Positions 1 to 64,000 of a DNA stretch of 64,000 nucleotides are shown here, in pieces (the stretch's first letter is position 1; the number at the start of each line of letters is the position of its first letter). The notes below the pieces were generated by a model that was not told where the DNA came from, did no database searches, and was given only the letters and a program-made list of their open reading frames with translations. Origin of the DNA: Ruminococcus flavefaciens (GTDB taxonomy: Bacteria; Bacillota; Clostridia; Oscillospirales; Ruminococcaceae); NCBI GenBank assembly GCA_023662725.1, contig JAMPIL010000006.1:33229-97228 (forward strand). Direction: 5' to 3'. The position numbers and the translations under genes were made by a program.

Positions 1-372
1 TCACTAAAAAATCTTATAAAAAATTCTTTTGCTCTCGCTTTTGTAGCAATGAAAAGTAATGTCATCATTTTATTAGTAACGATAGCGGTTATAGCAGGAA
101 TGCTTCTTATATTCAATTACGCTTTTCCGGTATTTATGCTTCTTCTTCCGTTTTTTCCGGCAGCGTTCCTTTGCTTTGTGACCTGTTTCAACAGTTATCC
201 TGTAATTCAAAAATATGTAATAAACCCATATTATACAAGTATCGGAGAGATAAACCCCGAACTTGACGAAGCATCCGACAAAGATGATGAAGAGGTTATT
301 TTTGAAGATATGGGCGGTAAAGAAAAGCCAATTGAAAAGCGTAAAAAAACAAAAGGAAAAAGAATTTCATAA
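1..372 (+). CDS. YesL/DUF624-like membrane protein, C-terminal part
   Basis: The reading frame is open from the first base, so the gene starts before the window; an internal Met lies at 49. The visible 123 residues contain two hydrophobic segments (roughly residues 22-40 and 45-60 of the visible part). An 'FNSYPVIQKYV' stretch follows, and the protein ends in an acidic then Lys-rich cytoplasmic tail. This order resembles the end of YesL/DUF624 membrane proteins, often found near carbohydrate uptake genes. The match is by general pattern, so the family call is moderate. A strong terminator follows directly. Confidence 0.5.
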   Translation, partial: SLKNLIKNSFALAFVAMKSNVIILLVTIAVIAGMLLIFNYAFPVFMLLLPFFPAAFLCFVTCFNSYPVIQKYVINPYYTSIGEINPELDEASDKDDEEVIFEDMGGKEKPIEKRKKTKGKRIS

Positions 373-380
373 TTTATTTT

Positions 381-421
381 GGCTGCCACAGAGAAGAAAT
401 AACTCTGTGGCAGCCTTTTTT
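381..421 (+). terminator. Rho-independent terminator after the YesL-like gene
   Basis: Perfect 13-bp stem GGCTGCCACAGAG / CTCTGTGGCAGCC with a short A-rich loop, followed by a T run (TTTTTT). It closes the upstream transcript. Confidence 0.93.
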
Positions 422-471
422 GTAATAACTTAAAGAAACAATTATTTTATGAAAAAAATTTTAGAAAAGTG

Positions 472-500
472 TTGACAATAGGAATTTTTTGTATTATAAT
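472..500 (+). promoter_or_regulatory. Consensus sigma-A promoter
   Basis: TTGACA at 472-477 and TATAAT at 495-500 with a 17-nt spacer: a perfect housekeeping promoter. The next gene on this strand starts only at 1416, so the transcript would begin with a leader of about 900 nt. Confidence 0.85.
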
Positions 501-506
501 ATAAAT

Positions 507-1400
507 AGAGATATAATAAAATTGTAGAACAATAAAAAAGGAAAACTAAACAAAACAAAAACAAAAACTAAAGTATTTATTGTTGGATAGACGTATTTGT
601 TTTCTTTTAGTTATGATAAAATAACATAAAAATTCAGTTTATTTGTTATTCCGAGCGGTTACGGTTTGATAATGTATCTTTCAGAAAAATATGCATACGC
701 TTTGCAGAATCTCTGAATCATAGATGGAAACTGGAAATTTTGTGATTAGAATATTAAGCTACAAGAAAAGATAAAACGTTTTTTATTATATTTTGTAATA
801 ATGTGATAAAAATATTCAAATTCATTACTTGTGAATGCTGTTGCATACGGTGGTTTACAGTGTTTGATTATTGGTTTGTTCTTTTTAAGATACGTCCCCG
901 TACTGAAGGAGTCTTTATAAGGAATCCTCTAAGATAAACTCTGTTTTTATCGGATGCATTACGGTTTGTTTGAAGTGTATTGTTTTTCAGACAACAGGCT
1001 GAACGTAAAAAGTATAAAAATACTTATTTTGTAACACTGGTTGGATCTCGTTGCAAGAGAGGAACTATGTTCGTTCAAAAGAAACAGTATTTAAAGCAGT
1101 TAAATGCTTTGAAGTGCTTGTATGTTTATATGATTTTCTGTTAAGCTATGTTTGATAAGTGTACATCGCAAGTAAGTTTTCTGAACATATTGTCATGAAT
1201 TTAATATAATATGAATTCAACATCGTGCTAAAGTAAAAAACAAATTATATGTGAGAACAACAAACAAATTTTCTTTCGCTGAATGCGTAAGGCTTTATTT
1301 TGCTGCGTGAAAAAATAAATACATATTTTCATAGGCACAAATAAACACAGTAACAAAGATATACAAACCGGATAACCGGAAAAGTGCAGAACAAAACTAT
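507..1400 (+). other. ~900-nt untranslated leader or possible non-coding RNA
   Basis: No convincing coding frame or Shine-Dalgarno-led ORF lies between the promoter at 472-500 and the gene at 1416. The stretch is AT-rich with scattered GC-containing islands and small potential hairpins, for example TCTC-GTTGCAA-GAGA near 1047-1061. I could not find tmRNA, RNase P, T-box or known riboswitch signature motifs by eye. It could be a long 5' leader, a structured RNA, or a decayed gene. Confidence 0.35.
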
Positions 1401-1415
1401 CGGAGGATACTAATA

Positions 1416-2381
1416 ATGGCAAGACTTAAATGGGGTCGAGTCTTTGCTGCGATGTTGGTACTTTCGGGAACCATATTTGCTGTTGACGGACTCCGAAGAG
1501 ATCTTTTTAAATCAAATACAAACAGTATTACTGTTGTAGGCGATTTTGTAAACGGAAATTCTGTTGAAAAAGATAATAGCAAGCAAATTGACGGGCAAAT
1601 CCATCTTGGAAATGAGTCACAGTCAACTACCGTTTTTGAGGGCGTTCAGAACTTGGGATTTTCAGAGCTTTCAGTTACTCCCTCGCTTTTATCATCCGGT
1701 AAGCTTGTTATAATTAACGACGAATATCCTGCAGGTGAATCAACTCCTTCCGGAATGGTTAATCTGCTTAAATATAAAAATGATTATTATAATGTTTTAA
1801 ATGAATCTGTAAAGCTGAATGAAGAAGCAGCTGAGGCCCTTAATCATATGATGGCTGATTATCATGAAGCAACAGGACTTACAGATTTTATCGTTTATGG
1901 AACAAATGATACTTTTACAGGAGATGGCTCTTGCTGCCCTGAATATTTCCCCGAATCGATAACGGGAAATACTATCGACCTTGCTTTAAACGCTTACGGA
2001 GGCATTATTGCTTTTGATGGGTTTGATGAAGAAGGGTGGATTGTAAAAAATTGCGAAAAATATGGATACATAGTAAGATACCCTGAAGGAAAAGAGAACC
2101 AAACTGGTCATAAATTCTGCCCATGGCATCTTCGCTATGTTGGCGATGTTCATGCTGCAATTATGAGTGAAAAGGATTATTCTCTTGAAGAATATATCAA
2201 CTTCCTTAAAAATTATAGTTATGACAATGTTTATTCATATATTTGCAATGGTATTGAGTATGAGATATACACTTCATCTGCTATTGGCGACGTAGCATCT
2301 GCTCGTGTGCCTATTTCCGGAAATTATTCCGTTTCCGGAGATAACATCGGAACATACATCATTACAACTGTTAAAAACTGA
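1416..2381 (+). CDS. VanY-like (peptidase M15B fold) exported protein, catalytic residues altered
   Basis: 321 residues with an N-terminal membrane anchor/signal segment (about residues 8-24), a low-complexity linker and a C-terminal domain like VanY D,D-carboxypeptidases. Active members have S-x-H-x-x-G-x-A-x-D and E-x-W-H. Here the first motif reads PESITGNTIDL, so the zinc-ligand His is Ser while the Asp is kept. The second reads CPWHLRYVG, so the catalytic Glu is Cys while the His is kept. About 60 residues extend past the usual domain end. It is probably a non-catalytic wall-binding or regulatory protein rather than an active peptidase. The intact homologue at 14974-15741 gives a direct comparison. 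RBS CGGAGGA precedes the ATG. Confidence 0.72.
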   Translation: MARLKWGRVFAAMLVLSGTIFAVDGLRRDLFKSNTNSITVVGDFVNGNSVEKDNSKQIDGQIHLGNESQSTTVFEGVQNLGFSELSVTPSLLSSGKLVIINDEYPAGESTPSGMVNLLKYKNDYYNVLNESVKLNEEAAEALNHMMADYHEATGLTDFIVYGTNDTFTGDGSCCPEYFPESITGNTIDLALNAYGGIIAFDGFDEEGWIVKNCEKYGYIVRYPEGKENQTGHKFCPWHLRYVGDVHAAIMSEKDYSLEEYINFLKNYSYDNVYSYICNGIEYEIYTSSAIGDVASARVPISGNYSVSGDNIGTYIITTVKN

Positions 2382-2402
2382 ACGAGTGTTAAATTGATTT
2401 CA

Positions 2403-2426
2403 GGCAGTCTGCGGACTGCCTTTTTT
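2403..2426 (+). terminator. Rho-independent terminator
   Basis: Stem GGCAGTC / GACTGCC with a 4-nt loop followed by TTTTTT, just after the VanY-like gene. Confidence 0.92.
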
Positions 2427-2475
2427 GTAATATCGTAAGACTATTGTTCATATATTAGGTTGTGAGGTGATCTGT

Positions 2476-3609
2476 ATGATAAAAAAACTAATAATTGTTT
2501 TATGTCCTTTTTTGATTCTATTTTCCCTTATTTCGGCTGGAAAAAAGAATGAAGATGATACGGTGGCCTCATCTTATATACTCATTGAATCCAACACGAA
2601 AACTGTTCTTGAGGAATACAACTCATGTAAAAGATTAAACGCCGGATATTTAAATAAGTTAATGTCTTTGCTGATTATCGCTGAAGATATTTCATCTGGT
2701 GAATATACACTTGACACTGAACTGACCGCTTCACAGTCGGTAAGTGGGATTAAGGGTTCATTGGTATGGCTTGAACCTGGGGACAAAATGAATGTTGAAG
2801 AACTTTTGAAAAGTGTTATAATTGGAAATGCCAACGATGCGCTAATCGTTCTCTCAGAACGTTCTGCCGGTTCAGCCGATGAGTTCGTTATGCATATGAA
2901 CAGCCGTGCATTTGATCTTGGACTTCGTGATACAGCTTTTTTTTCGCCGTATGGTTACTATGATGAACGTGAATATACAACAGCATATGATATAGCGATA
3001 ATTTGCTCTGAATTATCAAAATACGATTTTTTGCAGCCTTATTTCAAAACCTGGAGAGATTTTGTTCGTAACGGAACGGTTGAACTGGTAAATGAAAATA
3101 CGCTTGCAAGAACTTATCAGCATCACGCCGGATTTAAAGCTGCTCATTCTGAAGAGTCAGGCTATTGCATTGCTGAATGCGGAAAAAATGAAGACGGAAC
3201 AGCTTTTATTTCAGTTGTCCTTGGCGCCGAAAATGATGATGATTCTTTTAAAAAAGCAAAACAACTGATAAATAGCGGTTTTAGTAATTATAAGGTGACT
3301 GATTCCTATTTTCCTGATGAAATGATTAAGCCAATAAGAGTAAAAAATGGCGAAGAATCCGCTGTTGAACTTATTCTTGCCAAACAGGGAAATATTGTTG
3401 TTCCCAGGGGAACAAACTCACTTAGGATAATCTGCGTTTTCCCTGAATATCTTAATGCTCCGATAAAAAAAGAACAAAAAATCGGAACTGCAGTTTTTTA
3501 TAATGGAAAAAAGATTGTTTTTGAAACTGATGTTATTGCAAAAAACGATGTAAAAAAAATTTCCTTTGGGTTTGTATTAGAAAAAATATTAGTAAATATG
3601 ACAAAATAA
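2476..3609 (+). CDS. Serine D,D-carboxypeptidase-like (peptidase S11) protein lacking active-site motifs
   Basis: 377 residues with a signal peptide (about 1-22), a low-molecular-weight PBP-like S11 domain (about 30-275) and a C-terminal beta domain of the PBP5_C type. I chose the ATG at 2476 because GAGGTGA lies 5 nt upstream. The fold is recognisable, but each catalytic motif is changed. S-x-x-K reads YLNK (Ser to Tyr), S-x-N reads NAN, and K-T-G reads KAA. An acyl-enzyme at the usual Ser is therefore impossible. It is likely a pseudo-enzyme, perhaps binding peptidoglycan. It follows another degenerate DD-peptidase homologue. Start from GTG at 2467 is less likely. Confidence 0.75.
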   Translation: MIKKLIIVLCPFLILFSLISAGKKNEDDTVASSYILIESNTKTVLEEYNSCKRLNAGYLNKLMSLLIIAEDISSGEYTLDTELTASQSVSGIKGSLVWLEPGDKMNVEELLKSVIIGNANDALIVLSERSAGSADEFVMHMNSRAFDLGLRDTAFFSPYGYYDEREYTTAYDIAIICSELSKYDFLQPYFKTWRDFVRNGTVELVNENTLARTYQHHAGFKAAHSEESGYCIAECGKNEDGTAFISVVLGAENDDDSFKKAKQLINSGFSNYKVTDSYFPDEMIKPIRVKNGEESAVELILAKQGNIVVPRGTNSLRIICVFPEYLNAPIKKEQKIGTAVFYNGKKIVFETDVIAKNDVKKISFGFVLEKILVNMTK

Positions 3610-3663
3610 AACTGTTGAAAATATATCGAATGTACAAATGTTTGAATAATCTTGCAAAGGGAC

Positions 3664-3692
3664 TTGAAAAATTTCTTAAAATATAGTATCAT
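3664..3692 (+). promoter_or_regulatory. Promoter of pgi
   Basis: TTGAAA (3664-3669) - 17 nt - TATCAT (3687-3692). The -35 region and adjoining bases (ACTTGAAAAATTTCTTAAAA) nearly match the pgk promoter at 25210-25228. Confidence 0.65.
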
Positions 3693-3749
3693 AAAGATGG
3701 TAATTTATATTTGCACAGAGCAATCTGTACATATTGGAGGTAATTTTAA

Positions 3750-5084
3750 ATGTCTTTAAAACTTAACACCAAATATCTGAAGGATTATATTAATTCTGAT
3801 GAAATGACAGGTATCAAGGCGCAGATTGAAGCTGCGGCTGAATCCCTTCATAATAAAAGCGGTCTTGGAAATGATTTCCTTGGATGGGTTGAACTCCCAA
3901 CAAGTTACGATAAGGAAGAATTCGCAAGAATCAAAGCTGCCGCTGAAAAGATCAAGTCAAATTCCGATATTCTTATCGTAATCGGTATTGGCGGTTCATA
4001 TCTCGGCGCAAGAGCTGCTATTGAGCTTCTTAAATCGCCTCTTTACAACAATATCAAGAAGGATACTCCTGATATTTACTATGTTGGAAACAGCATTAAT
4101 CCAAGTTATCTTAATGAGATAATCGCTCTTTGCGAGGGAAAAGATTTTTCCGTAAACGTTATTTCAAAGTCCGGTACAACAACAGAACCCGCTCTTGCTT
4201 TCCGTATTTTCAAGAAAATGGTTGAAGATAAATATGGTAAGGACGGTGCTAAAGAGAGAATCTTTGCTACAACTGATAAGGCAAGAGGGACTCTTAAAAA
4301 TCTTTCTGATGCTGAAGGTTATGAAACATTCGTTATTCCGGATGACGTTGGCGGACGTTTTTCTGTTCTTACAGCTGTTGGTCTGCTTCCAATCGCTGTT
4401 GCCGGATGCGACATTGATGCTCTTATGAAAGGTGCTGCAAAAGCACAGGCTGATTTCTGTGCTGATTTTGACAACAATGACTGTTATCAGTATGCAGCTC
4501 TTAGAAATATCCTTTACAGAAAGGGTAAGTCTGTTGAAATGCTTGTTTCCTACGATCCGAGTTTCGTTATGATGTCTGAATGGTATAAGCAGCTCTTCGG
4601 CGAAAGCGAGGGCAAGGATAACAAGGGAATATTCCCATCAGCTGCTGTTTTTTCAACTGATCTTCACTCCATGGGTCAGTATATTCAAGATGGTGCAAGA
4701 ATTCTTTTTGAAACAGTTGTTGATATAAAGAACCCTAAAACGGATCTCTTCCTTGAGCCGGATGCTGAAAACCTTGACGGTCTTAATTTCCTTACAAACC
4801 AAAATATGTCTGTTGTAAATAGAAAGGCTTTTGAGGGTACTGTTCTTGCTCATACTGAAGGTGGAGTTCCGAATATTATTCTTGAACTTGAAGATATCAC
4901 AGAAGAGAGCGTTGGATACATGATTTATTTCTTTGAAAAAGCTTGTGCAATTTCAGGTTATGTTCTAGGAGTTAATCCTTTCAATCAGCCTGGCGTTGAG
5001 AGTTATAAATCAAATATGTTCGCTCTTCTTGGAAAACCAGGTTACGAGGGCGCAAAAGCTGCTCTTGAAGCAAAGCTCGGTTAA
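3750..5084 (+). CDS. pgi: Glucose-6-phosphate isomerase
   Basis: 444 residues, full length for the short bacterial/Firmicute form. It interconverts glucose 6-phosphate and fructose 6-phosphate in the cytoplasm. Visible landmarks are the sugar-phosphate loop [10 protein letters not shown] (about 80-90), the SIS-domain motif [14 protein letters not shown] (about 138-151), and the PGI signature [17 protein letters not shown] (about 198-214). It has its own promoter and RBS (TTGGAGG). Other glycolytic genes (pgk, tpiA, gpmI, pfk) lie 21-29 kb downstream. Confidence 0.97.
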
Positions 5085-5152
5085 TCCGGCTTAGCAATAT
5101 ATCTTAGCAATTAATATTTCACACTGCTGCACAGCAATGGAAGGAGTAAATT

Positions 5153-5560
5153 ATGATTAAACTTATTACAGGAAAAAAGGGTACAGGAAAAACTAAAATT
5201 CTTATCGAACAGATCAATGACGCTGTTAAATCTACAAACGGCAATCTTGTTTGTATCGAAAAAGGCGATAATATCAGACGTTCTATCAGCTTCAGAGTAA
5301 GATGGTGCGATACTGAAAGCTTTGCTATCGAGGGTTATGACGCTTTCTATGGTTTCGTTGCAGGTATGCTCGCAGGAAACTTTGATATACAGGATGTTTT
5401 TGTTGACGGAATCCTTAAAATCGGCGGACGCGATTATGACGCATTCGGTACTCTTCTTGAAAAACTGGACAAGCTTACAGGAAATGATGCAACTGTTGTA
5501 TTTACAGTTTCTGCTGATGCAGAAGAACTTCCTGAGAGCGTTAAGCAGTTTATCAGATAA
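5153..5560 (+). CDS. Small P-loop protein of unknown function
   Basis: 135 residues beginning with a clear Walker A motif GKKGTGKTK at residues 7-15. Late hydrophobic strands suggest a Walker B-like position (TVVFTVSAD, about 113-121). No other domain is visible, and the length is short for a full ATPase. RBS AAGGAG stands 7 nt before the ATG. It lies alone between pgi and the DUF177-rpmF pair. I do not recognise a named family; a nucleotide-binding role is inferred from the P-loop only. Confidence 0.7.
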   Translation: MIKLITGKKGTGKTKILIEQINDAVKSTNGNLVCIEKGDNIRRSISFRVRWCDTESFAIEGYDAFYGFVAGMLAGNFDIQDVFVDGILKIGGRDYDAFGTLLEKLDKLTGNDATVVFTVSADAEELPESVKQFIR

Positions 5561-5596
5561 TTTATAAGAAAAAAATTGCTTTTTTACAATGAACTA

Positions 5597-5625
5597 TTGA
5601 CATATTGTGTCAATTAGTGTATAAT
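5597..5625 (+). promoter_or_regulatory. Promoter of the DUF177-rpmF operon
   Basis: TTGACA (5597-5602) - 17 nt - TATAAT (5620-5625), consensus at every position. Confidence 0.85.
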
Positions 5626-5655
5626 AAAATTTGTAATGCTCTAAGGATTTAAAAT

Positions 5656-6102
5656 ATGAAGATTTATTTAAAACAGCTTTTCAATATTGTCGGAGAATCA
5701 AAAAATATTGAATATAGCATTGCGGCAGATGAATTATCTGATATAAAAGGATATGATTTCAGCTCGCCTGTTGAGATAAATGGAAGGATCTTTAATAAAG
5801 CCGGTATAGTTTATCTTGAATATTCCATTGATTTTTCCCTTTTTATCACTTGTGACAGATGTCTTAAAGAGTTAGTAAGGGCTTATCACTTTGATTGCGA
5901 CCATATTGTCGTTCCTTCGATCAGCGGCGATAATGATGAATATATCGTTGCCGACAGTGAGAGCATTGAACTGAATGAAATTGCCGTTACGGATTTACTT
6001 CTTCAGCTTCCAACTAAAAATCTTTGCAAGAATGATTGTAAAGGTCTTTGTATGGTTTGCGGATGCGATTTGAATGAGTCCGAATGCAATTGTCTAAATT
6101 AA
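5656..6102 (+). CDS. DUF177 / YceD family protein
   Basis: 148 residues. The CDRCLKEL motif (about 74-81) and C-terminal Cys cluster CKNDCKGLCMVCG (about 128-140) are typical of the YceD/DUF177 family. In bacteria this family is almost always encoded just before rpmF, as here, and is linked to 23S rRNA/ribosome biogenesis. The gap to rpmF is 34 nt and both follow one consensus promoter. Confidence 0.88.
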   Translation: MKIYLKQLFNIVGESKNIEYSIAADELSDIKGYDFSSPVEINGRIFNKAGIVYLEYSIDFSLFITCDRCLKELVRAYHFDCDHIVVPSISGDNDEYIVADSESIELNEIAVTDLLLQLPTKNLCKNDCKGLCMVCGCDLNESECNCLN

Positions 6103-6136
6103 ACTGAGCAGTGATGCTCTGTAAGGAGGTGCCATA

Positions 6137-6322
6137 ATGGCTGTACCAAAGAGAAAAACTTCCAAGGCAAGACGTGATAAAAGACGTTCTGCTGTATGGA
6201 AGCTGGATGTGCCGGCAATGTCTAAGTGCGATAACTGCGGTGCGTACAAGGCTCCGCATAAGGTTTGCAAAAACTGCGGTTTCTATAAGGGCGTTGAGGT
6301 TCTTAAGTTGGACGCTGAATAA
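6137..6322 (+). CDS. rpmF: 50S ribosomal protein L32
   Basis: 61 residues starting [17 protein letters not shown], the L32 N-terminus. It has the zinc-binding CDNCG ... CKNCG pair (Cys form). RBS AAGGAGGTG lies 6 nt upstream. Confidence 0.97.
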
Positions 6323-6341
6323 TCAGCTTAACATGACTAAT

Positions 6342-6376
6342 GAGAAGGAGAGGAGGAGTATTCCTTCTCTCCTTTT
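6342..6376 (+). terminator. Probable terminator after rpmF
   Basis: GAGAAGGA (6342-6349) pairs with TCCTTCTC (6362-6369), followed by TCCTTTTTC. The loop is purine-rich; termination may be partial. Confidence 0.6.
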
Positions 6377-6397
6377 TCTAAGGCTGGAGCGATTTAT

Positions 6398-7699
6398 ATG
6401 ATTAAAATAAATAATGTTATTACTGATTCTCCGGCGGATAAATGCGGCATTATCAAGGGAGATTTTCTCATTAAAATCAATCGGCATGAAATCAAGGATG
6501 TTCTTGACTATATGTTTTATGCCGCCGAAATCAATCCCACTATTGAAATATTGCGTGATTCGCAAACTTTAAGCTTTGTTGCAAAAAAAGATGAATACGA
6601 CGATCTCGGCATTGAAGCTGAAACTTTTCTTATGGACAGCAAGCAATCTTGCAGAAATAAATGTGTTTTTTGCTTCATAGATCAGATGCCGCCGAATATG
6701 CGTAAAACTCTGTATTTCAAAGATGACGATGCACGCTTATCCTTTCTTCAGGGAAATTATGTTACTCTCACTAATCTTGAACAAGTGGATATTGATCGTA
6801 TTATCCAGATGAAACTTAATATCAACGTTTCGGTTCATACAACAAATCCAGAGCTGCGTGTCAAGATGATGAACAACCGCTTTGCTGGCGAAAAACTGAA
6901 ATATATTCGTCAGCTTGCAGAAAATGGAATCAAGCTCAATTGTCAGATCGTCTGCTGTCCCGGACTTAATGACGGCGATGAACTCAGACGCTCACTTCAT
7001 GATCTTAGCGAGCTTATGCCAAATATAAGCAGTATGGCAGTTGTACCGGTTGGACTGACAAAGTTTCGTGAGAATCTTTTTCCGCTTAAAACTTTCAATA
7101 AAGAAACTGCCGGAGAAACTATCGACATCATTGAAGAATTTCAGTGTATTCTCCTTGAAAAATTCGGAACAAGAACCGTTTTTCCCTCGGATGAATTTTA
7201 TCTTATAGCTGAAAGGGATATACCGCAAGCTGAGTTTTACGAGGATTATCCGCAGTATGAAAATGGTGTTGGAATGCTTCGTTCGCTTATGGATGAATTT
7301 GAAAATGCTCTTGAAAATGCAGAGTGGGAAGGTGAAAAACGTCATGTTTCTATCGCTACAGGATATTCTCCATACCCGATAATAAGACAGCTGGCAGAAG
7401 CTGCAATGGAGAAATTTCCACTGCTTAAATGCGACGTTTATCCAATTCGCAATAATTTTTTTGGTGATTCTATAACAGTTACCGGACTTATCACCGCAAA
7501 AGATCTTATCGCTCAGCTTAAAGAAAAAAATCTTGGGGAGGTTCTTCTTATTTCCTCGGCAATGCTTATGATCAATTCTGATGTTTTTCTTGACGATTTG
7601 ACAATTGCTGATGTTGAAGAAGCATTAAATATACGGATTAAATCAGTAAACAATGACGGTTACGACCTTTTGGATGCCATCATGGGTATTGAATGGTAA
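6398..7699 (+). CDS. PDZ - radical SAM - DUF512 protein
   Basis: 433 residues. An N-terminal PDZ-like segment (SPADKCGIIKGDFLIKIN, about 9-26) precedes a Cys motif CRNKCVFCFIDQMP (about 85-98). C-x3-C-x2-C is the radical SAM [4Fe-4S] site. The rest matches the DUF512 family found in nearly all Clostridia and often adjacent to der. The reaction is not established. It is followed by der with a 49-nt gap. Confidence 0.88.
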   Translation: MIKINNVITDSPADKCGIIKGDFLIKINRHEIKDVLDYMFYAAEINPTIEILRDSQTLSFVAKKDEYDDLGIEAETFLMDSKQSCRNKCVFCFIDQMPPNMRKTLYFKDDDARLSFLQGNYVTLTNLEQVDIDRIIQMKLNINVSVHTTNPELRVKMMNNRFAGEKLKYIRQLAENGIKLNCQIVCCPGLNDGDELRRSLHDLSELMPNISSMAVVPVGLTKFRENLFPLKTFNKETAGETIDIIEEFQCILLEKFGTRTVFPSDEFYLIAERDIPQAEFYEDYPQYENGVGMLRSLMDEFENALENAEWEGEKRHVSIATGYSPYPIIRQLAEAAMEKFPLLKCDVYPIRNNFFGDSITVTGLITAKDLIAQLKEKNLGEVLLISSAMLMINSDVFLDDLTIADVEEALNIRIKSVNNDGYDLLDAIMGIEW

Positions 7700-7748
7700 T
7701 AATACTCTATATGCAAATACATTGAACAAAGAAAGGGGATGTTGTAAT

Positions 7749-9077
7749 ATGTCTATACCAATTATTGCGGTCGTTGGAAGACCAAATGTAGGAAAATCGA
7801 CTCTTTTCAATAAGCTTATCGGTCAACGACTTTCTATTGTTGAAGATACGCCCGGCGTTACCCGTGATCGTATCTACTCCAAATGCGAATGGAGAGGAAA
7901 GGAGTTTATGGTTGTTGACACAGGAGGTATCGAACCCGACAGCAACGACGTTATCCTTGCACAAATGCGCCGTCAATCCGAACTTGCAATCGAAAAAGCA
8001 GATGTTATCGTTTTCGTTACAGATATAAGATGCGGAGTTACTGCCGATGATTACGCTGTTGCGCAGATGCTTCTCAAAAGCGGCAAGCCTGTGGTTCTCG
8101 CTGTTAATAAATGTGATACGCTTGGCGAACCTCCTATGGAACTTTATGAATTCTATAATCTTGGTCTCGGAGATCCATATCCAATTTCATCGGTTCATGG
8201 TCATGGAACAGGCGATATGCTTGATACTATTTACGATTTTCTTCCCGATATTCAGGCAGAAGAATATGATGAGGAATATATCAAGGTCGCTGTTATCGGA
8301 AAACCGAATGCCGGAAAATCTTCGCTTATAAACAAAATTGCCGGTGAGGATCGTGTTATTGTATCCAATATTGCAGGAACAACTCGTGATTCAACAGATA
8401 CAGTTATTGAAAATGAATATGGGAAATTTGTATTTATTGATACTGCCGGAATCAGAAAAAAGTCTAAGGTTACTGAGAAGATCGAGCACTACAGTGTCCT
8501 CAGAGCTTATATGGCAGTCGATCGTGCAGATGTCTGCGTTATTATGCTTGATGCGTCGGAAGGATTTACCGAACAAGATTCAAAGGTCGCCGGATATGCG
8601 CATGAACAGGGAAAAGCCTGTGTCGTTGCAGTTAATAAATGGGATCTTATCGAAAAGAACGACAAAACCATGCAAGAATTCAGGACTAAGCTTGAAAATG
8701 ATTTCAGTTTTATGTCTTATGTTCCGTTTGTATTTATTTCGGCAAAAACAGGACAGAGAATCAACAAGCTTTACGAGCTTATAAAGTTCACATATGGTCA
8801 GAACAGCATGAGAATTTCAACAGGAATGCTTAACGATGTTCTTGCATATGCTACAACAAGAGTTCAGCCGCCTTCTGATAAAGGCAGACGATTGAAAATA
8901 TACTATATCACTCAGCCTTCAACAAAGCCGCCCACGTTCGTTATATTTGTAAACAGGGCAGACCTGTTCCATTTTTCTTACAGAAGATACATTGAAAATC
9001 AAATTCGCTCTACATTCGGACTTGAAGGAACTCCTGTTAGGTTTATCGTAAGAGAGCGGGGAGGGAATGACAAATAA
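7749..9077 (+). CDS. der: Ribosome-assembly GTPase Der (EngA)
   Basis: 442 residues. There are two tandem G domains: GRPNVGKST (9-17), DTGG and NKCD in the first, then GKPNAGKSS (about 183-191), DTAG and NKWD in the second. A C-terminal KH-like domain follows. It acts in 50S subunit maturation. I chose the ATG at 7749 because AAAGGGGATG precedes it and the protein then begins MSIPIIAVVGRPNVG as in the family; an in-frame ATG at 7653 lies inside the previous gene. The stop overlaps the plsY start by 1 nt. Confidence 0.96.
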   Translation: MSIPIIAVVGRPNVGKSTLFNKLIGQRLSIVEDTPGVTRDRIYSKCEWRGKEFMVVDTGGIEPDSNDVILAQMRRQSELAIEKADVIVFVTDIRCGVTADDYAVAQMLLKSGKPVVLAVNKCDTLGEPPMELYEFYNLGLGDPYPISSVHGHGTGDMLDTIYDFLPDIQAEEYDEEYIKVAVIGKPNAGKSSLINKIAGEDRVIVSNIAGTTRDSTDTVIENEYGKFVFIDTAGIRKKSKVTEKIEHYSVLRAYMAVDRADVCVIMLDASEGFTEQDSKVAGYAHEQGKACVVAVNKWDLIEKNDKTMQEFRTKLENDFSFMSYVPFVFISAKTGQRINKLYELIKFTYGQNSMRISTGMLNDVLAYATTRVQPPSDKGRRLKIYYITQPSTKPPTFVIFVNRADLFHFSYRRYIENQIRSTFGLEGTPVRFIVRERGGNDK

Positions 9078-9757
9078 TGAAAATTTTACTTGCACTTATT
9101 TTTGCCGCAGCTTCAGGCTATTTCCTTGGAAGTCTGAATTTCTCTATAATTGTCGTTAAAATTATGAAAGGCAAAGATATCCGTGATATGGGAAGTCATA
9201 ATGCCGGTCTCACAAATACCCTGCGCTGTGCCGGAAAAGAATGCGCTTTAATTACTCTTGCCGGAGATTTACTTAAAGGAGTTGCCGCTGTTGCTCTTTC
9301 AAGAGGATTTTGCAGTCTTTTAAACGCCGGATTAAATCCGGGAAACGATACTCATTATATTGGCTATATTGCCGGACTTTTCGCTATAATTGGTCATATT
9401 TTCCCGATTTATTACAATTTTAAGGGCGGAAAAGGAGTTCTTGTGGGAGTTTCATCCTTTCTGATCGTTGATTTCAAGGTGTTTATTGCACTTCTTGCCA
9501 TTTTTGCCGTAATGCTTGCAATAACAAAATATGTTTCGCTTTCTTCAATCATTTCAACAGCATACTGTCCGCTTGCAACTCTTCTGATGTCGTGGATAGT
9601 AAACGGAAACGGATTTGGCAGAAGCTTTTTGTATATGATCCTTTCATTACCGATGTCGGCTCTTGTCATCTGGATGCATCGCTCAAATATTGAACGTTTG
9701 AAACAGGGAACGGAAAACAAGTTCTCGCTTGATTCTTTCAGCAGTTCAAAAAAGTAA
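9077..9757 (+). CDS. plsY: Acyl-phosphate:glycerol-3-phosphate acyltransferase PlsY
   Basis: 226 residues, multi-spanning membrane enzyme that acylates sn-glycerol 3-phosphate from acyl phosphate, the first step of phospholipid synthesis. Family motifs are visible: GSLNFS (about 14-19), GSHNAGLTNTLR (about 39-50) and FKGGKGV (about 115-121). It overlaps der by 1 nt and is 15 nt from gpsA, which makes its substrate. Confidence 0.95.
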   Translation: MKILLALIFAAASGYFLGSLNFSIIVVKIMKGKDIRDMGSHNAGLTNTLRCAGKECALITLAGDLLKGVAAVALSRGFCSLLNAGLNPGNDTHYIGYIAGLFAIIGHIFPIYYNFKGGKGVLVGVSSFLIVDFKVFIALLAIFAVMLAITKYVSLSSIISTAYCPLATLLMSWIVNGNGFGRSFLYMILSLPMSALVIWMHRSNIERLKQGTENKFSLDSFSSSKK

Positions 9758-9772
9758 AAGGAGAGGCTTATT

Positions 9773-10765
9773 ATGGCAAATATCGTTATACTTGGTTCCG
9801 GAGGGTTCGGTCTTAGCATTGCCGTTATGGCAGAACACTGCGGAAAGCATAATATAACCGTTTGGTCGAAGTTTCAATCAGAAATCGATCTTATAAGAGC
9901 TCATGGCGAACATATTCAGAAACTTCCCGGAGTTCCGATCTCAGAGAAAATTATCATGACCAATGATATTTCCTGTGTTAAAGATTGTGATATGCTTATT
10001 TTTGGAATTCCATCATCATTCGTCAGAAGCGTTGCTAAAGAGGCTGCTCCGTATGTAAGCAACAATACAGTTATCGTAAACACCGGAAAAGGTCTTGAAG
10101 AGGGAAGTCTTAAAACTCTAAGCGAGGTTATAACAGAAGAAATCAATACCGATAGACTTGTTGTTATGTCCGGACCGTCTCACGCTGAAGAGGTTGCAAG
10201 ATGCATCCCAACTACCATTGTTGCTGCTTCTTATAATCACAAGGCGGCAGAATATGTTCAGAAAGAACTTGGCAACAGTTATTTCAGAATCTATCTCAAT
10301 GACGATGTAAAGGGATGCGAAATAGGAGGAGCGCTTAAAAATATCATCGCATTATGTGTTGGTATATGCGACGGTCTGGGATATGGTGACAACACAAAAG
10401 CAGCGCTCATGACCAGAGGAATACACGAAATCGCAAGGCTTGGAAAAGCGGCAGGAGCAGATACGCTCACTTTCAGCGGTCTGACCGGTCTTGGTGATCT
10501 TATCGTTACCTGTACTAGTATGCACAGCCGTAACAGACGTGCCGGAATTCTTATCGGACAGGGAATATCACCGGAAGAAGCCGTAGAAAGAGTCGGAACT
10601 GTTGAGGGATATTTTTGCTGCAAAGCAGCATATGATTTATCAAGACGGCTTGGCGTTGAAATGCCGATAACCGAGCAGCTTAATAACGTTTTGTTCAATG
10701 GCGGCGACGTGCGGCTTGCTCTCGGCGTTCTTATGAACCGTCCGCAGATATACGAAGAAATATGA
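9773..10765 (+). CDS. gpsA: Glycerol-3-phosphate dehydrogenase [NAD(P)+]
   Basis: 330 residues. N-terminal Rossmann motif GSGGFG (7-12), catalytic Lys region GGALKNIIALCVGICDGLG (about 185-203) and TRGIHEIARLG are diagnostic. It reduces dihydroxyacetone phosphate to sn-glycerol 3-phosphate for PlsY. RBS GGAGAGG. Confidence 0.96.
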   Translation: MANIVILGSGGFGLSIAVMAEHCGKHNITVWSKFQSEIDLIRAHGEHIQKLPGVPISEKIIMTNDISCVKDCDMLIFGIPSSFVRSVAKEAAPYVSNNTVIVNTGKGLEEGSLKTLSEVITEEINTDRLVVMSGPSHAEEVARCIPTTIVAASYNHKAAEYVQKELGNSYFRIYLNDDVKGCEIGGALKNIIALCVGICDGLGYGDNTKAALMTRGIHEIARLGKAAGADTLTFSGLTGLGDLIVTCTSMHSRNRRAGILIGQGISPEEAVERVGTVEGYFCCKAAYDLSRRLGVEMPITEQLNNVLFNGGDVRLALGVLMNRPQIYEEI

Positions 10766-10777
10766 GGTGTCTATATT

Positions 10778-12316
10778 ATGGTTGAAATTCGTGAATACAG
10801 GGGACATATCAGAAATTGGCGGAATCTTTGCAGCGAGTTGAATGTTGATCCGGCGCTTCCACGCACTGAAAGAGAACTTGCTCTTATTACTTCTGCCTAC
10901 GAAAAATGGAAACACGATATCGCTGATCACCTTTATGGAATGTTTGCCTTTGCCATCTGGGATGAACAGAACAGCGAGCTTTTTTGTGTTCGTGATCATT
11001 TCGGAACAAAGTCGTTCTACTACTATCAGACATCAGACGGCAGACTTCTTTGCAGTACTATGATACGTAATATCATGAAAGACGAAGGCTTTGTTAAAGA
11101 GATCAACACAGATATGCTCCAGATATATATGTCGCTTACCTACGTTGCCGGTGAGGATACATTCTTTAAGGGTGTAAAAAAACTCATGCCAGGACATTGG
11201 CTTTCATTTAAGAACGGTTCATTAGAACTTCATCGCTATTGGACTCCTCAGTTCGAGCCGGATGATTCAAAAAATGTAGACGATTGGGCTGACGAGATAC
11301 ATTCTACTGTTCAGAAGATGATAGAAGAGGTCAAGGAAAACGGTGAAATAGCTGAATCGTTCCTTTCCGGCGGAGTTGATTCCTCTTATGTTCTTGCCAT
11401 GTCTGACGCTGAGGTAACTGATTCCTGCGGATACGATGACGAACGCTTTGATGAATCCGTTCTTGCGGCAGAAACAGCAAGAATTCTCGGAAGAAAAAAC
11501 AACCGTTGTCTTATAACTCCTGAGCAGTATTTTGATATCGTTCCTTACGTTATGTATAACATGGAACAGCCTCTTGGCGATGCTTCGGCTATTGTTTTTG
11601 CCATTGCCTGCAATGAAACTGCCAAGCATACAAAACTCTGCTATTCAGGCGAGGGTGCGGACGAATTCTTTGGTGGATATAATATGTACCGCAATGCGGA
11701 ACGCTACGGCGATAATCTAAAAAACTTCTATGTCGGCAACACCAACATCATGAAAGAGGACGAAAAACAACGTATTCTTAAAAATTATAACCCTGATGTT
11801 CTCCCGATAAATCTTGTTAAACATATTTACGAAGAAACTGAAGGGCTTGATCCGCTTTCAAAAATGTCAGATGTCGATATCCAAATTTGGCTTGAAGGCG
11901 ATATTTATCTTAATGTTGATAAAATGAGTACTGCTGCCGGTCTTGAGATTCGTATGCCCATTACAGACAGAAGGATTTTTGATATTGCTTCAAGAATGCC
12001 TTCAAAATTCAAAGTTAATGACGAGCAAAACAAAGTCGCATTCAGAACGGCAGCGTCCAAAGTTCTTCCGGATGAAATTGCATTCAGAAAAAAACTGGGA
12101 TTTATCGTTCCCATAAGAATATGGCTTGCGGATGAGCGTTATAATGCAGACGTACGAACCAAATTCAAAAGCGATATGGCTGGAAAGTTTTTTGATCTTG
12201 ATGAGATCAATGCGATTTATGACGAATATATTGGTGGAAATTCCGATAATTGGCGTAAAATATGGACAATTTACACTTTCCTTGTATGGTATGAGGAGTA
12301 CTTTGTGAAAAGATAA
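10778..12316 (+). CDS. Asparagine synthetase-like protein without the N-terminal glutaminase nucleophile
   Basis: 512 residues. The synthetase PP-loop SGGVDSS (about 196-202) and the class II glutaminase core GMFAFAIWD and RDHFGTKSFYY are present. Normal AsnB begins M-C-G-I, where Cys is the amidotransferase nucleophile. This protein begins MVEIREYRGHIRNW, equivalent to about residue 70 of AsnB, so the Cys and early glutaminase strands are absent. gpsA ends 12 nt upstream, so no missing exon-like piece is present. It may use free ammonia or a different amine, or it may make a non-Asn product. RBS GAGGTG fits the ATG. Confidence 0.8.
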   Translation: MVEIREYRGHIRNWRNLCSELNVDPALPRTERELALITSAYEKWKHDIADHLYGMFAFAIWDEQNSELFCVRDHFGTKSFYYYQTSDGRLLCSTMIRNIMKDEGFVKEINTDMLQIYMSLTYVAGEDTFFKGVKKLMPGHWLSFKNGSLELHRYWTPQFEPDDSKNVDDWADEIHSTVQKMIEEVKENGEIAESFLSGGVDSSYVLAMSDAEVTDSCGYDDERFDESVLAAETARILGRKNNRCLITPEQYFDIVPYVMYNMEQPLGDASAIVFAIACNETAKHTKLCYSGEGADEFFGGYNMYRNAERYGDNLKNFYVGNTNIMKEDEKQRILKNYNPDVLPINLVKHIYEETEGLDPLSKMSDVDIQIWLEGDIYLNVDKMSTAAGLEIRMPITDRRIFDIASRMPSKFKVNDEQNKVAFRTAASKVLPDEIAFRKKLGFIVPIRIWLADERYNADVRTKFKSDMAGKFFDLDEINAIYDEYIGGNSDNWRKIWTIYTFLVWYEEYFVKR

Positions 12317-12326
12317 AACAAATTCA

Positions 12327-12363
12327 GACTGCTGTTTCGTTATAAAACGAACAGCAGTCGTTT
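12327..12363 (+). terminator. Rho-independent terminator after the asparagine synthetase-like gene
   Basis: Long stem GACTGCTGTT-t-CGTT / AACG-a-ACAGCAGTC with a short loop and a short T tract. It separates the der-gpsA-asn operon from the ABC genes. Confidence 0.8.
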
Positions 12364-12410
12364 GCGTTGAATATAATTATATTACGCTAAAACTTGGAGG
12401 AAATAAAAAT

Positions 12411-13139
12411 ATGGAATCAATTAAAGTTGAAGGATTGACGAAAAAGTACAAAGATATTACTGCTGTTGACAGCCTTGATCTTAATATATTGCATGGTGAA
12501 TTATTTTCTTTGCTTGGTGTAAACGGAGCCGGCAAAACAACTACAATAAAAATGCTCTCATGCCTGACAAAACCCACCGACGGAGATGCCAAACTGCTTG
12601 AAAACAGCATTATAACAAATGAATCCAATGTTAAAAAAGTCATTGGAGTTTCTCCTCAGGAAACCGCAGTTGCACCAAATCTTACCGTGAAAGAAAATCT
12701 TGAGCTGATGTGCGGTATTCACGGTTTATCAAAGGAAAAAAGAAAAGCTAAAACGGACGAGCTTTCCGAACAGTTTGATTTAAAACAAATCCTTAAAAGA
12801 AAAGCAGGAAAACTCTCCGGAGGCTGGCAGAGGCGGCTAAGTATCGCTATGGCTCTTATAAGTGAACCGAAAATACTGTTTCTTGATGAACCGACTCTTG
12901 GTCTGGATGTTCTCGCAAGAAGAGAGCTCTGGGATATTATAAACTCCCTTAAAGGAAAAGTGACCATAATCCTTACAACTCATTATATGGAAGAAGCAGA
13001 AGCGCTTTCAGACCGTATTGGCATTATGAAAAACGGAAAACTTCTTGCACTCGGAACCGCTGACGAACTGAAAAGAAAAGTCAATGCAGATAAATTCGAA
13101 GATGCTTTTGTTGCCATTGTAAGGGAGGATTCTAAATGA
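12411..13139 (+). CDS. ABC transporter ATP-binding protein
   Basis: 242 residues: Walker A GVNGAGKTTT (about 37-46), signature LSGGWQRR, Walker B ILFLDEPTLGLD, and H-loop TTHYMEE. It is the single-domain NBD of an ABC-2 type exporter. It overlaps the permease gene by 4 nt (ATGA). Substrate unknown; drug or peptide export is typical. RBS TTGGAGGAAA. Confidence 0.93.
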   Translation: MESIKVEGLTKKYKDITAVDSLDLNILHGELFSLLGVNGAGKTTTIKMLSCLTKPTDGDAKLLENSIITNESNVKKVIGVSPQETAVAPNLTVKENLELMCGIHGLSKEKRKAKTDELSEQFDLKQILKRKAGKLSGGWQRRLSIAMALISEPKILFLDEPTLGLDVLARRELWDIINSLKGKVTIILTTHYMEEAEALSDRIGIMKNGKLLALGTADELKRKVNADKFEDAFVAIVREDSK

Positions 13140-13867
13140 GATTATTGAGTTTTTCGAGAAGAACTGCAAAGGAAATACTGCGTGATCCATTGAATTTAGC
13201 CTTTGGTCTGGGATTTCCGCTGATTCTTATACTATTGCTTTCTGCAATACAAGCCAATATTCCGGCCAGCCTTTTTGAAATAGAAAATCTTGCTCCGGGC
13301 ATCACAGTTTTCGGTCTGTCGTTTATGACTCTTTTTTCTGCAACTCTGATTGCAAAAGACAGAGAAAGCTCATTATTGCAGAGACTTTATACAACTCCGC
13401 TTATTGCATCGGACTTCATTTTCGGATACGCTTTACCGATTTTGCCGATTGCAATAGCACAGAGTATTATTTGTTATATTGCAGCTATTCTGCTCGGATT
13501 GCCGATAACAATAAATATAATATATGCTTTGATTTTTATTATTCCCGTTTCTTTATTTTTCATTGCAATCGGATTACTCTGTGGAAGCGTTTTCAGTTCA
13601 AAACAGGTTGGAGGAATCTGCGGAGCGCTTCTAACAAATTTAACTGCATGGCTTTCCGGAATATGGTTTGATCTTGAACTTGTAGGCGGAGCTTTCAAGA
13701 AAATTGCTAATTTTCTTCCGTTTGTCCATGCTGTAGAGCTGGAAAAAGCTGTGCTGAACGGTAATTATTCGGATATTTGTCCTCACCTGTACTGGATTCT
13801 TGGCTATATGGCAGTGGCAGTTTTGTTTGCAATTATGTTCTTTTTGCGGCAAATGAAAAAACAGTAA
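13136..13867 (+). CDS. ABC-2 type transporter permease
   Basis: 243 residues with about six hydrophobic segments and the ABC-2 arrangement (early 'RDPLNLAFGLGFPLI', last helix near residues 215-238). It is translationally coupled to the preceding ATPase. An AraC regulator with a ligand-binding C-terminal domain follows 82 nt downstream and may control this exporter. Confidence 0.9.
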   Translation: MRLLSFSRRTAKEILRDPLNLAFGLGFPLILILLLSAIQANIPASLFEIENLAPGITVFGLSFMTLFSATLIAKDRESSLLQRLYTTPLIASDFIFGYALPILPIAIAQSIICYIAAILLGLPITINIIYALIFIIPVSLFFIAIGLLCGSVFSSKQVGGICGALLTNLTAWLSGIWFDLELVGGAFKKIANFLPFVHAVELEKAVLNGNYSDICPHLYWILGYMAVAVLFAIMFFLRQMKKQ

Positions 13868-13949
13868 TTTGATACAACAAAACACAAAATATCAGGACTG
13901 CAAATCAATTCCGTGATATAATGAAATCACACTGAAAGGAGGAATAAAA

Positions 13950-14825
13950 ATGAACTGGGCAACAAATATTCAGAATGCTATTGATTATATCGAAGATAAT
14001 CTTGACGCAGAGCTTGACTATAATAAAATTGCGGAGCAGGCAGCGTGTTCAACCTATTATTTTCAAAAAATATTTGGAATAATGTGCGGTATCACAGTAG
14101 GTGAATATATTCGCAGCAGACGGCTCACACTTGCCGGCAGTGAGCTTGCTTCAACGAATATCAAAATCATTGATCTTGCTCTGAAATACGGTTATGAGTC
14201 TCCTGAAAGCTTCACAAGAGCATTTACACGTTTTCATAGCATAACACCGTCCGAAGCCAAACGCAAAGGAGGAAAGCTCAGGTCATTTTCCCGATTCAAA
14301 GTGCAGATCATATTGAAAGGCGGTAATTCTATGAATTACAAAATTATCACGAAAGATTCATTTACAGTAATTGAAAAAGTTGAGAAGCATACGATAGTTA
14401 ATGACGAAAATAAGAACACGATCCCTGATTTCTGGGATAGAGCTCATAAGGACGGGACTATTGAAACTTTACTAAAACTTACTTCCGACCGCAGTTCTAT
14501 TTTTGGAATTTGTTACGGAAAAGGTCAGACTGACTGCGAACATTTTGACTACTCTATAGCTGCTCAGTGTGAACCTGATACTATTGCCCCCGATGGATAC
14601 CGTATCAGCGTTATTCCGGCAAGAACGTGGGTTGTATCAGAATGTGTTGGAGCTATGCCGGATGCAATACAATCTTTATGGCACGAACTCTGCTCGGAAT
14701 TTTTCCCAACTTCAAACTGTACGCCAACCTACGAAATGGACATTGAGGCATATCCGGCAGGCAATATGACTGATGACAATTATAAAAGTCAGATATGGGT
14801 TCCTATTGAAAAAAGTAATATTTAA
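13950..14825 (+). CDS. AraC family regulator with GyrI-like effector domain
   Basis: 291 residues. Two AraC helix-turn-helix units fill residues 8-105 (IAEQAACSTYYFQKIF; IDLALKYGYESPESFTRAFTRFHSITPSEAKR). The C-terminal half (about 128-288) resembles GyrI-like/SOUL-fold small-molecule binding domains found in Rob/SoxS-like regulators. It likely senses a hydrophobic compound. The ABC exporter genes directly upstream are plausible targets. RBS AAAGGAGGA. Confidence 0.9.
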   Translation: MNWATNIQNAIDYIEDNLDAELDYNKIAEQAACSTYYFQKIFGIMCGITVGEYIRSRRLTLAGSELASTNIKIIDLALKYGYESPESFTRAFTRFHSITPSEAKRKGGKLRSFSRFKVQIILKGGNSMNYKIITKDSFTVIEKVEKHTIVNDENKNTIPDFWDRAHKDGTIETLLKLTSDRSSIFGICYGKGQTDCEHFDYSIAAQCEPDTIAPDGYRISVIPARTWVVSECVGAMPDAIQSLWHELCSEFFPTSNCTPTYEMDIEAYPAGNMTDDNYKSQIWVPIEKSNI

Positions 14826-14890
14826 TTATTGAAAAATCATTTATTTTCTATCCGGATATTTTGAATAATAGATTTATACACTAAATAATA

Positions 14891-14922
14891 AAAGCGGCTA
14901 AGTTTTATCTTAACCGCTTTTA
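14891..14922. terminator. Bidirectional terminator between convergent genes
   Basis: Stem AAGCGG-TAAG / CTTA-CCGCTT with T-rich ends on both sides, between the AraC gene (+) and vanY-like gene (-). Confidence 0.75.
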
Positions 14923-14973
14923 TATAATATTTTGCTCAGAAGTTGCATTTTAAATAGTTCATGTATTCTTCAA

Positions 14974-15741
14974 TTACGGATATATTTCCTTATACTCTTC
15001 TAAAGTGATATTTTTATTAAATATGTCCAATGCAGCTTCTTCGCCTACATAACGATAATGCCACGGTTCGTAATCAATTCCTGTTATATATTCTTTATCT
15101 TGTGGATAACGAAGAATAAATCCATATTTATAGGCATTTTCCGCAAGCCAGTTATAAACCTCATAATCAGAAGAGTAAGAAGGATCTGCATTTATATCGA
15201 GAGCCAATCCAAGCTCGTGTTCACTGTTTCCGGGTTTAGCCACCCAATTCTGAGCAAGATTTTCAGCTTCGTTTTGCGAATATCCTTCCGCAATATAGCT
15301 GTCTATTCTATTCTGCATCATCTGCTGCTGTTCTTCATGCGTTCTGTAACCTTCACCAACAATAGGGTATATTCCTTCGATTCTTGCGTCATCAAACATC
15401 TGCTGAAGATCGGAATATATTCTTGAATCAACATATATTCCATTTGAAAGCTGAGTTAATTCCACTTGATAATCTTTTGGAATTGGATGATCATTGTTTA
15501 CAAGTATCAACCGCCAATCATCACGCTCCTTTATAAGTGAATTTAGCGGCATTTCGTTTATTTTATCAATTATATCCTGTACTTCTTCATGATTTTGATT
15601 CGTTTCCGAAATAACAGAATATTTACCGATACGTCGTACGTCATCCGAAGTATGACGCTTATTTTTTAAAAATACTGCTGTTACTATGAATAGAATTATT
15701 AATATCGCTGAAATTATAACTGCTTTTCCTTTTCTTGTCAT
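14974..15741 (-). CDS. VanY-type D-Ala-D-Ala carboxypeptidase (M15B), intact active site
   Basis: 255 residues with one N-terminal membrane anchor (about 6-24) and an extracytoplasmic M15B domain. Both motifs are complete: SEHELGLALD (zinc His and Asp) and EPWHYRYVG (catalytic Glu and zinc His). It removes the terminal D-Ala from peptidoglycan stem peptides. It lies downstream of a VanS/VanR-like pair on the same strand, with a hairpin between, so it is probably a target of that system. No vanH/ligase/vanX genes are nearby. RBS AAGGAGAT, 9 nt from the ATG. Confidence 0.9.
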   Translation of the reverse strand: MTRKGKAVIISAILIILFIVTAVFLKNKRHTSDDVRRIGKYSVISETNQNHEEVQDIIDKINEMPLNSLIKERDDWRLILVNNDHPIPKDYQVELTQLSNGIYVDSRIYSDLQQMFDDARIEGIYPIVGEGYRTHEEQQQMMQNRIDSYIAEGYSQNEAENLAQNWVAKPGNSEHELGLALDINADPSYSSDYEVYNWLAENAYKYGFILRYPQDKEYITGIDYEPWHYRYVGEEAALDIFNKNITLEEYKEIYP

Positions 15742-15903
15742 AAAGCATTATCTCCTTTAATTATGCTACACCGTCAATTAATCCTTGAATTTTACCTTCT
15801 ATGTGTCCATAAAATTTAACGCAAAAGATATAACAGATGTGCGGTAAGATTTGTAAATAATCTGTTAACAAACAAGAGAGAAAAATTTAATTGCCAAAGC
15901 AAT

Positions 15904-15951
15904 AAAATATCTCCTGTCATGTATCTATTTTAACATAACAGGAGATATTTT
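15904..15951 (-). terminator. Hairpin terminator downstream of the vanS-like gene
   Basis: 16-bp nearly perfect stem AAAATATCTCCTGT / ACAGGAGATATTTT; the minus-strand transcript would end in a T-rich tract. It lies in the 255-bp gap between vanS-like and vanY-like genes. Confidence 0.7.
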
Positions 15952-15996
15952 GCTTTAGTTTTTTCTGTCGGGAAATATAAAGTTTTGTTACAAAAA

Positions 15997-17157
15997 TCAT
16001 ACGATTTTCTTACGATTCAAAGGAAGCTTTACAGCAAACCTGATAATTTCATCACTGCTCTCGGCACTGATCGTACCGCCATGCGCTTCAGCAAGCTGTT
16101 TTGAGATAGCGAGTCCAAGACCTGAACCGCCGGTTGAACTGCTTCTTGAGGAATCCAAACGGAAAAACTGTTCAAAAATACGCTCCAGTTTTTCCTTAGG
16201 AATAGTTTTACCGCTGTTTATGAAAATGAGTGTAACGTTAGCATCGTCGGATTCCAATGTAATTTGAATTTCTGTATTCGGATAGCTGTAACTTATTGCG
16301 TTTCTAATAAGATTATCGATTATTCGTTCCATTTTGTCAACATCACAGCAAATCTGAACATCCGGTTCAATTTTCGTGGAGAAGCTCAGCTCTTTATCTT
16401 TCAGTAAAGGACGAAATTCATAGACTATCTGTTCGAGCATCAATGACAAATTCACACTTTCCTTTTGAAGTTCTATTTTTGAGATATTAAATCGTGTGAT
16501 CTCGAATAATTCATTGATCAATTCTTCAAGACGTTCAGCTTTTTTTAAAGAAATTTCCGTATAGCGACTGCGAAGTTCTTCCGAAATGTCAGGTTCATCA
16601 CGAAGGAGCGTCATATAACCGATAACACTTGTCAGCGGAGTTTTCAGATCATGGGCAAGATAAGTGACAAGATCGTTTTTTCGTTCTGTTTCAGTCCGAA
16701 GTTTCTGTTCCTTATTCTGTATCTCATATCTGATTTTCGATATCTGAGCAAATATTTCCGTATATTCCTGAGGAGTTTCAACGGGCAGGGGAGTATTTTC
16801 TAAAATAAAGCGATTCATGTATTCTGCAATCGTATGAGAATTTTCACGTTTATGCTTCCGTTTTTTATAATTTGAAATTATCATTCCAAACAACGAGATC
16901 AGAACAACGATAATAATGAAAAAATACAGAAAATAAGTTTTTATAAGATCCCAGTCATAAGATTGAGTGATAATGGTTTCATATTCTAAATACGAATAAG
17001 TTTCATACGCAAATGTTTTATAAAACCAATCGGCAATAAACCCCATTGATAATGTATCAATAATACTGTAAATCAAGCAGCATATAAGAACACATATTAT
17101 CGGGACGGCAATGAATCGTATATACTTCCATATTTTATGAATCAATTTTATATCCAA
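15997..17157 (-). CDS. VanS-like sensor histidine kinase
   Basis: About 386 residues. Two membrane helices (about 12-35 and 86-106) flank a short extracellular loop of ~50 residues. A HAMP-like linker, H-box LAHDLKTPLTSVIGY, N-box RNAISYSYPNTE and G-box GGSGLGLAISKQ follow. The loop is short like in VanS proteins. The start is uncertain: no ATG precedes the first helix. TTG at 17157 lies just after GGGGAG, and TTG at 17145 is an alternative. It overlaps the end of the regulator gene. Confidence 0.85.
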   Translation of the reverse strand: MDIKLIHKIWKYIRFIAVPIICVLICCLIYSIIDTLSMGFIADWFYKTFAYETYSYLEYETIITQSYDWDLIKTYFLYFFIIIVVLISLFGMIISNYKKRKHKRENSHTIAEYMNRFILENTPLPVETPQEYTEIFAQISKIRYEIQNKEQKLRTETERKNDLVTYLAHDLKTPLTSVIGYMTLLRDEPDISEELRSRYTEISLKKAERLEELINELFEITRFNISKIELQKESVNLSLMLEQIVYEFRPLLKDKELSFSTKIEPDVQICCDVDKMERIIDNLIRNAISYSYPNTEIQITLESDDANVTLIFINSGKTIPKEKLERIFEQFFRLDSSRSSSTGGSGLGLAISKQLAEAHGGTISAESSDEIIRFAVKLPLNRKKIV

Positions 17158-17830
17158 CTCCCCATACAGTTTTGATAAATTTTGGATTTCTCGGAGGTTC
17201 GCCAAGCTTTTCACGCAGTCTTGCAATATGAGCCATAACAGTATTATTGCTGTTGAGATACTTTTCCCCCCATACTGCCTCGAATAATTCCTCTGACGTT
17301 ACCACCTTTCCGTGTTTTTCACAGAGGTACCAAAGTATATCAAACTCGATCGGAGTAAGAGATAGTTCTTTGCCGTAAAGCTCGCATTTGTGCGTTTCAT
17401 GGCAAATATACAATCCGCCTGAATCATAATACTCCACAGAATTTAAAACGTCCGCCATATTATAGCAAGTGTACCTTCTTAGCTGAGTTTTCACTCTTGC
17501 GACAACCTCAAGAGGATTAAATGGTTTTGTGATATAATCATCTGCACCTATGGTAAGACCTGTTATTTTATCCAGATCATTAATTTTTGCTGTTAGCATA
17601 ATAATCGGGAACATATATTTTTCACGTATTTTTTTACACAGATCAAATCCGTCCATATCCGGAAGCATAACATCAAGCAGGGCAAGCTGAATAGTTTCCT
17701 TTTCGATCATATCAAGAGCCTGCTGCGCCGAATATGCTTTACAGATCGTATAGCTGTCATTTTTCAGATACAGCTCTACCAGATCGGCAATTTCTTTTTC
17801 ATCATCAACGATCAAAATACTTTCTTTCAT
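17135..17830 (-). CDS. VanR-like response regulator (OmpR family)
   Basis: 231 residues. The receiver domain (about 4-115) has DDEKEIADLVELYLKN, phospho-acceptor Asp in LLDVMLPDMDG, and Lys in ITKPFNPLE. A C-terminal winged helix ends KTVWGVGYKI. The wording follows VanR closely (EIADLVELYLKN, KITGLTIGADDYITKPF, KTVWGVGYKI). I chose the ATG at 17830; an upstream GTG at 17839 has no better RBS. It pairs with the kinase that follows and likely controls the VanY-like peptidase. Confidence 0.88.
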   Translation of the reverse strand: MKESILIVDDEKEIADLVELYLKNDSYTICKAYSAQQALDMIEKETIQLALLDVMLPDMDGFDLCKKIREKYMFPIIMLTAKINDLDKITGLTIGADDYITKPFNPLEVVARVKTQLRRYTCYNMADVLNSVEYYDSGGLYICHETHKCELYGKELSLTPIEFDILWYLCEKHGKVVTSEELFEAVWGEKYLNSNNTVMAHIARLREKLGEPPRNPKFIKTVWGVGYKIDS

Positions 17831-17855
17831 GTAAACCACCCAGATTTTATTTTTT

Positions 17856-17887
17856 GCCTCTTCCCAGACTTATGTTGGAGAAGAGGC
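17856..17887 (-). other. Hairpin in the vanR-like leader
   Basis: Inverted repeat GCCTCTTC / GAAGAGGC with a 16-nt loop between the U32 peptidase gene and the vanR-like gene. On the transcribed minus strand it is followed by A-rich DNA, not a T run, so it is not a classical terminator. Confidence 0.4.
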
Positions 17888-17898
17888 ACATATAATCA

Positions 17899-19125
17899 TT
17901 ATTTTTCAACCTGTTTTCTAATAACAGTTCCTTCAGGGAAGACGAGATTTGATGCAAATGAAAATTTCATCATAGCATGATTTGCAGTTTCGATTTCATT
18001 TCCGTCCTCGTTAAAAATCTTATTCAGAATAAGTGTTACAGGTTTTTGTGATGGAGCAAGAAGTTCAACAGTATCTCCGGCAAAAAATCTGTTGCGCTGA
18101 GTGCAGTAAACAGTACCGTTTTCGCATTTTTCAACAACAGCAACTACATCGTATTCCCTGATATATCCGCTGTTTTCGTAATACTGAGACTGTTCAGGAG
18201 TTCCGAAAAAGAAGCCGTTGCAGTATTTTCTGTGACTGACTTTATATACCTCGTCTCTTATCCAATCCGGAAGAACGAAATTATCAGGATTTTTATAATA
18301 CTCGTCTACAGCCATACGGTAAGCATTTGTGACAACAGTAACATAGTATGCCGACTTAGCACGTCCCTCGATTTTAAGGCTTGTTACTCCGGCAGCAGCA
18401 AGTTTGTCAATATGTTCTATCATGCACATATCCTTGGCATTGAGTATATAAGTTCCTTTTTCATCCTCAAATACAGGGAAGAATTCTCCAGGGCGCTTTT
18501 CCTCTACAAGATGATATCCCCATCTGCATGGCTGAGCACATTCTCCACGATTTGCATCACGATTTACAAGATACTGCGAAAGCAGACATCGTCCCGAGAA
18601 AGAAACGCACATTGCTCCGTGAACGAATGCTTCAATATCCAGGTCGGGACTTGTTTTTGCTCTTATTTCGGCAATTTCATCAAGAGAAAGCTCTCTTGCG
18701 AGAACTATTCTCTTTGCACCCAGATCATAAAGTTCACGGGCAGTAACATAATTAACAATTCCTGTCTGAGTTGAAATATGGATCTCCATATCCGGAGCAT
18801 ATCGTTTTATGAGCATAAGCAGACCGATATCAGCAACAATAAGAGCGTCCACATTTGCTTCTACAGCTTCTTTGACAAACTGCTCAAAATAGGGAATCTC
18901 GTTATTTCTCGGCAAAGTATTGCAGGTAAGATAAACTTTTATGCCCTTTGCATGAGCAGCATTGACAGCCGAGATAAGTTGCTCAAAATCAAAATTAAGA
19001 GGTGAGGAGCGCATACCAAATTGCTTTCTTCCGAGATAAACTGCGTCTGCTCCGTAATTGATTGCGGCATTGAAACGTTCTTCATCTCCAGCCGGAGCCA
19101 GAACCTCGAGTTTATTAATATTCAT
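17899..19125 (-). CDS. Peptidase U32 family protein (tRNA/rRNA hydroxylation or collagenase-like)
   Basis: 408 residues starting MNINKLEVLAPAGDEERFNAAINYGADAVYLG, the U32 N-terminus. The Cys signature RGECAQPCRWGY (about 182-193) marks the U32 family. Characterised members (TrhP, RlhA) act in RNA hydroxylation; older annotation is 'collagenase'. I chose ATG at 19125 because GGAGGGAAACGG precedes it; it overlaps the mltG end by 11 nt. Confidence 0.9.
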   Translation of the reverse strand: MNINKLEVLAPAGDEERFNAAINYGADAVYLGRKQFGMRSSPLNFDFEQLISAVNAAHAKGIKVYLTCNTLPRNNEIPYFEQFVKEAVEANVDALIVADIGLLMLIKRYAPDMEIHISTQTGIVNYVTARELYDLGAKRIVLARELSLDEIAEIRAKTSPDLDIEAFVHGAMCVSFSGRCLLSQYLVNRDANRGECAQPCRWGYHLVEEKRPGEFFPVFEDEKGTYILNAKDMCMIEHIDKLAAAGVTSLKIEGRAKSAYYVTVVTNAYRMAVDEYYKNPDNFVLPDWIRDEVYKVSHRKYCNGFFFGTPEQSQYYENSGYIREYDVVAVVEKCENGTVYCTQRNRFFAGDTVELLAPSQKPVTLILNKIFNEDGNEIETANHAMMKFSFASNLVFPEGTVIRKQVEK

Positions 19126-20575
19126 AGCCGTTTCCCTCCTGTTCAGCAGCTTCAGAGGAAGCCAGATACGCATCTATTTCCTCTTCAATACAAGCTTGAT
19201 TTGCTTCATGTTCTTCAAGAGTTTCAGCAAACTTGGTTTGTCCTGTGTAGATATTGGCAATGAAATAATAATAAGTGGTCGGGAAGTTTTCCAAAACTGC
19301 GTCGATAGCTTCAAGTCCGGGATTACAGATAGCTCCGGGAGGAAGTCCGGTTCCTTCATAAGTATCGTAAGCGTCTATTATAGTTTTGTCATAAACGTCC
19401 ATATTCGGCTTGATAACGTTATTTGCATAATTTGAAGTTGGGTCGGACTGTAAGCGTGGAAATTTATCCTTATTATTGAGTCTGTTCCAGAAAACGGAAG
19501 CTACAGTTATCATGGTATCGGTTGTAGCGGCTTCCTTCTGAACGATGGAAGCAAAAGTTATAAGTTCATCAAGAGAAAGATTGAGCGACTCCATTTTAGC
19601 GTAACGTTCTTCTGTCATTTTCTGCTCAAAGTTAAGATATATCTTCTGGCAGACTTTCTCAGGATCCATATCTTCATAGAAGAAATAGGTATCAGGGAAA
19701 ACATATCCCTCCATACGCATAAATTTCAGGCTTGAATTAACGGGGAGTCTTTCTTCAAAAGCGAATCCGTATCCTCCGGCATTAAAATTGAAAATGAAAT
19801 CATCTTTAGAGCATACGCCTTTTTCTTCAAGAATTGCACCGGCATCAAGGAGAGTGATACCTTCGGGGAAAGTTACCTCAACAATTTCTTTATTCTCTAT
19901 TTCATCTGTTGTCAGATTTTGGATAATGGTCTCGTAAGCCATATTCGGGCGGATAAAATGTTCGCCCGCAATATAGGAAGAATCCGCCTTTCTCAAGCGT
20001 GAGAATATAACGAAAAATTTTGGTGATTTGATAATGCCTTCGTCTTTAAGCATCTGAGCGATATCTTCTGTGGTAGAACCGTCTTCAATGATGATAAGTT
20101 TTGTTGTGTCGCCTTTTCCGATACCGAGCATATCTTTTCCGAAGCCTATTATGACCATTGAAAGAATAATTGAAACAGCAAAAATAAGCGTTGTTAAAAT
20201 CAAAACTCCAGGCAGACGATTTCCTTTTTTCTTTCGCTTTTTCTTCTTTTTGGGTGCATTGACTCTTTCAGCAGGTCTTATATTTGGTTGTTCATTATAA
20301 AATTCAGGTTCAGGATTGTGGAAATAGTCATTAATATTATCCATTTTATCATTTTGCGAAAAAATTTCATCGGGGGAGGAATCATTTTCCGGAAAAATCT
20401 GCGGCTGAGCTTCATGTTCCGGTATAATTTCATTTGGAATATCATTTTCAGAAGCCAATTCATCGGCAAGAATCGCCTCCGAATTTGTAGTTTTCTCGTC
20501 AGGAACAGGACGATTTTTTTTATCATCATCAAGTTCTTTTAGAATATCATTTATAAGATCATCGTTATTCTGCAT
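19115..20575 (-). CDS. mltG: Endolytic transglycosylase MltG (YceG-like)
   Basis: 486 residues. A long acidic cytoplasmic tail (1-110) is followed by a basic cluster KKKKKRKKKGNR, one membrane helix (about 124-148), a LysM-like subdomain and the YceG domain (about 200-465). The catalytic Glu is in IVQKEAATT. It cleaves nascent glycan strands to end peptidoglycan polymerisation. It overlaps neighbouring genes by about 11 nt on each side. Confidence 0.92.
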   Translation of the reverse strand: MQNNDDLINDILKELDDDKKNRPVPDEKTTNSEAILADELASENDIPNEIIPEHEAQPQIFPENDSSPDEIFSQNDKMDNINDYFHNPEPEFYNEQPNIRPAERVNAPKKKKKRKKKGNRLPGVLILTTLIFAVSIILSMVIIGFGKDMLGIGKGDTTKLIIIEDGSTTEDIAQMLKDEGIIKSPKFFVIFSRLRKADSSYIAGEHFIRPNMAYETIIQNLTTDEIENKEIVEVTFPEGITLLDAGAILEEKGVCSKDDFIFNFNAGGYGFAFEERLPVNSSLKFMRMEGYVFPDTYFFYEDMDPEKVCQKIYLNFEQKMTEERYAKMESLNLSLDELITFASIVQKEAATTDTMITVASVFWNRLNNKDKFPRLQSDPTSNYANNVIKPNMDVYDKTIIDAYDTYEGTGLPPGAICNPGLEAIDAVLENFPTTYYYFIANIYTGQTKFAETLEEHEANQACIEEEIDAYLASSEAAEQEGNGYEY

Positions 20576-21128
20576 TACAGAACACCGTCCTTTCTTCTGT
20601 TATAATTAAATCGACTTTAAGATCATGCTGTGAAAGCGGGAGTTTTTGAGTAATAAGTTTTTCGTACGAAAGTGCAATTTTACATATATCCGGATTTTTT
20701 TCAAAAAATCGGTCATAAAATCCGCCGCCGTAACCAAGCCGTCCGCCATTTTCCGTGAATGCAAGTCCCGGAACGATACAGACTGTATCAGGAGTTATTT
20801 CGGGTTCGGGAAGAGAAAGATCGGGTTCAAAGATACCAAACGTTCCCGTATGAAGTTCATTGATATTTTTCACGATATGGAATGTCATAATGCCGTTCTC
20901 ACGACATTTCGGAAATGCGATCCTGATCTTTTTTTCAAGAAGCAGTTCGGTGAGTTTCCATGTATCGATCTCCGAACGGAACGAAGCGTAAAGGAGTATA
21001 CAGTCTGCTTTTATAACTCTGCTGTCTTCTGCAACTCTGTTTGCTATAAGAGAATCTTTAGCGTACTTATCGATAATATTGTCTCTGATTCGTGAAAAAT
21101 CAGCTCTTAAGATTTTTTTTTCGTTCAT
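20565..21128 (-). CDS. 5-formyltetrahydrofolate cyclo-ligase
   Basis: 187 residues from ATG 21128, which lies one base after the stop of the DJ-1 gene. The ATP/Mg-binding motif GYGGGFYDRFF (about 133-143) and FRSEIDTW are typical. It converts 5-formyl-THF to 5,10-methenyl-THF. In this operon it fits with thyX, which also uses folate one-carbon units. Confidence 0.92.
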   Translation of the reverse strand: MNEKKILRADFSRIRDNIIDKYAKDSLIANRVAEDSRVIKADCILLYASFRSEIDTWKLTELLLEKKIRIAFPKCRENGIMTFHIVKNINELHTGTFGIFEPDLSLPEPEITPDTVCIVPGLAFTENGGRLGYGGGFYDRFFEKNPDICKIALSYEKLITQKLPLSQHDLKVDLIITEERTVFCNAE

Positions 21129-21129
21129 G

Positions 21130-21672
21130 TCAGTCACACATGATAGCTGCACGCTGTCTGTTGCTTTCAGCTTTTGAAACTACCTTTTCAACCAGTTTAA
21201 GACCAAATTCAATGGCCGTTCCGGCGCCTCTTGAGGTGATGAAAATTCCGTCCTCGGCAACGGCAGAATCACCTATAACAGCGCATTCAAGCTGAGTTTC
21301 AAATCCTTCATAGCAAACGGCATTTTTACCTTTAAGCAGTCCTTTATGACCGAGTATTGAAGGAGCAGCACAAATTGCTCCGATAAATTTATTGTTTTCA
21401 ACGCAGAAATCAATCGCTTTCTGAACATAATCCGAGTTTTCGAGATTAAGCGTTCCGGGCATACCTCCCGGAAGAACGATCATTTCCAGCTCGTCGTTCA
21501 GAGCAGCTTCCTGAGCAATAGTATCTGTAACAACGGTGATTCCATGAGAACTGGTTATAATATTATCGCCGATGCCGACTGTAACAACTTTTTTTCCGCT
21601 TCTTCTGAGCAGATCGATCGGTGCTATAGCCTCTGTTTCCTCAAATCCATTTGCAAGAAAAATGTAAATCAT
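21130..21672 (-). CDS. DJ-1/PfpI (YajL-type) protein
   Basis: 180 residues. The GFEETEA motif (9-15) and nucleophile-elbow Cys in GAICAAPSIL (about 103-112) define the DJ-1/YajL/ThiJ family, linked to protection against glyoxal/oxidative damage. I chose ATG 21672 with GAAAGGA upstream; earlier in-frame starts lie inside the next gene. Confidence 0.9.
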   Translation of the reverse strand: MIYIFLANGFEETEAIAPIDLLRRSGKKVVTVGIGDNIITSSHGITVVTDTIAQEAALNDELEMIVLPGGMPGTLNLENSDYVQKAIDFCVENNKFIGAICAAPSILGHKGLLKGKNAVCYEGFETQLECAVIGDSAVAEDGIFITSRGAGTAIEFGLKLVEKVVSKAESNRQRAAIMCD

Positions 21673-21688
21673 AATAAAAATCCTTTCA

Positions 21689-22579
21689 TTATTTAAAAGT
21701 AACAATATGTTTTTTCAGAAGAAAAGCCGGCTGATAAGACAACTTGGCTTTACGCAGACCATCTATGCCGAGGTCTTCTTCACGATTTAAAAATTTAAAT
21801 TCCGAAGCTTCTGTTTCTGCAAAGCGCTGATTTATTCCTGCATAGATTCCGTTAAAGTTTGTATCGGCTTTTTCGATATGAACACAGAAAGTATCAGAGC
21901 AAAGTTTTTCTCCTATTGTGACAGCGGCAGTTTGTCCGTTGATACGGATGATACCGCCTTTAAGATCAAGTTCATTAAAATAAGTAAAGTAGGTATTTAT
22001 TGCGTACTGTTCGGCAACAAACGAATGATCGTTATAACCCTCCTTGCTGTTATAAGTCATAGTGCAGAAACTGATGCAGTCATCGAAATCCTTTTCAGAA
22101 ACAGGGGAATAGATATAATCGTATTCGCTGAATCTTGCGAGATGATTTCTTTTGGCGTGATATTTTTTCCCTTTGAGCTGGATCAAATCTGATGAATTAT
22201 AGATATAATCCGAACTGTCACGATCGAATTCACAGGTGAAACTATCAGGGAAAAGTTCATCAAGAAGTGCGAGCGACTTTTCTGTAACTCCGTTCAGGAT
22301 AAGAGGTTTTCCAATCGAATCCGTGAAACGTCTAAGTTCGCCGAAAACATCCCGATAATCACCTTTGCCGGCAGGAAAAATGAAATGCGGAATATCATCA
22401 CCAGAGCCGAAAGCTCCGCAGATATAAAAATCTTTATAAAATGAGATTTTTGAATCGGAAAGACGTTTCCAAGCCATATTATTGGCAAAACTGTATTCAC
22501 ATCCCATAAAATCCGATTGTGCAAGAGCAGAATTTATCCGTTTCTTATCAGTAATTTCAATATCCCTGAATTCGAGCAT
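21689..22579 (-). CDS. DUF2156 (phosphatidylglycerol lysyltransferase C-terminal-like) protein
   Basis: 296 residues of GNAT-like double fold similar to the soluble C-terminal part of MprF, without the membrane flippase part. The LKGKKYHAKRNHLARF stretch (about 135-150) and late NREEDLGIDGLRKAKLSYQP are family hallmarks. The substrate of stand-alone members is unknown. RBS GGAGGA is followed by the ATG. Confidence 0.88.
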   Translation of the reverse strand: MLEFRDIEITDKKRINSALAQSDFMGCEYSFANNMAWKRLSDSKISFYKDFYICGAFGSGDDIPHFIFPAGKGDYRDVFGELRRFTDSIGKPLILNGVTEKSLALLDELFPDSFTCEFDRDSSDYIYNSSDLIQLKGKKYHAKRNHLARFSEYDYIYSPVSEKDFDDCISFCTMTYNSKEGYNDHSFVAEQYAINTYFTYFNELDLKGGIIRINGQTAAVTIGEKLCSDTFCVHIEKADTNFNGIYAGINQRFAETEASEFKFLNREEDLGIDGLRKAKLSYQPAFLLKKHIVTFK

Positions 22580-22592
22580 AGTTTCCTCCTGA

Positions 22593-23369
22593 TCAATATT
22601 TATTTTTCATAGAAGAAAAATAATCGACAATCTCATGCATTTTTCCACAAGACATCTTTCCCTCGGGACATTTTCCTGTAGCTACGCATGAAGGTCCGGC
22701 ATGAGAAAAAATATTTGGAGCAACTTCCAGACATAAACGGAGCATTTCAACCGCAACTCCTCTTATTTCCCACTGTGCTCTGTTGCAGCAGCGGTGACGA
22801 AAGAAATTGAACAGTGAACGCACATTCATTGTAACAACAATTTTGGTTTCACAGGCATTCGGAAGAAGAAAACGTGCATCCTCGTTTGCAAGTTTGCGTG
22901 CTTTGGAAGAAGCGCTTTTTTCGTCAAGACCCTGAGCAATAAAATCTGATTTATGTTTTTCAGTGAGCATATCTGCGATTTTGGCATAGCTTTCCGTTAT
23001 TGTACGAATCACGTTGTCGTATTCCTGCTTTGCTTCAGGAAGTTCTTCAACAGACGGCGGAGTAACGAATTCAAAACCGTTTTCATTCACATACCGCTGG
23101 CTTTTCTGAGAATACGAAGCGATTCTGTGACGGACAAGCTGATGCGAGCAGGCACGGGAGATGCCTTCGATTCCAAAAGTGAAACTAACGTGTTCCATAA
23201 CGCTTTCATGACCGATAGAAACGAGCATATTGATAAAATCTTTTATTTTTTCATCAGAAAGTCCCTCACGAAGCGAGCTGATATCGCTGCTTGAATAGCA
23301 TAGTTTTGCAGCAGTTGCCGCAAGTTTTTCCGGTTCCGGCGTATGTTCAAGAAGAGTAACTTTTATCAT
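22593..23369 (-). CDS. thyX: Flavin-dependent thymidylate synthase
   Basis: 258 residues. The ThyX motif R-H-R-x7-S is present as RHRIASYSQKS (about 80-90). The C-terminal NVRSLFNFFRHRCCNRAQWEI is typical. It makes dTMP using FAD, NADPH and methylene-THF. First gene of the minus-strand operon; RBS GGAGGTATTTTT. No thyA is visible in the window. Confidence 0.95.
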   Translation of the reverse strand: MIKVTLLEHTPEPEKLAATAAKLCYSSSDISSLREGLSDEKIKDFINMLVSIGHESVMEHVSFTFGIEGISRACSHQLVRHRIASYSQKSQRYVNENGFEFVTPPSVEELPEAKQEYDNVIRTITESYAKIADMLTEKHKSDFIAQGLDEKSASSKARKLANEDARFLLPNACETKIVVTMNVRSLFNFFRHRCCNRAQWEIRGVAVEMLRLCLEVAPNIFSHAGPSCVATGKCPEGKMSCGKMHEIVDYFSSMKNKY

Positions 23370-23482
23370 AAAAATACCTCCAGTAAATTAAAAATAATCA
23401 TTTTTATTTTACCATTTATCAGCCGTTAAGTCAAGGATTAGATAACATTATAGGAAAAATAATTTGAAAACTTGATTTTCAC

Positions 23483-23511
23483 TTGTAATTATCTACAAGC
23501 TATGATATAAT
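23483..23511 (+). promoter_or_regulatory. Promoter of the TfoX-like gene
   Basis: TTGTAA (23483-23488) - 17 nt - TATAAT (23506-23511), followed by an RBS and gene start at 23549. Confidence 0.65.
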
Positions 23512-23548
23512 TGATAATAACAATATACAGGAGATACGAGGTGAAAAA

Positions 23549-23872
23549 ATGGCTTCCAGCAAAGATTATCTTGAATTTGTTTTAGAACAGCTTTCCGATT
23601 TGGACGGTGTTTCGCACAGAGCCATGATGGGTGAGTATATAATCTATTATCGAGGTAAAGTAGCCGGCGGAATATATGATAACAGATTCCTTGTTAAACC
23701 GGTAGAAGCGGCTAAAAATATTATGCCTGATGCTCCGCATGAATTGCCATACAAAGGAGCAAAGGAAATGCTTCTGGTCGAAGATCTTGATAACAGAGAA
23801 TTTCTGGCAGAATTGCTTGAATCAATGTATGACGAACTTCCTGAACCTAAGAAAAAGAAACCTAAAAAATAA
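23549..23872 (+). CDS. TfoX/Sxy N-terminal domain protein
   Basis: 107 residues. The MMGEYIIYYRGKVAGGIYDNRFLVKP stretch is the TfoX_N fold signature (positions about 27-52), with a Lys-rich tail. Only the N-terminal domain is present, as in many Clostridia. Despite the name, a competence role is not shown for such short forms. Confidence 0.85.
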   Translation: MASSKDYLEFVLEQLSDLDGVSHRAMMGEYIIYYRGKVAGGIYDNRFLVKPVEAAKNIMPDAPHELPYKGAKEMLLVEDLDNREFLAELLESMYDELPEPKKKKPKK

Positions 23873-23892
23873 TCGGTTAAAAGGGGAATACT

Positions 23893-25131
23893 ATGAATAA
23901 GAAAATTTTTTCAGCAATTTTTGCAGGAATCATGACGTTTTCTGCAATACCAACAGCAGTTTCAGCCGAATCGCTGTCAGAAATAAAAGGCGATGTTAAT
24001 TCAGACGGAGAATTTAATGTTTCAGACCTTGTTTTAATGCAAAGATGGCTTCTGAACGACAGCATAAAGCTTGAAAATTGGAGAATGGGTGATTTTTGTG
24101 AAGACGGAGTTCTTGATTCATTTGATTTTTGTCTCATGCGAAATGAACTGATCAGTAAAAATTCTGAAATTCAGGGAAGAAAAATCGAAGTTTCCAACAT
24201 TGAGGAGCTTTTTGCCGCAGCGAGAAATGCTCAGCCGGGAGACACTATTTTAGTTGCACCAGGAACGTATGATTACACCACATATCAGGGAGCGCAGAAA
24301 ATTGACACATCTGCCGAGGGAACAAATGAAGCTCCGATAACTCTTACGGCAGCTGATCCGGAAAATCCTCCAGTCATCACAGGTACAACTGCGGAAAACG
24401 GCTATGTACTGCAAATAACCGGCGATTATTGGATAGTTGAGAATCTTATCATAACAACTTCGCAAAAGGGAATAGTGCTTGATAATTCCAATCATACCAT
24501 TATCCGAAATTGCGATATTGGAAATACTGGCTCGGAGGCAGTCGCACTTCGTGACGGAAGTTCCTATTGTCTTGTTCAGAACTGCCATATTCATGACAGC
24601 GGTCTTATTACCCCCGGTTACGGCGAGGGAGTTTATATCGGAAGCTCGTATACGGTTAGCGGATTTGATTATAAATGCGACAATAATACAGTTGACGGAT
24701 GCACGTTTAAAAATATTGCTGCCGAACATGTTGATGTAAAAGAATTTACGACAGGAACAGAAATTTTTAACTGTACTTTTTACGGCGACGGTATGAGCGG
24801 ACAAAACTTCGCCGGAAGCTTTATCGACATTGCTGGAAATGAATGCTACGTTCATGATAATATTGGTTACAGAAATAATAATTCCCAAATAGTCGCAGCA
24901 TTCGAGATACACGATCAGGCAGACGGTTGGGGCTATCATAACAGGTTTGAAAATAATACCCTTTATATGGACAGAGAATACGGTGAAATTGATACAAGCC
25001 GCAGAATGTATGTTGTTGACGGCTGGTTCAGCGACTTTACAGTTAAAAATAATCTTGTGGATTACGGAAGCGGTCTTGAAAAAGCTCTGCCCGAGCATTA
25101 TAATTCCGACTATGCAACATTTGAGGACTAA
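23893..25131 (+). CDS. Secreted dockerin protein with right-handed beta-helix (pectate lyase-like) domain
   Basis: 412 residues. A signal peptide (1-25, cleavage after VSA) is followed by a type I dockerin at residues ~31-95: two Ca-binding repeats, DVNSDGEFNVSDLVLMQRWL and a divergent second one (FCEDGVLDSFDFCLMRNEL). The rest is a parallel beta-helix with PGDTILVAPGTYDY and repeated asparagine ladders, like PL9/PL1-type polysaccharide lyases. The dockerin stands at the N-terminus, whereas most enzymes carry it at the C-terminus. It is presumably a cellulosomal pectin-active enzyme; catalytic residues cannot be confirmed by eye. Confidence 0.87.
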   Translation: MNKKIFSAIFAGIMTFSAIPTAVSAESLSEIKGDVNSDGEFNVSDLVLMQRWLLNDSIKLENWRMGDFCEDGVLDSFDFCLMRNELISKNSEIQGRKIEVSNIEELFAAARNAQPGDTILVAPGTYDYTTYQGAQKIDTSAEGTNEAPITLTAADPENPPVITGTTAENGYVLQITGDYWIVENLIITTSQKGIVLDNSNHTIIRNCDIGNTGSEAVALRDGSSYCLVQNCHIHDSGLITPGYGEGVYIGSSYTVSGFDYKCDNNTVDGCTFKNIAAEHVDVKEFTTGTEIFNCTFYGDGMSGQNFAGSFIDIAGNECYVHDNIGYRNNNSQIVAAFEIHDQADGWGYHNRFENNTLYMDREYGEIDTSRRMYVVDGWFSDFTVKNNLVDYGSGLEKALPEHYNSDYATFED

Positions 25132-25211
25132 TGTAAACTCATGAAATATCGCCGTTTTATCCGACCGATAATATTTTTTATAAAAAATCAGGAAAAAAAT
25201 TCCGTAAACAC

Positions 25212-25240
25212 TTGAAAAATTCTTAAAAATGGTGTAAAAT
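25212..25240 (+). promoter_or_regulatory. Promoter of pgk
   Basis: TTGAAA (25212-25217) - 17 nt - TAAAAT (25235-25240). Shares ACTTGAAAAATT-CTTAAAA with the pgi promoter. Confidence 0.65.
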
Positions 25241-25310
25241 AGTATTGAAGGTTGTTATTATATTAACAACGCTTAATAAAGTATCTTAATAACGAAAGGA
25301 TGTCATACCA

Positions 25311-26531
25311 ATGGCAGGATTAAACAAAGTTACTGTAGAAGACATTAATGTAAAGGGCAGAAAGGTTCTTGTAAGAGTTGATTTCAACGTTCCGCTCAAG
25401 GACGGTGTTATCACAAACGACAACCGTATCCAGGCTGCTCTTCCTACTATCAATAAGCTCGTTGAGGGCGGAGCAAAGATTGTTCTTTGTTCACATCTCG
25501 GTAAACCGAAGAATGGTCCAGAGGATAAGTTCTCACTCGCTCCTGCTGCTGCAAGACTTGCAGAGCTTGTAAACACAAAGGTTGTATTCGCTAAGGACGA
25601 TATTGTTGTAGGCGAAAATGCTAAGAAGGCTGTTGATGAAATGACAGACGGTGAGATCGTTGTTCTTGAAAATACAAGATTCCGTGGTGCTGAGGAAACA
25701 AAGAACGGCGAAGAATTCTCTAAAGAACTTGCAGATCTTGTTGACGGCGAAGTATTCGTTATGGACGCTTTTGGTTCGGCTCACCGTGCTCATGCTTCAA
25801 CCGCAGGTGTTACAAAGTTTGTTAAGGAAACGGCAGTAGGCTATCTTATGCAGAAAGAGATCCAGTATCTCGGAAATGCAGTTGAAGTTCCTGAAAGACC
25901 GTTTGTTGCTATCCTCGGCGGAGCAAAGGTCGCAGACAAACTCAACGTTATCTCAAATCTTCTCGAAAAGTGTGATACTCTCATCATCGGCGGTGGTATG
26001 GCTTATACATTCATCAAAGCTAAGGGCGGTTCTATCGGAACATCTCTCGTAGACGATGAAAAGATTGATTACTGTAAGGAAATGCTCGAAAAGGCTGAAT
26101 CTCTCGGCAAGAAGATTCTTCTTCCTGTTGATACAACTGTTGCGGCAGAATTCCCGAATCCAATCGACGCTGAAATTGCAGTTGAAAACGTAGATTCCGA
26201 TAAGATTCCTGCTGATAAGATGGGACTCGATATCGGTGTTAAGACTCAGGAACTCTTTGCTGAGGCTGTTAAGTCTGCAAAGACAGTTGTTTGGAACGGA
26301 CCTATGGGCGTTTTCGAGAATCCTGTTCTTGCTAAGGGTACAATTGCAGTTGCAAAGGCTCTTGCTGAAACAGACGCTACAACTATTATCGGTGGCGGCG
26401 ACTCAGCAGCAGCAGTTATGCAGCTCGGCTTTGCTGACAAGATGAGCCATATCTCCACAGGCGGCGGTGCTTCTCTCGAATACCTCGAGGGCAAGGTTCT
26501 TCCGGGTGTTGCAGCAATCGCAGAAAAGTAA
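25311..26531 (+). CDS. pgk: Phosphoglycerate kinase
   Basis: 406 residues. PGK motifs: [11 protein letters not shown] (about 22-32), [22 protein letters not shown] and GGGDSAAA near the C-terminus. It transfers phosphate from 1,3-bisphosphoglycerate to ADP. First gene of a glycolytic stretch (pgk-tpiA-gpmI). Confidence 0.97.
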
Positions 26532-26598
26532 TTCTATAAATCAATAGGGCGGGTAGAGATATTCGCCCTTATTGCAGTAATGAGGTGTCGATACGCAT

Positions 26599-26766
26599 AT
26601 GCTTCAAGATTTAAATATGACTTTATTGAGCATTGATACATCTCTTGTATGGATTTCATGGATTGTATTCATCGTATCAATAATAACTGCAATGGTGTAC
26701 ATTTACAAGCTGATCGAATCTAAAAAATTTAAAAAAGGCAAAGAGATTATATCCGGACTTGATTAA
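26599..26766 (+). CDS. Small single-span membrane protein (55 aa)
   Basis: MLQDLNMTLL... to ...ISGLD, 55 residues with one strong hydrophobic helix (about 15-36) and a Lys-rich cytoplasmic end. GAGGTG lies 11 nt before the ATG. It is the first of five tandem small membrane-protein genes between pgk and tpiA. Function unknown. Confidence 0.55.
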   Translation: MLQDLNMTLLSIDTSLVWISWIVFIVSIITAMVYIYKLIESKKFKKGKEIISGLD

Positions 26767-26953
26767 GCCAATAGAAAAGGATATTAAGAAATACACCATT
26801 CTGCTTATTTCGGTTCTGGTATTAGGATTTGCTCAATTTATAGCCGTTTTGTGTCTATATGGAAAGGCTTTTCATGATCAGGAACACCAACATCAGTGCA
26901 ATTCTGAATCGATGCAGCCGCTTACCTTTATTATGCATAATATTGATGATTGA
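26759..26953 (+). CDS. Small membrane protein (64 aa)
   Basis: Starts at TTG 26759, overlapping the previous gene by 8 nt, which suggests translational coupling. 64 residues with one hydrophobic helix (about 13-34) and a His/Gln-rich tail (FHDQEHQHQC). No family recognised. Confidence 0.5.
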   Translation: MIKPIEKDIKKYTILLISVLVLGFAQFIAVLCLYGKAFHDQEHQHQCNSESMQPLTFIMHNIDD

Positions 26954-27041
26954 TTTGGACGCTTGGGGAATTATTGAACCAGAAGAATAAATTTAAAAAT
27001 GCGGAATGGAACTGATGGCAACGCATTGAGGCGGTGGGTTT

Positions 27042-27481
27042 ATGATCGGATATATCTTAGAAAAATTTGTGAACTCCTTAGATGGATTAGTGATGTCTCT
27101 CTTTATGTTCTTCGTTGTTTTGCCGATTGTTTTTTAATATTTTTTGTAAGCGTCGTTTATGCGGCACAGGCGTTCGGTTATTATCTCATAATAAGGAATG
27201 AGACATACCTCAGGAGAGGTTGGAGTTTTACATATGCGGATATTATCACAGAGGACGGTGTGACTTCAAAGCTTTGTTGGTTTACCGAGCAGAGATCATC
27301 CACACACAGTTTTCATGATTTTTCATATGATGATACTTTGCCGATCCTTTACAAAACAAAGAGACCGAAAAAGTTTATCCGTTGTGACGAGAAATATTGG
27401 CATGATAAGATGTGCGCAAGATGCGTCATAGCGATGTTATTTGGAATTATGATCCTTTTACTGATTATTTTCGGATTTTAA
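27042..27481 (+). CDS. Two-span membrane protein, probably frameshifted at a T run
   Basis: From ATG 27042 (GAGGCGG upstream) a frame encodes MIGYILEKFVNSLDGLVMSL and a membrane helix, but stops at 27135-27137. The next frame continues smoothly as LIFFVSVVYAAQAFG and runs to 27481, ending in a second helix. The two frames join if one T is added to the T run at 27129-27135. Read alone, the downstream frame can also start at 26999 with a poorly hydrophobic, Arg-rich N-terminus. Either a one-base deletion, slippage, or a sequencing error explains this. No family recognised. Confidence 0.5.
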
Positions 27482-27494
27482 TAAGGAGATTATT

Positions 27495-27704
27495 ATGAAA
27501 ATCATAAATAAAATAAAAGAGGATTATTCAGCCGAAGTTTTGCTTTTAGCAATTTTAAGCTTTTTAGCGGGATTAACAGTTGGATTTTTGATTTCACCTG
27601 TTAAAAGGGGAATAATTATCGGAAGCTATAACGGTTGCAATAATCGAATTACAGATTCAAATAAGGTAAACAAAAAAACGGAAAATTCTTCGAATGGATC
27701 TTAA
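27495..27704 (+). CDS. Small membrane protein (69 aa)
   Basis: 69 residues with a good RBS (AAGGAGATT). One hydrophobic helix (about 13-35) is followed by a polar Asn/Ser/Lys-rich tail. Function unknown; part of the small membrane-protein series. Confidence 0.6.
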   Translation: MKIINKIKEDYSAEVLLLAILSFLAGLTVGFLISPVKRGIIIGSYNGCNNRITDSNKVNKKTENSSNGS

Positions 27705-27709
27705 AAACT

Positions 27710-27997
27710 ATGGGAATAATGGAAACCGTATTTCTGATTTTGGGGTTATTAGCTTTCCTTTTATTTACGTTGTTTTGCATGACGAGTGTAAAAAATGTAG
27801 TCAGAGAATCACGTGCGAGGAATCAGGCTAAAAAGAAATTTGTTTTTATATCAGAATGTATACCATATTCTTTATTGGGAATTTTTGCGGGAATATGCAC
27901 ATTGGCAACAGGTTATCTTTTATTGATATTCGTGTTCAGAGATTCATTATTAATGGGTATACAGAACTGTAATTTTAAATTAATTAAAAGGAGTTAA
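27710..27997 (+). CDS. Two-span membrane protein (95 aa)
   Basis: 95 residues with two hydrophobic helices (about 5-27 and 52-78) joined by a basic loop. A second in-frame ATG lies at 27719. It ends 5 nt before the tpiA start. Last of the small membrane-protein genes; no family recognised. Confidence 0.55.
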   Translation: MGIMETVFLILGLLAFLLFTLFCMTSVKNVVRESRARNQAKKKFVFISECIPYSLLGIFAGICTLATGYLLLIFVFRDSLLMGIQNCNFKLIKRS

Positions 27998-28002
27998 TTA
28001 TA

Positions 28003-28779
28003 ATGAACAAGTCAACAAGAAAGGCTATTATTGCCGGAAACTGGAAAATGAATAAGACAAGACCAGAGGCTAAGGAGCTTCTCGAAGCTATCAAGCCACT
28101 CGTAGAAAACGCAGAGGGAAACGTTGAGGTTATCGCCTGCGTTCCTTTTACAAACCTTGAAACTGCTATCAACACAACAGCAGGTTCTAACGTAAAAATC
28201 GGCGCTGAAAATGTTCACTTTGAGAAGAGCGGCGCTTTCACAGGCGAAATTTCAGCTGATATGCTCACAGAACTCGGAGTTGAGTACGTTGTAATCGGTC
28301 ACAGCGAGAGAAGACAGTATTTTGGTGAAACAGACGAAACCGTAAACAAGAGAACTCTTGCTGCACTTAATGCAGGTCTCAAGCCTATCATTTGCGTTGG
28401 CGAACTCAAGTGGGAGCGTGAATGCAATATCACAGAGGAAGTTATCGCTCGTCAGATCAAGCTCGATCTCTGGTCTGTAACTGCCGAGCAGGTTAAGAAC
28501 GTTGTTATCGCTTACGAACCTGTATGGGCAATCGGAACAGGTCTTACAGCTACTCCGGATCAGGCAGAAGAAGTTTGCGGATTCATCCGTGCTCAGCTTG
28601 CAAAGCTTTACGATCAGGCAACTGCTGATGCTGTTACAATCCAGTACGGCGGTTCAATGAATGCTGCAAACTGTGCAGAGCTTCTTGCTAAGCCCAATAT
28701 TGACGGCGGACTCATCGGCGGAGCTTCACTCAAGGCTGCTGATTTCAATACTATTGTTCAGGCTGCTGTTGAAGGCTGA
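28003..28779 (+). CDS. tpiA: Triosephosphate isomerase
   Basis: 258 residues. Substrate-binding GNWKMNKT (about 12-19), catalytic His in GHSERR, catalytic Glu in AYEPVWAIGTG (about 169-179) and the phosphate loop YGGSMN are all visible. RBS AAGGAG 8 nt upstream. Confidence 0.97.
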   Translation: MNKSTRKAIIAGNWKMNKTRPEAKELLEAIKPLVENAEGNVEVIACVPFTNLETAINTTAGSNVKIGAENVHFEKSGAFTGEISADMLTELGVEYVVIGHSERRQYFGETDETVNKRTLAALNAGLKPIICVGELKWERECNITEEVIARQIKLDLWSVTAEQVKNVVIAYEPVWAIGTGLTATPDQAEEVCGFIRAQLAKLYDQATADAVTIQYGGSMNAANCAELLAKPNIDGGLIGGASLKAADFNTIVQAAVEG

Positions 28780-28821
28780 GCTTAATAGATTTTGAATTAA
28801 TTTGATTATAGGAGAATAATT

Positions 28822-30339
28822 ATGTCAAAAAAACCCGTAGCACTTATAATTATGGACGGTTTCGGATATAATCCTGAAGATTACGGAAATGCTATAACGG
28901 CTGCAAAAAAGCCCAATCTTGATAAATATATGCAGGGACCTCATACTCTCATCGGAGCAAGCGGTCTTGATGTTGGTCTGCCTGACGGACAAATGGGAAA
29001 CTCTGAGGTTGGTCATACCAATATCGGCGCAGGAAGAATCGTTTATCAGATGCTCGTTAAGATTTCAAAGGATATCAAGGACGGAACTTTCTTCGATAAT
29101 AAGGCTCTTCAGGCTGCAATGAACAACTGTAAGGAAAAAAATTCCGCACTTCATCTTATGGGACTTCTCTCTCCCGGTGGCGTTCACAGTCACATGGAAC
29201 ACCTTTTCGGTCTTGTCAAAATGGCAAAGAAAAACGATCTTGATAAGGTCTATATCCATGCATTTCTTGATGGACGTGACGTTCCTCCGTCTTCTGCCGC
29301 AGAATATATGGAGCAGACTGTTGAAGAACTCAATAAAATTGGTATTGGCAAGATCGCAACCATTTCCGGACGTTTCTACGCTATGGACAGAGACAATGCC
29401 TGGGACAGAGTTGAAAAGGCTTATTCTGCAATCGTATACGGAGAGGGAGTTGATGAATCCGAGCCTGTTCAGGCTATCAAAAATTCCTACGCTAACGAAG
29501 TAACAGACGAATTCATGCTTCCTACTGTAATTGAGGGCGGAGCTTCTGTCAAAGAGGGCGACAGTGTGATTTTCTTCAACTTCCGTCCTGATCGTGCAAG
29601 ACAGATCACAAGAGCCTTTGTTGACCCTGATTTCAGCGGTTTTGAGAGGAAAAACGGATTCTTTGAAACGAATTTTGTCTGCATGGCACAGTACGATGCT
29701 TCAATGCCAAATATAAGTGTTGCATATCCTCCGGAACAACTTACAATGACTCTGGGTGAATATCTCAGCAAGTCCGGAAAAACTCAGCTTCGTATCGCAG
29801 AAACTCAGAAGTATGCTCACGTTACATTCTTCTTCAACGGCGGCGAAGAAAAGCAGTTTGAGGGAGAAGACAGAATCCTTATCAAGTCGCCTGACGTTGC
29901 AACGTTCGATATGAAGCCTGAAATGAGCGCTTACGAAGTATGCGATGCTGTTGTAGACGCTATCAATGCCGATAAATACGATGTTATTATACTTAATTAC
30001 GCAAACTGCGATATGGTTGGACATACCGGCATTTTCGATGCAGCTGTTGCAGCTGTAGAAGCCGTTGACGAATGCGTTGGAAGAATGGTTGAAGCTATTC
30101 TTGCAAAGGGCGGAGCAGCTCTTATTACAGCAGATCACGGTAACGCTGATAAAATGTATGAACCGGATGGAAGTCCGTTTACTGCTCATACAACAAATCC
30201 TGTACCGCTTATTGCTGTAGGAATTGACGGAGAGCTTCGTGAGGGAGGAGTTCTTGCAGATCTCGCACCAACAATGCTTGAAATTCTCGAAATGCCTCAG
30301 CCTAAAGAAATGACGGGTAAATCGCTTATAGTTAAGTAA
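28822..30339 (+). CDS. gpmI: 2,3-bisphosphoglycerate-independent phosphoglycerate mutase
   Basis: 505 residues, full length. Metal-binding IIMDGFGYN at the N-terminus, phospho-Ser in GQMGNSEVGHTNIGAG (about 57-72), and C-terminal TADHGNADKM. Mn-dependent enzyme of lower glycolysis. A strong terminator follows. Confidence 0.97.
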   Translation: MSKKPVALIIMDGFGYNPEDYGNAITAAKKPNLDKYMQGPHTLIGASGLDVGLPDGQMGNSEVGHTNIGAGRIVYQMLVKISKDIKDGTFFDNKALQAAMNNCKEKNSALHLMGLLSPGGVHSHMEHLFGLVKMAKKNDLDKVYIHAFLDGRDVPPSSAAEYMEQTVEELNKIGIGKIATISGRFYAMDRDNAWDRVEKAYSAIVYGEGVDESEPVQAIKNSYANEVTDEFMLPTVIEGGASVKEGDSVIFFNFRPDRARQITRAFVDPDFSGFERKNGFFETNFVCMAQYDASMPNISVAYPPEQLTMTLGEYLSKSGKTQLRIAETQKYAHVTFFFNGGEEKQFEGEDRILIKSPDVATFDMKPEMSAYEVCDAVVDAINADKYDVIILNYANCDMVGHTGIFDAAVAAVEAVDECVGRMVEAILAKGGAALITADHGNADKMYEPDGSPFTAHTTNPVPLIAVGIDGELREGGVLADLAPTMLEILEMPQPKEMTGKSLIVK

Positions 30340-30345
30340 AAAATT

Positions 30346-30376
30346 AAAAGGCTGATTGAAATACATCAGCCTTTTT
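30346..30376 (+). terminator. Rho-independent terminator after gpmI
   Basis: AAAGGCTGAT / ATCAGCCTTT stem with 8-nt loop and T run. Confidence 0.92.
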
Positions 30377-30399
30377 CGTATTAATAAGGAACGATTTTT

Positions 30400-30540
30400 A
30401 TGAAAATACTGATACTTGGCGGAACAAGATTATATAGCAGTCAAATATCCAGCGGTGACGCTGCACCATATAATGGCTATCTTTCATTCGCAATATTGAA
30501 TACATCAAAAGCAAAGAAAAACGATTTTATTTTTACTTAA
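30400..30540 (+). pseudogene. Short remnant ORF beginning like an NAD-dependent epimerase
   Basis: 46 codons with RBS AAGGA. The first ten residues MKILILGGTR match the start of NAD-dependent epimerase/dehydratase proteins, but the remaining 36 residues do not continue a Rossmann fold. Probably a deletion remnant; a genuine small protein cannot be excluded. Confidence 0.35.
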
Positions 30541-30636
30541 GTCCACAATCGTATTCACGAAACGATAGATAATTATATCAGGTTACTGTTATAAAAATTT
30601 GTGAATGCTTCTTTAAAATGGGGGAGGAAAATTAAA

Positions 30637-30870
30637 ATGATCAATCCAATGACGCTTTTGAATCTGAAAAAGCATCTGGTAAATTTCAGAGATAATCATC
30701 CGAAAGCAATTCAGTTCGTTAATGCTGTTTCAGGAAAAATAGACGAGGGGAGTATAATTGAACTTTCAGTACAGCTCTCGAACGGAACAAAAACCAAAAC
30801 CAATATACGGGTAAATTCTCAGGATATCGCATTCATAAACGAACTGCGGAAAGAACTTCTCAGCAAGTGA
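30637..30870 (+). CDS. Small conserved-looking hypothetical protein (77 aa)
   Basis: 77 residues from ATG 30637, preceded by GGGGAGGAAAA. No membrane segment; mixed alpha/beta with a C-terminal helix INELRKELLSK. Ends 28 nt before a HAD phosphatase gene, probably one transcript. Function unknown. Confidence 0.65.
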   Translation: MINPMTLLNLKKHLVNFRDNHPKAIQFVNAVSGKIDEGSIIELSVQLSNGTKTKTNIRVNSQDIAFINELRKELLSK

Positions 30871-30898
30871 TTTCCTGCATTTATAAGGAGAGTGAAAA

Positions 30899-31687
30899 AT
30901 GTCCAGTATAATCTTTTTTGATATAGACGGAACTCTTACAACTGAAGATGAACGCTCATTTATACCTGAAAGCGCTATTTCCGCAATTGCAGAAACACGC
31001 AAAAGAGGTAATCTTACATTTATCAACACCGGCAGAACTCGTTTCAATATAAGCAACAATATCCGAGAAATCGGGTTTGACGGATATATATGCGGCTGTG
31101 GAACATATATTGAGTATAATGAAGAAGTAATATTCGAAAGTACGCTTGAACAGTCATTCTGCCGTAATATTTCAGAAATACTGAGGAAATGTCGAATTAC
31201 ACCTGTTTATGAGCATAGAAATGGATATTTCTTCGATGATAACGCTATAATGACAGACGGTCTCAGATATTTCATGGATGTTTTTGTAGATTCCGGAATT
31301 GATGTAAGCGGACGAGTAGAGGATGAAAATTTCTGCTTTGATAAGTTTGTAGCATGGATTAATGATGAAACAGACTTTGATATGTTCTGCCGAGAAATAA
31401 GTCCTTATTTCTCAATAATTGACAGGGGAAACGGATTTTATGAAAATGTTCCGCTTGGTTATTCTAAGGCCACAGCAATTGATATTATTTTGAAAAGGCT
31501 GAATATTTCAATAGAAAATGCATACGCAATCGGTGACAGTATGAATGATCTTCCGATGCTCAAAGCTGTTCCTAACAGTATTGCAATGGGAAATGCCGAA
31601 AAAATTTATCCCTATGTTTCCTACATAACAACTTCTATTGAGGAAAATGGTATAGCTAACGCTTTGAAACATTTTTCTTTGATATAG
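30899..31687 (+). CDS. Cof-type HAD-IIB phosphatase
   Basis: 262 residues. Motif I DIDGTLT (7-13), motif II NTGRT, and motif IV GDSMNDLPML (about 213-222) with a type IIB cap between. Such enzymes dephosphorylate sugar phosphates or cofactors; the substrate is not evident. RBS AAGGAGAG. Confidence 0.9.
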   Translation: MSSIIFFDIDGTLTTEDERSFIPESAISAIAETRKRGNLTFINTGRTRFNISNNIREIGFDGYICGCGTYIEYNEEVIFESTLEQSFCRNISEILRKCRITPVYEHRNGYFFDDNAIMTDGLRYFMDVFVDSGIDVSGRVEDENFCFDKFVAWINDETDFDMFCREISPYFSIIDRGNGFYENVPLGYSKATAIDIILKRLNISIENAYAIGDSMNDLPMLKAVPNSIAMGNAEKIYPYVSYITTSIEENGIANALKHFSLI

Positions 31688-31769
31688 GAAGTTCGCAGCA
31701 TCTTATAAATTTTGCCTGAAATGACAAATATTATTATTTTGTTTTTATGAAATTTGTACCTGAAAACAA

Positions 31770-31798
31770 TTGAAAAAAAAGTTGGTTTATGGTATAAT
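31770..31798 (+). promoter_or_regulatory. Promoter of pfk
   Basis: TTGAAA (31770-31775) - 17 nt - TATAAT (31793-31798). A perfect palindrome GGCTGAAATATTTCAGCC lies at 31873-31890, just before the RBS of pfk, and could fold in the leader. Confidence 0.75.
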
Positions 31799-31901
31799 AA
31801 AATTATTATCGTCGATTTAATATCCAGGAAGAAAATTTCTGGATCAAAACGGCAAAATAACGAGAGGAAAATGGCTGAAATATTTCAGCCAAAGGTGATT
31901 T

Positions 31902-33122
31902 ATGAATATAGCAGTTGCACAATCCGGCGGACCTACCTGCGCAATAAACGCTTCACTTGCCGGTGTTTTCAGCGCAGGAAAAAAATCAGGAAAATTTGAA
32001 AAAATTTACGGCGCATTCAATGGTATTGAAGGTATTCTGGAAAACAGATTGGTCGATCTTTCAGAAGTTATTACTGACGACGAAAAATATCAGCTTCTTC
32101 TAAGAACTCCGTCCGCAGTTCTTGGTTCATGCAGAAGAAAGCTTCCGGATTATCATGAAAGCTCTGAAATTTACAAAAAAATAACAGATGTTCTTCGTAA
32201 TAACAATATCGGTGTTTTTTTCTATATCGGCGGAAATGACTCGATGGATACTGTTGCAAAGTATTCTTCTTACCTTGAAGAAAACTCAATAGCTGATATT
32301 AAAGTTATAGGTATTCCGAAAACTATTGATAACGATTTATGCGAAACAGATCATTCCCCGGGATTTGGTTCAGCTGCAAAGTATGTCTGTTCAACAGTTC
32401 AGGAAATTACCCGTGACAGTAATGTTTACTGTATTCCGTCTGTTACCATTATCGAGGCTATGGGACGTCATGCCGGATGGCTTGCAGCTTCTTCCTGCTG
32501 TATCAGGGCAAACGGCGAAAATGCTCCGCACCTTATTTATCTTCCGGAAATGACATTCAGCATTGAAAAATTTCTTTCTGATGTAAAAGCTGAAATGAAA
32601 AAACATAAGGCGGTTATCGTAGTTGTTTCTGAGGGAGTTAAAACTGCTGAAGGAAAATTTGCTGCCGAAGAATTTCAATCCGGACAAAAAGACGTTTTCG
32701 GTCATTCATATCTTGCAGGAATAGGAAAATTCCTGGAAAAGCTTGTTGCTGCTGAAATAGGATGTAAAGTACGTTCTATTGAACTTAACGTAATGCAGAG
32801 ATGCAGCTCGCATATTGCATCGAGAGAAGATATTGAGTCTTCTGCGGCAATAGGTTCTGCGGCAGTTAAGGCAGCCATAAGTGGAAAGAGCGGATGCATG
32901 ATGACCTTTGTAAGGGAATCGGATAAGCCTTATCGTTTCAGAATTGAAACTGCTAACGCTTCAAAAGCAGCAAATTCTGAAAAACTTTTCCCTCGTGAGT
33001 GGATAAATGAAGAGGGGAATAACGTTCTTCCGGCTGCGCTTGATTATTTCATGCCGCTTATTCAGGGAGAAATTCTTCCGGTTATGAAAAACGGAATGCC
33101 TTTACATATGATAATAGAATAA
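31902..33122 (+). CDS. 6-phosphofructokinase, pyrophosphate-dependent type
   Basis: 406 residues. The PFK core is clear: QSGGPTCAIN (7-16), GGNDSMDT (about 109-116) and PKTIDNDL (about 140-147). ATP enzymes normally have GGDGS and PGTIDND; here the Asp/Asn-Ser and PKTIDND forms match the PPi-dependent class. It would make fructose 1,6-bisphosphate reversibly using pyrophosphate. RBS AAAGGTGATTT. No ATP-type pfkA is in the window. Confidence 0.88.
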   Translation: MNIAVAQSGGPTCAINASLAGVFSAGKKSGKFEKIYGAFNGIEGILENRLVDLSEVITDDEKYQLLLRTPSAVLGSCRRKLPDYHESSEIYKKITDVLRNNNIGVFFYIGGNDSMDTVAKYSSYLEENSIADIKVIGIPKTIDNDLCETDHSPGFGSAAKYVCSTVQEITRDSNVYCIPSVTIIEAMGRHAGWLAASSCCIRANGENAPHLIYLPEMTFSIEKFLSDVKAEMKKHKAVIVVVSEGVKTAEGKFAAEEFQSGQKDVFGHSYLAGIGKFLEKLVAAEIGCKVRSIELNVMQRCSSHIASREDIESSAAIGSAAVKAAISGKSGCMMTFVRESDKPYRFRIETANASKAANSEKLFPREWINEEGNNVLPAALDYFMPLIQGEILPVMKNGMPLHMIIE

Positions 33123-33132
33123 GAACAGATTT

Positions 33133-33170
33133 AAAAAATGACTGCTACACTTGGTGTAACAGTCATTTTA
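33133..33170. terminator. Bidirectional terminator
   Basis: Near-perfect stem AAAATGACTG-TACAC / GTGTA-CAGTCATTTT between the convergent pfk (+) and cellulase (-) genes. Confidence 0.88.
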
Positions 33171-33173
33171 GTT

Positions 33174-34139
33174 TTATGCAGGAAGCGAGTCAATAAGTTC
33201 GAGACGTAATTTCTGAATAGCAAGAGCATCCTCATTGGTTACGCCGTCTCCTGGCTTGCAGCAATCGGCATTTAACATTCCCTGATCTGTAATATGGCTT
33301 GAATCAGAGCCATTGATACCATACTTGTCGGGATTTGAAAGCGACTGCATTATGAGAACTGCATCAGACATATCGACTTTTTTATCGCAGTTTGAATCGC
33401 CATAGAGAATTTTTTCTGTTGGCACAGGAGATGGTTCAGTTCCGTCAGGTTCAACACCCCAGACAAGTTTGTCGTCTGCATAAAGAGTGATTTTTTTGGT
33501 AATTGCAGCAGCATCATTATTATCTTCAAAGCTGATAAGATCGTCGTAGCTGTAATCATTGGATGAATCCCAAACAGTATCGTAAGTTTCCGGATTCATT
33601 TTATTAAGCAGTCCGAACTGATATACACGGCTTCCATAAAAATTACAGTTCTGCCATGAAATCTCAACGTAATAAGTGCCGTTTTCATCATATTTTATAG
33701 GTTCAGATATAAGCGCCTGATTCTTTCCGTCCGTGAAGCTTTTTTCCTGATCGTAGTCGATTCTTGTTTCAATAAAGCTGATATCCTCGCCCTTTGCGAT
33801 CTGTTCGTCAATATTAAAGTAATATCTTGCTTTGAGATTACTTTCAAATTTAGGAGGATTGACCGTTCGGTTGTGAACAACAATTTTTATCTGAAGTCCG
33901 GCATCAGTTTCCTGAGCCTTTCCTGCCGATATGAAGAGACCTGTCGGAAGCGGATTGCCGTCTGCATCTACCTGATCGTAGCCAACTGCATTTTCAGACA
34001 TATCAAAATCCGGAATGATGTAATTCTTATCTTCAAGTTCCTTGCCCCTTGCTCCGTAGAAATGATAAAGACCGGCAAGATCGCCGCAGAATCCGGCATT
34101 ATAATCGTCCGTAACTTCGTTATAAATATAGTCTTTCGT
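33174..34139 (-). pseudogene. GH9 cellulase C-terminal part (end of catalytic domain, CBM3c-like, dockerin) after an in-frame stop
   Basis: The frame directly continues that of the upstream GH9 fragment after the TAA at 34140-34142. It begins KDYIYNEVTDDYNAGFCGDL, which contains the catalytic acid Glu (NEV) of GH9. Then follows a CBM3c-like module (about 33300-34000 on the DNA) and a C-terminal dockerin (GDSNCDKKVDMSDAVLIMQS; DQGMLNADCCKPGDGVTNEDALAIQKL). A start at ATG 34001 is open but has no clear RBS. Without readthrough these modules are not made. Confidence 0.85.
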
Positions 34140-35930
34140 TTAATCAATGTGGAAATCTTTAAGATCAGGACCTCCTACCAATGCTCCCCAGAGAGTATGA
34201 ACCTGTGTTACAGGATCTTCCATGCTTTGTGTTGCAGAACAGTGAGAAGATCTGTGATGAGCCTGTGAAGCGAAATTATTCTCATACCCTACTTCGTAAG
34301 CGTATCCCATAGGATTATCACCGAGAATATATTCCATCTGATCTTTTGCCCATTCAGCAAAGATCATGTCGCCAGTTTCTTTTGTATAAACCATTGCCTG
34401 GAGCCCGGCAGCAGTATTATAGCGTGCGCTTCCATATCCTGCAACAACAGCATATCCTTCCGGCGATTTAGCAATAAAGTTTGAACCCTGTTCCGGAAGA
34501 TCAGGAATGTCCTTAGGATCGATAGTCTGATTCCAGATAAGGTCATCCATTCCGAAATATTTATGAGTTGTAGTAGGAACATAGTAATTTGCGGTTTCAG
34601 CCGTTTCAGCATCTACACCCGACCAGAATTCGAGATTCCAGCGGAAAATATACCAATCACGGGCAGTATTTGTAACAGGAGCAAGTTTGGCAAAAACTCC
34701 GCCCCATACAGTATCCCAGCAGTGAACCCAGATATTCTGCCAGCAGTTTCCGGTATCTGTCATAATTCTTTTCAGATAGCCAACATAGGGATGCGCACCC
34801 TTATCGTTCGTAGTTGTTTCATCAACAGCGATAATATCATTTATATAATCGTAATTTTCAGTGCAGTAATAAAGCCATACAGCCGCCCATGCAAGCTCAT
34901 CATAGTCGTAGCTGGAGGTATAAAAACCGCCATCGTAGCCAAGGCTTGTTGCTGTAGGAGTTGTTCCCGGTTCCCATTCTTCCTTATGAGTTGCTACTGC
35001 AAAATCGTAAAGAGCAATGGCATAATCGAGATTTTTCTGAGCATATTCAGGATCTGTGTCTTTGAAATTGAGGTAGTTTACTGCAAGTGAAGCAGCAGCT
35101 CCGGCACACTGATCGGAGGCAGGCATTTCGGTTGTGGCAAAATAAGCCGGACGATTTACTCCGCATGAAGATGAAGCGACAAAAGTTCCGTCAACCTGAA
35201 GTTCAGGCGGACACCAGTAGTTATGGTCGTTATTTCCTTCGCCGACCTGATAACAGTAAGCAACAACATTTCCGTCGTCATCGAGAAAAGTTGCTTTCAT
35301 GAAATAATCGTTTATCCAACGAAGTTCGTCCTCGATGTGATTCTGTAGTCCCGTTTCTTCATAAGCGTCACGAAATTCATAATATCCCCAGCCGATAGTT
35401 GAAGCAGAATAGCTTCCCGGCAAACCGAATTTTACGTGATCTCCGGCATCGTGCCATCCGCCTGTAAGATCAAGAATTCCGTTTCCATCCCGATCGAGAT
35501 ATTTTCGGTTTTCGTCTATAAATTCCTGCGACATATTAACTCCGACATAAAGTCCCTCGGCAGCGCTTGCTCCGCCGTCACCCTCGCCGTTATACTCGCC
35601 TGTACCGCTTCCGTCACCATTATCTTCATCAGTCTTTCCACTTCCGATAGTCGGCATAGGAGTCATTGGCTGAAGAGGAATCTCCGCATCTTTAACATGA
35701 CAATTACCTCGCCATGAATAATAACCATCATCAGCAACTTCATCGCCGCACTTATTTGCATCATAAAAACAAAGGGCAAGCTGAAGAGCTTCTGCGAAGT
35801 TATCATAGTTGTTAGGCTTAGCAGGATTAATAACTGCTGCGTTTGAAACAGCCGGAATAGCGCAATACATTACCATAGCGGCTGCTGAAATTCCGGCAGC
35901 TGTTTTTTTAAGAAATCCTGTATTCTTCAA
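34140..35930 (-). CDS. GH9 endoglucanase, N-terminal 596 residues, truncated by a premature stop
   Basis: Starts at TTG 35930 with AAAGGA upstream. Signal peptide 1-31 (ends VSNA), a polar Gly/Asp linker, then GH9 (about 85-596). The catalytic base region GGWHDAGDHVKFGLP (about 156-170) and late CSATQ/HTLWGALVGGPD are present. Translation ends HID-TAA just before the NEV motif that holds the catalytic acid. The protein would be secreted but inactive and without dockerin. The upstream architecture equals Clostridium/Ruminococcus theme-B GH9-CBM3c cellulases. Confidence 0.88.
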   Translation of the reverse strand: MKNTGFLKKTAAGISAAAMVMYCAIPAVSNAAVINPAKPNNYDNFAEALQLALCFYDANKCGDEVADDGYYSWRGNCHVKDAEIPLQPMTPMPTIGSGKTDEDNGDGSGTGEYNGEGDGGASAAEGLYVGVNMSQEFIDENRKYLDRDGNGILDLTGGWHDAGDHVKFGLPGSYSASTIGWGYYEFRDAYEETGLQNHIEDELRWINDYFMKATFLDDDGNVVAYCYQVGEGNNDHNYWCPPELQVDGTFVASSSCGVNRPAYFATTEMPASDQCAGAAASLAVNYLNFKDTDPEYAQKNLDYAIALYDFAVATHKEEWEPGTTPTATSLGYDGGFYTSSYDYDELAWAAVWLYYCTENYDYINDIIAVDETTTNDKGAHPYVGYLKRIMTDTGNCWQNIWVHCWDTVWGGVFAKLAPVTNTARDWYIFRWNLEFWSGVDAETAETANYYVPTTTHKYFGMDDLIWNQTIDPKDIPDLPEQGSNFIAKSPEGYAVVAGYGSARYNTAAGLQAMVYTKETGDMIFAEWAKDQMEYILGDNPMGYAYEVGYENNFASQAHHRSSHCSATQSMEDPVTQVHTLWGALVGGPDLKDFHID

Positions 35931-35960
35931 TTAAAACATTCCTTTCTCGGACAAATAGAA

Positions 35961-36260
35961 TTAATCAGAGCCTTTTTCTGAAAGACGCTTGAAAACAAGT
36001 TCATATCCGTCGTTTCCGTCTTTAAGCGAACGATTTACTCTACTTATCGTAGCCGTACTTGCTCCTGTTTCAGTCACTATGCTGTTATAGACTCTATGTT
36101 CATCAAGAAGCTTAGCAACCTGAAGTCTCTGGGCAAATGATTTTAATTCGATACTTGTACAGAGGTCATCAAAAAATTTATAGCAGTCATCAAGTGTTTC
36201 GAGTGTAAGAATAGCTTTAAAAAGAGTATCCATGCTTTCAGATTTAATCTTGTCAATCAT
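35961..36260 (-). CDS. YerC/YecD family TrpR-like regulator
   Basis: 99 residues, all helical, with ELKSFAQRLQVAKLLDE and helix-turn-helix VTETGASTATISRVNRSL (about 63-80). This small TrpR-related family is common in Firmicutes; targets are unknown. RBS GGAG, 7 nt from the ATG. Confidence 0.9.
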   Translation of the reverse strand: MIDKIKSESMDTLFKAILTLETLDDCYKFFDDLCTSIELKSFAQRLQVAKLLDEHRVYNSIVTETGASTATISRVNRSLKDGNDGYELVFKRLSEKGSD

Positions 36261-36680
36261 ATTAAAACTCCAATCTGCCGTAAGGCGTAATGATTCAAAA
36301 TAATTTCACACTTTACATTTTAACACATTATTACATAAAAGTAAAGAGATTTTAATGGAGAAAATGAAAAAATGAAAAGTGTGAACACAATTTGAATATC
36401 TTCGCCTTTGAGTATATCATAACATAATATTAACAAAAAGTAAAGAATAATTTGAACAATTCTGAAAAAATATCCAATTTAACAAAATGTGAACATTATT
36501 TATGTGTATTTTAAATAAATTAAAATCAAGTAAAAGTCATCGTAATTACAGCAGACAACATTTTTTCTCTTATTTCGGAAATGTTTATCTTCTTAAAACA
36601 ATATTTTATTGTAAAACATTACCCAAAATCCGGCGAAGGGATTGAAAACGGAAATCAGTAAAATCTGAAAGAACATTCAA
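36261..36680. other. AT-rich intergenic region, no gene seen
   Basis: About 420 bp with very high AT content. It should hold the promoter of the YerC-like gene on the minus strand near 36300-36350; no confident -35/-10 pair, repeat or RNA gene was seen. Confidence 0.5.
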
Positions 36681-37757
36681 TCAGTAACAAGCAGAAAAAA
36701 ATTGTAAAATACCATTTTCCAAAAGAGTAAAATTGCTGTCAAAGCGGATATGGGGAGGTTCGTTCCTGCTTGCATTTGAAAATATATCACTGCCTTGTGT
36801 AAAATAACGTCGTCTCATAAGACATAGATCAAAAACATTCCAGGTTCCATTATCGTCTAAGTCATAATCATTTCCATGAGAATTGGTTGTACGGGCAAGC
36901 AGAAAATACTGCAAGTTTGCAAGCTGACGATGCTCCGGAATATTATTGTACGGCATCTGTTCTTCCCAAAAACGAACGGCATCATAAATCCAGCTTTCTG
37001 CATTTGTGCCTGTTCCAATTCCGAAACCGTGGGGTAATCCCTTATAGGCGTGAAATTCAGTAGGAATACCATAACTCTCCAGAATTTCGCAACGATTCTG
37101 CATAGTGCGATAGTTTGCAATACCGTCGCTTGTACCAACGCAGGCATATGTCATAGCGTCTGTTTGATATGAAGTACTATATCCTGTATACTGCATAATG
37201 ACTGCACTTACCCGCTGAATATTACGGTGTTGCGTTAAAGCATAAAGATTGTCTGCATTGGACCGACATAAGCAAATCCACCGCCTGCATTCATGATACT
37301 GAATTTAGATCCTGGTTCACCTTTAAAGAAGAACAATCCCGTATCACGCTTGGACGGATCGGCATTCATTTCTGCCTTGCTAAAAATTGGATAGAAAATT
37401 TGTTGTCCGCTTTCAGTGCTTTCTGCAAGCGTGTTGATTATCTCAACTGTTTTTTCGGGCTGAATATAAGTTATACCATGTATATACACGGCTTGTACTG
37501 ATTTCCGCAAGCGTCATATCGTCTGTGATAATGCGGTCAACAGGGAATAAAAGCTTCCCGAAGTTTTCAAAAGCAGGATTTGCGATAACCTTTCCGACTG
37601 TTGTATTTGTATCCACTCTTTGTTCTTCTGTGACAGAAGCCGCTGCGATTGAAGCCCTTTCAGAATTACTTGTACTTATTGGCGTTTCAGCAAAATCACC
37701 ACAGGCAGATGTAGTCATAGTTAAACCTGCAAACAATAGAATGGGAAATTTCTTCAC
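36681..37757 (-). pseudogene. Decayed dockerin-bearing alpha/beta-hydrolase (esterase) lipoprotein
   Basis: The pieces lie in different frames. From GTG 37757 (RBS AGGAGGGAG) a lipoprotein signal is seen (ILLFAGLTMTTSACG) and sequence to about 37450. A second frame covers 37510-37235 (EKTVEIINTLAEST ... NAGGGFAYVGPMQ). A third covers 37196-36681 (MQYTGYSTSYQTDAM ... HAYKGLPHGFGIGTGTNAE) plus a dockerin (DYDLDDNGTWNVFDLCLMRRRYF). The nucleophile-elbow region between the second and third frames is missing. It looks like an acetyl-esterase/BD-FAE type enzyme that was inactivated by frameshifts and a deletion. Confidence 0.75.
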
Positions 37758-37779
37758 TGAGCTCCCTCCTAAATTGTAT

Positions 37780-38398
37780 TTAACGAATAAAATTCGTATG
37801 CTGGAAAGGTTCTTTTTCCGGAAGTCCATAAGTTTCTTTGCCAAGTGCAATACTTTTCATCAGGAATGTCATATTGTTTGCCAGCGTTCTCATGCCCTGC
37901 AAGCCCTCCATATCCTGTTCAGCTTCACCTGCTTCTCGGCCATGTATGCTGTTCCAGTACTGACCGGAAGCAACAGGCATTCCTGAAATTGTAAAAAACT
38001 TGTTCAACTCGTCAAATGTTGAAGATAATCCGCCACGCCTTGCAGCAGCAACGGCTGCGCAAACTTTCATAGTTTTTGTCAAAATGTGTACTGTAAAATA
38101 ATCTTGTCAAAAAAGCAATCAGCGTAGCATTTGCGGAAGCATAGTAAACAGGACTTCCGACAACAAGTCCGTCACATTCCTCAAATTTTTTAGCTGTTTC
38201 ATTTACAATATCATCAAACACACATTTTCCTGTCTGCGTACATGAAGCACAGGCAATGCAGCCACGGATATTTTTATTGCCAACATGGAGAATTTCAGTT
38301 TCGATTCCTGAATCGGTGAAGACCTTTTCCATTTCGTGCAGGGCAATGTATGTGTTTCCATGTACACGAGGACTTCCGTTTATCATTAATACTTTCAT
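37780..38398 (-). pseudogene. NADPH-dependent FMN reductase / flavodoxin-fold protein, frameshifted
   Basis: The first frame (38398-38012) starts MKVLMINGSPRVHGNTYIAL and has a Cys cluster CIACASCTQTGKC. At the A5 run near 38070-38076 the sense shifts to the frame ending at 37780 (KVCAAVAAARRGG ... EPFQHTNFIR). One extra A explains the break (FDK-TMK versus FDKNYE). Intact relatives are ~200 residues. Could be a true mutation or a sequencing error. Confidence 0.8.
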
Positions 38399-38399
38399 T

Positions 38400-38942
38400 T
38401 TATTTCACCGACTTTCCCATTTCATATGCTTGAGTCATAGCAGGAGTTCCGATGACTTTACCCTTTTCGTAAACTCCGCTGCCATAAATGACTCCCATTT
38501 CCTTAGCTCCCTCAACACAGTCAGCGTAACCTCTAAAGCATGCAATGGTCGTTTCAGCCGATGCATTTTCTTCATCAGCCATAGTGGCGATGTAATAGAA
38601 TTCCTTGTCATGAACTTCCAGCCAGCGAGCAACAGTACGATCGATAAGAGCTTTCAGTTGAGCATCGATTGAATAAAAGTAAACGGGACTTGCAAGAACA
38701 ATAACATCAGCGTCGATCATCTTCTGAAGCACATCTGCCATATCATCTTTGATAGCACAAATGCCGTTGCTCTGTCTGCAGTAGTAACAGGCACGGCAGA
38801 AACCGATTTTCTTTTCAGCAACACGAATTTTTTCAACTTCATTTCCACTCTCAATTGCTCCACGCATGAATTCATCACAAAGCAGATCGGAATTGCCTCC
38901 TTTTCGAGGACTTCCTGATAAAATCAAAATCTTTTTACTCAT
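38400..38942 (-). CDS. NADPH-dependent FMN reductase family (iron-sulfur flavoprotein-like)
   Basis: 180 residues starting MSKKILILSGSPRKGGNSD, the FMN phosphate-binding loop. A Cys set CRACYYCRQSNGIC (about 49-62) resembles iron-sulfur flavoproteins. ASPVYFYSIDAQLKALIDR is the conserved second flavin loop. ATG 38942 has AAGGAG upstream. It ends 1 nt before the frameshifted paralogue; both may form an operon. Confidence 0.9.
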   Translation of the reverse strand: MSKKILILSGSPRKGGNSDLLCDEFMRGAIESGNEVEKIRVAEKKIGFCRACYYCRQSNGICAIKDDMADVLQKMIDADVIVLASPVYFYSIDAQLKALIDRTVARWLEVHDKEFYYIATMADEENASAETTIACFRGYADCVEGAKEMGVIYGSGVYEKGKVIGTPAMTQAYEMGKSVK

Positions 38943-39080
38943 AATATTTCTCCTTTCAAGATAAAAAGCGTGTTCACATAAATAAGCCATGTTCAGAAAG
39001 TATGCGAACACGCTCAGAGAGGTACAATGATAGTATATCATATTTTATATAAAAAAGGAAGTTCAAATTGGTTACTGACT

Positions 39081-39147
39081 GTAAACCTTCAGTTTATTAC
39101 TGATTAACTAATCGAAACTTCACAAATTTATAAAATTAGTATATAAT
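39081..39147 (+). promoter_or_regulatory. Promoter and operator-like element of the aldo/keto reductase gene
   Basis: TTCACA (39119-39124) - 17 nt - TATAAT (39142-39147). The 45-nt stretch 39081-39125 matches 37 of 45 bases of 42153-42197, which sits at the same distance from the -10 box of another aldo/keto reductase gene. Confidence 0.65.
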
Positions 39148-39180
39148 AAAATCATAAATTCAATCAGGAGGCTATCAATT

Positions 39181-40068
39181 ATGGAATATGTACAGCTGAA
39201 CAACGGACTGAAAATACCGATACTCGGATACGGCGTTTATCAGGTGACAAAAGAAGAATGCGAAAGATGCGTTCTTGACGCATTGAAAATAGGTTATCGT
39301 CTGATCGATACAGCACAAAGCTACTTCAATGAGGAAGAAGTCGGCAATGCAATTATGAAGTCAGGAATTCCGAGAGAGGAAATTTTCTTGACAACCAAAG
39401 TCTGGGTGGAGCATTATGGCTATGAGGAAACCAAAAAGTCCGTCTATGAATCCATGCGGAAATTACAGACGGAATATATTGACCTTATGCTGCTTCATCA
39501 GCCTTTCAGTGACTACTACGGCACATACCGTGCATTGGAGGAACTTTATAACGAGAGCGTTTTAAAAGCGATCGGCGTATCCAATTTCTATCCAGACAGG
39601 CTTGTCGATATTGCGAATTTCGCCAATATCGTGCCTATGGTGAATCAGGTGGAAACACACGTACTCAACCAGCAGACCGAAGCAAAAAAGTGGATGGATA
39701 AATATGAAGTACAAATCGAAGCATGGGCGCCATTCGGCGAGGGCAGGGGAGGCTTGTTTGAAAATCCTGTTCTTACGGCAATCGGCGAAAAATATGGCAA
39801 AACATCTGCACAGGTAATGCTTCGCTGGAATATACAGCGTGGTGTAGTCGTTTTACCGAAGTCCACGCATATTGAGCGTATGGAGCAGAATTTCAACGTA
39901 TTTGATTTTGCATTGACCGAGGAAGATATGGCAGCAATCGCTGCACTGGATACGCAGACAAGCTCTTTCTTCTCTCATTATGATCCTAACATGGTCGAGT
40001 GGTTTGCCAAAATGGTGGAAGAACGTAAGCATCAGCATGACAGTTCTAAGGAAAAGAAAAATTGGTAA
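39181..40068 (+). CDS. Aldo/keto reductase (2,5-diketo-D-gluconate reductase-like)
   Basis: 295 residues with (beta/alpha)8 features and catalytic tetrad: Asp and Tyr in YRLIDTAQSYFNEEEVG (about 40-56), Lys in LTTKVW, His in MLLHQPF. The NADPH site LPKSTHIERMEQN is at about 223-235. RBS AGGAGG. Reduces aldehydes/ketones with NADPH; substrate unknown. Confidence 0.93.
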   Translation: MEYVQLNNGLKIPILGYGVYQVTKEECERCVLDALKIGYRLIDTAQSYFNEEEVGNAIMKSGIPREEIFLTTKVWVEHYGYEETKKSVYESMRKLQTEYIDLMLLHQPFSDYYGTYRALEELYNESVLKAIGVSNFYPDRLVDIANFANIVPMVNQVETHVLNQQTEAKKWMDKYEVQIEAWAPFGEGRGGLFENPVLTAIGEKYGKTSAQVMLRWNIQRGVVVLPKSTHIERMEQNFNVFDFALTEEDMAAIAALDTQTSSFFSHYDPNMVEWFAKMVEERKHQHDSSKEKKNW

Positions 40069-40168
40069 GCAACAGAAAACGTTCTAAATTTTTTATAGTG
40101 TAGTCGGAGATAAATCCACGTTTGCATACGGTGATTGTAAAAATCGGCTGAAACCTTTCAGTTAATAC

Positions 40169-40197
40169 TTGAAAAAATTGCATATTTATGATATAAT
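40169..40197 (+). promoter_or_regulatory. Promoter of the LysR gene
   Basis: TTGAAA (40169-40174) - 17 nt - TATAAT (40192-40197). CTGAAA-CC-TTTCAG, an inverted repeat at 40148-40161, lies just upstream and could be a regulator site. Confidence 0.65.
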
Positions 40198-40230
40198 GGC
40201 ACTGTCGATAACTTGAAAGGCGGTGCCATT

Positions 40231-41145
40231 ATGTATAATCCCCAATTGGTAACATTTTTAAAAGTAGCTGACTGCGGAAGCTTTAACAAGGCGTCAGAGG
40301 AGTTGTATATATCACCGCCTGCGGTGATAAAACAGGTGAATCTACTGGAGTCATCCTTGAACTTGCAATTGTTTATTCGTACTCACAGAGGATTGATTTT
40401 GACAGAGGCAGGAAAATCATTGTATCATGATGCAAAATATATCATTCAGTATTGCCACGAATCCGTGAATCGAGCAAGAAATGCTATGCAAAAAGAGGAG
40501 TCGGTGATCAGGATCGGAACTTCACCAATGACTCCAGGTCAGTTTTTAATGGATATGTGGTCAAATATTCATGAGATTTGTCCTGATATTAAATTTAAAC
40601 TTATTCCATTTGAAAATACCCCGGAAAATTCAATAGAGATTCTTAAAAATCTTGGAAAGAACATTGATATTGTAGCAGGTCTTTTTGATGAGGATTTTTT
40701 GAAATCCAGAAAATGTGCTGGATTGCTGCTTTCGTATGAACCTATACGATGTGCGGTATCTATTTATAATGAGCTTTCAAACAAATCCAGACTGTTAGTA
40801 AATGATCTTTATGATCACAATTTCATGTTAATTAAAAGAGGCTGGAACAAATGTCTTGATATGATGCGTGATGATTTGCTGCAAAATCATTCTCAGATAA
40901 ACATTGTGGATTTTGATATGTTTACACTAAATGCTTTCAATCAGTGTGAGAACAGTGACAATATGATGATCTGTATCGATAACTGGGCAAATGTACATCC
41001 TTTACTAAAGGTTTTGCCTGTAGATTGGGATTATTGTGTCCCATTCGGACTTCTGCATTCACCGAAACCTTCATCTACGGTAAAGAGATTTTTGGAAGCT
41101 GTCAGACAGGTGGCTGCTTTACCTGAGTGTAAATCTGTTACTTAA
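40231..41145 (+). CDS. LysR family transcriptional regulator
   Basis: 304 residues from ATG 40231 (AAAGGCGGTG upstream). N-terminal winged HTH: FLKVADCGSFNKASEELYISPPAVIKQVNLLE (helix positions about 8-40). A periplasmic-binding-like effector domain follows. It lies between aldo/keto reductase and SDR genes on the same strand and may regulate them. Confidence 0.92.
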   Translation: MYNPQLVTFLKVADCGSFNKASEELYISPPAVIKQVNLLESSLNLQLFIRTHRGLILTEAGKSLYHDAKYIIQYCHESVNRARNAMQKEESVIRIGTSPMTPGQFLMDMWSNIHEICPDIKFKLIPFENTPENSIEILKNLGKNIDIVAGLFDEDFLKSRKCAGLLLSYEPIRCAVSIYNELSNKSRLLVNDLYDHNFMLIKRGWNKCLDMMRDDLLQNHSQINIVDFDMFTLNAFNQCENSDNMMICIDNWANVHPLLKVLPVDWDYCVPFGLLHSPKPSSTVKRFLEAVRQVAALPECKSVT

Positions 41146-41219
41146 CCGGCAATACATCTAATTATAAGAAGAAAGATGCAGATCGTTTTGTTGAATAAGC
41201 AGAAAATCTGCCAACTGAC

Positions 41220-41250
41220 TTGACTTAGAGTTTACTCTAAATGATATGAT
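41220..41250 (+). promoter_or_regulatory. MerR-type promoter with 19-nt spacer and palindrome
   Basis: TTGACT (41220-41225) and TATGAT (41245-41250) are 19 nt apart. The spacer carries the palindrome TTAGAGTTTACTCTAA. Long spacers with a central dyad of this sort are typical of MerR family (AdhR/NmlR-like) activated promoters. It drives the SDR gene. No merR gene is in the window. Confidence 0.75.
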
Positions 41251-41288
41251 GTAATGAGTAAAATAAATCTTTGAAAAGGAGTATTTTT

Positions 41289-42119
41289 ATGAAAGATGTT
41301 ATGTTATTGGTTGGAGCGGGTCAGATCGGTATGGCAATTGCCAGACGTGTTGGTTATGGTAAAACAATAATCGTTGGTGATAAGAGCATTGAAAATGCCA
41401 AAACAATTTCAGAGATAATGAATAATGCCGGTTTTGATACCTTTCCGATACAAATGGATTTATCATCCCGTCAATCAATTCTGGATATGATTACTGAGGG
41501 TAAAAAACATGGTTCGATAACTATGCTTGTCAATGCGGCAGGCGTTTCGCCAAGTCAGGCATCTGTTGAAACAATTCTTAAAGTGGATCTTTACGGAACA
41601 GCTGTTTTGTTAGATGAAGTTGGTAAGGTGATAGAATCCGGTGGAACGGGTGTAGTAATATCAAGTCAATCAGGATTTCGTATGCCGGCTTTGACAGTTG
41701 AAGAAGATGAACTTTTGGCTCTCACTCCTGCTGAGGAGTTGCTTGATCTGGAAATTTTAAATCCCGAAAACATTAAGGATACGCTTCATGCCTATCAATT
41801 GGCAAAGAGATGTAATGAAAAACGTGTTATGGCACAGTCAGTAGAATGGGGAAAACATGGAGCTCGTCTGAATGCCATCGCACCAGGAATTATTGTCACT
41901 CCGCTTGCAATTGATGAATTAAATGGGATTCGAGGCGACTTTTATAAAAATATGTTTGCAAAATGTCCGGCAGGACGCCCTGGAACGGCCGATGAGGTTG
42001 CAAATGTTGCAGAGTTACTTATGAGCGATAAAGGTGCTTTTATTACCGGTTCAACATTTTTGATTGACGGAGGTGCAACAGCTTCTTATTTTTACGGTGA
42101 ATTGAAGCCGGAAAAATAG
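41289..42119 (+). CDS. Short-chain dehydrogenase/reductase
   Basis: 276 residues from ATG 41289 with AAAAGGAG upstream. Nucleotide-binding GAGQIGMAIA (about 6-15), NAAGVSPS, catalytic Ser in SSQSGF and Y-x3-K as YQLAK. The C-terminal GAFITGSTFLIDGG is standard. Substrate unknown. Confidence 0.92.
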   Translation: MKDVMLLVGAGQIGMAIARRVGYGKTIIVGDKSIENAKTISEIMNNAGFDTFPIQMDLSSRQSILDMITEGKKHGSITMLVNAAGVSPSQASVETILKVDLYGTAVLLDEVGKVIESGGTGVVISSQSGFRMPALTVEEDELLALTPAEELLDLEILNPENIKDTLHAYQLAKRCNEKRVMAQSVEWGKHGARLNAIAPGIIVTPLAIDELNGIRGDFYKNMFAKCPAGRPGTADEVANVAELLMSDKGAFITGSTFLIDGGATASYFYGELKPEK

Positions 42120-42152
42120 CAGTAAATATAATTGATAATCTATTTGCTAAGT

Positions 42153-42219
42153 GTAAATCTAAAGGTTAATACTGATTAACAAATCGAGACTTCCCAAGAG
42201 GTCTCGATTTTGTTATAAT
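42153..42219 (+). promoter_or_regulatory. Promoter/operator of the second aldo/keto reductase operon
   Basis: TTCCCA (42191-42196) - 17 nt - TATAAT (42214-42219). A perfect inverted repeat AATCGAGAC (42182-42190) / GTCTCGATT (42201-42209) brackets the -35 box. The upstream 45 nt match the promoter region at 39081-39125. Confidence 0.7.
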
Positions 42220-42241
42220 GAAAATGTAAGGGGGCAAAATT

Positions 42242-43246
42242 ATGGAAAAACGTAATTTAGGAAAAGACTTTACAGTTTCTGCTGTAGGAATGGGATGTAT
42301 GGGTTTGTCCCATGCTTATGGCGCGCCGACAGAAAAGAACGAGGCAATTCGCCTGCTGCACCGGGCGGTTGACTTGGGATATACCTTTTTCGATACAGCC
42401 GAGGTATACGGCACGTCAGATGACTCACATATCAATGAGGAGGCCGTCGGGGAAGCGCTTCGTTCATATAAGGACAAAGTTGTTATTGCAACAAAATTTG
42501 GAATCCGTTTTAATAAGGAGTGCGGTACATATCCGTATCCTTTGATAGCAGATGCACGTCCTGAATCAATAAGAAAATCAGTAGAAGGCTCTTTGAAGCG
42601 GCTTGGAATTGAATGTATCGACTTGTATTATCAGCATCGCATTGACCCGAATATTCCACCCGAGGATGTCGCAGGAGTGATGTCAGAACTGATAAAAGAG
42701 GGCAAAATTAAAAGATGGGGCATTTCTGAAACAGGTGAAGAATATCTCAGACGAGCGCACTATGTATGTCCTGTTACGGCGGTAGAAAATCGCTATTCCA
42801 TGATGTGCCGGGACTATGAATCACTGTTTCCGACTCTCGAAGAACTTGGAATTTCTTTCATTGCATTTTCACCCATGGCAAACGGATTCCTGACTGCAAA
42901 ATATGATGAGACTTCCAGATTTGAAAAGGGTACGGATTATCGAAATTCTATGCCGCAGTTTCAGTCCGACGCAATAAAGAAAAATCAGGAATTGCTTGAT
43001 CTGCTCAGAAAGACAGCAGCAGAAAAAAATGCAACTCCGGCACAAATCTCTCTTGCATGGATGATTTGCAAAAAGCCATATATTATTCCGATTCCTGGCA
43101 CTCGCAAGTTGGAACGTTTATATGAAAATGCAGGTGCATCCGATATACGACTATCAGAACAAGAAGTTCTTGCGCTTGACGCTGCTCTGGATAAAGTGCC
43201 TATGTCGGATGTGTTTGGAGGAAGTAAAACGAGGGGAGTATCGTGA
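42242..43246 (+). CDS. Aldo/keto reductase
   Basis: 334 residues. Catalytic Asp/Tyr in FFDTAEVYGTSDD, Lys in VIATKFGIRF, His in LYYQHRID, C-terminal cofactor site IPIPGTRKLERLYEN. First gene of an operon with a small membrane protein and the dockerin-flavodoxin protein; its stop overlaps the next start (GTGA). Confidence 0.93.
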   Translation: MEKRNLGKDFTVSAVGMGCMGLSHAYGAPTEKNEAIRLLHRAVDLGYTFFDTAEVYGTSDDSHINEEAVGEALRSYKDKVVIATKFGIRFNKECGTYPYPLIADARPESIRKSVEGSLKRLGIECIDLYYQHRIDPNIPPEDVAGVMSELIKEGKIKRWGISETGEEYLRRAHYVCPVTAVENRYSMMCRDYESLFPTLEELGISFIAFSPMANGFLTAKYDETSRFEKGTDYRNSMPQFQSDAIKKNQELLDLLRKTAAEKNATPAQISLAWMICKKPYIIPIPGTRKLERLYENAGASDIRLSEQEVLALDAALDKVPMSDVFGGSKTRGVS

Positions 43247-43513
43247 GAAAAAAGAAAATAGTTTCATTAGCAGTATTTATAGCTGCTGCCTCTGCAAGCT
43301 ATTCTAATATTAATGGTTTATGCTTTCAGAAAACGTGAAATCAGTTCATATATGCTGAATAAGATAGAGTATGTATTCTTTGATATGGAAGAACCGCTAG
43401 TTGCCTTTATTGTGGATTATCTGACTGTTATGGGAATGTTTGCAATAATCGGATACTATATGATGGTTGTTTTAAAAATAATAAGTAAAAAAAGGAGGTC
43501 TGTTTCAGTATGA
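43243..43513 (+). pseudogene. Small membrane protein, frameshifted
   Basis: GTG 43243 overlaps the aldo/keto reductase stop by 4 nt and opens VRKKKIVSLAVFIAAASAS, a membrane helix, but this frame ends at 43338. A second frame (open from ~43280, Met at 43313) continues AILILMVYAFRKREIS and contains another helix (DYLTVMGMFAIIGYYMMVV) to 43513, where the stop overlaps the next ATG by 4 nt. The coupling at both ends suggests one original gene broken by a frameshift near 43285-43305. No family recognised. Confidence 0.55.
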
Positions 43514-45171
43514 AAGTAAAAAGATTATTGGCAGGTATCGTTACAGCAGCTTTAGGTCTGTCTATGACGGGCTTTATTTCTACCAGTGCAGACACTAAAT
43601 CGGGAAAAAGCAACTATACAATAGAAGACACCAGAAATTTGCAGGATTTCCTGCTTAAGAAAGAAGCAGGAAATTTAAGCAATGAAAATTATGATTTAAA
43701 CGGTGATGGAGTGTGGAGTGCGTTTGATCTTGCTTTGATGAGGAAAGAATATGTACAGAATCAAAGCGGTGAAAAAACGCTTGTTGTATACTATTCTTTA
43801 GTCTTGCCGGACGATACGGACGCATCAGCCAGTGCAAGCCGTGTAATTGTAGATGGAGATCCTTACGGTACAACAGAGTATATGGCGAAAGTTATTCAAG
43901 AAGAAACCGGCGCAGACTTATTTGAGATTCAGACAGTGCAAGAATATCCCACAGAGTATCGTGATGTTACAAATCAGGCATCACAGGAAAAGGAATCGGG
44001 TTTCCGTCCAGAACTTGCATCTCATATTGACAACATTGACCAATATGATACAATATTTGCAGGTTATCCCAACTGGTGGGGGGATATGCCGATGGCGCTG
44101 TATTCTTTCTTTGATGAGTATGATCTGTCAGGAAAGACTATAATCCCATTCAATAGTCACGGCGGAAGCGGATTTTCTCAGACTGTACAGTCAATTGCAC
44201 AACTTGAACCAAATGCGGAAGTAAGTACAGAGGGGCTGAGTCTTTCAAGAGGAAGCGTTTCCACATCAAGAGATACGATAGCAGAGTGGATCGCAAATTT
44301 GGGTTATCACAAAGAACCGGAGAAAACAGCCAAAAATCTTGTTGCTTATTACTCGGCAAGCGGTACGACAGAAAGAATTGCCAATTTCATTGCAGAAGAA
44401 ATTAACGCAGATGTGTTTGTGATCACACCTGTAAATGAATACACGGACGCAGATCTGAACTGGACTGATTCCAACAGCCGTGTAGTAAAGGAACATAATG
44501 ATCCTGATAACAGACACGTAGAATTAGTACAAATGATTCCGGATAATTTTGAGTCATATGACAATGTATTTATTGGTTATCCGATATGGTGGCAGGAAGC
44601 TGCATGGGTAATTGATAATTTTGTCACAGAAAATGACTTCACTGGCAAGAATGTGATTCCGTTCTGTACGTCTATGGGTTCTCCTTTAGGAGAAAGCGGA
44701 ACGAAGCTTGCGGCAATGGCCGGCACGGGAAACTGGCTTGAGGGAATACGGTTTACAAGCCATTCTTCCAAAGAAGATGTAAAGGAATGGGCAAGGGGGC
44801 TTGATCTGACAAAACAGACAATTGCCAATAAAACATTGATTGCTTACTTGTCTTATCCTCTGTCGGACGGTACGGACGCTAATACAAGTGCAAGCCGTGT
44901 AATAGTGGATGACGAACTTTACGGCTCTGTAGAGTATATGGCGAAAATCATTCAGAAAAATACGGGAGCAGATATGTTTGAGATTCAGCCTGCTGTAAGC
45001 TATGGAGAAGATTTCAATGCAGTTGCGGACCGAGCTTTAGATGAACAGGAAAATGGCGTTTTGCCTGAACTTCTGAATCACATTGAAAATCTCGACCAGT
45101 ATGATACGGTTTTCGTTGGCTATCCGATTTGGCTTGCGTACCACAATTTGATACAATGCACCCAAGCATGA
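43510..45171 (+). CDS. Secreted dockerin - flavodoxin - flavodoxin - (truncated flavodoxin) protein
   Basis: 553 residues. Signal peptide 1-27; dockerin ~36-83 with a clear Ca loop DLNGDGVWSAFDLALMRKEY; flavodoxin_4-like domain 1 (~88-268, AGYPNWWGDMPMALYSFFDEYD); domain 2 (~278-430, YYSASGTTERIANFIAEE, IGYPIWWQEAAW); domain 3 begins at ~438 and repeats domain 1 (SASRVIVDDELYGSVEYMAK). Domain 3 stops abruptly after GYPIW, followed by unrelated LAYHNLIQCTQA. Domain 3 has therefore lost its C-terminal third at the junction with foreign DNA. It would be exported and dock to a scaffoldin: an unusual redox module for a cellulosome. Confidence 0.85.
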   Translation: MKVKRLLAGIVTAALGLSMTGFISTSADTKSGKSNYTIEDTRNLQDFLLKKEAGNLSNENYDLNGDGVWSAFDLALMRKEYVQNQSGEKTLVVYYSLVLPDDTDASASASRVIVDGDPYGTTEYMAKVIQEETGADLFEIQTVQEYPTEYRDVTNQASQEKESGFRPELASHIDNIDQYDTIFAGYPNWWGDMPMALYSFFDEYDLSGKTIIPFNSHGGSGFSQTVQSIAQLEPNAEVSTEGLSLSRGSVSTSRDTIAEWIANLGYHKEPEKTAKNLVAYYSASGTTERIANFIAEEINADVFVITPVNEYTDADLNWTDSNSRVVKEHNDPDNRHVELVQMIPDNFESYDNVFIGYPIWWQEAAWVIDNFVTENDFTGKNVIPFCTSMGSPLGESGTKLAAMAGTGNWLEGIRFTSHSSKEDVKEWARGLDLTKQTIANKTLIAYLSYPLSDGTDANTSASRVIVDDELYGSVEYMAKIIQKNTGADMFEIQPAVSYGEDFNAVADRALDEQENGVLPELLNHIENLDQYDTVFVGYPIWLAYHNLIQCTQA

Positions 45172-45186
45172 GTTTGGGTGCAAATT
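45157..45186 (+). terminator. Hairpin at the end of the dockerin-flavodoxin gene
   Basis: Perfect 9-bp stem TGCACCCAA / TTGGGTGCA with the stop codon in the loop, followed by AATTTT. Weak terminator or end structure of an inserted element. Confidence 0.5.
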
Positions 45187-45248
45187 TTAACGATAGGAAT
45201 TTGCCCTATGCCATTGAGAACCAAGCCAGGTTCATTTTAATAAGAATA

Positions 45249-45293
45249 ATGTAAAAAGCACATTACCTTTGCAGGTTAATGTGCTTTTTACAT
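45249..45293. terminator. Bidirectional terminator of the XRE gene
   Basis: Near-perfect 17-bp arms ATGTAAAAAGCACATTA / TAATGTGCTTTTTACAT; the XRE stop codon is inside the right arm. T runs flank the loop side on both strands. Confidence 0.8.
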
Positions 45294-45587
45294 TGTTCCC
45301 ATCAATTCAAGGAGAAGACGTTTTTGCTTATCCGTCAGTGTACTCCATCTTGAAAAAAGTTTTTGTTGTTCCTCGGTCAGTGGCGATTCTTCATCTTCGG
45401 AAAAGAACTGCGCCAAAGTGATGCCGAACGCCCGACATACTGCCTCTAATGTTGGCAGTGTAGGTGCGTTATTCCGATTGAACATATTTGTGACCGTGGA
45501 ATGGGAAAGACCGGATTCCTTTGCCAGACGATAATCCGTCCAGCCACGTTCTTCCATCAATTGCTTTATGTGTTTCTGTGCATCCAT
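45288..45587 (-). CDS. XRE family transcriptional regulator
   Basis: 99 residues: HTH DYRLAKESGLSHSTVTNMFNR (about 18-38), then a Leu-rich helical tail with Glu/Lys (TDKQKRLLLELMGTM). Typical small phage/ICE-type Cro/CI regulator. RBS AGGTGATGG. First gene on the foreign side of the composition change. Confidence 0.9.
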   Translation of the reverse strand: MDAQKHIKQLMEERGWTDYRLAKESGLSHSTVTNMFNRNNAPTLPTLEAVCRAFGITLAQFFSEDEESPLTEEQQKLFSRWSTLTDKQKRLLLELMGTM

Positions 45588-45735
45588 ACCATCACCTACC
45601 TATCTGTATCTATTCTAATCCCCCAAAGGGTGGTATAATAGTCACGATTGGTAGATATGACATTTCCCAAAACGGACATATACAGTGATAGTATGGTAAA
45701 TGAAGGGGAAGGCTATTCAGCAGGAGGTAGCAACT

Positions 45736-45981
45736 ATGGAAGAACATTTATTTGAGCGGTTAGCGCATGAAAGAAATATTACTGTAGAAGAGATGCGGGC
45801 AATTATTTCGGCTCGTATTGAGGAGGGATGGAACAATCCGGATTTGGAGAAAAGGGCGCAGTGGAGGAAGATTCCATGTGTCGGAGAAATGCCAACACCC
45901 GACGAATGGCTGAAATATGCAGTTGAAATTTTAGAAACAGAAGGGCATGGTAATTTGCTTCGTTGGTATCCAAATTTATAA
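45736..45981 (+). CDS. Conserved accessory hypothetical protein (81 aa)
   Basis: 81 residues from ATG 45736, RBS CAGGAGGTAG. Starts MEEHLFERLAHERNITVEEMR and contains WNNPDLEKRAQW and TPDEWL. I recall similar short proteins in Firmicute mobile elements, sometimes annotated as Spo0A-C-like; the function is not known. It is transcribed divergently from the XRE gene. Confidence 0.65.
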   Translation: MEEHLFERLAHERNITVEEMRAIISARIEEGWNNPDLEKRAQWRKIPCVGEMPTPDEWLKYAVEILETEGHGNLLRWYPNL

Positions 45982-46064
45982 TGAAAGTTTAGTTTGGAAT
46001 GCTGTAATGTTAACAACTAGATCAATAAACACAACTTATTCACAAAATTTTCTCAAAAAATATA

Positions 46065-46114
46065 TTGACACCGTGTCAGAAAGGAATTATAATACAATTA
46101 CTGACATGGTGTCA
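46065..46114 (+). promoter_or_regulatory. TetR-controlled promoter with two operators
   Basis: TTGACA (46065-46070) - 17 nt - TATAAT (46088-46093). The palindrome TGACACCGTGTCA (46066-46078) covers the -35 box; TGACATGGTGTCA (46102-46114, one mismatch) lies just past the -10. The TetR gene is second in the operon, so autorepression is likely. Confidence 0.82.
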
Positions 46115-46140
46115 GAATAAAAGAAAAGGAGCATACAGAT

Positions 46141-46704
46141 ATGAAAAAGAACATTGGCTCTCAATTAGCCTTATATCCTACTCCCGTAACCGTGATTGGA
46201 GCAATGGATGGAGAAAAGCCAACATGGACGCTGGTTGCCCACATTGGTATTATCGGGCATGACCATGTGCTTATAAGCCTTGCAGCTCCGCACTTTATCA
46301 ACCACTGCATTAAGGAAAATCAGAAGCTGTCCATCAATATTGTGAATGAAGACTTTTTGCCGGAGGCAGATTACAGCGGAGCAGTCAGCGGCGCAAAAGC
46401 TGATAAGTCAGGACTGTTTCAATATGAGCTTGGGGAATTGGGAACTCCGATCATTGAAAAATCGCCGCTGACAATGGAATGCAATGTTGTGGATGTATAT
46501 AATACGCCGAATTTTGAAAGTTTTATCTGTACGATTGATAATACTTATGTGGAGGAAGCGTATCTGAATGAGGACGGAAAGATCAACTACCGGACATTAA
46601 AGCCTGTGCTGTTTGAATTTCCGACCTATGAGTATCTGAAAACGGGAGAAGTGATCGCACCATGCTTATCCTATGCAAAAGAGAGAAAAGAGGGAGAAAA
46701 ATAA
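46141..46704 (+). CDS. Flavin reductase family protein (flavoredoxin-like)
   Basis: 187 residues of FMN-binding split barrel type: LYPTPVTVIGAMDGEKPTW at the N-terminus, ISLAAPHFINHCIKENQKLSINIV, and YSGAVSGAKADKSGLF. Uses NAD(P)H to reduce FMN, or carries FMN itself. First gene of the TetR-controlled redox operon. RBS AAAAGGAG. Confidence 0.9.
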   Translation: MKKNIGSQLALYPTPVTVIGAMDGEKPTWTLVAHIGIIGHDHVLISLAAPHFINHCIKENQKLSINIVNEDFLPEADYSGAVSGAKADKSGLFQYELGELGTPIIEKSPLTMECNVVDVYNTPNFESFICTIDNTYVEEAYLNEDGKINYRTLKPVLFEFPTYEYLKTGEVIAPCLSYAKERKEGEK

Positions 46705-46705
46705 A

Positions 46706-47332
46706 ATGCCGAAAGGATCACCGGAGCTGACACAGGCCAGAAAAGATGAGATCATTGCCGCCTGCGAGCAGTTATATCGGACAATGAGTTTTAAGGAGAT
46801 TACCTTAAAGGAGATCGGGAAGGTAACTTCTTTTACGAGGACTTCCATCTACAATTATTTCCATACGAAAGAGGAGATTTTTCTTGCCCTGCTCAAGAAA
46901 GAGTATGAGCTGTGGATTGAGGAACTGCAGATGATCATGGAGAGCAATGAAAAACTGAGCCGGACTGCTTTCGCGGAAAAGATTGCCATGAGCCTGGAGC
47001 ATCGTCAGCAGCTTCTTAAGGTCATGTCCATGAACATGTATGACATGGAAGAAAACAGCAGGATGGAAAGGCTTGTGGAATTTAAGCAGGTTTATGGGAA
47101 ATCGTTAAAGACGTTTGCGGAGCTTGTCTCCAAGTTTTTTCCGGTCCTGAACGCGGAAGGACGCCAGACCTTTGTTTATCAGTTTTTCCCATTTATTTAT
47201 GGGATCTATCCCTATACATCTGTAACAGAGAAGCAGAAGGAAGCAATGAAGGAAGCGGGTGTAGGCTTTGCCTATATGTCGGTCTACGAGATCACACTGA
47301 AATGTTTACTGAGGCTTTTGCCTGACGAATAA
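46706..47332 (+). CDS. TetR family transcriptional regulator
   Basis: 208 residues from ATG 46706 (GGGAG upstream). N-terminal HTH: FKEITLKEIGKVTSFTRTSIYNYFHTKEEIF (about 32-62). The helical C-terminal domain binds an unknown ligand. Likely binds the two TGACAC-type palindromes upstream of the flavin reductase. Confidence 0.92.
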   Translation: MPKGSPELTQARKDEIIAACEQLYRTMSFKEITLKEIGKVTSFTRTSIYNYFHTKEEIFLALLKKEYELWIEELQMIMESNEKLSRTAFAEKIAMSLEHRQQLLKVMSMNMYDMEENSRMERLVEFKQVYGKSLKTFAELVSKFFPVLNAEGRQTFVYQFFPFIYGIYPYTSVTEKQKEAMKEAGVGFAYMSVYEITLKCLLRLLPDE

Positions 47333-47361
47333 AAATAATATTTTGAGGAGGAATCTATTCT

Positions 47362-48278
47362 ATGAATTTACCTAAGATTGCAATGGGCGCATGGGCATGG
47401 GGCGATACAGACGGTTATTTTGGAAATACGATGGAAGGGGACGAGTTCCGCCCGATTTTTGATGCGGCAATGAAAACAGGCATGAACCTTTGGGATACTG
47501 CGACGGCATACAGCAATGGGGAATCGGAGAAGATACTCGGAGGCTTTGTAAACGATGCAGGACGGGAAAATGTGATCGTGTCTACGAAGTTTACACCCCA
47601 GATGGCAGCTATGTATGATGACAGCGTGGTAAAAATGTGCGAGGCTAGTCTGGAACGCATGGGCATGGAATACTTTGACATTTACTGGATTCATAATCCG
47701 GTTGGCGCACCGGAGTACACAAAACAGCTTATCCCCCTGCTTAAAGATGGCAGGGTAAGGAGCGTCGGCGTATCGAACCACAACCTTGCACAGATGCCAT
47801 ATTGAAAGAGGCAGGCTACCGTGTTTCTGCTGTCCAGAACCATTACAGCCTGATGAACCGTTCTTCTGAGGAATCAGGGATCATTGACTACTGTAAGCAG
47901 AACGGCATTGTATTTTATGGATATATGACGTTGGAACAGGGGGCGCTTTCCGGCAGATATGATACGCAACATCCCTTCCCGGAAGGCAGTGCAAGGGCGA
48001 AGGTTTTCAATCCGATGCTGCCACAGATTGAAGTCATTACAGAGGAACTGAAAAGGGTTGCCGATTCCCACGGCGTTTCAGCAGCGCAGATTGCGACTGC
48101 CTATGCGGTAAATAAAGGGGTACTTCCGATTCTGGGTGTGACGAAGGTATATCAGGTGGAAGAAGCTGCCAAAATGGCGGACATTGTTCTCACGGCGGAA
48201 GAAATTGCAGCGCTGGAAGCGGCTGCGGATAAGTCCGGCGCAGATTCCATACAGTTTTGGGAAAGCCGGATGGATTAA
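47362..48278 (+). pseudogene. Aldo/keto reductase, frameshifted
   Basis: First frame 47362-47805 holds LWDTATAYSNGESE, VSTKFTPQM and YWIHNPV (Asp, Tyr, Lys, His of the active site) and ends VSNHNLAQMPY-stop. The second frame 47802-48278 begins KEAGYRVSAVQNHYSLMN and completes the barrel. A small deletion near 47795 (normally a helix of ~8 residues between AQ and KEAG) caused the shift. Close in sequence to other gut-clostridial aldo/keto reductases. Confidence 0.82.
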
Positions 48279-48304
48279 AAATTCAGTTTGGAGGAATGGA
48301 CAGG

Positions 48305-48841
48305 ATGAAGATTATAATGCTGGAAGGCAGCCCCAATAGGAATGGTTCTTCTGCCATGCTTGCAGGAGAATTTGCAAGAGGGGCAAAAGAGGCAGGGCAT
48401 GAGACGGTGGTAATCTCGGCTGCACACAGTAGGATCAGTCCCTGCACCGGATGCATTTCATGCGGTTATGACGGTCCCTGCGTACAGAAGGATGACATGG
48501 AGTATGTACGGGATGAAATCCTTGGAGCAGATATGCTGGTATTTGTCACGCCGCTTTATTATTATGGGATGTCTGCTCAGCTAAAGATTCTGGTTGACAG
48601 ATTTTGTGCCATGAATGGAAGCATTCAGAGGAAGAAAATGCGGTCAGCCCTGATTTCAGCGGCATGGAACAGTGACGGCTGGATATTTGATGCACTGGAG
48701 GCCCATTACCATACACTGGTAAAATACCTGAATTTTACCGATCAGGGCATGGTTCTGGGAAGGGGCTGCGGGACGCCCTCTATGACAGGGAACAGCCGGT
48801 ACATGATGGAAGCGTATATGCTTGGAAAGTCACTGGCATAA
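48305..48841 (+). CDS. NADPH-dependent FMN reductase / flavodoxin-fold protein
   Basis: 178 residues: FMN loop LEGSPNRNGSSAMLAGEF (6-23), Cys cluster CTGCISCGYDGPC (about 46-58), TPLYYYGMSAQLKILVDRF. Same family as the genes at 37780-38942, but with GC-richer codons. GGAGG at 48290-48294; ATG 48296 is an alternative start. Confidence 0.88.
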   Translation: MKIIMLEGSPNRNGSSAMLAGEFARGAKEAGHETVVISAAHSRISPCTGCISCGYDGPCVQKDDMEYVRDEILGADMLVFVTPLYYYGMSAQLKILVDRFCAMNGSIQRKKMRSALISAAWNSDGWIFDALEAHYHTLVKYLNFTDQGMVLGRGCGTPSMTGNSRYMMEAYMLGKSLA

Positions 48842-48863
48842 AAGAAGCAAGGAGGCAGGCAGA

Positions 48864-49676
48864 TTGAAAAGGAAATGGATTGGCTGTCTGGCAGCAGCAA
48901 TGTTCTTTGTCCTTAGTGCCTGTGGAACTGGCGGCGCGCCAGAGCAGGTATCTACGGCGGATGAAGGCAGGCAGGAAATAACGGCGGAGCTGACAGACAG
49001 TACGGAAAATGAGGATTCAGAGGACGCCCCCATAACGGAAAGGGAAAATACCGGAAAAATTTTAGTCGCATATTTTACAAGGCTTCCAAATACGGAATCA
49101 GGAGATGATCTGGATGTGGTGGTGCAGGGCGGCGGCCCTTACGGGGCAATCGAGGATAATTTTGAAAATGCGGATATGGACGCTATTTCTTCAGCCAGCA
49201 TCACTGTGACAGATGCAGGCGTAAAGGGAAATATGGAGACTGTAGCCGGATGGATTGCAGAGTATACAGGAGCCGATCTTTTTTCCATCGAGACGGTTGA
49301 AAAGTATCCGGTAGATTATGATACGCTGATTGAACAGGGTGGGGAAGAACATAGGGGACAATACCGCCCGGAACTGGCAACGCACATAGAAAATATAGAT
49401 CAGTATTCGGTAATCTATCTCGGTTATCCGAACTGGTATCAGGATATGCCCATGGCACTGTACAGCTTTTTGGAAGAATATGACTTTCAGGGAAAGACAA
49501 TTATACCTTTTGCCACCAGTGCCGGGAGCGGGCTGGCAAATACCATTTCTTCCATAGCTGATATGGAGCCGGAAGCGGTAGTGGTCAAAGAAGGGCTTTC
49601 CCTTGGAATGAGGGATGTCAAAGACAGTCAGGCACGGGTTTTGGAATGGGTAGACAGCCTTGGGATTGAGCCATGA
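48864..49676 (+). CDS. Flavodoxin-domain lipoprotein
   Basis: 270 residues from TTG 48864 (AAGGAGG upstream). Lipobox LSAC in MFFVLSACGTGG marks a lipoprotein; Glu/Asp/Thr-rich linker (~25-65); flavodoxin_4 domain (~70-270) with ILVAYFTRLPNTE, ETVEKYPVDYDTL, YLGYPNWYQDMPMALYSFLEEYD. Anchored outside the membrane. FMN binding is expected from the fold but unproven. Confidence 0.85.
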   Translation: MKRKWIGCLAAAMFFVLSACGTGGAPEQVSTADEGRQEITAELTDSTENEDSEDAPITERENTGKILVAYFTRLPNTESGDDLDVVVQGGGPYGAIEDNFENADMDAISSASITVTDAGVKGNMETVAGWIAEYTGADLFSIETVEKYPVDYDTLIEQGGEEHRGQYRPELATHIENIDQYSVIYLGYPNWYQDMPMALYSFLEEYDFQGKTIIPFATSAGSGLANTISSIADMEPEAVVVKEGLSLGMRDVKDSQARVLEWVDSLGIEP

Positions 49677-49703
49677 TATATGTAAGAAGGAGATGATAAG
49701 AGC

Positions 49704-50324
49704 ATGAGAAAGAAAAAATGTATGGCAATATTTTTGGCAGGTATATGCATTGTTACGACAATGTTATCAGGATGTGGAAATGCAGATACAAATGAACCGT
49801 CAGATGTACTCGCAGATGTGGCTGGAAATTCCACTGAGGAAACTGTGAGTGCAGAAGACAGTGATGCAGACGAACCGGGAACAGATGCTGAGGCGGCAGA
49901 AAGCGGGAGCGATGGAATGACAGCGGGAACCTATCCGGATGGCAGTTCACCGGAATTTGGCGATACCAGACTGAGGCTCACCATAGGAGAGCAGGAAGTG
50001 ATCATCCGTTTATATGAGAATACGGCGGTGGATGCATTTTTAGAAAGGCTGCCGTTGGAGGATTTGAACTTTTTTGACCTGTCGGGAATTGAAAAACCGG
50101 TAGAACGGCCGGAAGAACCTTTTTCTCTTGGTGAGGAAACGCCGGGATATGATCCGGTGACGGGAGATATGGTGATTTACAGGCCGTGGGGGAATTTTAC
50201 AATCTTTTATGGAGATTTCAGGCACTCTGATGAACTTGTGCCATTGGGACAGGTAGAAAGCGGTCTGGAGATATTAGCCGGTCAGACAGAAGACTTTCAG
50301 GGTATGCTGGAAATCATGGAATAA
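49704..50324 (+). CDS. Cyclophilin-like lipoprotein
   Basis: 206 residues: lipobox LSGC (MLSGCGNADT), acidic linker, and a C-terminal cyclophilin-like domain (~92-206, RLTIGEQEVIIRLYENTAVDAFLERLP, DMVIYRPWGNFTIFYGD). This domain type is often found near flavodoxin and aldo/keto reductase genes in gut Firmicutes. Role unknown; prolyl isomerase residues are not evident. Confidence 0.82.
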   Translation: MRKKKCMAIFLAGICIVTTMLSGCGNADTNEPSDVLADVAGNSTEETVSAEDSDADEPGTDAEAAESGSDGMTAGTYPDGSSPEFGDTRLRLTIGEQEVIIRLYENTAVDAFLERLPLEDLNFFDLSGIEKPVERPEEPFSLGEETPGYDPVTGDMVIYRPWGNFTIFYGDFRHSDELVPLGQVESGLEILAGQTEDFQGMLEIME

Positions 50325-50385
50325 GCAGTTGGGAGCAGGAAATATAGATTTGATTGCCTGATAAAGCAGGCAGACAGGAGCAGAG

Positions 50386-51396
50386 ATGAAGTATACAAAT
50401 TTAGGAAGATCAGATTTGAAAGTATCCCGCATCTGTATGGGATGTATGGGGTTTGGTAATGCGGCCACCGGTCAGCATAGCTGGACAGTGGATGAAAGTC
50501 AGACGAGGGAGATCATCCGGCATGGTCTGGAGCTTGGCATCAATTTTTATGATACGGCCATTGCCTATCAGAATGGGACCAGTGAGCAGTTTGTGGGAAA
50601 GGCGCTCCGGGATTTTGCAAAGCGTGATGAATATGTGATCGCTACAAAATTTACCCCGCGCACGCAGGATGAGATTGATTCCGGTGTCAGCGGACAGCAG
50701 CACATTGAAGATTACATCAATAAGAGCCTTGAAAACCTCGGCATGGATTTTGTTGACTTATACATTTACCATATGTGGGATTACCATACCCCGATGGAGG
50801 AGATCATGGAAGGGCTCCATAATGTCGTAAAGGCGGGAAAGGCCCGGTATATCGGCATATCCAACTGTTTTGCATGGCAGCTTGCCAAAGCGAACTATTA
50901 TGCAAGGTCACAGGGTTTCCCGGAATTTGTGTCCATTCAAGGGCATTATAACCTGATCGCCCGTGAGGAGGAACGGGAAATGGCGCCTTTCTGCTATTCA
51001 GAAAATATTGCCATGACGCCATACAGCGCACTGGCAAGCGGCAGGCTGTCCCGCCATCCGGGAGAAACTTCAAAGCGTCTGGAGCAGGATGCTTATGCAC
51101 GGTTCAAATATGACGCAACAGCGGAGGCAGATAGAAAAGTCATTGAGCGCGTGGAAGAAATTGCAGAAAAACGTGGCGTTTCCATGACGGAGGTTTCCCT
51201 TGCATGGCTCCTTGGGAAAGTAATCGCTCCTGTGGTGGGGGCAACGAAGTTTTCCCATGTGGATGGAGCGGTGAAGGCAGTGGATCTGGAATTGACAGAA
51301 GATGAGATCAGTTATCTGGAAGAACTGTATGTTCCCCATGCCCTTACAGGCGTTATGGCACAGAACGGCAAGCAAAAAGCAGGAAATGTTGTGTAA
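50386..51396 (+). CDS. Aldo/keto reductase
   Basis: 336 residues. Active-site residues in FYDTAIAYQNG (Asp, Tyr), VIATKFTPRT (Lys), YIYHMWDYH (His); cofactor region VVGATKFSHVDGAVKAVDLEL. Full length and intact, unlike the copy at 47362. RBS AGGAGCAGAG. Confidence 0.92.
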   Translation: MKYTNLGRSDLKVSRICMGCMGFGNAATGQHSWTVDESQTREIIRHGLELGINFYDTAIAYQNGTSEQFVGKALRDFAKRDEYVIATKFTPRTQDEIDSGVSGQQHIEDYINKSLENLGMDFVDLYIYHMWDYHTPMEEIMEGLHNVVKAGKARYIGISNCFAWQLAKANYYARSQGFPEFVSIQGHYNLIAREEEREMAPFCYSENIAMTPYSALASGRLSRHPGETSKRLEQDAYARFKYDATAEADRKVIERVEEIAEKRGVSMTEVSLAWLLGKVIAPVVGATKFSHVDGAVKAVDLELTEDEISYLEELYVPHALTGVMAQNGKQKAGNVV

Positions 51397-51422
51397 TCAT
51401 ATCAATTCAGGAGGATAAGAAA

Positions 51423-51764
51423 ATGGAGAAAATTGTTCAGACAGCTGGTAGAAAAGACCTTGGCGAATTTGCACCGGATTTTGCACATTATAATGATGAT
51501 ATTTTATTCGGGGAAAACTGGAACAATCAGGATATTGACCTGAAAACCCGCTGTATCATAACGATGGTTGCGCTTATGTCTTCCGGTATTACGGATTCCT
51601 CGCTGGTCTATCATCTGGAAAATGCAAAAGCGCACGGCGTGACGAGGGCGGAGGCTGCGGCGATTATTACCCATGCCGCTTTCTATGTGGGGTGGCCCAA
51701 GGGCTGGGCAGTATTCCGGCTGGCAAAGGATGTGTGGAAAGAGGAAACGGTGGGAGAGATATGA
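51423..51764 (+). CDS. Carboxymuconolactone decarboxylase family protein
   Basis: 113 residues, helical: DLKTRCIITMVALMSSG (about 41-57), HLENAKAHGVTRAEAAAIITHAAFYVGWPKGW. Resembles the gamma-carboxymuconolactone decarboxylase-type branch rather than the C-x2-C AhpD thiol branch. Such proteins accompany aldo/keto reductases in gut clostridial clusters. Its stop overlaps the next ATG. Confidence 0.88.
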   Translation: MEKIVQTAGRKDLGEFAPDFAHYNDDILFGENWNNQDIDLKTRCIITMVALMSSGITDSSLVYHLENAKAHGVTRAEAAAIITHAAFYVGWPKGWAVFRLAKDVWKEETVGEI

Positions 51765-52840
51765 TGAAAAAATGGATTTCTATTTTCCTCTCGCTGCTTT
51801 TGCTGTTTTCCATAGCTGGCTGTGGACAAAGCGCGGACAGGACAGAGAATCCCGTTTCTTTAGGGCAGACGGAGCAGATCGAAGATGATACAGTAGAGCA
51901 GGCGGAGCAGACCGCAGATGATACAGAAGGAAGCGAAGAAATGCCGTCTGAGGTGGAAAATACCAATATTGGCGAGGAGGATGGATCTCCTGTCGTGTAT
52001 ATGACCACGGATATAAGCCCAGAGGGGCTGATGGCAGTCTATGAGGCATTAGGAGCCGAACCGGATGGGAAAATTGCGGTGAAACTTTCCACGGGAGAAA
52101 ATGGGAGCAATTATCTGCGTCCGGAACTGATTGGGGATTTGGTGCAAAAGCTGGATGCCACCATTGTGGAATGCAATACGGCCTACGGCGGCCAGCGCGC
52201 GAATACGGCGATGCACTACCAATTAGCAGAAGACCATGGATATACGGCAATCGCAGATGTGGACATCCAGGATTCCAATGGTTCCATGACGCTGGAAGTC
52301 TCCGGGGGCGATAATCTGACAGAGAACTATGTGGGGGAGCATTTTGTCGATTATGATTATTATGTGGTTCTCTCACATTTCAAGGGCCATGCCATGGCTG
52401 GCTATGGCGGTGCGATCAAGAATATCTCCATAGGCATTGCATCATCAGAAGGAAAAAGCCATATCCATACAGGTGGAAAGGGCGGCAGTATGTGGAGTGC
52501 GGATCAGGATTCTTTTTTGGAATCCATGGCGGAAGCCGGAAAATCGGTGACAGACTATCTGGACGGAAATATTCTGTATATAAATGTCATGAACCGGCTT
52601 TCTGTAGACTGTGACTGTGACGGAAGCCCTGCAGAGCCGGATATGCATGACATAGGGATTCTGGCTTCTTTTGACCCGGTGGCAGTGGATCAGGCTTGTA
52701 TTGATCTTGTATATAACGCTGAGGAAGGAGCTTCTTTGGTAAATCGGATCGAATCGAGAAACGGGCTTCATACGCTAGAGCAGGCGGAAAAAATCGGGCT
52801 TGGCAGCAGGGCGTATCAATTGGTTTCTATTGATGAATAG
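51764..52840 (+). CDS. DUF362 domain lipoprotein
   Basis: 358 residues from ATG 51764 (GGGAGA 6 nt upstream; ATG 51761 also possible). Lipobox IAGC in FSIAGCGQSAD, an acidic linker, and a DUF362 domain (~75-358, YYVVLSHFKGHAMAGYGGAIKN, DPVAVDQACIDLVY). Many DUF362 proteins carry a ferredoxin domain; this one does not. Function unknown, exported. Confidence 0.85.
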   Translation: MKKWISIFLSLLLLFSIAGCGQSADRTENPVSLGQTEQIEDDTVEQAEQTADDTEGSEEMPSEVENTNIGEEDGSPVVYMTTDISPEGLMAVYEALGAEPDGKIAVKLSTGENGSNYLRPELIGDLVQKLDATIVECNTAYGGQRANTAMHYQLAEDHGYTAIADVDIQDSNGSMTLEVSGGDNLTENYVGEHFVDYDYYVVLSHFKGHAMAGYGGAIKNISIGIASSEGKSHIHTGGKGGSMWSADQDSFLESMAEAGKSVTDYLDGNILYINVMNRLSVDCDCDGSPAEPDMHDIGILASFDPVAVDQACIDLVYNAEEGASLVNRIESRNGLHTLEQAEKIGLGSRAYQLVSIDE

Positions 52841-52857
52841 AGGAAAGGCGGCAGGAT

Positions 52858-53750
52858 ATGTTGGAGATGCTGCATCGGGAATTTGTTTATATCTGGTACT
52901 ATTTCAGTATCCAGTTTGAACAGATTTTCAGATACTGGATATTTGGAATGATGATCGGGTCCGTCATATCCGTTTTTGCGAAGGATAAAATACATAAACT
53001 GTTTGACGGTATGCGGGATAAAAAGCTGGGTCTGTTCGGCATTATTCCTGCCTGTATATTGGGAATCCTTTCTCCTTTATGTATGTATGGGACGATTCCC
53101 ATTGCCGCTTCTTTTTCAGAAAAAGGGATGCGGGATGACTGGCTGGCTGCGTTTATGATGGCTTCTATTCTCTTGAATCCGCAGCTTATGATCTACAGCG
53201 CGGCGCTTGGAGGGACGGCGCTTATCATACGTCTGGTATCCTGCTTTCTGTGCGGTGTGGCAGCGGGGTTTTTGGTGTTCTTCTGTTTCAGAGGAAAGCC
53301 GTTCTTCAATTTCTCCGGATTTGCCGCGCCCCATAGCCGGGATACTGACCCGAACCCAGCGATGCGTCTGTTAAAGAATTTCGGACGGAATGTGAAGGCA
53401 ACCGGGCCAATGTTCCTGCTGGGAGTGCTGTTGTCAGCATTATTCCAGCGGATACTTTTGCGGAATTTTTCGGAAAAAACAATGAAGGCTTTGGCGTGCT
53501 AATGGCGGCAACGATAGGTGTTCCGCTTTATGCCTGCGGAGGGGGAACGATTCCTCTTCTTGGGCAGTGGCTTTCGGATGGGATGAGTATGGGAAGCGTA
53601 GCGGCATTTATGATTACCGGCCCAGCAACAAAGATCACAAATCTTGGTGCGGTGAAGATTGTCCTTGGCATGAAGCATTTTATCTTTTATATCGTTTTTG
53701 TCATGCTTTTTTCCCTGCTTGCCGGGATACTGGTAAATTTAATCCTATAA
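52858..53750 (+). pseudogene. ArsP/DUF318-like permease, frameshifted
   Basis: First frame 52858-53502: membrane helices including LSPLCMYGTIPIAASF and SILLNPQLMIYSAALGG, ends ALFQRILLRNF...-stop. A second frame is open from before 53445 (IPADTFAEFFGKNNEGFGVLMAATIGV) and continues VPLYACGGGTIPLL to 53750. The break is near 53440-53450. ArsP-like permeases export organoarsenicals or small molecules; here the partner genes suggest another substrate. Confidence 0.8.
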
Positions 53751-53778
53751 AAAATATAATTTCAGGAGGTTTTGTATC

Positions 53779-54519
53779 ATGAAAAAATCAAACAAAATAA
53801 TTGGACTTGTATGTATGGCGGCAATGCTGGTCTGTCTTACGGCCTGTGGTTCTTCCAGTGGGGATCAGGTAACAGATGGAACGGCTGATGTACCGGAAAC
53901 TACCGTTTTACAGCAGGAGGAAACGGATGAAAGTCTGGGTACCGGGGAAACGGAGCAGATCGGGGAGCAGGATGCTGATGTGGCAGAACCGATGGATACA
54001 GAGAATGAGACGGAAGAAGAAAACAGCAGGGTGCTGGTGGCTTATTTCTCCGCAACAGGGACAACAAAGACATTGGCTGAGTATGCTGCAGATGCCATGG
54101 GAGCAGATCTGTATGAGATCGTGCCGGAAGAGCCGTATACAGAGGATGATCTGAATTATAATGACCGTAATACAAGGGCAACGGTAGAGCAGGATGACAA
54201 AAATGTCCGGCCTGCGATTTCGGGCAGTGTGGAAAATATGGATCAGTATGAGATCGTATTCCTTGCTTTCCCGATTTGGTGGGGAGAGGAACCCCGTATT
54301 ATGGATACCTTTGTGGAAGCCTACGATTTCTCCGGAAAAACAGTGATCCCCTTTTGTACATCCGGCGGCAGCGGAATCGGCTCCAGTGGGAAAAATATGC
54401 AGAGCTTAAGTACGGGTGACGCTACATGGCTGGACGGTGAGCGTTTAAGCAGTTCATCTTCCCGTGAGGACATGGTGGACTGGATCAATGGGCTTGGATT
54501 GGATGTGGAGGCAAAGTGA
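53779..54519 (+). CDS. Flavodoxin-domain lipoprotein
   Basis: 246 residues. Lipobox LTAC in LVCLTACGSSSG, long Glu/Thr linker (~25-85), flavodoxin domain (~88-246) with the phosphate loop YFSATGTTKTLAEYA, FLAFPIWWGEEPRIMDTFVE and TVIPFCTSGGSGIG. Overlaps the next gene by 4 nt. RBS AGGAGGT. Confidence 0.88.
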   Translation: MKKSNKIIGLVCMAAMLVCLTACGSSSGDQVTDGTADVPETTVLQQEETDESLGTGETEQIGEQDADVAEPMDTENETEEENSRVLVAYFSATGTTKTLAEYAADAMGADLYEIVPEEPYTEDDLNYNDRNTRATVEQDDKNVRPAISGSVENMDQYEIVFLAFPIWWGEEPRIMDTFVEAYDFSGKTVIPFCTSGGSGIGSSGKNMQSLSTGDATWLDGERLSSSSSREDMVDWINGLGLDVEAK

Positions 54520-56717
54520 AGCAGAAACAAATCATAAAGAGAATCGTTGATGTGGCAATGCTTTTTATGCTGCCTGTCCTCCTGTCAGAGATACTGACAG
54601 GACAACAGACGCATGAATGGCTTGGGGTTTGTATGGTGCTGCTGTTTCTTATGCACCATATCCTCAACCTTGGCTGGATGCGGAATCTGTTTAAGGGAAC
54701 GTATTCCCCGCTGCGGTGTGCGGGGACAGCCCTTAATCTCTTATTGCTTTTTGATTTTGTGGCCCTGGCATTCAGCGGCATCCGGATGAGCGGATATGTT
54801 TTTGTGTGGCTGCCCTTTTCGGGAGGGATGAGGATTGCCCGCACGTTACATCTGTTCGCTTCCTATTGGGGACTTATATTGATGTCCCTGCATACCGGGA
54901 TGCATTGGAAACTGATTCTGGGTATGTGTAAAAAGAAACTGCCAGTGATAAAATCAGGGGATATTTTTCTCTGGCTGCTGCGCGGAGCTGCTTTTGGCAT
55001 CGTTCTTTTTGGTATGTATGGATTTGTGCAGCAGAAAATGACGGACTATCTTTTTATGCGGACACATTTTGTCTTTTTTGATGAAACGAAATCTATGTTT
55101 GTGTTTTATTTGGAAGTGGCTGCCATGATCGGTATGTTTATCATGGCAGGACATTATTTCGGTGCAGTCTTACAAAAATGGAGGTGTGGTGAAATGGGAA
55201 AAAGGATTGCAAAGGTTCTGGCATTTTGTATTCCGGTTGTTTTGATCGCCGTTGTGATTTTTTCCCTGAATCATGGCGGAAGCAAGCCGGGAAATGCATG
55301 GGGTGACGGCTCTCTTTCACAGGAAGAAAATGCGGAAAGCCGGAATCCTTCACAGGAAGAAACGGTACAGTCACAGCCGGAAAGCCCTGCGCTGCGGACA
55401 GATATAGAGGACGGGTTTATCCTGATTTCGGGTGGTACATTTGAAATGGGAAGTCCAGACGATGAAGCATGGCGGAGTGATGATGAAACGCTGCATACCG
55501 TAACGGTAAGCGATTTTTATATCAGTCCATATGAGCTGACACAAAAAGAATATCAGGACATTTGTGGAGAAAATCCAAGCAATTTTATGGGCGATGACCT
55601 TCCGGTAGAAAATATCTCATGGCTGGATGCAGTAGCTTACTGTAATGCAAGAAGTGAGAGGGATGGGCTGACCCCGGTATATGTAATAGAGGGGGAAAAC
55701 GTGTCATGGGACCGCAGTGCGGACGGATACCGTCTGCCTACGGAGGCGGAATGGGAGTATGCCTGCCGTGCGGGGACAGCGACTCCGTTTAATACAGAAA
55801 CTTCCATTGGAGCGGATGAGGCAAACTATTATGGCCATTATCCCTATATGATCGAAGATAATTATTTTTCTCAAGGAAATCTGGATACAAAGCCTGGTGA
55901 ATACCGGCAGACAACGGTGGAAGTGGATAGTTTTTCCCCGAATGGATACGGGCTTTATAATATGCATGGGAATGTCAGCGAATGGGTATGGGACACCTAT
56001 GGCAGTTATGGTGCAGATGGAGAAACAGACCCCACCGGGGCGGAAAGCGGAAACCGGAAGGTATACCGGGGCGGAGGCTGGAACGATTTTGCAAAAAATA
56101 TGCGTTCTGCTTATCGGGCCACTTTAGAGGCGGATGCAGCCAGCTTCAATTTAGGGCTGCGTCTGGTGCGTGGGGCCGTTGCCGGGGAACATGGGACGGT
56201 ACAGTCCGGTCAGGCAGATAAGAGAACCGAAGGCGGCGGCAAGGTTTTGATCGCATACTTTTCATGGGGAGGCAATACAAGGGGCGTCGCAGAGGAGATA
56301 CAGGCACAGACAGGAGCGGATCTGTTTGAGATTACCTGTGTGGAACCGTACTCGAATGATTACAACACAGTGCTTGAGGAAGCGCAGCGTGATCAGAATG
56401 CACAGGCCCGCCCGGAGCTTGCCGATTATGTGGAGAATATGGACGAGTATGACATTGTGATGATCGGTTTTCCAAACTGGTGGGCCTCGATCCCTATGCC
56501 GATCGCATCCTTTTTGGAAAAATATGATTTTTCCGGGAAATTGATCTTGCCTTTTTGCAGTCACGGTGGCGGACGTTTTGGACAGAGCCTTACGGCCATA
56601 GCGAAGCTGGCACCGGATGCTGAACTGGGCGAGGGGTTATCCGTACATTATTCCGGTGGAAGTGAACTGCCGGGGGATGTGGAAGAATGGTTGAAAGAAA
56701 ATAACATTATTCAATAA
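54516..56717 (+). CDS. DUF4405 membrane domain - FGE/SUMF domain - flavodoxin fusion
   Basis: 733 residues. Residues 1-252 form about six membrane helices with histidines at 33, 47, 48, 112, 126 and 130, as in the DUF4405/cytochrome b-like membrane domain. Residues ~300-555 are a formylglycine-generating-enzyme-type domain (GGTFEMGSP, DAVAYCNARS, RLPTEAEWEYACRAGTATPF, NVSEWVWD, RGGGW). The copper-binding Cys pair normally following RGG-W is absent (RGGGWNDFAKNMRSAYR). Residues ~576-733 are flavodoxin (YFSWGGNTRGVAEEI, GFPNWWASIPMPIASF). The soluble domains should lie outside the cell. Confidence 0.85.
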   Translation: MKQKQIIKRIVDVAMLFMLPVLLSEILTGQQTHEWLGVCMVLLFLMHHILNLGWMRNLFKGTYSPLRCAGTALNLLLLFDFVALAFSGIRMSGYVFVWLPFSGGMRIARTLHLFASYWGLILMSLHTGMHWKLILGMCKKKLPVIKSGDIFLWLLRGAAFGIVLFGMYGFVQQKMTDYLFMRTHFVFFDETKSMFVFYLEVAAMIGMFIMAGHYFGAVLQKWRCGEMGKRIAKVLAFCIPVVLIAVVIFSLNHGGSKPGNAWGDGSLSQEENAESRNPSQEETVQSQPESPALRTDIEDGFILISGGTFEMGSPDDEAWRSDDETLHTVTVSDFYISPYELTQKEYQDICGENPSNFMGDDLPVENISWLDAVAYCNARSERDGLTPVYVIEGENVSWDRSADGYRLPTEAEWEYACRAGTATPFNTETSIGADEANYYGHYPYMIEDNYFSQGNLDTKPGEYRQTTVEVDSFSPNGYGLYNMHGNVSEWVWDTYGSYGADGETDPTGAESGNRKVYRGGGWNDFAKNMRSAYRATLEADAASFNLGLRLVRGAVAGEHGTVQSGQADKRTEGGGKVLIAYFSWGGNTRGVAEEIQAQTGADLFEITCVEPYSNDYNTVLEEAQRDQNAQARPELADYVENMDEYDIVMIGFPNWWASIPMPIASFLEKYDFSGKLILPFCSHGGGRFGQSLTAIAKLAPDAELGEGLSVHYSGGSELPGDVEEWLKENNIIQ

Positions 56718-56753
56718 AACATTTTATGAACAAGGCAAGCCTATCTTGCCCCG

Positions 56754-56788
56754 AAGGTCAATCTGCTTTGTGTGGATTGGCCTTTCTG
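56754..56788 (+). terminator. Terminator of the redox operon
   Basis: AAGGTCAATC / GATTGGCCTT stem with 11-nt loop, then TTTCT. A second small hairpin GGCAAG-CCTAT-CTTGCC precedes it. Confidence 0.75.
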
Positions 56789-56939
56789 CTTTGTATTGTC
56801 GAAATTTGTTAGATAACAAGATAAATTTTTTTGAGAAATTTTCAAAACCCTTTCCGGTTTGCTACTGTGAAATGTGTTCTGGTATTACGAGGAGGTGAAA
56901 AACCAGCCGCGCTCAATCTGACAGAAGGGAGGTAGTGCT

Positions 56940-57374
56940 ATGCCATCTCCTTCCAACGAAGACCGCATCTGTGCCATGTTTGATTCATTCAGTAAGACGG
57001 TATCGCGGAACTTCATCAGAAATTTAGATCGGGCCGAGGGCAACCGGGGCAAGCATTTTGCAGAGGAACCGGCAGACTATATTCTTGAATTGTTAGGCCA
57101 TGAGGACAAGTATCCTTCCGAATCTTTCGTGCTTTATGCGGGCGGACATTCCTGTGTGGTGGAGAGCGAAACTTTATATAAAGCACTTCTATCCTTGCCG
57201 GAGAAGCAGCGGGACGTCCTCCTTTTGGACTTCTGGCGCGACCTTACCGACGGGGAAATTGCGGAAGAATTGGAGGTAACTACCCGCACGGTCTACAATT
57301 TAAGACAGCGTGCATACAAAGCAATACGAAAATTTTATGAGCGGGAACGCTTATACCCATGGACTAAACTATGA
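56940..57374 (+). CDS. Sigma-70-like factor of a conjugative element
   Basis: 144 residues with a region-4-like C-terminus: LPEKQRDVLLLDFWRDLTDGEIAEELEVTTRTVYNLRQRAYKAIRKF (about 82-128). Matches small ECF-like sigma/HTH proteins of Firmicute ICEs. RBS GGGAGGTAG. Confidence 0.85.
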   Translation: MPSPSNEDRICAMFDSFSKTVSRNFIRNLDRAEGNRGKHFAEEPADYILELLGHEDKYPSESFVLYAGGHSCVVESETLYKALLSLPEKQRDVLLLDFWRDLTDGEIAEELEVTTRTVYNLRQRAYKAIRKFYERERLYPWTKL

Positions 57375-57579
57375 CCTAATTAAGCAAGCGGTTCACGGCG
57401 ACGAGGCAGCCCTTACGGAAATTTTGCGGATATACGAGCCTTTCCATAATTCCCTTTGCACCCGCGAGGTGCTGGGGAGCGACGGCAGAATCCATAGGGA
57501 GATTGACGAGGACAAAAAGCAGCAGGTACAGATGCACCTTGTTGAAGTGATCCAGAAAAAATGGAGGGAACTGATATGA
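57337..57579 (+). CDS. Conjugative-element helix-turn-helix protein
   Basis: 80 residues from ATG 57337, overlapping the sigma gene. DLIKQAVHGDEAALTEILRIYEPF is the start of the HTH_16 type domain encoded beside such sigma factors in Tn916-like elements. Its stop overlaps the next ATG. Confidence 0.75.
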   Translation: MSGNAYTHGLNYDLIKQAVHGDEAALTEILRIYEPFHNSLCTREVLGSDGRIHREIDEDKKQQVQMHLVEVIQKKWRELI

Positions 57580-58391
57580 ACCAATTACTGCCAGACTTGT
57601 TTTCCTTCGCCTATGTTCCAAGCTGGTACTGCCAGCTTGACGAACTGGCGGAGCTGGCCCGCCCGGAGCCGTGGCGTTTCCGGGAACCTATATACTCAAC
57701 CAAAAACACAGATACTCCGATATTAGAGCGGTATATCCACGCAATCTTCAAAAAGCAAGCGATTGACTATAACGAGGAAAAAAGCCCGGAGAACGCAGCG
57801 CGGTATTTCCATGTGGAGAATGAATACGCCTGCTTCCATACCGGCCTGTATACAAAACGGTACAAGGCGATTTATGCCTGCTTTGACCGGAACAAGCGGC
57901 AGGCCAGTATGCTGGACTGGTATTTCCGGGGCTTTGCGGACGAGCTTTCCCCATGGCTGAAATATGTAAGCCCGCTTCCGCAAAAGCCCAGCTACTATAT
58001 GACGCAGTATGGCGTCAACTACAACCCGGAGTGGCCGATACGGGTAAACATAGACCACATTTTGGGCGACGAGGAGAATGTATCCCGTCTGCCTGCAGGA
58101 GTCCGCGACGCGCAGAATCTGCCCCTGCTACTTGAAACGGCAGTAGAACTGGCGCGGCGGAAAGCGGTCATTGAGCCGAGCATTGTGGTGCCGCGGGGCT
58201 ACCAGGGGAGGGTGCAGTATCTTCTGCCGATCTGTCTGACCGATATGGAGAACCCCGACCTTGCTATGACCCTCACCATCATGGACGGGTATTATCTGGG
58301 TAACACCTGCCTGACCTTGGAGATGGCATACCTGAACGCCCGTCTGCTGGCGAGGCCGGTGGCTCCGTGGCTGGCGGAGCTTGTCATGTAG
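57576..58391 (+). CDS. DUF3825 domain protein
   Basis: 271 residues from ATG 57576, with TGGAGGG upstream. LFSFAYVPSWYCQLDELAELARPEPW opens the domain; GQQ-like C-terminal VQYLLPICLTDMENPDLAMTL follows. DUF3825 proteins are common in ICEs and beside toxin-like genes; the function is unknown. Confidence 0.85.
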   Translation: MNQLLPDLFSFAYVPSWYCQLDELAELARPEPWRFREPIYSTKNTDTPILERYIHAIFKKQAIDYNEEKSPENAARYFHVENEYACFHTGLYTKRYKAIYACFDRNKRQASMLDWYFRGFADELSPWLKYVSPLPQKPSYYMTQYGVNYNPEWPIRVNIDHILGDEENVSRLPAGVRDAQNLPLLLETAVELARRKAVIEPSIVVPRGYQGRVQYLLPICLTDMENPDLAMTLTIMDGYYLGNTCLTLEMAYLNARLLARPVAPWLAELVM

Positions 58392-58462
58392 GAAAAAATC
58401 ATAGCAGGTCATATACTCTCTTTCGCCGGGCAGCGGCGGCGACAGGAAGGAGCGTATATGGG

Positions 58463-58666
58463 ATGCGCAGGAAGAAGGAGGAACAGCGACATGAGATAAA
58501 GACAGGGATGCGTCCTGTCCACTGCCCGAAATGCGGGAAGCGGGTTATGGACGCAGGGATAGATACAAAGATGCAGTTCATTGCCCCGGAGAAGGGCCGG
58601 TATCCTGATTTTATGATAAAGTGCAGGCACTGTGGCGCGGATATTGGGGTAATTAAAACTGAATAG
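58463..58666 (+). CDS. Cysteine-rich KTR-like zinc-ribbon protein
   Basis: 67 residues from ATG 58463. Two C-P/R-x-C-G pairs (HCPKCGKR and KCRHCGAD) about 30 residues apart form a zinc ribbon. Resembles Cys_rich_KTR proteins of conjugative elements. AGGAAGGAG lies 10 nt upstream. Confidence 0.7.
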   Translation: MRRKKEEQRHEIKTGMRPVHCPKCGKRVMDAGIDTKMQFIAPEKGRYPDFMIKCRHCGADIGVIKTE

Positions 58667-58676
58667 AGGAAACATA

Positions 58677-58989
58677 TGCCGAATGCCCCGGACAGACAGC
58701 CGGGGCTTACCGGATAGCTGCGGCAATACGGCAGTCCACATAAGGAGTGTATATGGGGACGGGGAACGGACAGCGAAGCCGGGAAAACAGTACGACGTTT
58801 GTTTGAGCATGATGCACGGTGGGGAGATTTCATTCCTAAAAAGTGGTCGAACCACCACGATACCATCTGAAACAGGATGGAGACGACATTGAGCCTGACA
58901 GGCGGCACTTTTTGTGCTGCTTGCCAGGCTCTTTTTTGTTTGCTGCGGCCAGGGTGCCGCCTGCCGGGCTCCGAAAGGAGAACGGCAAA
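58677..58989 (+). other. 313-bp gap between ICE-type and phage-type genes
   Basis: Several tiny ORFs exist (for example 58753-58806 after AAGGAG, 17 codons; 58809-58892, 27 codons) but none is convincing. The region contains the hairpin GTGGT-CGA-ACCAC near 58842-58854 and a strong terminator at 58891-58937. It may be a joint between two mobile modules. Confidence 0.45.
58891..58937 (+). terminator. Rho-independent terminator
   Basis: GAGCCTG-CAGGC-GCAC / GTGC-GCTTG-CAGGCTC long imperfect stem with T5 loop and TTTTTT tail. Confidence 0.88.
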
Positions 58990-59376
58990 ATGAAGATCAA
59001 TTACACATTTGCAAATGGGGAAAGTTCGGAGGTCGAGGTGAACGAGGAAATCGGCACATTTATCCTTGATTCCAGACGCGAAGAGGAGAACCTTGGCAGG
59101 AAGGAGCGGTACCATTGCTACTCCATGGATGCGGCTGATTATGAGGGGATGGATTATGCGGATACAGAAACGCCGGAAACCGCACTGGAACAGGAAACGG
59201 AAGCACAGCGGATGGCGGAAGTCATGGCTGCGATGCCGGATGTCCAGAGGCGGCGCCTCCTGCTGTATGCAGAAGGGAAAACGCTGCGGGAGATCGCCCG
59301 GATGGAAGGGGTGGACCATAAGGCTGTGAAAAAGTCTGTTGAGGCGGCAAAAAAATTTTTCAGAAAAAATTTCTGA
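58990..59376 (+). CDS. Phage-type sigma/HTH regulator
   Basis: 128 residues from ATG 58990 (GAAAGGAGAAC upstream). C-terminal region-4-like HTH: MPDVQRRRLLLYAEGKTLREIARMEGVDHKAVKKSVEAAKKFF (about 79-121). Such genes head replication modules of clostridial prophages. Confidence 0.75.
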   Translation: MKINYTFANGESSEVEVNEEIGTFILDSRREEENLGRKERYHCYSMDAADYEGMDYADTETPETALEQETEAQRMAEVMAAMPDVQRRRLLLYAEGKTLREIARMEGVDHKAVKKSVEAAKKFFRKNF

Positions 59377-59455
59377 TACGGGTCCCCAAAACAGCCTCCA
59401 AATCTCCGTATAGTGAAGGACATAAAAACGCAGTCCTTCAGAAAGAGGTGGATGC

Positions 59456-59674
59456 ATGAAACACACATTGAGGATCAGTGTTTCCAAAAAGCCGGTGAAT
59501 GGCGGCATTGTTGCCTGCCGCAGTGTCTCCGTGAGGGAGCGTTTCCTGCGCTTTCTCCTTGGGGATAAGCAGCGGCTGACCATCATCGTGCCAGGCGATT
59601 CCGTCCGGGAACTGGCAATCAGTGAAGTCATGGAAGGAGGAAACGTACATGGGAAAAGTGAAGTTACTGCTTGA
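59456..59674 (+). CDS. Small phage-module hypothetical protein
   Basis: 72 residues, basic, RBS AAAGAGGTGG. MKHTLRISVSKKPVNGGIVACRSV, with LRFLLGDKQRLTIIVPGDSVREL. The end overlaps the next gene. Function unknown; resembles small proteins at this place in phage replication modules. Confidence 0.6.
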   Translation: MKHTLRISVSKKPVNGGIVACRSVSVRERFLRFLLGDKQRLTIIVPGDSVRELAISEVMEGGNVHGKSEVTA

Positions 59675-60032
59675 TGTCATCGGCGACCTGCGTTCCCTTG
59701 CGGACAGCCTGCAGGCAGTTGCAGATGCGGTGGCAGACAATGGGGCGGCGGAGTCAGAGCTGACGGCTACAAGGGAGCCGGAGAAAGCAGGCAAACCTGG
59801 CAAGGGAGCAAAAAAGGATACGGCGGAGAAAGAGGAAAAGTCTGCGGCAAAACAGGAGCCGGAGGAGAAGCCGCTGACGCTGGAGGAAGTCCGCGCGGTG
59901 CTGGCGGAGAAATCCCGTGCCGGACACACGGCGGAGGTGAAGGAGCTGCTTAATAAGCATGGCGCGGATAAGCTGTCGGAGATCGACCCGGCGGAATATG
60001 CGGAGCTGCTTGCGGAAGCGGAGGTGCTGTGA
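59649..60032 (+). CDS. Phage-module protein with charged linker ('rrp5-like' annotation in databases)
   Basis: 127 residues from ATG 59649, with GGAGG upstream. N-terminal helix LLLDVIGDLRSLADSLQAVADAVAD, Lys/Glu/Ala-rich linker, and C-terminal domain LTLEEVRAVLAEKSRAGHTAEVKELL (~84-109). Sits just before DUF2800 and DUF2815 as in clostridial phages; probably a DNA-replication/recombination accessory. Confidence 0.7.
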   Translation: MGKVKLLLDVIGDLRSLADSLQAVADAVADNGAAESELTATREPEKAGKPGKGAKKDTAEKEEKSAAKQEPEEKPLTLEEVRAVLAEKSRAGHTAEVKELLNKHGADKLSEIDPAEYAELLAEAEVL

Positions 60033-60035
60033 AAA

Positions 60036-61175
60036 ATGACAGAAAAACAGTCATTTGGAAGACACGCTTTACTGTCCGCGTCCTCCAGCCACCGCTGGCT
60101 TGCCTGCCCGCCGTCAGCAAGGCTCTGTGAAAATTATGAGGATAAGGGCAGCGAATACGCGCAGCAGGGCACCGATGCCCACAGCTTGTGTGAACACAAA
60201 TTAAAGCAGGCGTTAGGCATGGGAACGGAAGACCCAACAGAGGGGCTTGCCTTCTACGATGAGGAGATGGAGGAATGCGCCTGTGGGTATGCGGAGTATG
60301 TCCTTTCTTTGGTGGAAGAGGCAAAGCAGGAATGCAAAGACCCGGTGGTGCTGATCGAGCAGCGGCTTGATTTCTCCCGGTTCGTGGAGGAGGGCTTCGG
60401 CACAGGGGACTGCGTCATTATCGCTGACGGAACCCTGTATATTATCGACTACAAGCATGGGAAGGGCGTGGAGGTTTCCGCAGAAGGGAACCCTCAGATG
60501 ATGCTGTATGCCCTGGGTGCGCTGGAGCTGTTTGACGGCATTTATGACATTGATACTGTCCGCATGGCGATCTACCAGCCGCGCCGGGAGAATGTCAGTG
60601 TTTATGTCATGGCAAAAGATGACCTGCTCCAGTGGGCAGAAGGCGAGCTCCGGGAAAAGGCAAAGATGGCCTATGCCGGGGAGGGTGAGTTCTGCGCCGG
60701 GGAACACTGCAAATTCTGCAAGGCGAAGGCGGTCTGCAGGAAACGGGCGGAATATAACCTGGAGCTTGCCAAATATGACTTTGAGATGCCCGCCACGCTG
60801 GAGGATAAAGAGATTGCGGCGATCCTTGTGAAAGCCGATGAGCTGGCGGCTTGGGCGGCAGATGTGAAAGAGTTCGCATTACAGCAGGCATTAAGCGGAG
60901 TGAAGTATGCAGGCTTTAAAATCGTGGAAGGCCGTTCCAACCGGAAGTATGTGGATGAGGATGCCGTGGCAGATCATGTGAAGAAGGCAGGCTTCGACCC
61001 ATATGAGCCGAAGCTCTTAGGCATCACGGCCATGGAGAAGCTGTTAGGCAAAAAGAAGTTTGCAGAGGTTTTGAAGGGACTCGTGGAGAAACCGCAGGGT
61101 AAGCCGGCGCTTGTGCCTGAGAGTGACAAGAGACCGCCGATGAACACGGCGCAGGAAGATTTCAAGGAAAATTAG
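60036..61175 (+). CDS. DUF2800 protein (PD-(D/E)XK nuclease-like, phage)
   Basis: 379 residues. SASSSHRWLACPPSARL (N-term), IEQRLDFSRF, IIDYKHGKG (nuclease Asp/Lys core) and a Cys cluster CAGEHCKFCKAKAVC (~223-238), likely an Fe-S site as in Cas4/AddB nucleases. Encoded with DUF2815 in phage recombination modules. Confidence 0.9.
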   Translation: MTEKQSFGRHALLSASSSHRWLACPPSARLCENYEDKGSEYAQQGTDAHSLCEHKLKQALGMGTEDPTEGLAFYDEEMEECACGYAEYVLSLVEEAKQECKDPVVLIEQRLDFSRFVEEGFGTGDCVIIADGTLYIIDYKHGKGVEVSAEGNPQMMLYALGALELFDGIYDIDTVRMAIYQPRRENVSVYVMAKDDLLQWAEGELREKAKMAYAGEGEFCAGEHCKFCKAKAVCRKRAEYNLELAKYDFEMPATLEDKEIAAILVKADELAAWAADVKEFALQQALSGVKYAGFKIVEGRSNRKYVDEDAVADHVKKAGFDPYEPKLLGITAMEKLLGKKKFAEVLKGLVEKPQGKPALVPESDKRPPMNTAQEDFKEN

Positions 61176-61187
61176 GAGGAAAATTTT

Positions 61188-61754
61188 ATGGCAAACAATG
61201 TAAATAATCCGACAAAGGTGATCACCGGACCGAATACGAGGTGGAGCTACTGCAATGCGTGGGAGCCGAAGGCAATCAATGGGGGAGAGCCGAAATATTC
61301 TGTTTCGCTCATTATCCCCAAGTCCGACAAAAAGACCATTGCTAAGATTGAGGCAGCTATCGAGGCGGCCTACCGTGAGGGAGAGGCAAAGCTGAAGGGG
61401 AACGGCAGGAGCGTCCCTGCGCTTTCCGTTCTGAAGACCCCGCTGCGTGACGGGGACACGGAGCGCCCGGATGATGAGGTGTATGCAGATTCTTATTTCG
61501 TCAATGCCAACAGCACCACGGCTCCCGGCATCGTGGATGCGGACCGCCAGCCGATCCTCGACCATTCCGAGGTGTACAGCGGCGTGTACGGCAGGGCGAG
61601 CATCAATTTCTATGCGTTCAACAGTAACGGGAATAAGGGGATTGCCTGCGACCTGAACAATTTACAGAAAATCCGTGACGGGGAGCCGCTCGGCGGGAAG
61701 TCCCGTGCGGAGGATGATTTTGCGGATGAGGACGAGGAGGATTTCCTGTCATAA
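61188..61754 (+). CDS. DUF2815 protein (phage single-strand DNA-binding-like)
   Basis: 188 residues. TKVITGPNTRWSYCNAWEP start, YSVSLIIPKSDKKT, and an acidic tail DDFADEDEEDFLS as in SSB-type proteins. Partner of the DUF2800 nuclease. RBS AGGAGGA. Confidence 0.9.
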   Translation: MANNVNNPTKVITGPNTRWSYCNAWEPKAINGGEPKYSVSLIIPKSDKKTIAKIEAAIEAAYREGEAKLKGNGRSVPALSVLKTPLRDGDTERPDDEVYADSYFVNANSTTAPGIVDADRQPILDHSEVYSGVYGRASINFYAFNSNGNKGIACDLNNLQKIRDGEPLGGKSRAEDDFADEDEEDFLS

Positions 61755-61847
61755 CCAGATAGAGAAAAGCACAGCCGCCGGGTGGCGGGGAACGGGCATC
61801 TGCCTTTTCCCTGCCGCCCTTAAGGCGGGTGAAAGGAGCTGGTTGGA

Positions 61848-63220
61848 TTGAAGTCGGTTGAAATTGATTTAGAGACATTTTCCGATGTGGATATATCCAA
61901 GTGCGGCGTTTATAAATATGCTTCCTCACCGGATTTTGAAATCCTGCTGTTCGGCTACAGCGTGGACGGAGGGGAAGTGAAAGTGGTTGATGTTGCCTGC
62001 GGGGAGGAAATCCCTGCGGATATCCTGGCGGCGCTCTCGGATGATTCCGTCACCAAATGGGCATTCAACGCCATGTTCGAGAGGGTGTGCCTGTCAAATT
62101 ACCTTGGGGAATGGCTGAAGCCGGAATCGTGGAAATGCTCCATGGTCTGGTCTGCTACGCTTGGCCTTCCGCTGTCCTTGGAAAATGTGGGCGCGGTGCT
62201 TGGGCTGGAAAAACAGAAGCTGTCAGAAGGGAAGGACCTGATCCGTTATTTCTGCGTCCCATGCAAGCCGACAAAGGCAAACGGCGGACGGACACGGAAC
62301 CTGCCGGAGCATGACAGGGAGAAGTGGGAGCGGTTCAAGGCATACAACCTCCGTGATGTGGAGGCGGAGATGCAGATACAGCAGAGGCTTGCAAAGTTCC
62401 CTGTCCTGGATTCTGTGTGGACGGAAGGAAGTTTATCGTGGCGGACTTTTCCGCTATTGAAGCGAGGGTAATCGCATGGATCGCGGGGGAGCGGTGGCGT
62501 CTGAAGGTGTTCGAGGGCGGTGGAGACATTTACTGTGCCTCGGCAAGCCAGATGTTCCATGTGCCGGTGGAAAAGCATGGCGTGAACGGGCATCTGCGGC
62601 AGAAAGGGAAAATAGCGGAGCTTGCACTCGGCTACGGCGGATCAGTCGGCGCTTTGAAATCCATGGGCGCACTGGAGATGGGGCTTGCGGAGGAAGAACT
62701 GCAGCCACTTGTGTCGGCATGGAGGGATTCCAATCCAAGCATTACGGAGTTTTGGTGGGCGGTTGACTGCGCCGTGAAGGAGTGCATCAAAAAGAGAGCC
62801 ACAACGGAAACACACGGCATCCGTTTTGAGTATCAGAGCGGGATGCTGTTCATCACGCTTTTCTCTGGGAGGCGGCTTGCCTATGTGAAGCCGCGGATCG
62901 GGGAGAACCAGTTTGGCGGGGAGTCCGTCACTTATATGGGCGTGGGAGGCACGAAGAAATGGGAGCGGCTGGAGAGCTACGGCCCCAAGTTCGTGGAGAA
63001 CATCGTCCAGGCAACCGCCCGTGATATTTTGTGCTATGCCATGCAGACGCTGAAAAACTGTGCAATCGTGGCACACGTCCACGATGAAATCATTATTGAG
63101 GCGGACAGGAGGATGTCCCTTCCTGCCGTATGCGAACAGATGGGCAGGACGCCGCCCTGGGCAGAGGGGCTGCTGCTCCGTGCGGATGGCTATGAATGTG
63201 AATTTTATCAAAAGGATTAG
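61848..63220 (+). pseudogene. Phage family A DNA polymerase with internal deletion
   Basis: Part 1 (TTG 61848, RBS GAAAGGAG, to ~62425): 3'-5' exonuclease-like domain with EIDLETFSDVDISKCGVYKY and TKWAFNAMFERVCLS. At 62417-62425 the frame shifts into part 2, which opens DGRKFIVADFSAIEARVIAWIAGE (motif A) and continues with motif B (RQKGKIAELALGYGG) and motif C (VAHVHDEIII). Intact relatives have ~200 more residues between SVW and GRKFIV. A deletion of that segment joined the parts out of frame. Polymerase activity is lost as encoded. Confidence 0.82.
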
Positions 63221-63234
63221 AGGAGGTGCAGCTT

Positions 63235-63666
63235 ATGGGCATCAGTAAATATAACAGAGAGGGATATCCTGACCCGACAACGTATGGAGCCCTTTCAAAC
63301 ATCGAGAAGGAGGAAAAGGCGGCGAAGAAGGCATACCTGCCGCTGGTCTATATATGCTCCCCGTTTGCCGGGGATGTGGAGAACAATGTAAACATGGCGA
63401 GGGTGTATAGCCGTTTTGCGGTGAGGAATGCCTGTATCCCCATTGCCCCGCACCTGCTCTTTCCGCAGTTTATGGACGATTCCATTCCTGCGGAACGGGC
63501 AATTGGTATATCCATGGGGATGGTGCTTTTGGGGAAATGTGAGCAGCTATGGGTGTTTGGAAGCAGGGTTTCCCAGGGAATGGCAGCGGAGATTGAAAAG
63601 GCGGAAAAGAAAAAGATGCCGGTATGGTATTTTACGGAAGAACTGGAGGAGGTCAGCGGCTTATGA
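63235..63666 (+). CDS. DUF4406-type phage protein
   Basis: 143 residues from ATG 63235, RBS AGGAGGTG. LVYICSPFAGDVENNVNMARVYS, CIPIAPHLLFPQFMDD, and WVFGSRVSQGMAAEIEKAEK are typical of a nucleoside 2-deoxyribosyltransferase-like fold. Overlaps the next gene by 4 nt. Confidence 0.82.
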   Translation: MGISKYNREGYPDPTTYGALSNIEKEEKAAKKAYLPLVYICSPFAGDVENNVNMARVYSRFAVRNACIPIAPHLLFPQFMDDSIPAERAIGISMGMVLLGKCEQLWVFGSRVSQGMAAEIEKAEKKKMPVWYFTEELEEVSGL

Positions 63667-64000
63667 AAATGACATTTTATACGGCGAACTGCAGGGGGAA
63701 CGCAAAGAACAGCCTGTACCCCAACAAACGGGTGGTGGATAACGAGGACGACTGCCTGGAGGTCATGGCTTTCGACCATGTGTGCGCAGAATTCAAAAAC
63801 TGCCGCAGGAGCAATGACAATTTTCTCTCCTGCGATGTGGACGTGATGGACTGTGACAACGGCCATTCCGACAATCCGGAGGACTGGATTCATCCGGAGC
63901 ATCTGGAAGAAAAAATTGGGAAAGATGTGGCATTTGCCGTGGTGACGAGCCGCAACCACATGAAGCCGAAGGACGGGAAATCGGCAAGGCCGAGGTTCCA
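63663..64000 (+). CDS. Phage primase/VirE-like protein, N-terminal part
   Basis: Runs off the end of the window. 112 residues are visible: MKMTFYTANCRGNAKNSLYPN, SNDNFLSCDVDVMDCDNGHSDNPEDW, FAVVTSRNHMKPKDGKSARPRF. Matches the start of the primase-helicase-like proteins that follow the polymerase in clostridial phages. Confidence 0.72.
   Translation, partial: MKMTFYTANCRGNAKNSLYPNKRVVDNEDDCLEVMAFDHVCAEFKNCRRSNDNFLSCDVDVMDCDNGHSDNPEDWIHPEHLEEKIGKDVAFAVVTSRNHMKPKDGKSARPRF

Follow-up and report, generated by a model that had tools for sequence, protein, structure and literature searches.

The region spanning positions 46141-56717 of the window (i.e. the whole 64,000-nucleotide stretch of DNA analysed, from the cellulose-degrading, gut-type bacterium Ruminococcus flavefaciens) is a real operon, with twelve genes on one strand, a promoter, two predicted TetR operators, a terminator and five exported products. 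We consider that it probably encodes an inducible electron-export chain, which would run from the cytosol, via a membrane cytochrome, to flavodoxins on the cell surface. The cell-envelope flavin redox pathway under TetR control proposed in the first-pass annotation of this DNA is well supported, at the level of sequence, by the conserved neighbourhood, the predicted operators, the export signals and a predicted transmembrane cytochrome. The features are as follows.

43510-45171, plus strand: secreted protein with a dockerin-like module and three Flavodoxin_4 domains, the third shortened (Flavodoxin_4 x3, 247.6 bits)
46065-46093, plus strand: sigma-70 promoter, TTGACA-17-TATAAT, 12/12 consensus positions
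46066-46078, no strand assigned: predicted TetR operator, copy 1, TGACACCGTGTCA
46102-46114, no strand assigned: predicted TetR operator, copy 2, TGACATGGTGTCA
46141-46704, plus strand: flavoredoxin-like flavin reductase, cytosolic (PF01613; PDB flavoredoxin 3bnk, 79.7 bits)
46706-47332, plus strand: TetR-family regulator, presumed operon repressor (TetR_N, TetR_C_34; homologs start MPKGSPELT)
47362-48278, plus strand: aldo/keto reductase 1 (AKR1), frame broken near 47802 (PF00248 in two frames)
48305-48841, plus strand: FMN_red flavoprotein, iron-sulfur flavoprotein-like, cytosolic (PF03358, 72.2 bits; CX2CX2CX5C)
48864-49676, plus strand: flavodoxin lipoprotein A (FldA), with insertion and flavinylation-type motif DAISSAS (PF12682, 82.2 bits; lipobox LSAC)
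49704-50324, plus strand: cyclophilin-like lipoprotein (PF18050, 78.1 bits; lipobox LSGC)
50386-51396, plus strand: aldo/keto reductase 2 (AKR2), cytosolic (PF00248, 234.7 bits)
51423-51764, plus strand: carboxymuconolactone decarboxylase-family (CMD) protein without CxxC (PF02627, 63.8 bits)
51761-52840, plus strand: DUF362 lipoprotein (153.9 bits; lipobox IAGC)
52858-53750, plus strand: ArsP_1-type permease, frame broken near 53496 (PF03773 in two frames)
53779-54519, plus strand: flavodoxin lipoprotein B (FldB), without insertion (PF12682, 188.1 bits; lipobox LTAC)
54516-56717, plus strand: fusion of a DUF4405-type cytochrome (six predicted TM helices), a seventh TM helix and predicted extracytosolic FGE-like and Flavodoxin_4 domains
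55180-55196, plus strand: in-frame ATG with a ribosome-binding-site-like sequence, ahead of the seventh TM helix
56753-56785, plus strand: terminator-like hairpin, 14 pairs

The twelve plus-strand genes have intergenic gaps of -4 to 61 nt, bearing out the short or overlapping junctions described at first pass. Their Pfam order is Flavin_Reduct, TetR, AKR, FMN_red, Flavodoxin_4, Cyclophil_like2, AKR, CMD, DUF362, ArsP_1, Flavodoxin_4 and DUF4405+FGE-sulfatase+Flavodoxin_4, in agreement with the families named then, the CMD gene having been left unnamed. The five exported products claimed comprise four lipoproteins, with their lipoboxes (LSAC, LSGC, IAGC and LTAC) identified by eye, and one membrane fusion. 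The description of the latter as a membrane-FGE-flavodoxin fusion holds for its overall make-up; that its membrane part is of the DUF4405 cytochrome type and that its FGE-like domain is without catalytic cysteines had been missed, as had the flavinylation-type motif, the adjoining dockerin-flavodoxin gene and two broken frames, the affected AKR and permease having been taken for whole genes. The TetR frame, which is open, starts at 46706, not 46673. The CX2CX2CX5C motif is present in eight of nine FMN_red proteins, including that of the window, the ninth being a short frame. An AhpD-type peroxidase role for the CMD protein was ruled out because it lacks CxxC, and no PDB match at E<=0.1 was obtained for the DUF362 and cyclophilin-like proteins.

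Operators at 46066 and 46102 flank the single promoter, and on these palindromes TetR would sit until released by an inducer. Operator-like sites (<=1 mismatch) number nine in 97 kb of six loci with a TetR homolog, where they occur in four of the six, and zero both in the 14 loci that have no TetR homolog (261 kb) and in 395 kb of control sequence. A similar two-site layout is found 5' of the flavin reductase in L052, L053, L054 and L058. Terminator-like sites number 17 in the whole window, compared with 9.3 expected.

The neighbourhood, whose absence from all other genomes had been named as evidence against the pathway, recurs. With 391 genomes sampled and no more than two candidates scored in each, 14 genomes other than that of the window were listed with a match covering both FGE and flavodoxin; in these, neighbours called by phmmer at >=30 bits, with several stretches ending at contig ends, were AKR2 (10), flavin reductase (8), CMD (8), TetR (6), DUF4405, FMN_red and DUF362 (5 each), ArsP (3) and cyclophilin-like (2). 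Twenty control stretches of the same genomes gave zero for all except DUF362 (1) and ArsP (1); the gene association exceeds chance. ApbE was found in none of the 14 sister loci, several of which run off their contigs. On a Klebsiella plasmid, DUF4405 occurs with two flavodoxins, a cupin, CMD and FGE; judged by eye, four of these proteins have signal-like starts. Annotated relatives of this cluster are present in E. coli and Citrobacter; all plasmid matches are below 60% identity. Carriage by phages was considered and rejected: the best 80 of 226 confirmed IMG/VR matches have 32-45% identity. Among these 80, a single match (L191, at 32%) reaches from FGE into flavodoxin, the other 79 being confined to the FGE part.

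Judging from its sequence, the fusion has as its membrane part a cytochrome of the DUF4405 (heme-b) type: PF14358 scores 36.2 bits (cut-off 26.7), and His 33, 47, 112 and 126 are present in 22/22 DUF4405 proteins and His 130 in 21/22. Heme b binding has been demonstrated for a DUF4405 homolog (Huang et al. 2024, PMC11334425; cited here and below as far as the accessible part of its text goes). The six TM helices were assigned from alignment plus hydropathy, the fusion in the window having seven hydrophobic segments. Fusions have an additional hydrophobic segment, which in the window is preceded by positive and followed by negative charge; by simple hydropathy the TM counts among fusions are 7, 8, 7 and 6, so there is no clean seven in each. 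The full-length cytochrome-FGE-flavodoxin fusion occurs in at least 8 of 396 family genomes, in six genera. A contig scan with a generic FGE motif, which is no census of the fusion, gave, among the 80 loci listed, five that match nearly the whole query (L071-L074 and L076, from Clostridium, Lachnospiraceae, Clostridia and Solobacterium MAGs). The ribosome-binding-site-like sequence and ATG at 55180-55196, a possible separate start for FGE-flavodoxin, were not seen in the fusions compared (L046, L072, L294 and L295).

In the scanned loci 96 of 119 Flavodoxin_4 domains lie in frames with an export signal, as called by a simple hydropathy rule, a figure that is biased because the loci were picked by similarity. 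A motif of what we take to be the flavinylation consensus is present in 25 of the 96 exported domains, in a stricter form in only four, and in none of 18 without an export signal. Neither insertion nor motif is present in 69 of the 96, so that the statement that signs of flavinylation are seen in extracytosolic flavodoxins fails for most domains here; the many exported flavodoxins without the motif are new. In the operon only FldA has the motif-bearing insertion (DAISSAS), between strand 1 and helix 1, and would carry covalent FMN; FldB and the flavodoxin domain of the fusion are without such an insertion-borne motif. The operon has no apbE; an intact ApbE lipoprotein is encoded elsewhere in the genome (contig C11), a copy in a second cluster (C1) is broken, and ApbE lies inside the related clusters L184, L186, L190 and L061. 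Covalent flavinylation is reported for Flavodoxin_4 relatives (PMC11334425). The first-pass view that flavodoxins normally act in the cytoplasm and that a surface set is unusual was overstated, given the exported majority here and the extracytosolic Flavodoxin_4 proteins reported in 2024 (PMC11334425).

In the proposed chain the flavin reductase and FMN_red would, to judge from their families, take up electrons in the cytosol from NAD(P)H or ferredoxin and pass them to the heme-b cytochrome, which would move them across the membrane in a manner comparable to MsrQ. The predicted topology has the seventh TM helix placing the FGE-like and flavodoxin domains outside on the same chain, so the first acceptor would be tethered to the cytochrome. 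FldA and FldB would distribute electrons over the surface; flavodoxins that bear a dockerin, in this genome as in cellulosomal relatives, would lengthen the chain as far as the scaffold. Substrate binding or an auxiliary role may fall to the cyclophilin-like, DUF362 and FGE-like domains, and the cytosolic AKR and CMD proteins may be the inner branch of one common stress or electrophile response; no papers on the induction of such clusters by stress were found. There is no recognisable terminal oxidoreductase, and plant-derived aldehydes or quinones are our leading guess for the terminal acceptor. We count in favour of the chain the conserved gene set, the conserved DUF4405 histidines, the additional hydrophobic segment, the spread of the fusion over six genera, the confinement of the motif to exported flavodoxins, the ApbE on C11 and in related clusters, the Klebsiella plasmid and its kin, the operators and the published findings on homologs. 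Against it we count the missing apbE, the broken C1 ApbE, the 69 exported domains with neither insertion nor motif, the broken AKR1 and permease frames, the occurrence of DUF4405 in only 5/14 sister loci and of ApbE in none, the uneven TM counts and the lack of a recognisable terminal oxidoreductase.

The name of the FGE-like domain might suggest an envelope sulfatase- or formylglycine-maturation system, as might its scores (PF03781, 165.5 bits; formylglycine-generating enzyme 1y1e in the PDB, 78.9 bits). However, the active-site Cys pair near the C terminus, which we take to be the catalytic one, is absent from 20/20 proteins including that of the window, and likewise in the 1y1e alignment; sulfatase maturation was ruled out because of this loss, and with a treponemal variable protein as best PDB match, and PorK close in rank, a maturation system is extremely improbable. 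One partner thus already seems noncatalytic, which, along with the lack of a recognisable flavin supplier in the operon, would fit exported flavodoxins that, in the manner of the FGE-like domain, serve in apo form for ligand binding or adhesion rather than as redox proteins. Yet the phosphate-loop, aromatic and GGSG-type positions, presumed from flavodoxins to form the FMN site, are by eye kept in FldB and partly in the fusion. Their relatives, moreover, are covalently flavinylated (PMC11334425), and we regard apo modules as improbable.

It is also possible, if somewhat unlikely, that the operon serves cytosolic electrophile or quinone detoxification, the exported proteins being an envelope repair or protection side arm with no outward chain. 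Six products are cytosolic (two AKRs, FMN_red, flavin reductase, CMD and TetR), the Enterobacterial kin adjoin nitroreductase, hydrolases, AKRs, efflux pumps and a two-component system, and a Microvirga relative adjoins the paoABC aldehyde oxidase; but the exported parts are multiplied in the sister clusters L050, L052 and L187, and DUF4405 recurs. A decaying, horizontally acquired block, functionless in this strain, is unlikely. The operon block has 47.7% GC compared with 38.7% for positions 1-43000, the fusion is absent from the seven congeners listed, phage-like genes lie to the right, and both ApbE and FGE-flavodoxin are broken in C1. In the operon the AKR1 frame breaks at ~47802, its two parts matching 1-146 and 151-290 of the 291 positions of PF00248, and that of the permease at ~53496; both are single frames in L050, L052 and L054, and the breaks, which reflect either mutation or sequencing error, mean that the operon may be decaying. 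Nevertheless, ten of twelve frames are intact, the promoter is perfect and the operators are intact.

The gene at 43510-45171, just upstream of the operon and probably on its own transcript, would extend the electron-export reading to the cell-surface scaffold. Its Dockerin_1 match scores 18.9 bits (cut-off 22.9), or 22.9 with neighbours, and its third Flavodoxin_4 domain has no continuation in any plus-strand frame. The subtype, with a single canonical Ca loop by eye, is matched by the Dockerin_1 profile at E<=0.001 in 4/31 members and, searched alone, occurs in 17/396 family genomes. Since 24 of the 31 bearers examined carry operon-type domains (flavodoxin, cyclophilin-like, aldo/keto reductase, DUF362 and FGE), the sequences suggest a redox module mounted on a cellulosome or cell-surface scaffold; the same genome has 80 dockerin matches and nine cohesin matches, eight above cut-off within 6 kb on C11. 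We tentatively propose, at rather less than even confidence, that in cellulosomal ruminococci a dedicated one-loop dockerin subtype carries these modules on the cell-surface scaffold and that the fusion feeds them electrons, enabling reduction beside fibre-degrading enzymes. Lignin- or ferulate-derived aldehydes and quinones are example substrates in such a scheme. If the subtype binds cohesin, cellulosomes carry redox parts and are not hydrolytic machines alone, and these parts include extracellular aldo/keto reductases, which keep their catalytic tetrad; we know of no cofactor source for such enzymes. As far as could be found, relatives of the operon's proteins with dockerin-like tags are undescribed.

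In MsrPQ with Fre, a cytosolic flavin reductase passes electrons to a heme-b membrane protein and on to an outside enzyme; the same flow is proposed here, with flavodoxins as outside partners and no molybdopterin MsrP-type subunit among the twelve genes by Pfam. No annotation of Listeria-type flavin-based extracellular electron transfer (Ndh2, EetAB or PplA) is present among the operon's Pfam matches. The Enterobacterial cluster (NZ_CP141562, NZ_CP069945), ordered as two-component system, flavodoxin, DUF4405, cupin, CMD, flavodoxin and FGE, has DUF4405, flavodoxin, CMD and AKRs in common with the operon, and NZ_CP141562 includes a flavodoxin with DGFSGAS and an FGE-like protein; there, however, the proteins are separate, cupin replaces the cyclophilin-like protein, control is by a two-component system, and the E. 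coli example is without FGE.

Flavinylated proteins are one known route of bacterial extracytosolic electron transfer, and a 2024 study (Huang et al., PMC11334425) described DUF4405 jointly with flavinylated Flavodoxin_4. That system shares with ours DUF4405 with conserved histidines and exported Flavodoxin_4 with a motif-bearing insertion, whereas here cytochrome, FGE-like domain and flavodoxin form one chain, control is by TetR, some members are dockerin-borne, most exported flavodoxins are without the motif and the operon is without apbE; the words FGE, formylglycine and lipoprotein are absent from the main text of that paper. The group-2 dockerins of R. flavefaciens likewise have only one calcium-binding repeat, but retain the first repeat and are C-terminal (PMC2930009, PMC5301203, from their accessible parts), whereas the present subtype retains the second and is mostly N-terminal. 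The word flavodoxin is absent from those texts as accessible; PMC2930009 lists 155 dockerin-borne domains of unknown function, and a hidden flavodoxin case is therefore possible. As cytochrome, binding-type domain and flavodoxin share a single polypeptide governed by a defined switch, the system is testable by inducing one promoter. What is new here is the cytochrome-FGE-flavodoxin fusion, the TetR regulon, the motif-free exported flavodoxins and, above all, the dockerin-like subtype.

The twelve genes of the operon, all on the + strand, run from 46141 to 56717 with intergenic gaps of -4 to 61 nt. Upstream of them lies a perfect sigma-70 promoter flanked by a palindrome pair, TGACAccGTGTCA / TGACAtgGTGTCA, the copies of which are 36 bp apart, and a hairpin stands at the 3' end. 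Read from the sequence, the genes are taken as one TetR-controlled operon, with the hairpin as its probable terminator. The elements discussed here are:

46141-46704, + strand, flavin reductase
46706-47332, + strand, TetR
47362-48278, + strand, first aldo/keto reductase (AKR1)
48305-48841, + strand, FMN_red
48864-49676, + strand, flavodoxin lipoprotein A (FldA)
52858-53750, + strand, permease of the ArsP_1 type
54516-56717, + strand, fusion of DUF4405, FGE-sulfatase and Flavodoxin_4
56753-56785, hairpin

The palindrome was sought in six sister loci (related clusters) with a TetR homolog (97 kb), in 14 loci without TetR (261 kb) and in 20 control stretches (395 kb). With at most one mismatch, there are 9 sites in the first set (L050 3, L052 2, L054 3, L058 1) and none in either of the others; the TetR-homolog loci L049 and L053 have none at this threshold and have two-mismatch sites. 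Allowing two mismatches gives 25, 1 and 3 sites, respectively. The two-site promoter/operator layout of the window recurs before the flavin reductase in L052, L053, L054 and L058.

Two frames of the operon are broken: AKR1, where a first frame matches PF00248 positions 1-146 and the following one 151-290, and the permease, where ArsP_1 is matched in two frames; their halves were searched separately and the frames left unmended. The flavin reductase matches flavoredoxin (PDB 3bnk, 79.7 bits), and 8 of the 9 FMN_red proteins compared, the window's included, carry CX2CX2CX5C, a motif of iron-sulfur flavoproteins. At 38400-43246, leading up to the dockerin-flavodoxin of 43510-45171, is another AKR/FMN_red/LysR/SDR set (identified by eye), which resembles the host in GC and has CX2CX2CX6C in its FMN_red.

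The first-pass annotation had proposed a redox operon with exported flavodoxins and suggested a gene-neighbourhood search; the neighbourhood is conserved among 14 other genomes (those with a listed FGE-to-flavodoxin match in a class sample of 391) compared with 20 stretches of the same genomes. LysR (query from contig C1 of the window's genome) is found in 11 of the 14 sister loci versus 0/20 controls. ApbE occurs in none of the 14; it is present in the DUF4405-flavodoxin loci L061, L184, L186 and L190 and, in the window's own genome, is broken in C1 and intact on C11. The C1 cluster (L042, G000:C1:30000-49999) holds two dockerin-flavodoxins, flavodoxin and cyclophilin-like lipoproteins, DUF4405, the broken ApbE, NusG_II-like, AKR, carboxymuconolactone decarboxylase family (CMD) and LysR genes, with phage-like helicase and DUF3825 genes nearby.

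Related gene sets extend to plasmids. One from Klebsiella, in another phylum, encodes a flavodoxin with DGFSGAS (its start short and doubtful), DUF4405, cupin, CMD, a second flavodoxin and FGE, with signal-like starts (by eye) on the last four. Parts of this Klebsiella cluster are matched in 89 of 5426 E. coli genomes, with at least 80% covered in 2. DUF4405 and LysR accompany a diverged FGE on a plasmid of Rhizobium, and on one of Microvirga the genes for LysR, cupin, SDR, AKR, flavodoxin and FGE adjoin paoABC; a Bacteroidota plasmid match comprises FGE-type genes only, with neither DUF4405 nor flavodoxin annotated nearby. In enterobacteria, plasmids and a single E. coli chromosome (L271, L315, L316, L347) carry clusters of cupin, CMD and flavodoxin genes under a two-component system of the 'heavy metal' type, DUF4405 being present in all but L347.

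The fusion matches DUF4405 (36.2 bits), FGE-sulfatase (165.5) and Flavodoxin_4 (101.2). Of 396 family genomes, scored for at most two candidates each, at least 8 encode it at full length; these represent six genera, and none of the 7 congeners listed has it. DUF4405 histidines 33, 47, 112 and 126 are kept in 22/22 proteins and His 130 in 21/22. Counted by simple hydropathy, hydrophobic segments number 7, 8, 7 and 6 in the fusions of the window, L072, L187 and L046, and 6 and 5 in stand-alone DUF4405 of L060 and L042; the alignment reads as six helices in DUF4405, with a seventh apparently added in fusions. In the window protein K+R against D+E residues number 4 to 1 in the loop before helix 7 and 3 to 10 in the stretch beyond this helix, and because of this charge pattern the FGE and flavodoxin domains would lie outside the cell. 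Among five recognised fused proteins, only the window's has a ribosome-binding-site-like sequence and in-frame ATG before helix 7. Both catalytic cysteines are absent from the FGE domain in all 20 proteins, window included, and its best match among solved structures is a treponemal variable protein (91.8 bits), followed by FGE (78.9) and PorK (70.2). A sister FGE-flavodoxin, L052:10772-12445, has, in place of lipobox or dockerin, a different N-terminal extension; by eye this looks copper-amine-oxidase-N-like and may anchor the cargo in another way.

All 11 Flavodoxin_4 matches in the window's genome fall in two clusters, on C66 (the window's contig) and C1, and by eye each frame shows a signal peptide, a lipobox or a membrane part; one C1 frame (L042:7357-8433) has an uncertain start and an internal lipobox-like stretch. 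FldA has an insertion of ~47 residues after strand 1, leaving 69 residues to strand 2 versus 22 in most, and this contains ENADMDAISSASITV; C1 flavodoxin proteins contain DAVTSAS, DASTHAT and DAVASAT, and an FMN_bind protein elsewhere in the genome (L314) contains DAVSGAT. Read against the flavinylation consensus, such motifs suggest that some exported flavodoxins may be flavinylated; the flavodoxins would carry FMN. A census of 119 distinct domains (window, L012-L065, L071-L074, L151-L190, L294-L311; domains of one protein counted separately) assigned an export signal, by a simple hydropathy rule, to the frames of 96 and none to those of 18, with 5 undetermined. Among the exported, 25 have the insertion, 23 of these with D-x4-[AP]-[ST]; 2 more carry the motif in a shorter insertion, and 69 have neither. 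The 18 without export signal include 5 insertions and no motif. The stricter DxxSxA[ST] is found in 4 domains only, which counts against the flavinylation reading. Electron flow through the operon's proteins, and its substrate, are putative.

The window (G000:C66:33229-97228, ending with its contig) belongs to a 3.1-Mb genome of 70 contigs, which is that of a cellulosome-type bacterium, probably a Ruminococcus, since it has 80 dockerin matches and a cohesin cluster on C11. GC is 47.7% in the operon, 38.7% in the left 43 kb and 53.9% in the phage-like right part. Immediately after the operon, at 56940-64000, are phage-like early genes of that GC (sigma factor, DUF3825, exonuclease, ssDNA-binding protein, DNA polymerase), within which the contig stops.

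The secreted protein at 43510-45171 combines a dockerin-like module, with one canonical calcium loop (by eye), and three flavodoxins, the third cut short next to a phage-type repressor. At E<=0.01 its dockerin matches, in its own genome, only two C1 flavodoxin proteins, an esterase-like frame (36681-37196 in the window) and a deacetylase-like protein (L070), the last two named by eye. The C1 dockerin alone (53 aa) found 47 places in 17 of 396 family genomes, across 6 genera. Loci for 30 of these gave 32 distinct frames; leaving out two weak ones (L332:2682-3128, L333:2-454) and adding the window protein gave 31, of which the Pfam dockerin model matches 4 at E<=0.001. Within this one subtype, one or more of the operon's families are present in 24 of the 31 (Flavodoxin_4 18, Cyclophil_like2 14, AKR 6, DUF362 1, FGE 1); the other seven are two Peptidase_S9-like, one CotH, two beta-helix proteins whose dockerins are ordinary and weak, one protein that no Pfam model matches and one 86-residue fragment. 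Shared descent explains part of this bias, because the dockerin used as query was taken from a flavodoxin protein. All six dockerin-bearing AKRs, exported (L343:154-1359, L324, L325, L339, L345, L346; three cut at locus ends), keep D, Y, K and H of the catalytic tetrad, and would need NAD(P)H outside the cell. The modules would mount this cargo by binding cohesins.

Single-repeat dockerins of R. flavefaciens bind ScaE and ScaH cohesins (PMC5301203) and are described as comprising the first repeat in a C-terminal position (PMC2930009); the subtype described here differs from that first-repeat, C-terminal type. No title among the open-licence literature on dockerin and flavodoxin, or on dockerin, flavoprotein and cellulosome, names a dockerin-flavodoxin fusion, and as far as that search reaches dockerin-flavodoxins are not in print. 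The words DUF362, aldo and cyclophilin are absent from the available part of Meheust 2021 (PMC8238504). Huang 2024 (PMC11334425) treats DUF4405 with flavinylated Flavodoxin_4 and reports signs of flavinylation in extracytosolic flavodoxins. The kind of system has been known since 2024; the fusion, the regulation, the exported flavodoxins without the motif and the proposed dockerin mounting are new.
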